A stretch of 37,688 nt of DNA, from NCBI GenBank assembly GCA_017452505.1, contig JAFTMI010000056.1:1-37688 (forward strand), given 5' to 3'. The notes under the pieces are model-generated. The model made no database searches, was not told where the DNA came from, and saw nothing but the letters and a program-made list of their open reading frames with translations. Position 1 is the stretch's first letter. Each line of letters opens with the position of its first letter. Positions 1 through 37,688 of the stretch are shown one piece after another. The stretch comes from Oscillospiraceae bacterium (GTDB lineage Bacteria; Bacillota; Clostridia; Oscillospirales; Oscillospiraceae). The translations under genes were made by a program, and so were the position numbers.

Positions 1-21
1 CATAAAAGCTTTGGCATATAT

Positions 22-138
22 AGTTCGTGTTGATTGTCATGAGGGTCCACCTGTTCCCATCCCGAACACAGAAGTTAAGCTCATGTACGCCGACAATACT
101 TGGCGGGCGACTGCCCGGGAAGATAGGTAACGCGAACA
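22..138 (+). rRNA. rrf: 5S ribosomal RNA
   Basis: The 5S core is recognisable from the conserved stretch CCCATCCCGAACACAGAAG at about 57-75. The ends are set by a nine-base-pair terminal helix, GTTCGTGTT at 23-31 pairing with AACGCGAAC at 129-137. An intrinsic terminator follows directly. No 16S or 23S sequence is in the window, so this is probably the last gene of an rRNA operon entering from the left. Confidence 0.93.
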
Positions 139-140
139 CA

Positions 141-171
141 AAAGAGTCAGGAGAAATCCTGGCTCTTTTTC
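141..171 (+). terminator. Intrinsic terminator after 5S rRNA
   Basis: A stem of about 12 bp (AAAGAGTCAGGA with TCCTGGCTCTTT, GAAA loop, one wobble pair) is followed by a T-run. It sits two bases after the 5S terminal helix and ends the rRNA transcript. Confidence 0.9.
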
Positions 172-184
172 TACACTTAGAATG

Positions 185-212
185 AACGCTCCGGTCGAGT
201 GACCGGAGCGTT
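185..212 (-). terminator. Hairpin at the end of the XRE operon
   Basis: A near-perfect 12-bp inverted repeat (AACGCTCCGGTC and GACCGGAGCGTT, loop GAGT) lies just beyond the stop codon of the minus-strand regulator gene. It has no good T-run on the minus strand, so it may be a weak terminator or only a 3'-end stabilising hairpin. Confidence 0.55.
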
Positions 213-215
213 TGA

Positions 216-1040
216 CTACTTTAAATACGGTTTATTACGATGGTGGGACATATAGGAGTAGCCATTGTTGTAATTAATTTCTCGAGTTAGAATGAACAGA
301 GCAATTACTTTGTGAGAGGGACGGGTGTTGTAAAGAACCCGTTGTTCGCCGTTCAACTCCACATCTAGCTTGTGCACAAGGTTTAAGTTGTGCAGGCACT
401 CCAGAACGGTGTCCAAATCCTCGCCTCCTAAATCACACTCCATACCCATCAGCGCCGGTTCAAAGACAAATTCTTCTTCATGCCGGTGAACCCAAAGCAC
501 CGCTCGCATCATTTCCGGTGAAGACATTGCTTCAAAGATCTTTCGTATTTCCTCACCGTCGCCAATAGCCTGGGTCAAATTGTCACCGTATTCAGGAAAT
601 ACCGCAAAGAAGGGTGACAATCCGTTGGAAATATGAGTGAAACCGTAATCACTGAGATAATAGGAGGATGACTTTTTTTGGAGTATTTCCTGCGGTGAAT
701 AAGGTAGTTCTAATGCAGGTCTGCTGCCAAAAAGACCTTTCTCCATTTGCCAACCCAGATCCCGAATCATGTGCAGACGGTCCTTTACGGGTGTGCGTGC
801 TAAGAGATTTTTTATACGAAGGGAAACATCCTCCATTGTATATATTTCGTTTCCAAACAGCCTGTCTAAGGATACGCCAAGCGCCTGTGCCAGGGGGACC
901 AGCATAGAGCCGTCCGGATAGGTTTCACTGGTCTCCCATTTAGAAACAGCCTGGCCGGAAATGCCTAACTTGGTGGCCAGTTGCTCCTGGGTTAGATTCT
1001 TTTCCAAACGGAACTGTTTGATGTTTTGAGATAATGTCAT
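216..1040 (-). CDS. XRE-family transcriptional regulator (downstream paralogue)
   Basis: This 274-residue protein opens with a Cro/CI-type helix-turn-helix at about residues 6-60; the run LTQEQLATKLGISGQAVSKW is typical of the XRE family. The remaining 200 residues have no domain I can name. They resemble the C-terminal part of the gene immediately upstream, including a short Tyr/Asn-rich stretch near the end. The start is supported by GGAGGTG eight bases upstream. Its ATG overlaps the upstream gene's stop by four bases (ATGA), so the two are translationally coupled in one operon. The bound sites and ligand are unknown; a DNA-binding regulator acting with its neighbour is the reasonable inference. 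Confidence 0.85.
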   Translation of the reverse strand: MTLSQNIKQFRLEKNLTQEQLATKLGISGQAVSKWETSETYPDGSMLVPLAQALGVSLDRLFGNEIYTMEDVSLRIKNLLARTPVKDRLHMIRDLGWQMEKGLFGSRPALELPYSPQEILQKKSSSYYLSDYGFTHISNGLSPFFAVFPEYGDNLTQAIGDGEEIRKIFEAMSSPEMMRAVLWVHRHEEEFVFEPALMGMECDLGGEDLDTVLECLHNLNLVHKLDVELNGEQRVLYNTRPSHKVIALFILTREINYNNGYSYMSHHRNKPYLK

Positions 1041-1903
1041 TGTTTTGCACCTCCAATCAGCTTGCCACTACTGCCGTAATAATACCCGTAGCTGTTTGAT
1101 CCACACAGCTTTTCGTAGGCAATGGAAATAATGGACAAAAGTAGACCATCTCCAAAGGATTCATAAATGAAGGTTTCACCGTCTTTTAGATGGGCAGTGG
1201 ACTTGGTACATAAACCCAAATCATAGAAAGTATCCAGAATCGCAACAATTCTGTCTATTCTAACACCTGTATTTTTTGCGGCATAATCGGCAGTAAAGTG
1301 CTTGGAATAGCTTCTGTTATGGATAAAATAGATTACCTTTAGAACATCTGCATCTGCAAGGAAGTGGAGTAACTCTACAATTTTTGCCTGTTTTTCAGGT
1401 GCTAAGAGCCAGGCAAAATCCGCTTGATTCTGCCACTGCATTACAGAAAGATTCACATTGTCCGAGTTTACAACAAAACCGTAAAATTCCTCCACGGATA
1501 TACTTGATCTAGGTGCAACATCCGGCTTCGGAGGAATGGGGGAGGTTGTTGCGTTTGTTTTTCCAATCTCGGAGGAGGGGTGGCCAATTGCGGTAAAAAA
1601 GATACCGTATATGATTTCTGAAATTTTTAAGATCAGTTCATTTCGTTCCAGCCCGCTGAGGGTGTTGGAAATGGCAACGGGGATGCTTTTTATATCGTCG
1701 GAAAGTCCCAAAAGTGTATCGGTGGACACGTTGTAGTATTCGGCAAGAGCAACAAGCATAGTAAGATCGGGGGAAGAAGTTCCGTTTTCCCATTTGGAAA
1801 TGGTCTTGTTGGAAATGCCTAGGGCTTTTGACACATCATCCTGTGTCACGCCCTTTGAGGTCCGCAATTGGGCCAGTATTTCTGCAATTTTGATGTTCGT
1901 CAT
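1037..1903 (-). CDS. XRE-family transcriptional regulator (upstream paralogue)
   Basis: The protein has 288 residues with an N-terminal XRE helix-turn-helix at about residues 5-60 (VTQDDVSKALGISNKTISKW) and a C-terminal region of about 220 residues without a recognised domain. A GTG codon nine bases upstream is in frame, but it is part of the GAGGTG ribosome binding site. The ATG at 1903 is therefore the start. The gene overlaps the next regulator by four bases and shares a promoter at 1949-1977. Two adjacent paralogous regulators suggest a local duplication, possibly forming a hetero-oligomer. No target gene is evident; the small membrane protein gene upstream is divergently transcribed and could be controlled from the shared 226-bp intergenic region. 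Confidence 0.85.
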   Translation of the reverse strand: MTNIKIAEILAQLRTSKGVTQDDVSKALGISNKTISKWENGTSSPDLTMLVALAEYYNVSTDTLLGLSDDIKSIPVAISNTLSGLERNELILKISEIIYGIFFTAIGHPSSEIGKTNATTSPIPPKPDVAPRSSISVEEFYGFVVNSDNVNLSVMQWQNQADFAWLLAPEKQAKIVELLHFLADADVLKVIYFIHNRSYSKHFTADYAAKNTGVRIDRIVAILDTFYDLGLCTKSTAHLKDGETFIYESFGDGLLLSIISIAYEKLCGSNSYGYYYGSSGKLIGGAKQ

Positions 1904-1948
1904 TGTAATCACCTCGAAAAAATTTTAAGTACCGGTCCTTGTGCTTTC

Positions 1949-1977
1949 ACTATATACGAAACCAATGGTAGAATCAA
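1949..1977 (-). promoter_or_regulatory. Sigma-A type promoter of the XRE operon
   Basis: On the minus strand, TTGATT and TATAGT are separated by 17 bp, with the -10 box about 46 bases upstream of the start codon. Confidence 0.65.
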
Positions 1978-2071
1978 TAGACAGATATTTAAGAATATCG
2001 TCGAAATGGAGAACAATCGAATAGATGTCGTTTGTGAGTTGTGGCGAAAATGTTAAGTTTTTGAATTGTTC

Positions 2072-2100
2072 TTGCTTTTCGCTATTTGTTATATTATAAT
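2072..2100 (+). promoter_or_regulatory. Sigma-A type promoter of the small membrane protein gene
   Basis: TTGCTT and a perfect TATAAT are separated by 17 bp, and the -10 box ends 29 bases before the start codon at 2130. Confidence 0.7.
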
Positions 2101-2129
2101 CTATCCAGACAGTGTTGGGAGGTTTTTCT

Positions 2130-2507
2130 ATGGAAACGTATGAATTGAGCCAAGAGATACCGGAAGCTGAAGATTTAAAAGGTAAGAAATTCACTGCGTG
2201 TCTTTCGTATCTGTTTTGGTTTGCGGTGATTCCTATGATTTATTCCACCGAATCCAAGTTTATTAAATACCACGCAAACCAGGGCTTTGTGCTGGCTACT
2301 GTGGAGACTATTTTCTTGGTCATAACGGTGATTGTCAGTAAGATTCTGTGGTCTGCATCCAGGGCTACGAGCCTGCTGGTGGAAACCACGATGCTTATGG
2401 TCTTTGTTGGCGTGTTTGGGGTGCTGTCGCTAATCGGCATTTTTAATGTTATCCGTGGAAAGGAAAAACCCATTCCCACCTTTGGACATATTAAGCTTTT
2501 GAAATAA
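2130..2507 (+). CDS. Small DUF4870-like membrane protein
   Basis: This 125-residue protein has a short acidic N-terminus followed by three hydrophobic segments: about residues 24-38, 50-75 and 85-110. It ends in a basic tail. The run FIKYHANQGFVLA is the kind of motif found in DUF4870/TM2-like small membrane proteins (K/R-x-H-x-x-Q), which supports that family call. The start is the ATG six bases after GGGAGG; an in-frame GTG 18 bases upstream lies ahead of that site and is not used. It is monocistronic, with its own promoter and a terminator shared with yfhO. Function is unknown. Confidence 0.75.
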   Translation: METYELSQEIPEAEDLKGKKFTACLSYLFWFAVIPMIYSTESKFIKYHANQGFVLATVETIFLVITVIVSKILWSASRATSLLVETTMLMVFVGVFGVLSLIGIFNVIRGKEKPIPTFGHIKLLK

Positions 2508-2510
2508 ACA

Positions 2511-2536
2511 ACTGGCGTGCTTAGCAGCACGCCAGT
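2511..2536. terminator. Terminator between convergent genes
   Basis: A perfect ten-bp stem (ACTGGCGTGC with GCACGCCAGT) is followed by TTTTG on the plus strand. It lies between the convergent membrane-protein gene and yfhO and could serve both, although the minus-strand T-tract is interrupted. Confidence 0.8.
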
Positions 2537-2540
2537 TTTG

Positions 2541-5243
2541 TTATTGTTCCTTCTTGCGGAATTTTTTCATTAGCTTGGGGTTGTACAGAACGACTGCAGC
2601 GCCTACAAGGGCTAAGGTAGAAACAATCGCTACAGCTGCGCCCAAGGTGAGGGCCTTGTTTTTGTACACGAACTGTACGGTGTGGTCGCCCTGGGGGATC
2701 ATTACGCTTACCATTGCGTTGCCGACGGTTAGGATCTCGGCGGGCTTTCCGTCCACCAGGGCCTCCCAGTTGCCATTCTGGGGGATGGAGGTGTACATCA
2801 GACCATCTTCCTTCGCGGTGATGGTGCCTTCAATGTTGGTGTTGCTGAAATGGGTAATGTCCAGAGTAGATTCTGCCAGCTTGTCATAATGCTCCCGGAA
2901 GAATTCCTCGTTCAAAACAGCAGCATAGACCTTGGCATCGCCGGTTTCTTCTTCGGCGACATTCAGCCAAACACTGACTTCATCACCGGGCTTTACGGCG
3001 CAAACCGAGGACATGATCGGCAGGCTGTAGCCGGATACAGAAAGATAATCTTTGTAGTCGCTGTGCCAGAAGGAGTAATCATTTTCCTCAGAGCGATCAA
3101 TATACATACAAACCAAACCCTCGTCCTGGGCGGTGAATTTGTAGACGATATGACTGCTGGATTCGTTGTTGGAATTGTCGTAGGAACAGGCAAATTTGTT
3201 GTTAATGTCGGGAGTGACCTCAGGACCGGAAGCAGGCGGGTATATCTCCAGGTCTTCCATTGTGGACCAAACAGGTTTGTCAATGCCCGATGCAGCGGAT
3301 AGCAACTTGTTTTGGAATTGGAACGGATCGCCGGTGTAATCAAAATCTACATCTGCCAACTGAGGATCCGCCAGGAAACCCAGGGGGAGATAGGCGTTGT
3401 TTTCTAATAAATGCACCTTTCCGGCGGAATAAACATCATGAAAATAGGGGTTTTCCTTTACTTTGCCGTCCCGTTCGATCATATATTTCAGATTCAGGAA
3501 CAGATTGGAAACGGGGGAGGATTCTCCGTAGCTGTAACGGTTGTAGGTGTCTTTGCCACTGAAGCCCAAAGCAACCATAAAGCGGGTCACATTCACATTG
3601 GCGGAACTGGTAAATGCGGTGATGCCGTGGTAGCCGTACAGTGCGCCGTCATTGAGAGTCTTGCCATCAGTGCACTCAGTGCGGAAGAAGGCGTTGTCCT
3701 GTTCCCGCTCATACATATAGTCGATAATGCTGCTGGCATCATTGGGACCAACAGGCATTTGGGGATTGTTGGTAGAGGGGAATGTAGTGCCGAAGGTGAT
3801 CACATTCAGAACCAGCTCACCCACCATAATGCACAGGAAAGCCAAGGTGCCAACGGCTTTTAAGGTTTTCTGTTTGGACAGCGCTGCAACAGCGCCCTTA
3901 GTACCGGAGGGGATGGGCTTGTTGTTTTTATGCTGGAATACCAACACAACTATATACAGTGCCAGCAAACCCAAATTATAAGCAAGGAAGCCCTCGGCCT
4001 TGATGTCCTTGTAGCAGAACATAATGGCAATGCCACAAACGGCAGACAGAGCAATATGCCAAAGCTTAAAATGCTTGCGATTTGCCCAGGCGGAATAGGC
4101 CATATACAGCAGGACAAAGCTGTACAGGAAACTGAACCGGTAGGGGATCATATTGGTGAAGTGGAATCCGTGCCAAATATAATCCAGCCACCGGATGGCA
4201 AAGCTCATGTTGATGAACAGCAGAAGACCGGCGGCGCATACCTTATCCCGCTTGCGGATCTGAGAGTTGAACAAATAGAGGACACCCAGGGCGGTGGCAA
4301 ACACACCGCAGTACACATTGGGGAGGCCTTCCTTGTAGGTGGGCTCGTAGCCGCCGTTCATATTGCCGGCCACCTGGCTCATAGAGTCCATCAAGCCCCA
4401 AATGGTGGGATTCCAGTAGTTGTCCATATTTAACCGGAATTCTGTGGGGAAGGAATTTACACTGGATTGGGTGGTCTGCAGGGCAGCCAAAGCGGGAATC
4501 GTCAAGAAAGCGGTCATGCCAATGGCAATCACCGAGAACACTGCAATGCGGACAAAGTCTTTTAAGAACCGCTCTCTGCTTTCACAACGGCAGAATTCGT
4601 AGCAGAAGAAGGTCAGCAGCACAAAAATGCAGGTAAAGAAGCCAATATAATAGTTGATGCCGATGGAGAGAAACAAGGTAACGGTGTACAGAATAAACTT
4701 CTTATCCCGCAGCAGGCTTACCATACCCAGCATTACCAGAGGGAGCAATGCGAAGGTGTCCAGCCACATGATGTTCCATTGATAACCCAACGCCCAGGCG
4801 CAGGTGGCATAGAAAGCGCTGAATACGGGAACGGACAGGTCACGCTTGTTGAAGATCTTTTGCAGGAAGATGCCGAAGAACATACCGGCAAGGCCCAGCT
4901 TGATGGGCATCAGCATGGAGAAATAGTCCAATACAGCTGCATCCGGAATGAGAACACCCAAAAGATACAGCGGCGATGCCAAATAATAGGAAATGAGACC
5001 TAAATAATCCAATCCCAAACCTACGCTCCAGTTGTAAACCAAAGACTCACCGGACAGCAGAACTCTGCGGAATTCCTTAAAAAACGGGAAGTACTGGTGG
5101 TACATATCGGAGTAAAGCAAGGTATCTTTTCCGAAGGGGGCATAGCCGTTTACAAACAAAACCGTTGTCATCGTAATAAAGGGAATGAGGAATGACAAAG
5201 CGGTGTAGAGCCAGTTGCGATAGGAGGTTTGCTTTAATTTCAT
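2541..5243 (-). CDS. yfhO: YfhO family polytopic membrane protein
   Basis: This 900-residue protein has many membrane segments over its first 480 residues, a large extracytoplasmic region (about 500-860) and a last membrane helix near the C-terminus (about 868-888) before a basic tail. The opening loop (FGKDTLLYSDMYHQYFPFF) with its acidic residues is the signature of YfhO, a GT-C-like glycosyltransferase family. In Bacillus and Listeria, members glycosylate lipoteichoic or wall teichoic acids using undecaprenyl-linked sugars. Length matches the family. The ATG at 5243 is preceded by AGAGGA; an in-frame TTG seven codons upstream lies before that site. It is monocistronic, with a promoter at 5276-5304. 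The acceptor polymer in this organism cannot be told from the sequence. Confidence 0.9.
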   Translation of the reverse strand: MKLKQTSYRNWLYTALSFLIPFITMTTVLFVNGYAPFGKDTLLYSDMYHQYFPFFKEFRRVLLSGESLVYNWSVGLGLDYLGLISYYLASPLYLLGVLIPDAAVLDYFSMLMPIKLGLAGMFFGIFLQKIFNKRDLSVPVFSAFYATCAWALGYQWNIMWLDTFALLPLVMLGMVSLLRDKKFILYTVTLFLSIGINYYIGFFTCIFVLLTFFCYEFCRCESRERFLKDFVRIAVFSVIAIGMTAFLTIPALAALQTTQSSVNSFPTEFRLNMDNYWNPTIWGLMDSMSQVAGNMNGGYEPTYKEGLPNVYCGVFATALGVLYLFNSQIRKRDKVCAAGLLLFINMSFAIRWLDYIWHGFHFTNMIPYRFSFLYSFVLLYMAYSAWANRKHFKLWHIALSAVCGIAIMFCYKDIKAEGFLAYNLGLLALYIVVLVFQHKNNKPIPSGTKGAVAALSKQKTLKAVGTLAFLCIMVGELVLNVITFGTTFPSTNNPQMPVGPNDASSIIDYMYEREQDNAFFRTECTDGKTLNDGALYGYHGITAFTSSANVNVTRFMVALGFSGKDTYNRYSYGESSPVSNLFLNLKYMIERDGKVKENPYFHDVYSAGKVHLLENNAYLPLGFLADPQLADVDFDYTGDPFQFQNKLLSAASGIDKPVWSTMEDLEIYPPASGPEVTPDINNKFACSYDNSNNESSSHIVYKFTAQDEGLVCMYIDRSEENDYSFWHSDYKDYLSVSGYSLPIMSSVCAVKPGDEVSVWLNVAEEETGDAKVYAAVLNEEFFREHYDKLAESTLDITHFSNTNIEGTITAKEDGLMYTSIPQNGNWEALVDGKPAEILTVGNAMVSVMIPQGDHTVQFVYKNKALTLGAAVAIVSTLALVGAAVVLYNPKLMKKFRKKEQ

Positions 5244-5275
5244 AGTAATATCCTCTGAGTGCAAAATTTTTAGAT

Positions 5276-5304
5276 ATTATACCACAAAACCATCCTAAGG
5301 TAAA
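5276..5304 (-). promoter_or_regulatory. Promoter of yfhO
   Basis: On the minus strand, TTTACC and TATAAT are 17 bp apart. A TGG directly before the -10 box gives it an extended -10 character, which compensates for the weak -35. Confidence 0.65.
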
Positions 5305-5334
5305 GAGAAAAATGCAAAATAGCAATATCAACCC

Positions 5335-5370
5335 ACAAAGAAAACCGGGGGCTGCTGAGCAGACCCCGGT
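5335..5370 (-). terminator. Terminator of the lipoprotein gene
   Basis: On the minus strand, ACCGGGGTCTGCT pairs with AGCAGCCCCCGGT and is followed by TTTTCTTT. It lies ten bases after the lipoprotein stop codon. Confidence 0.8.
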
Positions 5371-5380
5371 AGTGAATTAT

Positions 5381-6262
5381 TTAACTGACAGGTAAGTCGA
5401 TGTTTTTAATTTTGTGGCTGGTCATTTCGCCATCTACAGTCGGAATTACAAAATCTTGATACAAATTAATTCTAGAGATGATTAGTTTCCCTTTTTCCTC
5501 CGGCATTAGATACTCGAATTGTAATATTCCGTCTTTCAGATAGTGGATCGACGAAACCGGATAACCGTTTTTGGCACAGTTTTCGTAATATATTGAATTA
5601 ATAAAGTCCTGTAACGCAAGCTGCTTTTTGTGAAGACTTGCAACATCGTCAATTAGTTCAACTTTCTCAATAGGATCACCAACTTGTATATCCTTAAAGT
5701 CACTGTATGACAGCATCTTGCTTTTGTTGATTACAATTGGGTAACCGGTTAATATTGGCCGCGTTTTATCAAAGAATAAATAGAATCGGTATCCAGTATC
5801 TGTGTCATATACTGCATAGGCAGAACCATCAGTGCGCACCCGCAATACGGTAGGCAGTTCTTTCAGTGTCGTAATAGCATAATAGGATTCACCGCTTGTA
5901 TGCATTGGATGCTTGCTGAGGGAAGATAAATCACGGGTAAGGGTAAAGTGATTATCCCTGTGAAACAACAAATCGTCTTCATAATAAATAGGAATATCTA
6001 AGGGTGTATTGGATTCTTCCGGCAAGGCGAAATCTTCAAGAACTTTTGCATACGCTTCCGGGGAATAGAACAGCCCTAAATCAACGAGTGTACGATGTTG
6101 GATTGCTTTGCTGGGTGTAGTAGGGGTTGGGGTAGAAATAGTGCTGTCAGTAGCTGCTTCTGTAGGTGTACTGTTGCTTATAGGATCGCCTTGTTTACTG
6201 CTGCAGGCCGTCATAGAAAGAAAAACGCAGACGGTTAGCAACCAAGCGAGTGTTCTTTTCAT
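5381..6262 (-). CDS. Putative secreted lipoprotein, unknown function
   Basis: This 293-residue protein has a lipoprotein signal peptide: a basic start, a hydrophobic core and a lipobox LSMTAC with the lipidated Cys at residue 20. A Thr/Ser/Pro-rich linker (about 24-50) suited to crossing the cell wall follows. The remaining 240 residues form a mixed domain that I do not recognise. The region DIQVGDPIEKVELIDD (about residues 195-210) resembles the short motif seen in SmpA/BamE-like or DUF-type lipoproteins, but this is weak. The start is the ATG after AAGGAGG; a longer frame upstream has no ribosome binding site. It is monocistronic with its own strong promoter and terminator. Confidence 0.8.
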   Translation of the reverse strand: MKRTLAWLLTVCVFLSMTACSSKQGDPISNSTPTEAATDSTISTPTPTTPSKAIQHRTLVDLGLFYSPEAYAKVLEDFALPEESNTPLDIPIYYEDDLLFHRDNHFTLTRDLSSLSKHPMHTSGESYYAITTLKELPTVLRVRTDGSAYAVYDTDTGYRFYLFFDKTRPILTGYPIVINKSKMLSYSDFKDIQVGDPIEKVELIDDVASLHKKQLALQDFINSIYYENCAKNGYPVSSIHYLKDGILQFEYLMPEEKGKLIISRINLYQDFVIPTVDGEMTSHKIKNIDLPVS

Positions 6263-6312
6263 ATACATCCTCCTTGTCTTGAAAATATGGCTATGGTGGA
6301 TTGTACAATAAT

Positions 6313-6341
6313 ATTCTACCAAATGCTATGATCATTGTCAA
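6313..6341 (-). promoter_or_regulatory. Strong sigma-A promoter of the lipoprotein gene
   Basis: On the minus strand there is a consensus TTGACA and TAGAAT with a 17-bp spacer, about 50 bases upstream of the start codon. Confidence 0.8.
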
Positions 6342-6361
6342 TGATGCATGGATGCATAACG

Positions 6362-6392
6362 AAAAGGCAATGCCGTTGGGCATTGCCTTTTT
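6362..6392 (-). terminator. Terminator of spoIVA
   Basis: AAAAGGCAATGCC and GGCATTGCCTTTT form a 13-bp perfect stem with a GTTG loop. It lies eight bases beyond the spoIVA stop. The T-runs on both strands would let it work in either direction. Confidence 0.85.
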
Positions 6393-6399
6393 GCGGTAA

Positions 6400-7854
6400 T
6401 TAAATAATCAAACAAATCAAACCGTTTGCCCCTTCGTTTACCACCCGGGACAAAGTACCGCGGAATTTTTCCTGTACATCGGAGGGGGTACGAATGAGCT
6501 TGGAGGTCAGGCCGTCCTGGATCAGATCATAAACAGATCTGCCGAAAATATTACTCTGCCACAGCTTATCCGGGTCTTCAGAGGAAAGATAGGTGATAAG
6601 ATCCTGGGATTGCTGTTCGCCACCCACCATAGGACTGATCTCGGTGTCAATATCCACCCGGATCATATGAATGGAGGGCGCACCTGCTTTCAGCTTTACC
6701 CCGAATGCGCCGCCCTTGCGGACCACCTCCGGCGCTTCCAAAGTCATTTGCTCCGCATCGGGCATGACGATGCCGTAGCCGGTAGCCTTGGCAGAAGACA
6801 GGGCATCGGAAATCTTGTCATATTCCGCTTTTGCCTGGGAAAGCTCTGTAAGTAACGACAAAAGCTGGGCATCATTCTCAATAGGGATACCTGCCTTGCT
6901 GCTGAGGATCTGGTAGAATAGTTCTTCCGGGAAGCTGAGGCTGCAGCAAACCGTGCCGGTGGCCAGATCAATATTCCGCAGGGAATAATCCTGCACTGCA
7001 TCCAAAGTCCGCAGCCCACCCAAAACCTCGTCAGCTTGTGCAAGGGTGGTTATCTCCGAGAAATAGCGCAGCAGTGCTTCATACAAAGAGGCTTTTACAG
7101 GATGGTCAGCCTCCAAAGCATCCAACCAACGGGGCATATGGATGTGCAAAGCCTGCATAGGGAAGCTGTACAGCAGCTGCTTCAGCAGTTCTTTGATGTC
7201 ATCGGCATCCAATGTTTGGCAATCTGCGATCATAGCATCCATGCCAAATTCCTCCCGGATCTTCCGGCGTACCGCTTTGGCGGCATCACCGTCCGGCTGC
7301 TGGCTATTGATTATTACTAGGAAAGGCTTGCCGGTTTTTTGCATATCCCGGATGGCCCGCTTCTCCGCCTCCACATAATCGCTGCGGGGAATATCGGTGA
7401 CAGTTCCGTCAGTGGTGACTACCAGTCCAATGGTGCAATGCTCCTGCATCACCTTGGCCGTACCCAGCTCCGCCGCATCGGTCATGGGAATTTCATAATC
7501 AAACCAGGGAGTTGTCACCATCCGGGGTGAGCCGTCTTCCTCAATGCCCATAGCGCCCTCTACCATATAGCCTACGGAATCGATCATCCGTACCCGCAGC
7601 CGGGTGGTGCCGTCGGGGGAGATCTCCACAGCCTCCTCCGGAACGAATTTGGGCTCGCTGGTCATAATGGTTCGTCCGGAGCCACTTTGGGGCAGCTCAT
7701 CCCGGGCCCGTTCCTTGCGATAGGGCTCGTGAATATTGGGAATCACCATTTGTTCCATGATCCGTTTGATCAGGGTGGATTTGCCTGTTCGGACCGGCCC
7801 CACCACACCGATATAAATATTGCCGCCGGTTCGGGCAGCGATGCTTGCATACAT
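6400..7854 (-). CDS. spoIVA: Stage IV sporulation protein A (spore coat basement-layer ATPase)
   Basis: SpoIVA polymerises by ATP hydrolysis around the forespore and anchors coat assembly. This 484-residue protein has the family layout. A TRAFAC-type NTPase domain carries the Walker A motif GPVRTGKS (residues 19-26) and the conserved run RDELPQSGSGRTIMTSEPKFV. Then come the middle domain and the C-terminal segment ending in NEGANGLICLII, close to the NEGSGGLIAIIL end known from Bacillus. The length is just below the usual 492. The start has AAAGGAGG at ideal spacing. It is monocistronic, with a terminator immediately after it and a candidate sporulation promoter at 7878-7906. Its presence shows that the host lineage makes endospores. 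Confidence 0.97.
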   Translation of the reverse strand: MYASIAARTGGNIYIGVVGPVRTGKSTLIKRIMEQMVIPNIHEPYRKERARDELPQSGSGRTIMTSEPKFVPEEAVEISPDGTTRLRVRMIDSVGYMVEGAMGIEEDGSPRMVTTPWFDYEIPMTDAAELGTAKVMQEHCTIGLVVTTDGTVTDIPRSDYVEAEKRAIRDMQKTGKPFLVIINSQQPDGDAAKAVRRKIREEFGMDAMIADCQTLDADDIKELLKQLLYSFPMQALHIHMPRWLDALEADHPVKASLYEALLRYFSEITTLAQADEVLGGLRTLDAVQDYSLRNIDLATGTVCCSLSFPEELFYQILSSKAGIPIENDAQLLSLLTELSQAKAEYDKISDALSSAKATGYGIVMPDAEQMTLEAPEVVRKGGAFGVKLKAGAPSIHMIRVDIDTEISPMVGGEQQSQDLITYLSSEDPDKLWQSNIFGRSVYDLIQDGLTSKLIRTPSDVQEKFRGTLSRVVNEGANGLICLII

Positions 7855-7877
7855 AGTTTCCAGCCTCCTTTTACCAC

Positions 7878-7906
7878 AGAGTATGTCCCAAGGCTGACAG
7901 ATAGAA
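7878..7906 (-). promoter_or_regulatory. Candidate sigma-E promoter of spoIVA
   Basis: On the minus strand CATACTCT resembles the sigma-E -10 box (CATACAnT). A 13-bp spacer separates it from TTCTATCT, a poor match to the -35 box. In Bacillus spoIVA is sigma-E dependent, so this assignment draws on the family and on position; the -35 half is weak. Confidence 0.35.
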
Positions 7907-7985
7907 CTGTATTACAAAAAATCCGATGCGTGGCAATCTCTATGAATTGCGAACCCCCGGAAAACACAATATATTGTAGTTGTGG

Positions 7986-8014
7986 TTGACTTTACAGCAC
8001 AAAAAGCGTATAAT
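7986..8014 (+). promoter_or_regulatory. Strong promoter of the topoisomerase operon
   Basis: TTGACT and a perfect TATAAT are separated by 17 bp. The promoter lies inside the open frame that would extend the topoisomerase upstream to a GTG at 7982. That argues for translation starting at the ATG at 8054 instead. Confidence 0.85.
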
Positions 8015-8053
8015 AACTTGGTAAAACTATGTAATTCGGCAGGTAATGATTTT

Positions 8054-10039
8054 ATGGCTACTGCAAGAAATGAACAATACGGAAACTCCAGCATATCCAT
8101 GCTGAAGGGAGAGGAGCGTGTCCGGAAACGCCCGGCAGTCATCTTCGGTTCTGATGACTTAGAAGGCTGTAAGCACGCGGTTTTTGAGATCCTCTCCAAC
8201 GCCATTGACGAGGCCCGTGAGGGTCACGGTGATACTGTCATCGTTACCCGGTATGAAGACCTCTCTGTTGAGGTGGAGGACTTTGGCCGTGGCTGTCCCG
8301 TGGACTATAACGAAAAAGAAAAACGCTACAACTGGGAACTGGTGTTCTGCGAAATGTATGCCGGCGGTAAGTACGGCGAAAACGGCGAGAACTATGAGTA
8401 CTCCCTGGGTCTGAATGGCCTGGGTTCCTGCGCCACCCAGTACGCATCTGAATTTTTTGATGCAACCATCCGCCGTGACGGCTTCCGCTACGACCTGCAC
8501 TTCGAAAAGGGCAGAAATAAGGGCGGCCTCAAGAAAGAACCCACTGACCGGGGCAAGAAGACCGGTTCTGTCTTCCATTGGAAACCGGACAAGCAGGTGT
8601 TTACCGATATCAATATCCCTGCTGAGTACTACCGGGATGTGTTAAAACGCCAGGCTGTCGTGAACCCCGGCATCACCTTTAAGTTCCGCAACCAGGTAGG
8701 AAGCCGCTTTGAAACGGAGGAATATTGCTATAACGATGGCATCCGCCAGTATATTGAAGAGTTGGTAGGGGATAACGCATTCACAATGCCCGTGTACTGG
8801 GAAACGGAACGCCGTGGCCGTGATGCGGAGAACCGCCCGGAAATGAAGCTGAAGATCACAGCATCGTTCTGCTTTTCCAAGCAGCTCAGCCATACGGAGT
8901 ATTACCATAATTCCTCTTGGCTGGAGTATGGCGGCAGCCCCGATAAGGCTGTCCGTTCCGGTTTTTTGGCAGCCTTTGATAAGTACCTGCGCGATAACAA
9001 TAAGTATAATAAAAATGAGAGCAAGATCATCTTCCAGGATATCCAGGACAGCTTGGTGATCGTCACCAACTGCTTCTCCACCATCGGCTGTTTTGAGAAT
9101 CAAACCAAGAAATCCGTCAATTCCAAATTCACCCAGGAGGCAATGACCGCTTTCTTCAAGGACAAGCTCCAGGTGTGGTTTATCGAGAATAAGCAGGAAG
9201 CCGACAGGGCAGCAGACCAGATTTTGGTGAATAAGCGGGCCCGTGAATCTGCGGAAAAAACCCGTACCAATGTGAAGAAGAACCTGTCTGCCAAGGTGGA
9301 TATTGCCAACCGGGTGCAGAAATTCGTGGATTGCCGCAGTAAGGACACCAATATCCGGGAGCTGTATATCGTGGAGGGTGACTCTGCGTTGGGTTCTGTT
9401 AAGCTGTCCCGGGATGCGGAGTTCCAGGGCATTATGCCTGTCCGCGGTAAGATCCTTAACTGTCTGAAGGCGGATTATGTTAAGATTTTTGCCTCTCCCA
9501 TTATCACGGACCTTATGAAGGTCCTGGGCTGCGGTGTAGAAGTAGAGGGAAAGAAAGCCAAGGAACTGAGCAGCTTTGATATTGATAACCTCCGCTGGAA
9601 TAAAGTGGTTATCTGTACCGATGCTGACGTGGACGGCTTCCAGATCCGCACTTTGATCCTCACAATGCTTTACCGGCTTTGCCCCAAGCTGATCCGGGAC
9701 GGCTATGTGTATATCGCGGAATCTCCGCTTTTTGAGATCACCTATAAGGAAAAGACCTGGTTTGCCTACAATGAGCAGGAAAAGGTGAAGATACTCAAAG
9801 ACTTAGAGGGCAAAAAGGTTACCATCCAGCGCTCCAAGGGTCTTGGTGAAAATGACCCGGAGATGATGTGGATGACCACTATGAACCCGGAAACCCGCCG
9901 GCTCATCAAGGTGATGCCCGAGGACGCAGAGCGCACCTCCCACTATTTTGATGTGCTGTTAGGTGACGCACTGAACGAAAGAAAGAATTTTATTGCAGAA
10001 AACGGCGCCAAGTATTTGGAACAGGCCGATATTTCTTAA
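8054..10039 (+). CDS. parE: Divergent type IIA topoisomerase ATPase subunit (ParE/GyrB-like)
   Basis: This 661-residue subunit contains a GHKL ATPase domain: EILSNAIDEA around Asn49, DFGRG at 76-80, the lid-type GLNGLG, and a QTK loop at about 350-352. A transducer domain follows, then a TOPRIM domain with E441GDSALGS and D523ADVDG for metal and DNA cleavage. It pairs with the next gene to form an ATP-driven DNA strand-passing enzyme. The length fits ParE better than long GyrB. It is clearly divergent: the almost invariant EGDSAGGSA reads EGDSALGSV, and GLHGVG reads GLNGLG. The start at 8054 is chosen because a consensus promoter overlaps the upstream frame; its ribosome binding site (AGG) is modest. 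It is the first gene of an operon with parC-like and yitT genes. Whether it acts as topo IV or as an additional third enzyme is unresolved. Confidence 0.82.
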   Translation: MATARNEQYGNSSISMLKGEERVRKRPAVIFGSDDLEGCKHAVFEILSNAIDEAREGHGDTVIVTRYEDLSVEVEDFGRGCPVDYNEKEKRYNWELVFCEMYAGGKYGENGENYEYSLGLNGLGSCATQYASEFFDATIRRDGFRYDLHFEKGRNKGGLKKEPTDRGKKTGSVFHWKPDKQVFTDINIPAEYYRDVLKRQAVVNPGITFKFRNQVGSRFETEEYCYNDGIRQYIEELVGDNAFTMPVYWETERRGRDAENRPEMKLKITASFCFSKQLSHTEYYHNSSWLEYGGSPDKAVRSGFLAAFDKYLRDNNKYNKNESKIIFQDIQDSLVIVTNCFSTIGCFENQTKKSVNSKFTQEAMTAFFKDKLQVWFIENKQEADRAADQILVNKRARESAEKTRTNVKKNLSAKVDIANRVQKFVDCRSKDTNIRELYIVEGDSALGSVKLSRDAEFQGIMPVRGKILNCLKADYVKIFASPIITDLMKVLGCGVEVEGKKAKELSSFDIDNLRWNKVVICTDADVDGFQIRTLILTMLYRLCPKLIRDGYVYIAESPLFEITYKEKTWFAYNEQEKVKILKDLEGKKVTIQRSKGLGENDPEMMWMTTMNPETRRLIKVMPEDAERTSHYFDVLLGDALNERKNFIAENGAKYLEQADIS

Positions 10040-10051
10040 AGGAGTGCAACA

Positions 10052-12301
10052 ATGGCACGAAAGAAGAAAGAACCTGAAAAGAGCAAAGCAAAAATCAATA
10101 CCGATAACATTATGGGCCTTGTTGGTTCCACTACGGAGCAGGCGATCTCCGAAACCCTGGAGATCAACTATATGCCCTATGCCATGTCGGTGATCGTCTC
10201 CCGAGCCATTCCGGAGATCGACGGCTTTAAGCCCTCCCACCGCAAATTGCTCTATACTATGTATAAAATGGGCCTGCTGAACGGCGGCAGAACCAAATCC
10301 GCCAACATCGTAGGCCAGACTATGCGCTTAAATCCCCACGGCGACGCAGCCATCTATGAAACCATGGTCCGTCTTGCCCGTGGCAACGAGACCTTGCTTC
10401 ACCCCTTTGTGGATTCCAAGGGTAACTTCGGTAAGGTCTATTCCCGGGATATGGCCTATGCAGCCTCCCGTTATACCGAGGCCAAGCTGGAAAGCTTCTG
10501 TAACGAGCTGTTCCGGGATATCGATTCCGATACCGTGGATATGGTGGATAACTACGATGCTACCATGAAAGAACCCAGTTTGCTGCCCACCACATTCCCC
10601 AATGTGCTGGTGTCTGCAAACCAAGGCATTGCTGTCGGTATGGCCAGCAATATCTGTTCTTTCAATTTGAAAGAAGTGTGCGATACCACCATCGCATTAA
10701 TGAATAACCCTGACCACGATATCCTGTCCACACTGCCCGGCCCCGACTTCTCCACCGGCGCAGAGCTGCTGTTTGACGAGACCACAACCCGGGAGATCTA
10801 TTCCACCGGCCGTGGCAGCTTCAAGCTTCGTGCCAAGTGGAACTATGTGAAGGGCGACAATGTGATCGAAATTACGGAAATCCCGTATTCCACCACCAGC
10901 GAAGCCGTTATGGATAAGGTGGCGGAGCTGATCAAGGCAGGCAAGATCAAAGAGATCGCCGATATGCGTGACGAAACCGACCTGGGCGGCTTGAAGCTGA
11001 CCATTGACTTAAAGCGTGGCGTAGAGCCGGAAAAGCTGATGCAGAAGCTTTTCCGTATGACTCCCTTGCAGGATAGCTTCGCTTGTAACTTTAATATCCT
11101 CATTGCCGGTATGCCCCGGGTTATGGGTATTGGCGAGATTTTGGAGGAGTGGACTGCCTGGCGCACGGATTGTGTGAAGCGCCGCCTGTTCTTCCAGATT
11201 CAGAAGAAGGAAGACCGCCTCCACCTGCTGAAAGGCCTGGAGCGGATCCTGCTGGATATTGACAAGGCTATCCGCATTATCCGGGAAACCGAATTGGAAA
11301 ACGAAGTTGTTCCCAATTTGATGATCGGCTTCGGTATCGATGAGATCCAGGCCAATTATGTGGCGGAAATCAAGCTGCGTAATATAAACAAGGAATACAT
11401 CCTCAAGCAGACCAAGGCTATCGGCGACCTGGAAAAGGAGATCGCCGACCTGCAGGATACCTTAAACAGCCACCGGAAGCTAAAAAATGTTATCATCAAG
11501 GAGCTGCAGCAGGTATCTGAAAAGTACGGCAAGCCCAGAAAGACCGAGATCATCTATGAAACTGCCGAGATCCAGGTGGATGACGAGGATGAGCAGATCC
11601 CCGATTATCCTGTGACTGTCTTTGTGTCCAAGGAGGGTTATCTGAAGAAGATCACCCCCCAGAGCCTGCGTATGTCCGGCGAACAAAAATTCAAGGAAGG
11701 GGATAGTCTGTCCTTCTCCCGGGAAACCTCTAATAAGGCGGAGCTGCTGGTGTTCACCAGCCTGTGCCAGTGCTATAAGACCCGCCTGTCCGATTTTGAG
11801 GACGGCAAGGCCTCTCAGCTTGGCGATTACCTGCCCCAGAAATTGGGTATGGACCCCGGCGAAACGGTCCTGCAGGTGTTGCTTCCCGGGGATTACAAGG
11901 GCTTTGTCCTGTTCTTCTTTGAAAACGGCAAGGGCGCAAAAGTGCCGTTGTCTGCCTATGAAACCAAAACAAACCGCCGCCGCTTGACCGCTGCTTTCTC
12001 GGACAAGAGCCCGCTAATTTCTGCGATGGTGATCGACGAGGACAAGCAGGTTGTTCTCTATTCTTCCGATAACCGGGCAGCCATTGTTTCCACAGCCCAG
12101 CTTACGCCCAAGACCACCCGTAATACCATCGGTGTGGCGGTGATGAGCCTGAAGAAGAAAGCCCAGCTTTCCGCTGTGCGCCCCTTGGAGGAGAGTGGTA
12201 TTACCAATGCCTCCCGCTACCGGAATAAGACCATTCCCACTGCAGGCGCGATTATCAAGGAAGAGGATTCCCAGGAAAAGCAAATCAGCTTTGATGTTTA
12301 G
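10052..12301 (+). CDS. parC: Divergent type IIA topoisomerase cleavage subunit (ParC/GyrA-like)
   Basis: This 749-residue protein forms the DNA breakage-reunion subunit. After a Lys-rich N-terminus, the winged-helix region carries the catalytic Tyr141 in AASRYTEAKL. The tower and coiled-coil segments lie at about 330-500, and a degenerate beta-pinwheel fills the C-terminus. No GyrA box (QRRGGKG) is visible, which favours a topo IV-like enzyme that does not supercoil. At the position of the quinolone-contacting Ser (GyrA Ser83) there is Ala99, in NPHGDAAIYE. The acidic partner residue, Glu103, is kept. The gene starts 12 bases after its partner with GGAG in between and is followed after eight bases by yitT, so the three form one operon. 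Confidence 0.82.
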   Translation: MARKKKEPEKSKAKINTDNIMGLVGSTTEQAISETLEINYMPYAMSVIVSRAIPEIDGFKPSHRKLLYTMYKMGLLNGGRTKSANIVGQTMRLNPHGDAAIYETMVRLARGNETLLHPFVDSKGNFGKVYSRDMAYAASRYTEAKLESFCNELFRDIDSDTVDMVDNYDATMKEPSLLPTTFPNVLVSANQGIAVGMASNICSFNLKEVCDTTIALMNNPDHDILSTLPGPDFSTGAELLFDETTTREIYSTGRGSFKLRAKWNYVKGDNVIEITEIPYSTTSEAVMDKVAELIKAGKIKEIADMRDETDLGGLKLTIDLKRGVEPEKLMQKLFRMTPLQDSFACNFNILIAGMPRVMGIGEILEEWTAWRTDCVKRRLFFQIQKKEDRLHLLKGLERILLDIDKAIRIIRETELENEVVPNLMIGFGIDEIQANYVAEIKLRNINKEYILKQTKAIGDLEKEIADLQDTLNSHRKLKNVIIKELQQVSEKYGKPRKTEIIYETAEIQVDDEDEQIPDYPVTVFVSKEGYLKKITPQSLRMSGEQKFKEGDSLSFSRETSNKAELLVFTSLCQCYKTRLSDFEDGKASQLGDYLPQKLGMDPGETVLQVLLPGDYKGFVLFFFENGKGAKVPLSAYETKTNRRRLTAAFSDKSPLISAMVIDEDKQVVLYSSDNRAAIVSTAQLTPKTTRNTIGVAVMSLKKKAQLSAVRPLEESGITNASRYRNKTIPTAGAIIKEEDSQEKQISFDV

Positions 12302-12309
12302 GAGGAACT

Positions 12310-13173
12310 ATGAATAAGAAATTGCGGCCTGTAGTTGAGCTACTGGAGCTTGTGGCAGGCTGTGCAGTGTTTGCTGTTGGATTTAATCTGTTTTTGATGC
12401 CCAATGACTTAAATGCCGGCGGCCTGTCCGGTTTGGCGATGGTGCTGTACCGGGTATTGGGTTTTGGTAGTGTGGGTGTTTTTATTGCGCTGATGAATGC
12501 ACCCCTGTTTATTGTCAGTGGCTTTAAGATCGGCAGGAAATTCTTTATCGGTTCTCTCATCGGTATGGGTCTTAGCTCCGTGTTTATAGACCTGTTTGCA
12601 TTCTTGCCGGTGGCAACGAAAGACCCGCTGCTCTCGGCACTCTACGGCGGCACGATCTGTGGCCTGGGTTTGGGGCTGGCATTCTTGTCCGGCGCATCCA
12701 CAGGCGGCTCTGACATTGCTGTGCGGCTGCTGAAACGGAAGTATCAGAATGTTCCTATCGGTACGATCAGTATTTGTTTTGATGCCTGTGTTATCATTAT
12801 TGCAGCGGTGGTGTTCAGGAACTTTTCCATCGCCCTGTACAGCGGCATTGCCAGCTTGGTTTCCGGAAAAATTGTGGATGCTGTGGTATACCATTTTGAC
12901 TATTCCAAGGTGGCATTGATCATCACCAAGAAACACGAGGAAGTGGCGCTGCAGATTGAGAAACAGTTGGATCGTGGCGCAACCTACCTCCACGGTGAAG
13001 GTTCTTATACCCGGGAGGAGATGATGGTGGTGCTCACTGCCGTCAAGCGTCACCAGGTATCTGATCTGAAACGGCTTGTGATGGAAGTAGACCCTGCAGC
13101 CTTTGTGATCATGCAGGAGGCCCACCAGGTTTTGGGCGACGGCTTCTCCCGCTATTCCAAGGATTCCCTGTAA
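12310..13173 (+). CDS. YitT family membrane protein (DUF161/DUF2179)
   Basis: This 287-residue protein has a membrane domain of about five hydrophobic helices in residues 10-200 (YitT/DUF161), including FNLFLMPNDLNAGGLSGLA and the glycine-rich SGASTGGSDI. A cytosolic DUF2179 domain follows (about 215-280), in which GATYLHGEGSYTREE is characteristic. Members are widespread in Firmicutes and their transported substrate is not established. GGAGG sits five bases before the ATG. It follows the ParC-like gene by eight bases, so it is the last gene of that operon, though no functional link to DNA topology is apparent. Confidence 0.88.
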   Translation: MNKKLRPVVELLELVAGCAVFAVGFNLFLMPNDLNAGGLSGLAMVLYRVLGFGSVGVFIALMNAPLFIVSGFKIGRKFFIGSLIGMGLSSVFIDLFAFLPVATKDPLLSALYGGTICGLGLGLAFLSGASTGGSDIAVRLLKRKYQNVPIGTISICFDACVIIIAAVVFRNFSIALYSGIASLVSGKIVDAVVYHFDYSKVALIITKKHEEVALQIEKQLDRGATYLHGEGSYTREEMMVVLTAVKRHQVSDLKRLVMEVDPAAFVIMQEAHQVLGDGFSRYSKDSL

Positions 13174-13226
13174 AGGCCCCCTTGCCTAAAGGGGGCTGGC
13201 AAACGCAAAGCGTTTGACTGGGGGAT
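13174..13226. repeat. GC-rich double-hairpin intergenic element
   Basis: This element directly follows the yitT stop. A hairpin of AGGCCCCCTT-type sequence pairs with AAGGGGGCT. A second stem, CAAACGC with GCGTTTG, is followed by GGGGG, which can pair alternatively with the first C-run. There is no T-run, so it is a poor classical terminator. The compact two-hairpin form resembles dispersed REP-like elements, but no second copy exists in this window. Confidence 0.45.
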
Positions 13227-13268
13227 ATAAATATTTTCAAGAGGTGGCAGAATTTTCGAAAAAAGGTA

Positions 13269-13296
13269 TTGACTTCTGCGAAAAATCTGCTATAAT
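13269..13296 (+). promoter_or_regulatory. Promoter of tRNA-Gly
   Basis: TTGACT and TATAAT are separated by 16 bp, and the -10 box ends 12 bases before the mature tRNA 5' end. The position is right for a stable-RNA promoter. Confidence 0.85.
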
Positions 13297-13308
13297 ACCT
13301 CTTGTTCC

Positions 13309-13384
13309 GCGGGTGTAGCTCATCTGGTAGAGCGCCACCTTGCCAAGGTGGAGGTAGCGAGTTCGAGCCTCGTCACCCGCTCCA
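13309..13384 (+). tRNA. tRNA-Gly (anticodon GCC)
   Basis: The 76-nt cloverleaf has acceptor stem GCGGGTG with CACCCGC, a D-arm GCTC/GAGC, an anticodon stem CCACC/GGTGG around TTGCCAA, and T-arm GCGAG/CTCGT enclosing TTCGAGC. The CCA end is encoded. Anticodon GCC reads the GGC and GGU glycine codons. Confidence 0.97.
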
Positions 13385-13385
13385 G

Positions 13386-13421
13386 AAAAAACCTCTTTTG
13401 TCATTGACAAAAGAGGTTTTT
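13386..13421 (+). terminator. Terminator after tRNA-Gly
   Basis: A perfect 16-bp stem (ACCTCTTTTGTC with GACAAAAGAGGT at its core) with an ATT loop ends in a T-run, one base after the tRNA CCA. Confidence 0.9.
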
Positions 13422-13440
13422 GTTTACATATAACAATATA

Positions 13441-13472
13441 CGCAGGTAATGCCTTTTACCTGCGTTTACTTT
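13441..13472 (+). terminator. Second terminator-like hairpin before the MFS gene
   Basis: A perfect nine-bp stem (CGCAGGTAA with TTACCTGCG) is followed by TTTACTTTTT. It may be a back-up terminator insulating the MFS gene. Its T-rich tail overlaps the -35 box of the next promoter. Confidence 0.55.
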
Positions 13473-13493
13473 TTGTGGAAAATGTGATATAAA
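13465..13493 (+). promoter_or_regulatory. Probable promoter of the MFS transporter gene
   Basis: TTTACT and TATAAA are separated by 17 bp, 27 bases upstream of the start codon. The boxes are moderate matches. Confidence 0.5.
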
Positions 13494-13519
13494 TAGGGCA
13501 GAAGAACGGAGGATTATGT

Positions 13520-14683
13520 ATGGTCCATTTTTTGCTGCTTTTAATCTACCTTGCTTTTATCAGCCTGGGCCTTCCCGATGCGCTGTTAGGCTCTGCCTGG
13601 CCTATTATGTCCGGAGAATTTGGGGTGCCTTTGTCCTATATGGGGTTGGTGTCTTTGCTGATTTCCGGGTTTACGGTGGTATCCAGCTTGCTCACCGACC
13701 GGATGGTAAGCCGCTTTGGGACCGGTAAGGTGACAGCTGTGAGTGTTGCGCTGACTGCTGTAGGCCTGTTGGGCTTTGCTTTTACCGGAAATTTCTGGCT
13801 ACTGTGTGTTTGGGCTGTGCCTTATGGTTTGGGTGCAGGCTGTGTGGATGCGAGCCTTAATAACTACGCAGCCAACCACTATGCCAGCCGCCATATGAGC
13901 TGGCTGCACTGTATGTGGGGCGTAGGTGCAGCCATCGGACCATATGTGATGGGCGCTGTCCTAACTGCCGGCCAAAGCTGGAATAAAGGCTATCTGTATA
14001 TTGCTATCTTCCAGGTGGTTCTGACTGCCGTTATGCTGCTGAGTATTCCCAAATGGAAGTCTGTGTCAGGGGAGAAGGCGGAGGAACATTCTCACTTGAC
14101 TTTTCGGCAGGTTTTCGCACTGCCCGGGGTTAGGGAAGTGGTGCTGATCTTCCTGTGCTATGGTGCTATTGAGGCAATTGCCGGTCATTGGGCCAGCAGC
14201 TACCTGGTACTGCACTTAGGGATAGGCGAAGAGCGGGCAGCAAGTCTTGCGGCAATGTTCTACTTAGGCATTACCGCCGGCAGAGCGGTCAGCGGTTTTG
14301 TGACGCTGAAGTTTAATGATAAGCAGATGGCCTATATGGGTATGAGCCTGGTGATTTGCGGCCTTCTGATGATGGTGCTGTTCCGCATAGAAATCCTTTG
14401 CATCATCGGATTTATGGTTATGGGCGTGGGCTGCGCCCCTATTTTCCCATGCCTTATCCACGCTACCCCCGCGCAATATGGCATGTCCCGGAGCCAGGCT
14501 GTGATTGGTGTGGAAATGGCAAGCTTCTATGCAGGCACATGCTTTTTACCCCCAATCTTCGGCATTTTTGCGGATTGGGCGGGGATGGGCAGTATGCCGT
14601 TGGTGCTCCTGGGTTTTTCCTTGTGGATGCTTTGGCTGCACCTGCGGTTCTATCGACTGTCGGAAAATAGTAGTTGTAAATAA
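13520..14683 (+). CDS. Major facilitator superfamily transporter
   Basis: This 387-residue protein is almost entirely hydrophobic, consistent with 12 membrane helices in two bundles. The N-terminal run FISLGLPDALLGSAWPIM and the loop DRMVSRFGTGKV (the MFS motif A region between helices 2 and 3) support the superfamily. The helix-1 SLGLPDALLG pattern resembles the FHS/sugar-transporter-like branch of MFS in Firmicutes. The substrate cannot be assigned. GGAGG lies seven bases before the ATG. It has its own promoter. The following murC promoter overlaps its last codons, so it is probably transcribed alone. Confidence 0.88.
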   Translation: MVHFLLLLIYLAFISLGLPDALLGSAWPIMSGEFGVPLSYMGLVSLLISGFTVVSSLLTDRMVSRFGTGKVTAVSVALTAVGLLGFAFTGNFWLLCVWAVPYGLGAGCVDASLNNYAANHYASRHMSWLHCMWGVGAAIGPYVMGAVLTAGQSWNKGYLYIAIFQVVLTAVMLLSIPKWKSVSGEKAEEHSHLTFRQVFALPGVREVVLIFLCYGAIEAIAGHWASSYLVLHLGIGEERAASLAAMFYLGITAGRAVSGFVTLKFNDKQMAYMGMSLVICGLLMMVLFRIEILCIIGFMVMGVGCAPIFPCLIHATPAQYGMSRSQAVIGVEMASFYAGTCFLPPIFGIFADWAGMGSMPLVLLGFSLWMLWLHLRFYRLSENSSCK

Positions 14684-14702
14684 GGCTAAAATGGTATATA
14701 CT
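14674..14702 (+). promoter_or_regulatory. Promoter of the murC-ddl-ywiB operon
   Basis: TTGTAA and TATACT are separated by 17 bp. The -35 box lies inside the last codons of the MFS gene, and the -10 box is 41 bases upstream of the murC start. Confidence 0.65.
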
Positions 14703-14743
14703 GTATAAGTTAAAGGCGAATTTATTTCGGGAGGGGAACCTCA

Positions 14744-16105
14744 ATGAATAACAGAATTGAAGAGCTGCGCGGCTATCTCCAGCCGGGCCGCCATATTCAC
14801 CTGATTGGCATTGGTGGCGTTTCCATGCGCCCCTTGGGCCTTGTGCTCCAGGGAATGGGTATGGTCGTGACCGGTTCGGATATGAGCCTGTCTGCGTCCA
14901 CCCAGGAGCTGACAGACAAAGGCATTACCGTACACATCGGTCACCAGGGCGAGAATATCCAGGGAGCGGATTGTGTGATCCGTACCGCTGCTGTCCATAA
15001 CGATAACCCGGAGATCGCGGCTGCCCGCAGTGCCGGTATCCCTGTGTTTGAACGGGCTCAGGCTTGGGGCGTGATTATGCGGGAGTATAAGAACGCTGTC
15101 TGCATTTCCGGTACTCACGGCAAAACCACCACCACCTCTATGATGACCCATATCCTTATGGAGGCCCAGTGGGACCCCACTGTGATGATCGGTGGCTACC
15201 TGCCTCTGCTGCGTGCAGGTCACCGGGTAGGCGAGGGCGATACCATTGTGCTGGAAAGCTGCGAATACTGCGATTCCTTCTTGAACTTCAGCCCCACCTT
15301 GGCTGTGGTACTGAATATTGAGGCTGACCACTTAGATTATTTCAAGGACCTTGCCGATGTGCAGAAGTCCTTTCGGGCCTTTGCGGGTCTTTCTACCAAT
15401 GGCGTGCTTGCTAACGGCGATGACCCCAATGTGGTGGAAGCACTGAAGGGAACAGACTATGTCAGCTTCGGCTTGAAAGAAAGCAACCGGATTCGCGCTG
15501 AGCACATCTCCGACTGGCGGCATATGGATGTGACCTGTGACGGCGAGTTTTATTGCCATTTAGACTTGCAGGTGATCGGTCGCCACAATGCCCTCAATGC
15601 TTTGGCAGCCATCGGCGCTGCCTGGATGCTGGGCATTCCCGGCGAAACGGCAGCAAGAGGTATCGCTACCTTTACCGGTGCAGAGCGCCGTATGCAGTAC
15701 AAGGGCAAGTATAACGGTGCGGATGTTTATGACGATTATGCCCACCATCCCGATGAGCTTTGCGCTACCATCGAGGCAGTGCGCACCTTGGATTATAAGC
15801 GCCTGGTTGTGGCATTCCAGCCCCATACCTATACCCGCACCAAGGCCTTGTTCAAGGATTTTGTCCGGGAACTGAAAAAGGCGGACTTAGTGGTGCTGGC
15901 GGAGATCTATGCTGCCAGAGAGCAGAACCGTTTCGGTATTTCTTCCAAGGACCTGCAGGCGGAGATCCCCGGCTCTCAGTATTGCGAGACTCTGCCGGAG
16001 GTAACAGCTTATCTCCGGGAGAATGTCCGGGAGGGCGATGTGGTGCTGACCGTAGGCGCGGGTGATATTTTCCGGGCCGGCGAAGCCCTGCTGAAATCAG
16101 AATAA
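14744..16105 (+). CDS. murC: UDP-N-acetylmuramate--L-alanine ligase
   Basis: MurC adds L-alanine to UDP-MurNAc with ATP, the first amino acid of the peptidoglycan stem peptide, in the cytosol. The 453-residue protein shows an N-terminal Rossmann domain (HLIGIGGVSM), the ATP loop G123THGKTTT, the central ligase domain with GRHNALNALAA, and the C-terminal domain with YDDYAHHPDEL. Length is normal for the family. GGGAGGGG precedes the ATG. It leads an operon with ddl and ywiB, so two steps of stem-peptide synthesis are co-transcribed. Confidence 0.95.
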   Translation: MNNRIEELRGYLQPGRHIHLIGIGGVSMRPLGLVLQGMGMVVTGSDMSLSASTQELTDKGITVHIGHQGENIQGADCVIRTAAVHNDNPEIAAARSAGIPVFERAQAWGVIMREYKNAVCISGTHGKTTTTSMMTHILMEAQWDPTVMIGGYLPLLRAGHRVGEGDTIVLESCEYCDSFLNFSPTLAVVLNIEADHLDYFKDLADVQKSFRAFAGLSTNGVLANGDDPNVVEALKGTDYVSFGLKESNRIRAEHISDWRHMDVTCDGEFYCHLDLQVIGRHNALNALAAIGAAWMLGIPGETAARGIATFTGAERRMQYKGKYNGADVYDDYAHHPDELCATIEAVRTLDYKRLVVAFQPHTYTRTKALFKDFVRELKKADLVVLAEIYAAREQNRFGISSKDLQAEIPGSQYCETLPEVTAYLRENVREGDVVLTVGAGDIFRAGEALLKSE

Positions 16106-16118
16106 CGAGGCGATAGAA

Positions 16119-17180
16119 ATGAAGTTGAATGTTTGTGTCCTGTTTGGCGGCATCAGCCCCGAGCATGAGGTATCTCTGCGTTCGGCTGAATCGGTGCTGA
16201 ACAATATGGACCCGGAAAAATATAATATCTTCCCTGTGGGCATTACCAAGGAGGGAAACTGGCTGCTCTACGGCGGCGCAGATTATTCTCTTCTGCCCAC
16301 CGGCCAGTGGCAGGATCACCCCAATAACCGTCCTGCGGCGATTTCTCCGGTCCGGGGTCAGGGTCTGCTGAGCTTTGAAGGTGACAGTGTGGTCCGGGAG
16401 CAGATCGATGTGGTATTTCCGGTTATCCACGGTGAAAACGGCGAGGACGGTGCTATCCAGGGCCTGCTGCAGCTTGCCGGCATTCCCTATGTAGGCCCCC
16501 ATATCTCTGCATCTGCTGTGGCTATGGATAAGACCCTTACCAAGCTTGTTGCGGACAATGCAGGCATTACTCAGGCTAAGTGGCTTTTGGTGCGCAACAG
16601 CGAACTGCAAAACCGTATGGACGATATTTTGGACACAGTGGAGAGTAAGTTCCCATACCCCGTATTCGTAAAGCCTGCCGGCACTGGCTCTTCTGTGGGT
16701 GTGTCCAAGGCCAATAATCGTGAAGAACTGAGGGACGCACTCCTGTCCGCCGGTATTTATGATGAAAAGATCCTGGTGGAGGAGTTTATCGACGGCCACG
16801 AAGTGGAAGTGGCCGTGATGGGTAACGAGACCCCGGTAGCCTCTGAGGTTGGCGAGATCGACTCCGGTGCAGAGTTTTATGATTATGATGCCAAATATAT
16901 TTCCGATACTTCTGTGGCCTATATCCCGGCCCGGATCCCTGCGGAGATTGCCGAGGAGCTTCGCCAGCAGGCCGTGCGGGTCTATACCGCCATTGGTTGC
17001 CAAGGCATGAGCCGTGTGGACTTCTTTGTCACTTATGCCGATAACCGGGTAGTGTTCAATGAGATCAACACCATTCCCGGATTTACCTCGATTTCTATGT
17101 ACCCCAAGTTGTTCGTGGCCAGTGGCATTCCTTATAATGAACTGATCGACCGGCTTTTGCAGCTTGCAATGGAGGCGTAA
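16119..17180 (+). CDS. ddl: D-alanine--D-alanine ligase
   Basis: Ddl joins two D-alanines with ATP to make the terminal dipeptide of the peptidoglycan precursor. The 353-residue ATP-grasp enzyme shows the family start (VLFGGISPEHEVSLRSAESV), the P-loop-like KPAGTGSSVGVSK, and the metal-binding end NEINTIPGFTSISMYPKLF. The omega-loop reads EFYDYDAKY (about residues 252-260), with the Tyr typical of D-Ala-D-Ala specificity rather than the D-Ala-D-Lac ligases of vancomycin-resistant species. It follows murC by 13 bases and lies one base from ywiB. Confidence 0.96.
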   Translation: MKLNVCVLFGGISPEHEVSLRSAESVLNNMDPEKYNIFPVGITKEGNWLLYGGADYSLLPTGQWQDHPNNRPAAISPVRGQGLLSFEGDSVVREQIDVVFPVIHGENGEDGAIQGLLQLAGIPYVGPHISASAVAMDKTLTKLVADNAGITQAKWLLVRNSELQNRMDDILDTVESKFPYPVFVKPAGTGSSVGVSKANNREELRDALLSAGIYDEKILVEEFIDGHEVEVAVMGNETPVASEVGEIDSGAEFYDYDAKYISDTSVAYIPARIPAEIAEELRQQAVRVYTAIGCQGMSRVDFFVTYADNRVVFNEINTIPGFTSISMYPKLFVASGIPYNELIDRLLQLAMEA

Positions 17181-17181
17181 A

Positions 17182-17604
17182 ATGAAAAAACAAGTTATGC
17201 TTTCTGTGAAGGGAACGCAAAGCTATATGGACCAGGATCCGGAGAACATCGAACTGGTGACGGAAGGTATCCTGGAGGATGTGGATGGCGGCTGGAAGAT
17301 CACCTATGCTGAAAGTGACTTGACGGGCCTTTCCGGTGTGGAAACCACATTTTTTGTGAAGGGGGACACCGTAACCCTTACCCGTACAGGTAAGCTTAGC
17401 TCCCAAATGGTGTTCAAGGAGGGCGTGAGCCAGGACTCTTTGTACCGAATGGAGTTTGGCGCTTTGATGATGACTGTATGCGCTACCCGTGTGGAATCTG
17501 ATCTCACAGAAGACGGTGGAACGATCGACCTAAGCTATAATATCAGCGTGGAGCAATCCGCCGCCGGTGTTATCGATTATCATTTGGATATCAAATCAAA
17601 ATAG
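17182..17604 (+). CDS. YwiB family beta-barrel protein (DUF1934)
   Basis: This 140-residue protein belongs to DUF1934, calycin-like beta-barrel proteins of unknown role represented by Bacillus YwiB. Supporting features are the opening VMLSVKGTQ, the central ETTFFVKGDTVTLTRTG and the end LSYNISVE. The ATG at 17182 is one base after the ddl stop, and its ribosome binding site GGAGGCG lies inside the last ddl codons. An in-frame ATG at 17164 overlaps ddl and has no such site. Co-transcription with murC and ddl is clear from spacing, but the sequence does not show a cell-wall function. Confidence 0.85.
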   Translation: MKKQVMLSVKGTQSYMDQDPENIELVTEGILEDVDGGWKITYAESDLTGLSGVETTFFVKGDTVTLTRTGKLSSQMVFKEGVSQDSLYRMEFGALMMTVCATRVESDLTEDGGTIDLSYNISVEQSAAGVIDYHLDIKSK

Positions 17605-17912
17605 AAAATGCGTGCTTTGGGTAACGCTCCATAAGGAAGTAATGCCCGAAAAAACGGCGTAATTTCCCGCCATTCGGCGTTAAAAATGCTCGAAATACAC
17701 AAAGTATTTCTGCGCTTTTTGCCTTGGCTGGCAGAAAATCTCACCATTTTCGGGTGCTGCGCAGTTTTGAAGTGGTAATTTTTTTGATTAACAAATAACA
17801 AAATTCCCGGAATGCTGACGCATTTCGGGAATTTTTTATGCAGTTAAGCGGAAAAAGAACCGTTCAAAACCAATACTTTCTTATGGAGTGTTGCCCTTTC
17901 AGCACGCATTTT
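17605..17912. repeat. 308-bp element bounded by imperfect terminal inverted repeats
   Basis: The left end (17605-17641) and the reverse complement of the right end (17874-17912) align along 37-39 bases. The first 12 (AAAATGCGTGCT) are identical, then there is a two-base gap, then about 20 of 23 match (CTCCATAAG shared). The left repeat starts directly after the ywiB stop codon and the right one ends two bases before the mfd stop. The element therefore fills the whole intergenic gap. Inside are a terminator at 17801-17837 and a 73-codon minus-strand frame without a ribosome binding site. The form is that of a MITE-like element or a long 3'-end inverted repeat; no target-site duplication is evident. 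Confidence 0.6.
17801..17837. terminator. Terminator between ywiB and mfd
   Basis: A 15-bp stem (AAATTCCCGGAATGC with GCATTTCGGGAATTT, one wobble) is followed by six Ts on the plus strand. The minus strand also has a T-rich exit. It serves the convergent ywiB and mfd transcripts and lies inside the inverted-repeat-bounded segment. Confidence 0.85.
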
Positions 17913-17914
17913 CT

Positions 17915-20900
17915 TTATACAGGAATACATTTTTTGTACCGCTCGATAAGGGCTTTGGATTGCCGCAGGCTATCCACACCCGGCGCAAGGCGCAGCCGCA
18001 TCGTGGGCTCCTTGGCGGAGGCAATGAGCTGTACCCGGTTCTTGTAATCCGGGTCGTTGCACAGGTTTGTGATGGCCTCGAAATTGAGGTTTGTCATGGT
18101 GAACTGCACCTCGGAAGCCTTCTGCCGAATGTCGCAGATGCCCACATTCCGGGCATTGGCCCGCAGCAGCGCGATCTCAACCAAATTGAGCACACCTTTG
18201 GGCGGTTCTCCGTAGCGGTCAACGATCTCATCCAGCAGATCATCGGCATCTTCCTGGGAACGGATCGCGGCCATGCGTCGGTACAGGTCCATCCGTTCTT
18301 CGCCCCGAGCTACATAGTCCTTATCCACATTGGCGGTCACATTCAGGTCAGCAGTGCAATCCGGCTCCTTGGCCTTTTCGCCTCGCTCCTCCAGAACCGC
18401 TTCGTCTAACAGCTTCAGATACATATCATAGCCCACGCTCATCATATGACCGGATTGTTCCGCACCCAGCAGATTGCCTGCGCCCCGGATCTCCAGATCA
18501 CGCATGGCGATCTTGAAGCCCGAGCCGAACTCTGCAAAGTCCCGGATAGCGGACAGCCGCTTCTCCGCTACTTCTGTAAGATTCTTGTCCGGACGGTAGG
18601 TGAAATAGGCATAGGCGTGGCGGGTAGAACGGCCCACACGGCCACGAAGCTGATGGAGCTGGCTGAGACCAAACCGGTCCGCGTTTTCAATAATCAAGGT
18701 GTTTACGTTGGCAATATCCAGGCCGGTTTCAATGATGGTGGTGCAGACTAAAACTTGGATCTCACCGTCAGCCATAGACCGCATCACATCGCTGAGGGCA
18801 TCTTCACCCATCTTGCCGTGGGCAACAGCCACAGAGAGACCGGGGATCCGGTTTTTCAGTGCCGCAGCACATCGGTCAATGGTTTCTACCCGATTGTGCA
18901 GATAGTAGACCTGGCCGCCCCGTTCGATTTCTCTGCGGATAGCATCGTCCAAAATTGCGTTGCTGTGTTCCATCACATAGGTCTGTACCGGATAGCGGTC
19001 TGCGGGAGGTTCTTCTATGGTGGACATATCCCGAATACCGGACAGAGCCATATTGAGCGTCCGGGGGATGGGGGTTGCCGACAGGGTCAGCACATCCACA
19101 CCCTTGGAGATCTCCTTCAAGCGCTCTTTATGGCTGACGCCGAATCGCTGTTCTTCATCCACAACCAGCAGGCCTAGATCCTTAAACTCCACGCTTTTTT
19201 GCAGCAGCTTGTGTGTGCCGATGATCAAGTCTACACCGCCGGCCCGAAGATTTTGCAGAGTCTTTTGCTGCTGGGTGGGGGTGCGGAAACGGCTGAGCAC
19301 ATCAATGTTGACAGGGAAACCACGGAACCGGGCCACAGCGGTCTGATAATGCTGTTGCGCTAAAACGGTAGTAGGCACCAAAATAGCCACCTGCTTGCCA
19401 TCCATAATGGCCTTCATCACAGCCCGGAGGGCAACTTCCGTCTTGCCAAAGCCCACATCGCCGCAAAGCAGCCGATCCATGGGGATGGGCGACTCCATAT
19501 CTTTCTTGATATCTGCGATACACCGCAGCTGATCGTCGGTCTCCGGATAGGGGAAATTGTCCTCGAATTCCTTCTGCCAGGGGGAGTCGGCAGCAAAGGC
19601 AAAGCCCTCCTGCCTGCGCCGGGCGGCGTAAAGCTGAATCAGCTCCCCGGCCATATCCTTGGCAGCTTTCCGGGCTTTTGCTTTGGTTTTTTGCCAGGTT
19701 TCCGTGCCGATTTTGTTTAATTTTACATTAGCATCTTCGCCACCGCCAATGTATTTGCTCACCAGATCCAACTGGGTGGCAGGTACAAACAGGGTGTCAG
19801 ACCCTTGATAGGCAATTTTAATATAATCCTTAACAGCACCGTCTACCTTGATTTGTTCCATGGCAACAAAACGGCCGATGCCGTAGTTTTCGTGAACCAC
19901 AAGGTCACCGGGACTCAAATCCGTAAAGGAATTGAGCTTTTGCCGGTTAGTGGCAGATTTTTTTGTGGATTTCCGCTTGGGTTCTGTCTTGCCGGTGAGC
20001 TGACCCTCGGTGAGAATCGCAAGCTTCCCATTGGGATATTCCATGCCGTAGGGAAGTGAACCCTCTGCAAGGAGGATTTGTCCCGGCTTGGGCATAGAAG
20101 TCAGCGGAATACAAAGAAATGCAGATAGTCCACGGCTGCTCAGCATCTCCTGCAGCAGCTCAGCTCTGCGCCGGGAACCGCACAGCACCAAACTGGAAAA
20201 CTCCATCTTCTGATAATGCTGCAGGTCACTGGCGGCAGTATCTAAATTGCCACCGTAGCCGGGTAACTGCTTTGCAGTCATAGGCAGCAGCTGATGGGGA
20301 AGGCAGTTCTCGGGATAGCTTGATGCGGCAAAGGTGTCCAGATACAACAGCGGATGTTTTTTGATGCCGTCGCAGAAATCCTCCCATTGCCATACAAAAT
20401 CGCACAGCTCACCGGCGACCAAGCCGCCTTGCAGCAGACTATCCAGCTGCATTCCCACATCCTCGACCCGGGTGCGGGCGGCCCGGTGCAGGCTGCCCTG
20501 GTCACAGAGAACCACCGTTGCGTTCTTCGGAATGTAGGAAACTGCAGTGGCGATTTCCGGATAAATCAGCGCCATATACCGGTCAGAAGCAGGATTTTGA
20601 ATGCCGTTTTGGTACTTTTCCAAATCCTTTTCCAGGGTCTTGATCAAATCCTCGTTGGGGTTCTTCCGCCTGCGCTGCCGGGCTATCAGCTGGTTAATAT
20701 CTTCGCACAAACCGGACAGCCCCTCCGGGTGCAGCCGGGGCTGGGTCTCACCAATGGGCAGAATGGTGAGTTCGTTTACATTCTCCGTGCGCCGCTGGGT
20801 GTCCGGGTCAAAATAACCCATGGTGTCCAGCTCATCACCAAAGAACTCTGCCCGGACAGGCTGTTCAGCGGCAGGGGAGTAAACATCCAAAATGCCACCT

Positions 20901-21424
20901 CTCACAGCAAACTGACCTGGACCTTCTACCATGCCGCAACGGCTGTAACCGGCCTGGGCCAGCAGTGAGAGGAGAGAATCCATGGGATATTCCTTACCAA
21001 CCTCCAAGGTGAATGCAGCCTTACGGAGAACCTCCGGCGGGATAGTCCGCTGGCTGAGGGCATCCCAGGACATAATCTGCAGCCGGGTCTTGCCCATAGA
21101 CAGCTCATAAAGCTGCCGCAGCCGCTTTTGCTCCCAACCACGGGATACCACTGCGCTGTCATACAGGGTCAGTTCCCGGGAGGGAAGAACAGGGCAATCC
21201 ACGCCTAAAAAGGCCTTTAGCTCCTGACAGAGTCGCTTAGCGGCCAAATCATCCTGGCAGATCACTACCAGGGGCATTTGGGTGTGGGTATAAATGCCTG
21301 CAATGATATGACTGCGGTTGATCTGACCGATTCCTGTGATGGCAGCGGACTTGCCGGCTGTCAGAGTTTCCAGGGCCGCAGTGTATTCGGGCATTGTTTT
21401 TAAGATATCCAGCAGTTTATCCAT
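17915..21424 (-). CDS. mfd: Transcription-repair coupling factor
   Basis: Mfd binds RNA polymerase stalled at DNA lesions, displaces it by ATP-driven translocation and recruits UvrA. The 1169-residue protein shows all parts in order: the UvrB-like N-terminal modules (EGPGQFAVRGGILDVYSP), the RNA polymerase interaction domain (GDLVVHENYGIGRF, about 500-520), the helicase motor with Walker A CGDVGFGKTEVALRA and DEEQ box (VVDEEQRFG), the RecG-like TRG region, and the C-terminal autoinhibitory domain. The ATG at 21424 follows GAGGTG; a longer upstream frame has none. It lies 84 bases after pth and probably reads from the prs promoter. uvrA and uvrB are also in this window. Confidence 0.97.
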   Translation of the reverse strand: MDKLLDILKTMPEYTAALETLTAGKSAAITGIGQINRSHIIAGIYTHTQMPLVVICQDDLAAKRLCQELKAFLGVDCPVLPSRELTLYDSAVVSRGWEQKRLRQLYELSMGKTRLQIMSWDALSQRTIPPEVLRKAAFTLEVGKEYPMDSLLSLLAQAGYSRCGMVEGPGQFAVRGGILDVYSPAAEQPVRAEFFGDELDTMGYFDPDTQRRTENVNELTILPIGETQPRLHPEGLSGLCEDINQLIARQRRRKNPNEDLIKTLEKDLEKYQNGIQNPASDRYMALIYPEIATAVSYIPKNATVVLCDQGSLHRAARTRVEDVGMQLDSLLQGGLVAGELCDFVWQWEDFCDGIKKHPLLYLDTFAASSYPENCLPHQLLPMTAKQLPGYGGNLDTAASDLQHYQKMEFSSLVLCGSRRRAELLQEMLSSRGLSAFLCIPLTSMPKPGQILLAEGSLPYGMEYPNGKLAILTEGQLTGKTEPKRKSTKKSATNRQKLNSFTDLSPGDLVVHENYGIGRFVAMEQIKVDGAVKDYIKIAYQGSDTLFVPATQLDLVSKYIGGGEDANVKLNKIGTETWQKTKAKARKAAKDMAGELIQLYAARRRQEGFAFAADSPWQKEFEDNFPYPETDDQLRCIADIKKDMESPIPMDRLLCGDVGFGKTEVALRAVMKAIMDGKQVAILVPTTVLAQQHYQTAVARFRGFPVNIDVLSRFRTPTQQQKTLQNLRAGGVDLIIGTHKLLQKSVEFKDLGLLVVDEEQRFGVSHKERLKEISKGVDVLTLSATPIPRTLNMALSGIRDMSTIEEPPADRYPVQTYVMEHSNAILDDAIRREIERGGQVYYLHNRVETIDRCAAALKNRIPGLSVAVAHGKMGEDALSDVMRSMADGEIQVLVCTTIIETGLDIANVNTLIIENADRFGLSQLHQLRGRVGRSTRHAYAYFTYRPDKNLTEVAEKRLSAIRDFAEFGSGFKIAMRDLEIRGAGNLLGAEQSGHMMSVGYDMYLKLLDEAVLEERGEKAKEPDCTADLNVTANVDKDYVARGEERMDLYRRMAAIRSQEDADDLLDEIVDRYGEPPKGVLNLVEIALLRANARNVGICDIRQKASEVQFTMTNLNFEAITNLCNDPDYKNRVQLIASAKEPTMRLRLAPGVDSLRQSKALIERYKKCIPV

Positions 21425-21463
21425 AACACACCTCAAAAAGATAATTCTCTCCACGTAACAATG

Positions 21464-21492
21464 CGGAAAGGGGGAAAATACCCCCCTTTCCG
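21464..21492 (-). terminator. Hairpin between pth and mfd
   Basis: GGAAAGGGGGG and CCCCCTTTCC form a strong 10-bp stem with an A/T-rich loop, just after the pth stop. No T-run follows, so it more likely attenuates or stabilises the prs-pth-mfd transcript than ends it. Confidence 0.5.
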
Positions 21493-21508
21493 TGGTGAAA
21501 CAACAATA

Positions 21509-22102
21509 TTATGCTTTAAATCCGTTAAACTGATTGGCAGCTTTGGGAACACCCTGTTCCATAATGCACAGGGCTGCATTTCCGGCTTCCTTCAGAGCAG
21601 CATCCATAGCCTTCTGCTCATTTGCAGAGAATCCACCTAAAACCCAATCAGCCAGATCCTGCTCCGGATGGGGCTTTGCGCCCACACCGATCTTCACTCT
21701 TGGGAACTCTTGAGAACCCAGCTCTTGAATTAAGGACTTGATGCCGTTGTGACCGCCGGCAGAGCCATCGCCGCGGACACGCAGCCGGCCCGGCTCCAAG
21801 GAAATATCGTCAAACAGAACGATGATCCGGGCAGGGGGGATGTTGTAATAAGCTGACATCTGCAGCACAGATCGGCCCGAGGCGTTCATCAAGGTCTGCG
21901 GCTTCAACAGAAACAGCTTTGTCCCTTTGTAGGTCGTTTGCCCGTACAGCCCCTGGAACTTGCCCTTGTCGATCTTGCAGCCAAGATTTTCTGCAAGCAG
22001 GTCAATGGCCCGAAAACCGCAGTTGTGCCGGGTGCGCTCATATTCCTTGCCGGGATTGCCAAGACCGACGATCAGCCAGCTTTCCTGATTACGTCCAAAC
22101 AC
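21509..22102 (-). CDS. pth: Peptidyl-tRNA hydrolase
   Basis: Pth recycles tRNAs by cleaving peptidyl-tRNA released from stalled ribosomes. The 197-residue protein has the family motifs VGLGNPGKEYERTRHNCGF (with the catalytic His), LLKPQTLMNASG, FDDISLEPGRLRVR and GSAGGHNGIKS. The only plausible start is a GTG three bases after the prs stop, with no clear ribosome binding site. Translation is therefore probably coupled to prs. It is the middle gene of a prs-pth-mfd group. Confidence 0.95.
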   Translation of the reverse strand: MFGRNQESWLIVGLGNPGKEYERTRHNCGFRAIDLLAENLGCKIDKGKFQGLYGQTTYKGTKLFLLKPQTLMNASGRSVLQMSAYYNIPPARIIVLFDDISLEPGRLRVRGDGSAGGHNGIKSLIQELGSQEFPRVKIGVGAKPHPEQDLADWVLGGFSANEQKAMDAALKEAGNAALCIMEQGVPKAANQFNGFKA

Positions 22103-22105
22103 AGC

Positions 22106-23071
22106 TTAGAACAGGTCAGCGATGGAAGTGCCGCCGTGAACGTGGGAGATAGCCCGGGCAAAGATGGGAGCCACATCCAGCTGCTTGATCTTCTTGCAGG
22201 GGCAGTCAGCAGGCACAGGAATGGTGTTGTGCACAACCACTTCCTGGATGGGGGACTTCTCGATCCGCTCGAAAGCAGGACCGGACAGCACGCCGTGGGT
22301 AGCGCAGGCGTAAACTGCCTTGGCGCCGCCGATCTCAACCAATGCCTGAGCAGCGTTGCACAGAGAACCGGCAGTATCGATCATATCGTCAAACAGGATG
22401 CAGGTCTTGCCCTTCACATCACCGATAACATTCATAACTTCGCACACATTGGCCTTCTGACGGCGCTTATCTACAATTGCCAGACCCATATGTACCTTAG
22501 CGGCAAAAGCACGGGCGCGGGCCACAGAGCCGACGTCGGGGGAGACGACTACGAATTCGTCGTGGTTATACTTATCCTCGGGGAATTTATCCAAATAGTA
22601 GTTCACGAAGGTGGGGTTGCCCAGCAGGTGATCCACAGGAATGTCAAAGAAGCCCTGGATCTGTGCGGCGTGCAGGTCCATGGTCAGCACCCGGTCAGCG
22701 CCGGCAGCGGTGATCATATTGGCAACCAGCTTGGCGGTGATGGGATCGCGGCTCTTGGCCTTGCGGTCCTGACGGGCATAGCCAAAGTAGGGAATGACCG
22801 CAGTGATACGGCCGGCAGAAGCACGGCGGCATGCGTCGATCATAACCAGCAACTCCATCAAATGGTTGTTGACAGGCTTGCAGGTGGACTGAATCAGAAA
22901 TACGTCAGCGCCACGAACAGTTTCGTTCAAAGATACAGCAACTTCACCGTCGGAGAAGGTTTGCACAGTGCCGTCGCCCAGCTCCAGACCCAGCTCTTTG
23001 CATACTGTTTTGGCAAATTCGGGATTGGAGTTACCGCAGAAGATTTTGATGTTTTCACCGTAAGCAATCAT
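22106..23071 (-). CDS. prs: Ribose-phosphate pyrophosphokinase
   Basis: Prs makes PRPP from ribose-5-phosphate and ATP for nucleotide, histidine and NAD synthesis. The 321-residue protein shows the N-terminal IKIFCGNSNPEFA, the flexible-loop region YFGYARQDRK, the metal-binding DLHAAQIQGFFD and the PRPP-binding signature ILFDDMIDTAGSL. Length is typical. The ribosome binding site (GAGG) is ten bases before the ATG. A promoter at 23139-23167 drives it with pth and perhaps mfd. Confidence 0.96.
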   Translation of the reverse strand: MIAYGENIKIFCGNSNPEFAKTVCKELGLELGDGTVQTFSDGEVAVSLNETVRGADVFLIQSTCKPVNNHLMELLVMIDACRRASAGRITAVIPYFGYARQDRKAKSRDPITAKLVANMITAAGADRVLTMDLHAAQIQGFFDIPVDHLLGNPTFVNYYLDKFPEDKYNHDEFVVVSPDVGSVARARAFAAKVHMGLAIVDKRRQKANVCEVMNVIGDVKGKTCILFDDMIDTAGSLCNAAQALVEIGGAKAVYACATHGVLSGPAFERIEKSPIQEVVVHNTIPVPADCPCKKIKQLDVAPIFARAISHVHGGTSIADLF

Positions 23072-23138
23072 CGTTTGAAATACCTCGTTCTTTCATCTAT
23101 TTCTGCCTGTGGTCATACCACAAGCCATTCTAAGACAC

Positions 23139-23167
23139 ATTATAGCCCAACCCCCACGGAAATGCAA
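23139..23167 (-). promoter_or_regulatory. Promoter of the prs-pth-mfd group
   Basis: On the minus strand, TTGCAT and a perfect TATAAT are separated by 17 bp, about 68 bases upstream of the prs start. Confidence 0.7.
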
Positions 23168-23269
23168 CACAAAAGGAAAAGAAAAACCAACAAAAAAGCG
23201 GAAATCTTTTTTGTGGATTTATACGAAATCCCCCAACAGGCCAAGAAAAGATTTCATTTGTAATTTTAC

Positions 23270-23298
23270 TTGTGCATTTGGCTGTTTTGTGTTATACT
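23270..23298 (+). promoter_or_regulatory. Promoter of uvrA
   Basis: TTGTGC and TATACT are separated by 17 bp, 33 bases upstream of the uvrA start. I see no clear LexA (Cheo) box next to it. Confidence 0.65.
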
Positions 23299-23331
23299 AT
23301 TTAGAAGACTTTTTGCGGAGTGAAGGCGAAA

Positions 23332-26154
23332 ATGAACGATAAGATTGTTATTAAAGGCGCAAGAGAAAACAACTTAAAAAATGTGGATCTGACCATTCCC
23401 AGAGATAAATTGGTGGTATTTACGGGCCTTTCCGGTTCCGGTAAATCCAGTTTGGCTTTCGATACCATTTATGCTGAGGGTCAGCGCAGATATGTGGAGA
23501 GCTTAAGCTCCTATGCCCGGCAGTTTTTGGGACAGATGGACAAGCCGGACGTGGATTCCATCGATGGCCTTTCTCCGGCTATTTCCATCGACCAGAAGAC
23601 CACCTCCAAAAACCCCCGTTCTACCGTGGGTACGGTCACGGAGATTTATGACTACCTGCGTCTTCTGTGGGCCCGGGTGGGTGTTCCCCATTGCCCAAAA
23701 TGCGGCAAGGAGATCGCCCGGCAGACCATCGACCAAATCGTAGACAGAGTAGAAGCATTGGGAGAGGGAACCCGCTTTTTGGTGCTTTCTCCTGTGATCC
23801 GGGGCAAAAAAGGCGAGCATGTCAAGGTGTTTGAGGATGCCCGGAAGCAGGGCTTTGCCCGTGTGCGGGTGGATGGCATTTTGTATGACCTTGCCGAGGA
23901 AATCACCCTGGAAAAGAATAAAAAGCATACCATTGAGCTGGTGGTGGACCGCTTGGTGATCCGGGAGGGTCAGCGCCGCCGTCTGACCGACTCTATTGAA
24001 ACTGCCTGCAGCCATTCCGGCGGTTTGCTGACCATCAGCCTGCCCGATACCGGCGAGGAAATGAGCTTTTCCCAGAACTACGCCTGCGAGGATTGCGGAA
24101 TCAGCTTGTCTGAATTAGAGCCAAGAATGTTCTCCTTCAACAATCCTGCCGGTGCTTGCCCGGAATGTACCGGCCTGGGCTTCCGTTTAGAGGCAGATGA
24201 GGATCTGGTCATTCCCGACAAGACAAAATCCATTTTTGACGGCGCAATCCAGGCCTCCGGTTGGAGCAATGCCCGGACGGATTCTATTTTCAGAATGTAC
24301 TTTGAGGCTTTGGCGCAGAAATATCATTTCTCCTTGACGGCGCCGGTGCAGGAGCTGTCCCGGGAGGCTATGGATGTGATCCTCTACGGCACCAAGGGCG
24401 AAAAACTCCGTATGACCTATAACCGTGGCAACGGCATGGGCGTTTTGGAGCAGCCCTTTGAGGGCATTCTCAATAATATCAGCCGCCGTTTCCGGGAGAC
24501 CCAGTCCGATGCTGCCCGGAAAGAATTGGAAGAATGTATGGCTACAGCGCCCTGCCCCTGCTGCCACGGCGACCGCCTGTCTGATATAGCCCGGGCGGTG
24601 ACGGTGGGCGGCATCGGCATTATGGACTTCTGCCGGATGAATGTAGGCCAGGCGTTGGAATTTATGGAAAACCTCCACTTGGAGGGCAATATGGCTTTGG
24701 TGGCAGCGCAGATCGTAAAAGAGATCCAGGCGCGGCTGCATTTCCTCACAGATGTAGGCCTGCAATATCTGACCCTTTCCCGGGCAGCCGGAACTCTGTC
24801 CGGCGGTGAGAGCCAGCGAATCCGTTTGGCTACCCAGATCGGTTCTTCGCTGATGGGTGTTCTCTATATCCTGGACGAGCCATCCATAGGCTTACACCAA
24901 CGGGATAACGATAAGCTCCTTGCTACCTTGAAGCGTCTGCGTGACCTGGGCAATACCCTTATCGTGGTGGAGCATGACGAGGATACCATGCGTGCCGCAG
25001 ACTTTATCGTGGATGTAGGCCCGGGCGCAGGCTCCCACGGCGGCGAGATCGTGGCAGCCGGTACTTTGGAGGATATCTGCAAAGAAAAGCGTTCTGTGAC
25101 AGGTCAGTACCTTACTGGATTTAAGAAAATTCCCGTACCTGCCACCCGGCGGAAAGGAAACGGCAAGGCCTTGACCATTGAGGGCGCAGAAGCCAATAAT
25201 TTGAAAAATGTGGATGTTTCCATTCCTTTGGGAACACTGACCTGCGTTACCGGTGTGTCCGGTTCCGGCAAATCCAGCTTGGTGAATGAGGTGCTGAATA
25301 AGACCCTCCTGGGCAAGCTGAATCACGCACGGACCCGTCCCGGACAGTGCCGCTGCGTAACCGGTATGGAGCATTTGGATAAGGTCATCGATATTGACCA
25401 AAGCCCCATTGGCCGCACACCTCGCTCCAACCCTGCCACCTATACAGGTCTGTTTAATGATATCCGCGACCTGTTTGCCTCTACGGCAGATGCTAAGATC
25501 CGCGGTTACGGTCCCGGCCGTTTCTCCTTTAATGTGAAGGGTGGCCGCTGTGAGGCCTGTAGCGGTGACGGTTTGGTGAAGATCGAAATGCACTTTTTGG
25601 CGGATGTGTATGTGCCCTGTGAGGTCTGCCGCGGCCAGCGCTATAACCGGGAGACCCTGGAGGTCCAGTACAAGGGCAAGAACATCGCCCAGGTGCTGGA
25701 TATGACAGCCGAAGAAGCACTGGAGTTCTTTGAAAACCTGCCCAAGATCCGCCGAAAGGCACAGGCTTTGGTGGAGGTTGGCCTTGGCTATGTGAAGCTG
25801 GGACAATCCAGTACGACCCTGTCCGGCGGCGAAGCCCAGCGGGTGAAGCTGGCAACGGAGCTGTCCCGGGTGTCCACAGGCCGTACCATCTATATTTTGG
25901 ATGAGCCTACTACCGGTCTGCATACCGCTGATGTCCACAAACTGATCGAAGTGTTGCAGCAACTGGTGGATGCTGGCAATACCGTACTGGTGATTGAGCA
26001 CAATTTGGATGTGATTAAAACTGCCGACCATATTATCGACCTTGGCCCGGAGGGCGGCGACGAGGGCGGTTATGTGGTTGCCACCGGTACACCCGAGGAG
26101 GTTGCCCAGGTAGAGGGCAGTTATACCGGTGCATATTTGAAGCGTAGCTTATAA
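23332..26154 (+). CDS. uvrA: Excinuclease ABC subunit A
   Basis: UvrA is the damage-sensing ATPase of nucleotide excision repair. The 940-residue protein has two ABC ATPase halves: Walker [20 protein letters not shown] near residue 30 and [11 protein letters not shown] near 640. Two LSGGE-type signatures are present ([13 protein letters not shown] and [13 protein letters not shown]). Zinc-finger cysteines occur as CEDC/CPEC and CEAC/CEVC. Length is typical. The ATG at 23332 follows AAGG; an in-frame GTG four codons upstream overlaps that site. It is monocistronic on the plus strand, unlike the more usual uvrB-uvrA pairing, since uvrB is 2 kb away on the other strand. Confidence 0.97.
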
Positions 26155-26182
26155 AAAATCCTGCCTGTGAAAACAGGCAGGA
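26153..26182 (-). terminator. Terminator of the degenerate kinase gene (shared with uvrA end)
   Basis: TCCTGCCTGT and ACAGGCAGGA form a perfect ten-bp stem. On the minus strand it is followed by six Ts, five bases after the kinase stop. On the plus strand, after uvrA, the T-run is absent. Confidence 0.8.
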
Positions 26183-26187
26183 AACAG

Positions 26188-27255
26188 TTAATTGATATTT
26201 CGGTAGGATTCCGTGGGGAGGACCTCAGCCAACTCAATGAGACCTCTGTCCCGACCGCCGGCGTAATCACCCATACGCAAAATGGGGGAGCGGAGATTGT
26301 CGGCATTTCCTTTCACAATGGGAATCGTCATAGTGATGCGGGTTTGCCCGGCAACGGGATTGTCAACCAAAATCGTGCCGCCGTGGAAAGCGGCCACAGC
26401 GCTTGCTAAAGTCATGCCAAGGCCCAGACCGTGGCGGGGATCTTCAATTCCGGGCTCCCGGCGATACTGCTGCCACAGGCCTTGCTTCGGCAGGTCTTCC
26501 GAATTGGTGTTGCATAGGGTGAAGGTCAAGCGGTTGCCATTTACAGTCAGATTAGCGTTTACTGCGCTGCCCTCCTGCGAGAATTTTGCTGCATTGGAGA
26601 GCAGATTGTAAACAGCCCGTTCGATTTTCTCGACATTTACAGCGCCAAAAACAGACCCTGTTGGCCCGTTGTAGACAAGACGGATGCCGGTGTTTGTGAA
26701 AAAGCTTTGGGCCTTTTCCATAATCTCAGACATAAGAGAAACCAAGTCTGCTGTTTCCATTCCGGTCTTGCCGGCCTGGGTATAGCCGTTAGCATCGGAC
26801 ATATTGCTGACGATTCGCAGCAGACGGTACAGATTCTGATTGATCTGACTGGTTTGCAGTTGCGTGTTTTCGTCTCTTGTTTCCAAATTGGAAAACAACT
26901 GGTCTGCAACGGTCATCAAATTGGCCAGGGGAACGCGAAGCTGTGTGGCGGCCAAAGCCAGTGCCTGCAAGGCATCGTCGTCCTCTGTGCGGCGAATGTG
27001 GAAGATATCGCATTCCCGGGTTCTTACCACGCTGGCAGGGCAGGGGACACCGCACACATTGATATTCAGATACAGGTTACCGCTTTCAAAGCTTTGGTAA
27101 ATATCCTGTTGCTCAGTGACGATTTCGCTGATATCCATACCCACCCGGAACTGTCTTTGTTCCGCCAAGGCATTGACAGCGATGATTGCGCCATCCTTCA
27201 CACAAAAGGCGGGATAGTCAATGAGCTCCAGCCAGGGGAAGTTATTTGTATCCAA
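26188..27255 (-). CDS. Degenerate sensor histidine kinase-like protein lacking the phospho-acceptor His
   Basis: The 355-residue cytosolic protein has a PAS-like N-terminus (about 1-90), a dimerisation helix pair (about 93-150) and a HATPase_c domain (about 170-315). The H-box position, normally SHELRTPL, reads A103TQLRVPL, so the His is replaced by Thr104. The N-box N217LLSNAAKFS and the G2 box GLGLGM (276-281) remain, but the DxGxG G1 box is not recognisable. It therefore probably binds ATP weakly, if at all, and cannot autophosphorylate on His. TTG at 27255 is the start because AAGGAGA lies seven bases upstream. The frame continues far upstream into radC but has no signals there. No response regulator is adjacent. 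It is divergent from radC. Confidence 0.8.
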   Translation of the reverse strand: MDTNNFPWLELIDYPAFCVKDGAIIAVNALAEQRQFRVGMDISEIVTEQQDIYQSFESGNLYLNINVCGVPCPASVVRTRECDIFHIRRTEDDDALQALALAATQLRVPLANLMTVADQLFSNLETRDENTQLQTSQINQNLYRLLRIVSNMSDANGYTQAGKTGMETADLVSLMSEIMEKAQSFFTNTGIRLVYNGPTGSVFGAVNVEKIERAVYNLLSNAAKFSQEGSAVNANLTVNGNRLTFTLCNTNSEDLPKQGLWQQYRREPGIEDPRHGLGLGMTLASAVAAFHGGTILVDNPVAGQTRITMTIPIVKGNADNLRSPILRMGDYAGGRDRGLIELAEVLPTESYRNIN

Positions 27256-27316
27256 TTTGCCATCTCCTTTTGCAGATAGAATGTGCAGAAAACAGGAAAA
27301 CTTTCCTACAACAACC

Positions 27317-27345
27317 ATTTTAACGAATAGATGTGAAAAAAGCAA
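27317..27345 (-). promoter_or_regulatory. Promoter of the degenerate kinase gene
   Basis: On the minus strand, TTGCTT and TAAAAT are separated by 17 bp, within the short divergent intergenic space shared with radC. I found no convincing plus-strand promoter for radC there. Confidence 0.55.
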
Positions 27346-27371
27346 GAAAAATCCACGAACGGAGTGAAAAT

Positions 27372-28055
27372 ATGTCGATTCATGAGGGTCACAGACAGCG
27401 GCTGAAGGACCGATTCCGCCGGGAAGGTCTGGATAATTTTGATGAGCTGTATGTGTTGGAGCTTTTGCTCTTTTACTGCATTCCCAGAAAAGATACCAAC
27501 CCCATCGCCCACCGGCTGCTGGATCAGTTCGGTTCGCTGACAGCCGTGCTGGAGGCAAGCCCGGAGGAACTGGAAAAGGTGGAGGGAATTAGCGAAGCAG
27601 CATCAACCTTCCTGTCACTGATCACCCAGGTGGGCCGATATTACCAGGTGCGCCGGGCAGAGCCGGGGGATATCCTGCGGACCTCCGACCAATGTGGCAA
27701 TTACTTAATGCCCTACTTCTTTGGCAGAGATACGGAGACGGTGTTTATGCTGTGCTTGGATGCCAAATGCAAGGTGATCTGCTGTAAAAAGGTAGGAGAG
27801 GGGAATGTGAATTCCGCCAATATCCCCATTCGCCGGGTGGTGGAAATGGCCCTCAGCGCCAATGCCACGTCTGTTGTTTTGGCCCACAACCATCCCAGCG
27901 GCCTGGCCCTGCCTTCGGCAGACGATGTCCAGACCACCCTCCGTGTATCGGCAGCATTGGAAACCGTGGAGATCACCCTGGCAGACCATATTGTTGTGTG
28001 CGGCGACGATTATATCTCTATGGCCCAATCACAGTATTTCACACCAAATATGTAA
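27372..28055 (+). CDS. radC: RadC/YsxA family JAB-domain protein
   Basis: This 227-residue protein has an N-terminal helix-hairpin-helix region (VLELLLFYCIPRKDTNPIAHRLL, and VEGISEA near residue 75). A C-terminal JAB/MPN domain carries the metalloprotease-like motif HNHPSG followed by Asp. The historical link to DNA repair is unproven; the domain is often found with mobile elements, but this is the long chromosomal form. The ATG at 27372 follows GGAGTG. It is flanked by repair genes, which gives weak contextual support. Confidence 0.9.
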   Translation: MSIHEGHRQRLKDRFRREGLDNFDELYVLELLLFYCIPRKDTNPIAHRLLDQFGSLTAVLEASPEELEKVEGISEAASTFLSLITQVGRYYQVRRAEPGDILRTSDQCGNYLMPYFFGRDTETVFMLCLDAKCKVICCKKVGEGNVNSANIPIRRVVEMALSANATSVVLAHNHPSGLALPSADDVQTTLRVSAALETVEITLADHIVVCGDDYISMAQSQYFTPNM

Positions 28056-28092
28056 AACAGAACCGGCAGAGTGTACTCTGCCGGCTCTGTTT
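28055..28092. terminator. Bidirectional terminator between radC and uvrB
   Basis: An 18-bp stem (ACCGGCAGAGT with ACTCTGCCGGC at its core, one mismatch) has A- and T-runs at its ends. It overlaps the stop codons of both convergent genes. Confidence 0.85.
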
Positions 28093-30055
28093 AGTTATTG
28101 CCCCTAAGCTCAATAATTTGGTCACGCAGTAAGGCGGCATACTCGTATTCCATCATACGGGCGGCTTCCTTCATCTGCTTTTCCAGACGGGCGATCTCTT
28201 TTTCCTTTTCCGCCTTGGTCATCTTCACGCCGCTGCGGCCCTTGCGTTCGGCAGTGGGGGAGGAGATCTCAATCAGATCCCGAACGGACTTGATAATGGT
28301 CTTGGGAACGATGCCGTGGGCCTTGTTGTAGGCGTCCTGTATCTCCCTACGGCGCTTTGTCTCGTCGATGGCTACCCGCATAGAGGCGGTGATGTTGTCG
28401 GCGTACATAATCACCAGGCCTTCTGCGTTACGGGCTGCCCGGCCGATGGTCTGAATCAGACTGGTTTCCGAGCGGAGGAAACCCTCCTTGTCCGCATCCA
28501 AAATGGCAACCAGGCTCACCTCCGGTAAGTCAAGACCCTCCCGGAGCAGATTGATGCCAACCAACACATCAAACTTTGCCATGCGCAGGTCGCGAATGAT
28601 CTCCATGCGCTCCATTGCGCCGATGTCAGAGTGCATATACCGTACCCGAATGCCTGCCTTTTGCAGATACACAGTTAAGTCCTCAGCCATCTTCTTGGTG
28701 AGGGTAGTGACAAGAACCCGTTCATCCCGGGCAGTTCTTGCGTTGATCTCCCCAATAAGGTTATCTATCTGCCCCTCAATGGGCCGCACCTCCACTATGG
28801 GGTCTAAAAGTCCTGTGGGACGAATGACTTGCTCCACTGTCTGGGCGGAACGTGTCTGCTCATATTCTGCCGGCGTGGCGGAAACATAGACGATTTGATT
28901 CAGCTTGGAATCGAATTCCTGGAAGTTAAGCGGTCGGTTGTCATAGGCCGAGGGGAGACGGAAACCGTAGTTTACCAAGGAATCCTTACGGCTTCTGTCA
29001 CCGGCATACATTGCCCGGCATTGGGGCAGAGTCACATGGCTTTCATCCACAAACAGAAGAAAATCTTCCGGGAAATAATCGATTAATGTAGTGGGCGGTG
29101 TTCCCGGCGCCCGGCCTTGGATCACTCTTGAGTAGTTCTCGATACCGGTGCAGAAACCGATCTCCGTGAGCATTTCCAAGTCATAAGCAGTTCGCTGCGA
29201 AATTCTCTGCGCCTCTAAGAGCTTGTTTTGCTCGTTAAACAGGGCTACCTGCTGATCGCATTCCTCCCGAATTTCCCGCATTGCCCGCTCCATCTTTTCC
29301 CGGGAAGCCACATAATGGCTGGCAGGGTAGATGGCCACGTGATCAACGTACCGCTCAGTCAGACCGGAAACCGCATTGATCTCCGAGATCCTGTCTACCT
29401 CGTCACCAAAAAATTCCACACGGATGGCCCTACCTGTCCAGTAAGCGGGGTAGACTTCCAAAGTGTCACCCCGGACACGGAATTTGTTACGAGAAAAGTC
29501 AATGTCATTTCGCTCATAGCGGATCTCTGCCAGCTTTCGCAGTACAGAGTCCAAAGGATACTCCTGTCCCACCCGCAGGGAGATCACCATGCTTTTGTAG
29601 TCGATAGGGTCACCCAAACCGTACAGACAGCTCACCGATGCCACCACGATCACATCCCGCCGCTCAAAGAGAGCGGAAGTGGCGCTGTGACGAAGCCGGT
29701 CGATCTCCTCATTGATGGCTGAGTCCTTTTCAATATAGGTGTCCGTGTGGGCAATATAAGCCTCGGGCTGATAGTAATCGTAGTAGGAAATAAAGTATTC
29801 CACCGCGTTTTCCGGGAAAAACTCCCGAAATTCCGTACAAAGCTGTGCCGCCAAGGTCTTATTGTGGGCAAGCACCAGGGTGGGGCGGTTCATATTGGCG
29901 ATAATGTTCGCCATGGTAAAGGTCTTACCGGAGCCGGTGACGCCCAAAAGTACCTGCTCCCGCAAGCCGTTGTTAAGGCCTGCCGTCAACGCGGCAATAG
30001 CCTCCGGCTGGTCACCGGTTGGCTGATAGGGAGATACCAGTTTGAATTTGTCCAT
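28091..30055 (-). CDS. uvrB: Excinuclease ABC subunit B
   Basis: UvrB is the helicase-like subunit that verifies damage and holds DNA for UvrC cutting. The 654-residue protein shows [14 protein letters not shown], Walker [14 protein letters not shown], the beta-hairpin [11 protein letters not shown], helicase motifs including LLVFVDESH-like [10 protein letters not shown] and QTIGRAARN, and a C-terminal UVR motif ([22 protein letters not shown]). The ATG at 30055 is preferred, with GAGG ten bases upstream. An ATG three codons earlier overlaps the preceding gene's stop but is too close to that site. It forms an operon with the DUF1653 gene. Confidence 0.97.
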
Positions 30056-30060
30056 TAAGG

Positions 30061-30273
30061 TCATTCCTCGATATACTGAAATCTGGGGCCGTGGTAGCCC
30101 TCCTTGTCCACGATCTCATTCCACATGGCGGCGGGCCGAACCCACAAACCACCCTCGCTGTAAAGCGCCTGGTAGACGACCATGGGCTCCAAGGTTTCCG
30201 AGTGGCTGGCAATGCCGATCACTCGATACTCCTTACCCTTAAAGTGCCGATATTTTCCGATTTTAATCTCCAT
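30061..30273 (-). CDS. DUF1653 small protein
   Basis: This 70-residue protein matches DUF1653 over its full length. The core [33 protein letters not shown] and the following GGLWVRP are the conserved heart of the domain; the motif is described here by its halves KGKEYRVIG and [15 protein letters not shown]. Function is unknown; an SH3-like small barrel is plausible. AAAGGTG precedes the ATG. Its end is adjacent to uvrB, so it is coupled to a repair gene. It begins just after a strong terminator, so its transcription must come from read-through or from a promoter inside the upstream gene. Confidence 0.85.
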
Positions 30274-30286
30274 AATATCACCTTTT

Positions 30287-30316
30287 GAAAACCGCGCCGG
30301 AGTTACCGGCGCGGTA
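30287..30316 (-). terminator. Terminator of the deacetylase-like gene
   Basis: On the minus strand, ACCGCGCCGG and CCGGCGCGGT form a perfect ten-bp GC-rich stem followed by TTTT. It sits between the deacetylase-like gene and the DUF1653-uvrB pair. Confidence 0.85.
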
Positions 30317-30321
30317 AAATA

Positions 30322-31770
30322 TTACTGAGGAATGGTTCCCCGGGTCTGATCCAACACAGTGGATGCCTTAAACATGCCGTTAAACCAATCGCTGTGATAG
30401 GCCAAATTCGCGCCGGACACCATAATGCGACCCTGGCGCACATAGTCTTTCTCTATAATAGTCCAGGGCTTGCCGTCTTCGCAGAAGCCCAGGTAGTACC
30501 GGAATCCGAATTTCTGCAAAGCGGCATATTTATCACCGGAATAGGCGCCCTTGCCGGCGATGTCTCCACCTTGCGCGTAGGTCAGCACTTGGGTATCGCC
30601 CAGGATGGGAGTTACAGAGTTCTTCCAGGATTGCAGATTGCTCTGAATAAGGGCAAGGTCAGCATCCTTGTAGGAAATGTTGGAATAGGTGTAGCAGGAA
30701 ACGGCGTAGCCTCTGTCCCGCAAGGCGGTGATAACAGTGGCAGCGTCTTTCTTTGCCTTCTCGTATTCAGCCTGTCCAAAAATCTTGGAGGCTTCGGGGT
30801 GCTCCTCGTAGGCAGGATGTGTGCGGTAGCCCAGCAGTCCGTTGTGACCGGTCAGTGCCAAATTGGCTCTTGCACCGTGATAAGAGAAGTCGGGATGGGC
30901 AGCGATAAATTTCTCCAGGATAGGTACTAAATCGTAATCGCCGGTAACGGTTTTGCCGGTGGCATCCACCATCTCGCAGGTGAAATTCTGGCCGTCCCAC
31001 AGCAGCTTGCTGGCAAAGCCGCCGCCCTTGGCATCGGCCTTGTGGTCGTTGTCACTGTCGATGAGGTAGTAATTGTAGTTCACATTGGTTTGGGTGAGCA
31101 TAATGGGCTTTTTGCTGCTGGGCAGGTACATGCTCTTTGCTTTGTAAACAGTTTTGCCGCTTGCGTTCGTTTCGGTAGTGATGAAGTCATCAAAATCCAC
31201 CAAGACATAGCCGTTTTCATACAGCTGCTGCAGGATCTTGGAAAATTCGCCTGTAGTGATAAAGTTTTTGTTGATACTGTTGCTCCAGCCGGCGTATTTG
31301 AAAGCCCGGGCAGGATCAGCAATCAAAAGCTGGAAGGAAAGATTTGGAATTTTGGAGGGATCATTCCATTCCACCATGGTTTTCTCCGCCCGTTCATATT
31401 CCAGGATCTTGTCATTAAGCTGGAGGTACTCACTGATGTCACCGCTAAAGGAGTTAAGAACATCGATGGCAGCCTGGTAGTCATACTGATCGGCGTAGCC
31501 TTGGGCCTTGGCAATCAAGTTGTTTACTTCCTGCTCCATGCGGGCCTTTTCCGCAGCAGCGGCTGCCTCGCTGGCAGCAATAGCCTCTTTTTCAAAATTC
31601 TTTTTCTGAGAAGCGCGGGTAATAGAACCGGCAATAAAAACAATGGTAAGGATCGCTGCAACTGCAATAATGATTGCAGGCAGATAAGCCTCCTTGAAAA
31701 CCTGCATTTGCGTGCGGGATTTGCGCCGGGGATTTACGGGGCGTTGGGATTCGTTAAACTGTTCTTCCAT
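30322..31770 (-). CDS. Membrane-anchored polysaccharide-deacetylase-like protein, probably inactive
   Basis: This 482-residue protein has a basic cytosolic tail, one membrane anchor (about residues 30-50), an Ala/Glu-rich coiled coil with a TPR-like segment (about 55-115), and an extracytoplasmic domain with NodB-like layout. The segment ITTGEFSKILQQLYENGYV resembles the helix that precedes motif 1 in polysaccharide deacetylases. Motif 1, usually LTFDDG, reads LTQTNV, so both metal/base Asp residues are missing. A His-x-x-x-His motif is also not clear. It may bind glycan without deacetylating it. The ATG at 31770 follows AAAGGCGG. It is monocistronic. Confidence 0.65.
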   Translation of the reverse strand: MEEQFNESQRPVNPRRKSRTQMQVFKEAYLPAIIIAVAAILTIVFIAGSITRASQKKNFEKEAIAASEAAAAAEKARMEQEVNNLIAKAQGYADQYDYQAAIDVLNSFSGDISEYLQLNDKILEYERAEKTMVEWNDPSKIPNLSFQLLIADPARAFKYAGWSNSINKNFITTGEFSKILQQLYENGYVLVDFDDFITTETNASGKTVYKAKSMYLPSSKKPIMLTQTNVNYNYYLIDSDNDHKADAKGGGFASKLLWDGQNFTCEMVDATGKTVTGDYDLVPILEKFIAAHPDFSYHGARANLALTGHNGLLGYRTHPAYEEHPEASKIFGQAEYEKAKKDAATVITALRDRGYAVSCYTYSNISYKDADLALIQSNLQSWKNSVTPILGDTQVLTYAQGGDIAGKGAYSGDKYAALQKFGFRYYLGFCEDGKPWTIIEKDYVRQGRIMVSGANLAYHSDWFNGMFKASTVLDQTRGTIPQ

Positions 31771-31804
31771 ATAAAATCCGCCTTTCTTGCAAATATACAT
31801 AGTT

Positions 31805-31833
31805 ATTATAGCTGTTATTTCCTGAAAAAGCAA
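31805..31833 (-). promoter_or_regulatory. Promoter of the deacetylase-like gene
   Basis: On the minus strand, TTGCTT and a perfect TATAAT are separated by 17 bp, about 35 bases upstream of the start codon. Confidence 0.75.
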
Positions 31834-31869
31834 GAAAAATCCGCAGTTTGGAGAAAGAAGATGTTTTGC

Positions 31870-31898
31870 TTGCCAAATGCGCCTGTTTCGGTTATCAT
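31870..31898 (+). promoter_or_regulatory. Probable promoter of luxS-mtnN
   Basis: TTGCCA and TATCAT are separated by 17 bp, 30 bases before the luxS start. A second -10-like TATACT at 31904-31909 has no matching -35 box. Confidence 0.5.
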
Positions 31899-31927
31899 AT
31901 AGCTATACTTTCAACAGGAGATACACG

Positions 31928-32404
31928 ATGGAGAAAATAACCAGTTTTACCATTGATCATATTAAATTACAGCCCGGCCTTTATGTGTCCCGCAAGGACA
32001 AAGTGGGGGCTGAAACTGTTACAACCTTTGACCTGCGTTTGACCAGCCCCAATGAAGAGCCGGTAATGAATACCGCAGAAATGCACACAATCGAGCATTT
32101 GGCGGCAACTTACCTGCGCAACGAGCCGACCTGGAAAGAAAAGGTGCTGTACTTTGGACCTATGGGCTGTCGTACCGGATTTTACCTGCTTCTGGCAGGA
32201 GATTTGACAAGTCGGGATGTGCTGGAATTGGTGAAAGATTGCTTTCGGTTCGTGGCGGATTTCCGGGGTGAAGTGCCTGGCGCCAGCGCCAAGGATTGCG
32301 GAAACTACTTGGATATGAATTTGCCGATGGCAAACCATTGGGGCAAAAAATATGCAGCATTGCTGGAAAGCATCACCCCAGACCGCTTAACATACCCCGA
32401 ATAA
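31928..32404 (+). CDS. luxS: S-ribosylhomocysteine lyase (AI-2 synthase)
   Basis: LuxS cleaves S-ribosylhomocysteine to homocysteine and DPD, the precursor of autoinducer-2. The 158-residue protein keeps the metal-binding motif H53TIEH (His53, His57), the third ligand Cys124 in KDCGNY, and the catalytic Cys81 in GCRTGF. Length is typical. CAGGAG lies upstream of the ATG. It is followed by mtnN after 12 bases, so the enzyme and the nucleosidase that makes its substrate are co-transcribed. Confidence 0.97.
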   Translation: MEKITSFTIDHIKLQPGLYVSRKDKVGAETVTTFDLRLTSPNEEPVMNTAEMHTIEHLAATYLRNEPTWKEKVLYFGPMGCRTGFYLLLAGDLTSRDVLELVKDCFRFVADFRGEVPGASAKDCGNYLDMNLPMANHWGKKYAALLESITPDRLTYPE

Positions 32405-32416
32405 AGGAGAGAGATT

Positions 32417-33124
32417 ATGAAATTAGGTATCATTGGCGCTATGGATGTGGAAGTAGCTACCTTGAAAGAAAGTATGACCGCCAAGGTGGAGCGGACAGTT
32501 GCCGGCTCTGTTTACTGCGAAGGACGGCTGGAGGGTTTGCCTGCAGTTGTGGTCCAGTGCGGTGTAGGTAAGGTCAATGCGGCGATGTGCGTGCAGGCTC
32601 TGTGTGACCATTTTGGAGTGACCCATATTGTGAACACCGGCGTTGCCGGCTCTTTGGATGCCAAGCTGGACATTGGCGATTTTGTCATCAGCCGGGAGGC
32701 TATGTACCACGATTTTAAGTGCAGTTCTATAAACCCCGCTTATGTGGTTGGACAGGTTCCCGGTCTGCCCGTGCTGGCATTTCCGGCGGACGCAGGCCTT
32801 GTGAGAATGGCTTTCTCCGCAGCCAACAGTGTTTGTCCCGGTCATGCCCATATCGGTATGGTAGCCAGCGGTGACCAGTTTGTGTCCAATAAAAAACAGA
32901 AGCAGACCATTATTGAAGATACCGGCGCACTGTGTACGGAAATGGAGGGCGCAGCCATTGCCCATTGCGCTTGGCGCAACGAAGTGCCTTTTGTGGTGAT
33001 CCGGGCGATTTCCGACAAGGCAGACGATTCTGCGGAAATGGATTATCCTACCTTTGAAGCCATTGCAGCCAAGCGATGTGCAGAGGTTACAAGAGCGATG
33101 GCAAAGGCCTTGGCTGAGAAATAA
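32417..33124 (+). CDS. mtnN: 5'-methylthioadenosine/S-adenosylhomocysteine nucleosidase
   Basis: MtnN removes adenine from S-adenosylhomocysteine and methylthioadenosine, giving S-ribosylhomocysteine for LuxS. The 235-residue protein shows the start MKLGIIGAMDVE with catalytic Glu12, the nucleoside-binding MEGAAIAH, and the catalytic Asp in RAISDKAD. AAGGAGAG precedes the ATG. Together with luxS it forms the two-step activated-methyl-cycle detoxification route. A terminator follows its stop. Confidence 0.97.
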   Translation: MKLGIIGAMDVEVATLKESMTAKVERTVAGSVYCEGRLEGLPAVVVQCGVGKVNAAMCVQALCDHFGVTHIVNTGVAGSLDAKLDIGDFVISREAMYHDFKCSSINPAYVVGQVPGLPVLAFPADAGLVRMAFSAANSVCPGHAHIGMVASGDQFVSNKKQKQTIIEDTGALCTEMEGAAIAHCAWRNEVPFVVIRAISDKADDSAEMDYPTFEAIAAKRCAEVTRAMAKALAEK

Positions 33125-33157
33125 AAAAGACGGGAGTGATTGACACTCCCGTCTTTT
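33125..33157. terminator. Bidirectional terminator after mtnN
   Basis: A perfect 14-bp stem (AAAAGACGGGAGTG with CACTCCCGTCTTTT) has a five-base loop. It lies between mtnN and the convergent oxidoreductase gene. Confidence 0.9.
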
Positions 33158-33163
33158 AGTTTA

Positions 33164-34369
33164 TTACAGAATGTCGCTGACGTGAAGTACCACGCCGTCC
33201 TTCACCAGCTGCTTTTGCAGTTTCTCCACAGAAAGGGATGAGAAGTCGTCTGTCATAGCTGCGGCAGTGCCGGCGGCCTGGCCGGTGACAGCACAGCAGG
33301 GGATTACCCGCATCACATCCCAAAGGGTCTCTGTCACACAGGTACAGCGACCGGCGGTGATGAGATTCTTCACCTGCTTGCTGTACAGGGTGCGGAAAGG
33401 AACTTCATAAATGGGGCCCCGCTTTTTCCAGTTGGACACCATTCCGATAGAGTCTTCAAAATAGACCTTGTCCTCGGTTTGGGAGAGGGTGTATTCGCCC
33501 ACGATCTTCCGGGTCATTCGAATTTGGGGGATGGTAGCGATGGTCACAGGCCAAATGCTGGGGTCGTCCTTCCGGGCGGTTTTCAGATGATTCAGCACCG
33601 ACGCGTGGGAAAATACGGTCATTTCGGAAAGCTCCTTGCCGTCAAGACCGGTAAAGCGGCGATCCATCAGAAGCTGCTGCTTGTTGGTCTCGGTTTGCTC
33701 CTCCTTGGGAACATCAGCACAGCCCAATTGTTTCAGATTGTAGCCGTCCTGACCCACATAGTAATACCAGGAGGCCAAAATGTTACCCTGTTGGAAGGTC
33801 TCGGTGGGAGCGCCCGCAAACAAACCGATATCGCAGTCGCCGGTGGCATCCACAACGGAAGTGACCTTGCAGGCCTGTCTGCCGGTTTTGTTCTGATATA
33901 CAAGATGGCTGATCTTATCACCATCCATCGTAACATCCAAAATTTGCGTGCCGTAGAGGATCTCCACACCCTCCTTGATCAGTAGTTGCTCAGCCAAAAT
34001 GGCAAAGAGTTGCGCGTTGTACCGCACTGCAAACCGCAGGTCATTTTCAGTCCGGGTGCCGATGCCGTCCAGCCAGTTGGCAGGATATCGGGCCTCCGCG
34101 CCCATGGAAATAGACAGCCGCAGCAGCTCCTCGGCAATACCAAAGCTGACCTGATGACCCAAACCGTCACAGAGGGGGAGATAAATTGTAATCAAACCGG
34201 CAGTACCCAAGCCGCCCAGAATAAACTCCCGTTCAAACAGAACAGTCTTCTTGCCCATACGGGCCGCAGCCAAAGCAGCGGAAATGCCACCAAAACCACC
34301 GCCGCACACGGCGACATCATATGTATTTACCACAGGGGTGCATAAAACCTCAGAAATCTTTTCGTGCAT
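33164..34369 (-). CDS. FAD-dependent oxidoreductase
   Basis: This 401-residue protein starts with a dinucleotide-binding fold (VAVCGGGFGGISAALAAARMG, then VLFER) for FAD. A second FAD motif (VVDATGDCDIGLFAGAP) lies in the middle, and the C-terminal region carries NLITAGRCTCVTE and AVTGQAAGTAAAM. The pattern fits the FAD_oxidored family (PF12831), whose members act on varied and mostly unknown substrates. The ATG at 34369 follows AAGGAGG. It is monocistronic, with a clear promoter. The neighbours do not suggest a substrate. It is the last gene before the tRNA-Ser fragment and so lies on the presumed ancestral side of that junction. Confidence 0.85.
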   Translation of the reverse strand: MHEKISEVLCTPVVNTYDVAVCGGGFGGISAALAAARMGKKTVLFEREFILGGLGTAGLITIYLPLCDGLGHQVSFGIAEELLRLSISMGAEARYPANWLDGIGTRTENDLRFAVRYNAQLFAILAEQLLIKEGVEILYGTQILDVTMDGDKISHLVYQNKTGRQACKVTSVVDATGDCDIGLFAGAPTETFQQGNILASWYYYVGQDGYNLKQLGCADVPKEEQTETNKQQLLMDRRFTGLDGKELSEMTVFSHASVLNHLKTARKDDPSIWPVTIATIPQIRMTRKIVGEYTLSQTEDKVYFEDSIGMVSNWKKRGPIYEVPFRTLYSKQVKNLITAGRCTCVTETLWDVMRVIPCCAVTGQAAGTAAAMTDDFSSLSVEKLQKQLVKDGVVLHVSDIL

Positions 34370-34399
34370 AGGAAAACCTCCTTGCTTTTTATATGCGCC

Positions 34400-34428
34400 A
34401 TTATACATCAATGGGAAACCGTTTTCAA
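34400..34428 (-). promoter_or_regulatory. Promoter of the FAD oxidoreductase gene
   Basis: On the minus strand, TTGAAA and a perfect TATAAT are separated by 17 bp, 31 bases upstream of the start codon. Confidence 0.75.
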
Positions 34429-34477
34429 TGGAAAAATATTAGGGGGTTATTCGGCTTTTTTAATTCTTCATATAGCA

Positions 34478-34507
34478 TAAAAAACCACACCGAAGGGTGT
34501 GGTTTTT
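34478..34507 (-). terminator. Terminator attached to the tRNA-Ser fragment
   Basis: AAAAACCACACC and GGTGTGGTTTTT form a 12-bp perfect stem with a tetraloop. On the minus strand it follows directly after the CCA end of the tRNA fragment, the arrangement expected for an original tRNA terminator. Confidence 0.85.
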
Positions 34508-34508
34508 A

Positions 34509-34531
34509 TGGCGGAGTGAGAGGGATTTGAA
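34509..34531 (-). other. 3' fragment of a tRNA-Ser gene (candidate attachment site)
   Basis: Read on the minus strand, this 23-base stretch has a T-loop (TTCAAAT), the 3' half of a T-stem (CCCTC), the 3' half of an acceptor stem (TCACTCC), a discriminator G and CCA. A GGAG-type acceptor with discriminator G is typical of tRNA-Ser. The five bases before the T-loop (CGAAA) cannot pair with CCCTC, and no D or anticodon arm exists upstream. It is therefore a truncated copy broken at the T-loop, the classic crossover point of tyrosine integrases. Confidence 0.7.
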
Positions 34532-34603
34532 TTTCGGGGAGTTTTCACTTTCTTTAACCAAAGTTAGCATTTTACCACCATATTCTGTATTTTCCCGAAC
34601 TTT

Positions 34604-34669
34604 ATTAACCGCCTAAAACCACCTCGAACCACCTATTACCACCCCAATAAGGGAAAAAATAAGGGAAAA
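34604..34669. repeat. Phased short direct repeats (candidate integrase arm sites)
   Basis: Four 10-bp units lie head to tail at 34604, 34614, 34624 and 34634 with the consensus nnnAACCACC (the first has CCGCC, the last TACCACC). They are followed by a perfect tandem 12-bp repeat, AATAAGGGAAAA, at 34646-34657 and 34658-34669. The 10-bp phasing places every unit on the same DNA face. They lie 73 bases from the tRNA-Ser fragment, where arm-type sites of an integrase or excisionase would be expected. The remaining bases between 34532 and 34743 hold no gene that I can support. Confidence 0.6.
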
Positions 34670-34743
34670 TCTAATACATCCGCATAGCAGGTACACAAGA
34701 TTGCTGTTAGGCATCTATAACTGCTTGTTTCCTTAGCAACACT

Positions 34744-35283
34744 TCAATCAAATACATACATACCAAAAAGTCCAAGCAAACCCTCTCCGCAGTCATATTC
34801 CATACCGCAGACATCGGCCAGTTTCTTGACGAAGATGCAGTAGGCAGACATACAGGAATATTTCAGATCAGGGAAATTACAAGGCAGTCCCTGGGTTTGG
34901 GCACAAGGGGTACAGAGCGCACAGCCACTGGCTCCCACAATCAAACCATCGTGTCCGGCTTCACGCATTTTCTTTACAACGCGGATTTCGGATGCGTTAT
35001 GGCTTTTCTTTGCGTGCTTGATGGCAGGCACATCGGAATAGTCTGCTACCTGCCAGATAGTCTGCAAGACCAATGCTTTCTTATGAGCAAGGATGCGCTG
35101 CTTCATTTCCTCCGGACTACCGCAATCGGGTGGGCAGGAGTAATTCGCCCCATACTGACCGCAAAGGTTTTCTTCACAGTAGGGACGGAAGGATGGATCA
35201 AATACAATCTGCTTAGTATCTACAATTGCTGCTGCAGCAAAACCTTCATCGATTGCGCATTGGATCATTTTTGCTTCTGTCAT
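34744..35283 (-). CDS. DUF2284 cysteine-rich metal-binding protein
   Basis: This 179-residue protein has the Cys-rich pattern of DUF2284: CEENLCGQYGANYSCPPDCG in its first half, then GCALCTPCAQTQGLPCNFP and a final YSCMSAYC region. The first half is also given by its key residues Cys, Cys, Cys and Cys around CPPDCG. Such proteins are predicted to bind metal or an iron-sulfur cluster and often sit near corrinoid or methyl-transfer genes. The ATG at 35283 follows GAGGTG; the longer upstream frame has no such site. It is divergent from the cobalamin-riboswitch transcript, with its own consensus promoter. The function is unknown, and a link to cobalt or corrinoids is suggested only by position. 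Confidence 0.8.
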   Translation of the reverse strand: MTEAKMIQCAIDEGFAAAAIVDTKQIVFDPSFRPYCEENLCGQYGANYSCPPDCGSPEEMKQRILAHKKALVLQTIWQVADYSDVPAIKHAKKSHNASEIRVVKKMREAGHDGLIVGASGCALCTPCAQTQGLPCNFPDLKYSCMSAYCIFVKKLADVCGMEYDCGEGLLGLFGMYVFD

Positions 35284-35301
35284 ATGTAACACCTCACATA
35301 A

Positions 35302-35330
35302 ACTATACTGTTCTGTATGCATATTGTCAA
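35302..35330 (-). promoter_or_regulatory. Strong promoter of the DUF2284 gene
   Basis: On the minus strand, a consensus TTGACA and TATAGT are separated by 17 bp, ending 18 bases before the start codon. Confidence 0.8.
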
Positions 35331-35414
35331 GAAACAGGATCTTGTCTGTATACTTTTGATTTTTCTGATTTATATTGCGTTTTATTTCAAATATTAATGT
35401 TTCTTCTTTTTCGA

Positions 35415-35443
35415 TTGACATTTGCGTTGTATTCGTGTATACT
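35415..35443 (+). promoter_or_regulatory. Strong promoter of the cobalamin leader transcript
   Basis: A perfect TTGACA and TATACT are separated by 17 bp. The expected start near 35450 lies about 15 bases before the first aptamer. No other convincing promoter is visible until the HNH-repeat gene, so both aptamers should be on one RNA. Confidence 0.85.
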
Positions 35444-35464
35444 GTCCGTGCAAGTAAATATTCC

Positions 35465-35650
35465 GTTTAAGTGCCTGTGGACGCGGTAACAGCCCCACAG
35501 GAGAATAGAAAACCGGGTGTGAATCCCGGACGGTACCGCCACTGTATGCGTGGAGGCACCCACATTTGACGAAAGTCGGTCATTGGAGAAATCTGAGAAG
35601 GCTGTGTGGGAGCTAATGATGCGCAAGTCAGGAGAACTGCTTAAATGAGG
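35465..35650 (+). promoter_or_regulatory. Cobalamin riboswitch (canonical aptamer)
   Basis: The order of conserved blocks is that of the adenosylcobalamin/cobalamin riboswitch: GCCTGTGG near 35473, ACCGGGTGTGAATCCCGG at 35512-35529, then ACGGTACCGCCACTGT at 35530-35545, and AAGTCAGGAGAACTGC at 35625-35640. A closing helix P1 is formed by TTTAAG (35466-35471) with CTTAAA (35640-35645). The aptamer is of full size, about 180 nt. It is followed by a strong terminator at 35707-35744, so cobalamin binding probably stops transcription there. Confidence 0.95.
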
Positions 35651-35706
35651 TAAAAACACAAGGATCTGCAAGTACGGGTTCTGTGGTTTTTTGTTGCGGA
35701 AAAACG

Positions 35707-35744
35707 GCTGCAGCAACTCTTTGTAGGGTTGCTGCAGCTTTTTT
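35707..35744 (+). terminator. Expression-platform terminator of the first riboswitch
   Basis: A perfect 11-bp stem (GCTGCAGCAAC with GTTGCTGCAGC) is followed by six Ts. It lies about 60 bases after the aptamer, as an expression platform would, and far upstream of any coding sequence. Confidence 0.85.
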
Positions 35745-35806
35745 GCTGTGACCGTCTGTGTGGGTCTTATCCCCCTTGACCTGCTGATTGCCCTGGCGGT
35801 CACAGC
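35745..35806 (+). other. Long-range hairpin between the two aptamers
   Basis: GCTGTGACCG (35745-35754) and CGGTCACAGC (35797-35806) form a perfect ten-bp helix enclosing 42 bases. It starts right at the end of the first terminator's T-run. It could be a spacer domain, part of the second switch, or a competitor for folding. I do not recognise it as a known RNA. Confidence 0.5.
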
Positions 35807-35829
35807 CCGCAAACCAATTGAATATTGCT

Positions 35830-35927
35830 TTATCGATGCGGTAAGGTGATCCGGTCAGAATCCGGAACAACCGTCCATTGCTGTGTTTGGCATTTGCCAT
35901 AAGTCAGAGAGCCTGCTGCGTCGATTG
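35830..35927 (+). promoter_or_regulatory. Second, compact cobalamin-riboswitch-like aptamer
   Basis: An 8-bp closing helix (ATCGATGC at 35832-35839 with GCGTCGAT at 35918-35925) encloses the cobalamin-type core in order. These are GGTGATCCGGTCAGAATCC and its partner CCGG (key block GTCAGAATCCGG), CCGTCCATTGCTGT in place of CGGTCCCGCCACTGT, a small GGC/GCC hairpin, and AAGTCAGAGAGCCTGC in place of AAGTCAGGAGACCTGC. The large peripheral domain of the canonical switch is missing, so it is about half the size. This resembles the AdoCbl-variant/class-II type. A terminator follows at 35951-36001. Confidence 0.6.
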
Positions 35928-35950
35928 GGTCTATCACGCTTTGACAGGAG

Positions 35951-36001
35951 AGTGCAACCTAATTTATCCGTACTTGAGGATAAATAGGTTGCACTTTTTT
36001 G
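35951..36001 (+). terminator. Expression-platform terminator of the second aptamer
   Basis: AGTGCAACCTAATTTATCC and GGATAAATAGGTTGCACT form an 18-bp stem with one bulged A and an eight-base loop, followed by a run of Ts. It lies 40 bases before the HNH-repeat gene. Confidence 0.88.
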
Positions 36002-36040
36002 TTGATCTGATAGCCACAAATCAGTAAAGGAGGGATGCAA

Positions 36041-36223
36041 GTGACACCGGAAGAGAAGAAGGCCTGGGCGGAGGACCTTCTGCGACAAAAGTTTGCGGAG
36101 CTTGGAAGGCTTCCTACAAAAAAAGACTTCGACAATGCTGCTTGCGCCCAAATCAAGGCTTACCTTGGTCCGTGGCCCCGCGCGTTGGAGTCTGCCGGAT
36201 TGAAACAACCCAAGGAAAAGTAA
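36041..36223 (+). CDS. Small HNH-endonuclease-associated-repeat protein
   Basis: This 60-residue protein consists of a single repeat of the HNH_repeat/HNEAR type: LRQKFAELGRLPTKKDFD, then IKAYLGPWPRALESAGL. These match the usual LGR.Ptk.d and FG.W..AL..AGL pattern, which forms a small helical DNA-binding unit. There is no nuclease domain. GTG at 36041 is the start, seven bases after AAGGAGGG; an ATG at 36035 touches that site and is too close. It is the first gene after the tandem riboswitch leader and 30 bases before the secreted protein, so it shares their cobalamin control. A regulatory DNA-binding role is possible but inferred. Confidence 0.75.
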   Translation: MTPEEKKAWAEDLLRQKFAELGRLPTKKDFDNAACAQIKAYLGPWPRALESAGLKQPKEK

Positions 36224-36253
36224 TCTAAGAGCATAAGAAAGGACGATTCTATT

Positions 36254-37688
36254 ATGCGAACCACTAAGAAAATTTTGAGTATGATCCTCGCCTTTGTGAT
36301 GGTACTGGGTCTGCTGCCTGCCACCGCCTTTGCAACGGAAAGCCAGTATGTGTATATCTCCGTCAGCTTTGACGGACAGTACATTGATGACAAAAGCGGA
36401 AGCCCCCTGGTGTATGTCCCCGTATCCTTTGAACAGATTGAATCAATCAATCTGGAGGAATATAACCTGGGCGATTACCTGTATGACCCGGATGGTGATG
36501 GCAATTATGAGACCACTGCTCTGCAACTCATCATATATGCCCACGAGAACATCTACGGCGGCAGCTGGAGTGATGTCAACTTTACCGGTGGTGCAGGCGG
36601 CTCCTACTTCCAGGGTGGTATCTTCGGTTTCGACGAGAATCTGAACTACTTTCTCAACGGACAGTTCCCCATTGATGAGGCTCTGTCCGAAAACTCATCC
36701 TATGCAGTAGGTGCAACCTCTGACCACATTGTTCTGGAAGCCGGCGATTTCATTGATATCGCCAGTTTTACAAGCTATGCTTTCCTGTGGGACAGCGCTG
36801 CAGGCTTCCATCTGTTTGCAGATGAGAACGATGGGTTTGTCCACAACTACACTGCTCAGGTCGGTGAGGCCGTGCCCGTGAAGCTGCTTCGCTCTTACAG
36901 CAATATGGTTGACGGCAGCCCCGTTCTGGCAGAAGAAAGCGGTTACGAGCTCTTCTACGGTGCAGCATTCGGTACTGCCGACGGCACACTTACCACAGAT
37001 GACAGCGGGTGTGCATCCGTTACCTTTGACCAGGCAGGCACTTACTACCTGTGGTGCGACGGCAATTATGGCATTGATGCAGATACCGAGAATATCGTAT
37101 CCTCTCCGGCCTATGCCACCATTACCGTAGCCGCACCTGAAGCACCTCGTCAGCCCCAGGATGTCAGCACAGTTTTGAATGCAACTATGGCAAAAATGGC
37201 AGAAACCGTAACGGAGCCTGCTTTCGGTACTACCGCCGGTGAATGGACCGTATTCGGTCTTGCCCGTGGTGGTTACTATGCCAAGGATAATGCCTATTTT
37301 ACCGATTACTACAACCGCATCGTGGAAACAGTTAACACGGAAGCAGCATCTGTCAATATGAACGGCGCTCTTCACAAAAATAAATCTACCGAAAGCTCCC
37401 GATTGATCGTGGCCCTGTCCGCCATTAGCAAGGATGCTACCTCTGTAGGCAACTGGGATCTGGTGGAAGCTTACAGTGCAAACGGTTTTGACTGGATCAA
37501 AAAGCAGGGCCTCAACGGCACCATCTGGGCATTGATCGCTCTGGATTCCAATAATTACGCAACCACCGATACCACCATCCGACAGCAGTGCGTAGATGCC
37601 ATTTTGGCTGCCCAGCACACTGACGGTGGCTGGTCTCTGACTGCCAATAAGGATACGACCTCTGATCCGGATATCACCGGCATGGCGC
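36254..37688 (+). CDS. Secreted DUF4430-like plus alpha/alpha-toroid protein, candidate corrinoid binder (partial)
   Basis: The gene is open to the window edge, with 478 codons visible. A signal peptide (about 1-27, TAFA cleavage) leads to a DUF4430-like beta domain (about 30-185), with FLNGQFP and DHIVLEAGDFIDIASF as its most typical parts. An Ig-like beta segment follows (about 190-285). The last part (about 296 onward) is helical, with prenyltransferase/squalene-cyclase-type repeats; QHTDGGWSL begins at residue 454 and SDPDITGMA is at the end. These folds, in the opposite order, make up transcobalamin and intrinsic factor. With the cobalamin riboswitches upstream, capture of a corrinoid at the cell surface is the favoured inference. 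A cell-wall anchor, if present, lies outside the window. AAGAAAGGA upstream of the ATG is the likely ribosome binding site. Confidence 0.8.
   Translation, partial: MRTTKKILSMILAFVMVLGLLPATAFATESQYVYISVSFDGQYIDDKSGSPLVYVPVSFEQIESINLEEYNLGDYLYDPDGDGNYETTALQLIIYAHENIYGGSWSDVNFTGGAGGSYFQGGIFGFDENLNYFLNGQFPIDEALSENSSYAVGATSDHIVLEAGDFIDIASFTSYAFLWDSAAGFHLFADENDGFVHNYTAQVGEAVPVKLLRSYSNMVDGSPVLAEESGYELFYGAAFGTADGTLTTDDSGCASVTFDQAGTYYLWCDGNYGIDADTENIVSSPAYATITVAAPEAPRQPQDVSTVLNATMAKMAETVTEPAFGTTAGEWTVFGLARGGYYAKDNAYFTDYYNRIVETVNTEAASVNMNGALHKNKSTESSRLIVALSAISKDATSVGNWDLVEAYSANGFDWIKKQGLNGTIWALIALDSNNYATTDTTIRQQCVDAILAAQHTDGGWSLTANKDTTSDPDITGMA

Follow-up and report, generated by a model that had tools for sequence, protein, structure and literature searches.

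The last 2.3 kb (positions 35415-37688) of contig JAFTMI010000056.1 from Oscillospiraceae bacterium (GCA_017452505.1), a stretch of 37,688 nucleotides referred to here in its entirety as the window, probably constitute the front end of an operon scavenging corrinoids (B12 or cobinamide), and it is very likely that the operon as such serves corrinoid uptake. To our knowledge, the capture of corrinoids by Gram-positive gut bacteria is poorly known. A sequence-only reading had proposed an extracellular corrinoid-capture operon at this contig end; its observation is confirmed, and its interpretation is partly supported by the riboswitches, domains, gene order, similarity of S components to CbrT and co-occurrence of genes observed here computationally. 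The following elements are found in this part of the window:

35415..35443, + strand: sigma-70-type promoter, TTGACA-17-TATACT, 11 of 12 consensus matches
35452..35658, + strand: cobalamin riboswitch aptamer RF00174, 89.5 bits, E 5.1e-21
35706..35744, + strand: intrinsic terminator 3′ of the first aptamer, -28.3 kcal/mol, z -6.9
35819..35960, + strand: second, short cobalamin-type aptamer, RF01482-like, 27.3 bits (under the gathering score), with covariation
35951..36001, + strand: intrinsic terminator 3′ of the second aptamer, -32.7 kcal/mol, z -8.3, missed by the pattern scan
36035..36223, + strand: 62-aa HNH_repeat protein (PF18780), putative, no assigned role, E 7.4e-11
36254..37688, + strand: secreted DUF4430-like/Ig-like/alpha-alpha-toroid protein, 3′ end lost at the contig end, full-length ortholog in locus L022
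36254..36337, + strand: signal peptide, by inspection, MRTTKKILSMILAFVMVLGLLPATAFA
36335..36838, + strand: N-terminal DUF4430-like domain, by alignment, hhalign and Pfam matches of relatives
36840..37130, + strand: linker domain, Ig-like by inspection, with weak DUF4198 similarity (E 0.022, below cut-off)
37151..37687, + strand: first 179 residues of the toroid domain with QHTDGGW and DPDITGM motifs, by identity to the L022 toroid and profile match

The score of the first aptamer lies far above the gathering score of RF00174 (31.5 bits), which verifies the canonical cobalamin riboswitch recognized in the initial reading. The second cobalamin-like aptamer proposed there is upheld by compensatory changes in 14 of 34 consensus pairs (eight sequences, the window's included), though its score does not reach the gathering score of RF01482 (AdoCbl riboswitch, 50 bits). 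Each aptamer leads into its own strong hairpin followed by a T run, and two terminators thus lie inside the stretch that had been taken as one transcript. As for the suggested consensus promoter, the consensus taken alone is a weak indication, since a consensus scan found 2 promoter-like sites against 1.7 expected in shuffles; the call is nevertheless favoured by its position directly before the aptamer and by the presence of such a site in the leaders of L024 and L062.

The secreted protein had been described as a DUF4430-like domain joined to a toroid. The second of these parts is assigned as an alpha/alpha toroid by 82% identity of the window's partial toroid to that of L022 and by the match to the toroid profile at E 2.4e-64. 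Known families are approached at a distance, as the L022 toroid matches Prenyltrans (E 3.3e-5) and SQHop_cyclase_C (E 2e-4), both under the Pfam cut-off, and Prenyltrans is found at E <= 0.01 in 10 of 11 toroid members scanned (best 1.1e-8). The window protein itself gave no match to Prenyltrans or DUF4430 at E <= 1 in the Pfam scan, and its N-terminal domain seems DUF4430-like with a label resting on relatives: at the equivalent position Pfam DUF4430 is over the cut-off in L109 (E 1.3e-6), below it in L045 (3.8e-4), L049 and L054, and absent from the Pfam scans of L034, L042 and L072, while the domain's profile match to DUF4430 lipoproteins is weak (hhalign probability 21%, E 0.0011). The intrinsic-factor-like domain set envisaged in the sequence-only reading would hold for the kinds of domains, which seem similar, but no sequence search reached the animal proteins: transcobalamin and intrinsic factor were not among the solved structures matched by toroid and DUF4430 profiles at E <= 10, and Pfam scans of 11 toroids at E <= 0.01 did not bring up PF01122.

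What follows the truncated gene can be judged from L022, a locus of the same genus carrying the full-length ortholog (7414-10215, 67% identity), where the toroid protein ending in dockerin is succeeded by a membrane cohesin, a DUF4430 lipoprotein, an EcfT-type protein and an EcfA-EcfA-S fusion. The anticipation of an ECF or BtuCDF-type transporter beyond the contig end is thereby borne out in the same gene run, and the likewise expected surface anchor has its parts there, though as dockerin and membrane cohesin and not as a sortase signal. In the source genome itself, whose assembly is 82.5% complete with 6.1% contamination, neither the rest of the toroid gene nor the cohesin was found, the remainder of the operon is absent from the assembly, and two scans of viral contigs gave no relative. 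Loci for comparison were the 80 top-ranking of at least 532 relatives found with a seed set that was mostly ECF-linked, a choice that biases the ECF share upward. Of these, 62 loci extend at least 4 kb beyond the toroid gene, and DUF4430 lipoprotein, EcfT and EcfAA accompany it in 53 of them, the full set missing in nine. A fairer sample, covering the link between toroid and DUF4430 and not the ECF genes, comprised 118 genomes of the class, the source genome included, with thresholds of E <= 1e-20 for the toroid and E <= 1e-15 for the DUF4430 lipoprotein: the first was detected in 42 genomes, the second in 47 and both in 38 (Fisher p 7.6e-18), and in 36 of these 38 they are located on one strand within 6 kb. 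In two relatives, L023 and L024, a PQQ-type beta-propeller stands in the toroid's place; BtuG is also a propeller.

Another division of labor would be that the toroid protein, instead of binding free corrinoid, takes it from host or bacterial carrier proteins, or is only a scaffold for the true binder, the DUF4430 lipoprotein. Indeed, conservation is higher in the lipoprotein (67% mean column identity, 28 rows) than in the toroid (49%, 35 rows), and the lipoprotein occurs without the toroid in 9 of the 118 genomes at the thresholds used. Opposed to this are the fusions of toroid and DUF4430 in L026, L110 and L067 and their repetition within one chain in L025 and L078, arrangements expected if both touch one ligand, and we regard this explanation as unlikely.

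For the preferred reading, corrinoid capture by the toroid protein, the following course of events may be proposed. Two riboswitches in series, each having its own terminator, would switch the operon off under B12; when corrinoid is scarce, transcription would read through and the toroid protein would be secreted. Its toroid cavity may hold the corrinoid in a transcobalamin-like manner with a DUF4430 domain as lid, this being either its own N-terminal domain, the separate DUF4430 lipoprotein or both. The in-chain domain of reversed order need not be the lid, since the DUF4430 lipoprotein of the L022 operon is a second candidate partner. The membrane-anchored cohesin, docking the dockerin of the toroid protein, would keep the binder at the cell, and the DUF4430 lipoprotein would receive the ligand and hand it on to the ECF transporter with its CbrT-like S component, provided that the genes beyond the window's end follow the arrangement of L022.

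The proposed tether relies on Dockerin_1 and Cohesin domains, which are over the cut-off in L022 and over or near it in relatives. The membrane cohesin occurs in 18 further loci among the 80 top-ranking ones (of at least 532), and in all 18 the toroid protein has a dockerin (p 1.3e-8). Such domains might equally mark the toroid protein as a component of cellulosome or cell surface, binding carbohydrate or wall and B12-regulated by chance, the more so as 5-28 dockerin matches were counted in six of the nine cohesin-type genomes covered. In the remaining three (G062, G064 and G065), however, the dockerin of the toroid protein is the only one detected, so that there would be no cellulosome to join, and the DUF4430 and ECF set is as common in loci without dockerin (32/38) as in those with it (21/24; from the same 80 top-ranking loci), which makes this alternative very unlikely. 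Returning to corrinoid capture, a cohesin-like domain is also present inside some toroid proteins: it attains the cut-off, together with its neighbours, in G063, stays under it in L045 (E 0.0036), G064 and G068, and is not listed in the Pfam scans of L022, L034, L042, L049 and L054. Since cohesin-like domain and dockerin are combined in one chain in several toroid proteins and the membrane cohesin is encoded by the next gene, head-to-tail docking becomes possible, and it is conceivable, though doubtful, that toroid proteins assemble by themselves into a corrinoid antenna extending from the membrane cohesin by the ECF transporter through the wall. If true, the cellulosome linkage would have been turned into a vitamin-gathering device produced only under B12 scarcity. 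A dockerin-cohesin pair holding a vitamin binder would in itself be a new use of this linkage, and no earlier report of it was found in a search that is thin on subscription journals.

Cobalamin riboswitches also control cobalt transport, and the operon could accordingly import not corrinoids but cobalt or another ligand that corrinoids require, bound by the toroid and DUF4430 proteins. In favor of this, EcfT belongs to the CbiQ "cobalt transport protein" family (PF02361, over the cut-off in 6 of 10 scanned; EcfT of L022, L027 and L033 matched no Pfam family), and the first ATPase scores above the cut-off for cbiO. Both families, however, serve ECF transporters generally, no CbiM-type subunit is listed among the proteins scanned, and secreted toroid proteins have no obvious part in the import of a metal ion. 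The S components point elsewhere: the profile of ten of them, built from relatives and from the second ECF set of the source genome (L033) and not from the window operon, matched CbrT (6FNP) at E 1.1e-17, RibU at 1.2e-5, 4hzu at 4e-5 and FolT at 0.42, whereby the S components of such operons are placed closest to CbrT among solved structures; they also match ECF_trnsprt and ECF-ribofla_trS. According to the accessible text of its report, 6FNP is ECF-CbrT, the vitamin B12 transporter of Lactobacillus delbrueckii (PMC5997447). With an S component of this type, a cobalt importer is less likely, and we hold it highly improbable.

The suggestion that the toroid is an enzyme similar to terpene cyclase or prenyltransferase and acting on a lipid or corrinoid tail is barely credible, since, even with squalene-hopene cyclases as its best profile matches among solved structures, the protein is secreted and encoded in an uptake operon, and DxDD, the catalytic motif of class II terpene cyclases, whose presence the sequence-only reading had named as speaking against its proposal, occurs as DxDD[TCSA] in 0 of 93 toroid domains. 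Instead, 83 of the 93 read DxD[ILVMTS][TS][AG][MLV] and the assignment as terpene cyclase was rejected.

Linkage of the corrinoid-capture genes to the riboswitch extends beyond the window. Loci were screened with RF00174 (a home-made regular expression missed four of six control loci), and in 39 of 50 loci the aptamer was found on the same strand and no more than 2 kb upstream. In L085 it is on the opposite strand, and in L100 and L101 it lies farther upstream, at 2.7 kb; it was not located in 8 of the 50 (L047, L071, L080, L081, L084, L092, L106 and L109). Where the search gave a single RF00174 match in the genome, 13 of 16 genomes have it at the toroid operon. The source genome has two RF00174 sites, one before the toroid operon and the other immediately upstream of the one gene that Pfam calls as DUF4430 there; it gave no match to CbiD and contains one B12-binding domain.

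The core idea is already published: a paper of 2007 predicted that Gram-positive bacteria scavenge B12 with a protein resembling transcobalamin, its two domains standing in either order (PMC1796856), and the operon considered here adds a variant. As far as the available part of that paper goes, secreted proteins were described combining an SLBB domain of the transcobalamin C-terminal type with an alpha/alpha toroid, including fusions to Ig and beta-propeller domains, along with a second paralogous SLBB gene and operons with CbiO- and CbiQ-like genes; similarly, L022 and the 53 of 62 relatives (best 80 of at least 532) have ECF genes and a second DUF4430 gene. Compared with that available part, the dockerin-cohesin tether, the HNH_repeat gene, tandem riboswitches, the CbrT-like S component and the counts are additional, and a term search of its main text gave no mention of cohesin, dockerin, cellulosome, riboswitch, HNH or lipoprotein. 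In the animal transcobalamin, intrinsic factor and haptocorrin, a toroid is combined with a DUF4430-type domain (PMC1796856 and PMC4350170, each accessible in part); L026, L110 (residues 114-573) and L067 share their domain order, whereas in the window protein it is reversed with extra domains added. No significant sequence match to the animal carriers was found, and these are taken up by endocytosis, whereas uptake here would be by the ECF transporter. ECF-CbrT shares S-component homology and the ECF module, but the accessible text describes no extracellular binder (PMC5997447), while in the operons considered here two ATPases are frequently joined to S in one protein, with secreted binders encoded ahead of it. 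Surface lipoproteins of BtuG/BtuH type in Bacteroides, for which the sources were likewise available in part, likewise bind corrinoids at the cell surface next to a B12 transporter (PMC12751083; PMC8941943), have been purified and measured (PMC12751083), and differ from the toroid system in domains and cell envelope. Cellulosome pairs have Dockerin_1 and Cohesin in common with L022, the cargo here being a putative vitamin binder. Papers joining DUF4430, transcobalamin and bacteria, or tying cobalamin and riboswitch to cohesin/dockerin of Firmicutes, were not found, with most subscription journals outside the search, and no mention of SCO2321 was found in the papers listed.

If the reading is true, a common operon of Clostridia employs bacterial proteins related to the B12 carriers of humans, and the proposal made in 2007, in the part of the text available, that animals acquired transcobalamin from Gram-positive bacteria (PMC1796856) becomes testable at the bench. 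A version with the order DUF4430-toroid-dockerin precedes ECF genes in records of three strains of Ruminococcus bromii (L074, L109 and L113), a species described in the accessible text of PMC6231298 as unable to make B12. The small gene between leader and toroid gene, predicted in the initial reading as a 60-residue protein, is present as the HNH_repeat gene with the length amended to that given above, and its changes relative to six close relatives are mostly synonymous.

The operon that closes the window very likely serves corrinoid uptake, being a variant of a system type already known, itself still only predicted. The SLBB superfamily was defined in 2007 (PMC1796856) and, since that paper already published the idea, the central claim of the sequence-only reading (extracellular corrinoid capture by an intrinsic-factor-like domain set) is an independent rediscovery; term searches of the paper's main text returned no mention of cohesin, dockerin, cellulosome, riboswitch, HNH or lipoprotein. 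In the literature covered, which leaves out many journals, no experimental study of the toroid, DUF4430 or dockerin-cohesin proteins was seen, as judged by title and start of abstract.

The window is the entire contig (G000:C55) of a 72-contig assembly with 82.5% completeness and 6.1% contamination, and the contig end falls within the toroid-protein gene, so that 478 codons of the secreted protein are available. The following elements precede it:

35415-35443, promoter-like site upstream of the genes
35452-35658, Cobalamin riboswitch (RF00174) upstream of the genes, 89.5 bits
between the first and second aptamers, strong terminator hairpin
35819-35960, second, short aptamer (RF01482, 27.3 bits, below the gathering score)
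3' of the second aptamer, second strong hairpin
36035-36223, 62-aa protein with a single HNH_repeat (PF18780, E 7.4e-11)

Thus the canonical riboswitch proposed from sequence alone is confirmed, and the second cobalamin-like aptamer, also proposed there, is genuine as judged by comparison of eight sequences (distinct loci: the window, L022, L024, L035, L042, L044, truncated at its 5' end, L062 and L072), because 14 of the 34 consensus pairs have at least one pair-keeping change on both sides. Two aptamers with a terminator after each therefore imply two serial B12-type switches guarding the genes. The intergenic region is common with a divergent gene for a DUF2284 predicted metal-binding protein (34744-35421, minus strand; E 9.3e-38).

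The small protein expected by that reading as a DNA-binding type of 60 residues is there, its length being 62 aa, and the Pfam scan lists no nuclease domain for it. Codon differences from six close relatives are mostly synonymous (synonymous to non-synonymous, for example, 17:4 against L022, 16:2 against L044 and 16:8 against L072), while both kinds are about equal against four distant ones (such as 20:18 against L034); by this codon comparison, the protein is maintained. Such mini-proteins with the motif IKA(F/Y)LGPWPRALE, perhaps candidate regulators, were matched in 25 of the best 80 of at least 532 relatives, typically between switch and binder gene.

These relatives, at least 532 confirmed, came from a toroid-profile scan of named bacterial genomes, and the best 80 were kept (L034-L113). 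At 62 of the 80 at least 4 kb follow the toroid gene; of these 62 loci, 55 have a DUF4430 lipoprotein no farther than 8 kb away, 54 have EcfT, 53 EcfAA and 52 S in that range. DUF4430, EcfT and EcfAA occur jointly in 53 (exceptions L052, L055, L069, L075, L088, L101, L102, L106 and L108), comprising 21 of the 24 loci with a dockerin on the toroid protein and 32 of the 38 lacking one. Since the seeds of this search were mostly ECF-linked, an even draw of 118 genomes from the class, the own genome included, was added. At E <= 1e-20 for the toroid and E <= 1e-15 for the DUF4430 lipoprotein, 42 genomes have the former, 47 the latter and 38 both, with four having the toroid only (own genome included) and nine the lipoprotein only; in 36 of the 38 the two genes share a strand and lie no more than 6 kb apart (Fisher p 7.6e-18).

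A profile of ten S components, nine of them from such loci and the tenth from the second ECF set of the own genome, has as its top match CbrT, the B12 S component (E 1.1e-17; 6FNP, ECF-CbrT, PMC5997447), followed by RibU (1.2e-5), 4hzu, another S component (4e-5), and FolT (0.42). For 50 of the 80 loci the whole genome was searched for RF00174 with stricter filters; matches among the 150 best places listed were assigned by coordinates and sequence reading, and 18 of these loci were also scanned directly. The riboswitch lies on the same strand no more than 2 kb upstream of the first recognised operon gene at 39 of the 50, about 2.7 kb upstream in L100 and L101 and on the opposite strand in L085; among these 50 it was not located in L047, L071, L080, L081, L084, L092, L106 and L109. 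Direct scans of seven further loci gave a riboswitch in five (L035, L042, L052, L053 and L055) and none in L069 and L102. Of 16 genomes with a single match in the whole-genome search, 13 carry the riboswitch at this operon, five of them (L058, L074, L082, L097 and L112) counted by equating a genome match not among the places listed with the riboswitch seen in the locus. In L085 the opposite-strand RF00174 upstream of the operon (6771-6916, minus) adjoins a Clostridiales-1 RNA (7035-7193). On one strand of L061 (1285-3538), three RF00174 riboswitches succeed each other at intervals of about 1 kb, each with a DUF4430-bearing gene behind it; the toroid gene comes next, and a fourth riboswitch (12969-13214) stands before EcfT.

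RF00174 matches the own genome twice, in the window and at C10:71971-72190 (minus strand), the latter just before the genome's only Pfam-called DUF4430 gene, a lipoprotein gene divergent from the adjoining second ECF set with its T-type, AA and S genes (G000:C10 = L033:8435-12689). In this genome, which is incomplete, the search for CbiD gave no match and a single B12-binding domain was detected, consistent with a corrinoid user relying on import.

The ortholog locus L022, in the same-genus genome G010, encodes a secreted protein 67% identical to that of the window (E 3.4e-196; over the partial toroid the identity is 82%) and has the following order:

1, riboswitch, 87.5 bits
2, second aptamer
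3, HNH_repeat protein, E 3.1e-11
4, 933-aa toroid protein with C-terminal Dockerin_1, E 2.1e-6, over cut-off
5, 207-aa membrane-anchored Cohesin, E 1.4e-6, over cut-off (membrane segment by inspection)
6, 370-aa lipoprotein with DUF4430, E 1.2e-17 (lipobox by inspection)
7, 297-aa protein homologous to T genes of other loci, with no Pfam family match of its own
8, EcfA-EcfA-S fusion

Among ten T proteins scanned, CbiQ (PF02361) is over cut-off in six and below it in one, and those of L022, L027 and L033 have no Pfam match. ECF genes and a wall anchor had been anticipated as neighbours; ECF genes and the membrane-anchored Cohesin are so placed in L022. As the own genome (82.5% complete) yielded no cohesin, dockerin or remaining part of the toroid gene, we infer the probable continuation of the window operon only from relatives. 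By inspection, an open frame 1.7 kb past the L022 operon (17178-19001) has a Cas9-like start (GLDIGIASVGWA) and reaches a DHIVPYS stretch.

Pfam calls no DUF4430 in the N-terminal domain of the window protein or at the same position in L034, L042 and L072; there it passes the cut-off in L109 of R. bromii (E 1.3e-6) and stays under it in L045, L049 and L054. The profile built from 11 such domains gives a weak alignment with DUF4430 lipoproteins (hhalign probability 21%, E 0.0011) over an NG-x-F/Y-P ... GD stretch. By sequence, the closest solved relatives of the toroid are squalene-hopene cyclases (E 1.9e-12), and its profile retrieved no transcobalamin or intrinsic factor among solved structures at E <= 10. 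The catalytic Asp motif of a true terpene cyclase, which would speak against the proposed function, DxDD[TCSA], occurs in 0 of 93 toroid domains, and DxD[ILVMTS][TS][AG][MLV] is present in 83 of 93. The toroid's DPDITAMALQAL stretch resembles a signature of eukaryotic cobalamin binders around VDTxAMAxLA, which makes it a lead. The toroid protein is likely a direct, if putative, corrinoid binder. The domain order of animal B12 carriers, toroid then DUF4430, is matched by L026, L110 and L067. In L026 (9109-10746) both domains form one chain, separated by segments that look hydrophobic on inspection; the neighbours are ECF S and T, and the chain shows weak similarity to the NCBIfam SCO2321 family membrane protein, far under its cut-off. 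In L023:3228-9221 and L024:1904-5368 a PQQ-type beta-propeller replaces the toroid after the same N-terminal domain, with a riboswitch upstream and DUF4430 and ECF genes downstream, an arrangement presumably reminiscent of BtuG.

A membrane-cohesin gene is present in 18 of the 80 loci (best 80 of at least 532), each of the 18 with a dockerin on its toroid protein. Dockerins were called with a home-made profile, some of whose seeds came from these loci. The 77 loci in which the toroid gene is complete at its 3' end divide into 18 with both, 16 with dockerin only, 0 with cohesin only and 43 with neither (p 1.3e-8). For the dockerin-cohesin tether, unseen in the window itself, the relatives give good support to the pairing of the domains, and the interaction is predicted. 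Nine cohesin-type genomes contain 20 (G010), 28 (G060), 26 (G061), 1 (G062), 5 (G063), 1 (G064), 1 (G065), 8 (G066) and 12 (G068) Dockerin_1 matches. The single match in G062 (holding only 1.2 Mb), G064 and G065 is the toroid protein's own, and cohesins besides the membrane one are few: none in G065, one within the toroid protein in G064 and a weak one elsewhere in G062; for this reason the linkage in these three seems to serve only the B12-operon system. In G010, 19 further dockerin matches lie in giant open frames (1,850-4,196 aa) on several contigs, as do six of the eight cohesin matches.

An internal cohesin-like domain of the toroid protein is near cut-off in L045 (E 0.0036), reaches it in G063 together with its neighbours, is below it in G064 and G068 and is not listed by Pfam scans of L022, L034, L042, L049 and L054; such a domain would permit head-to-tail assembly of toroid proteins.
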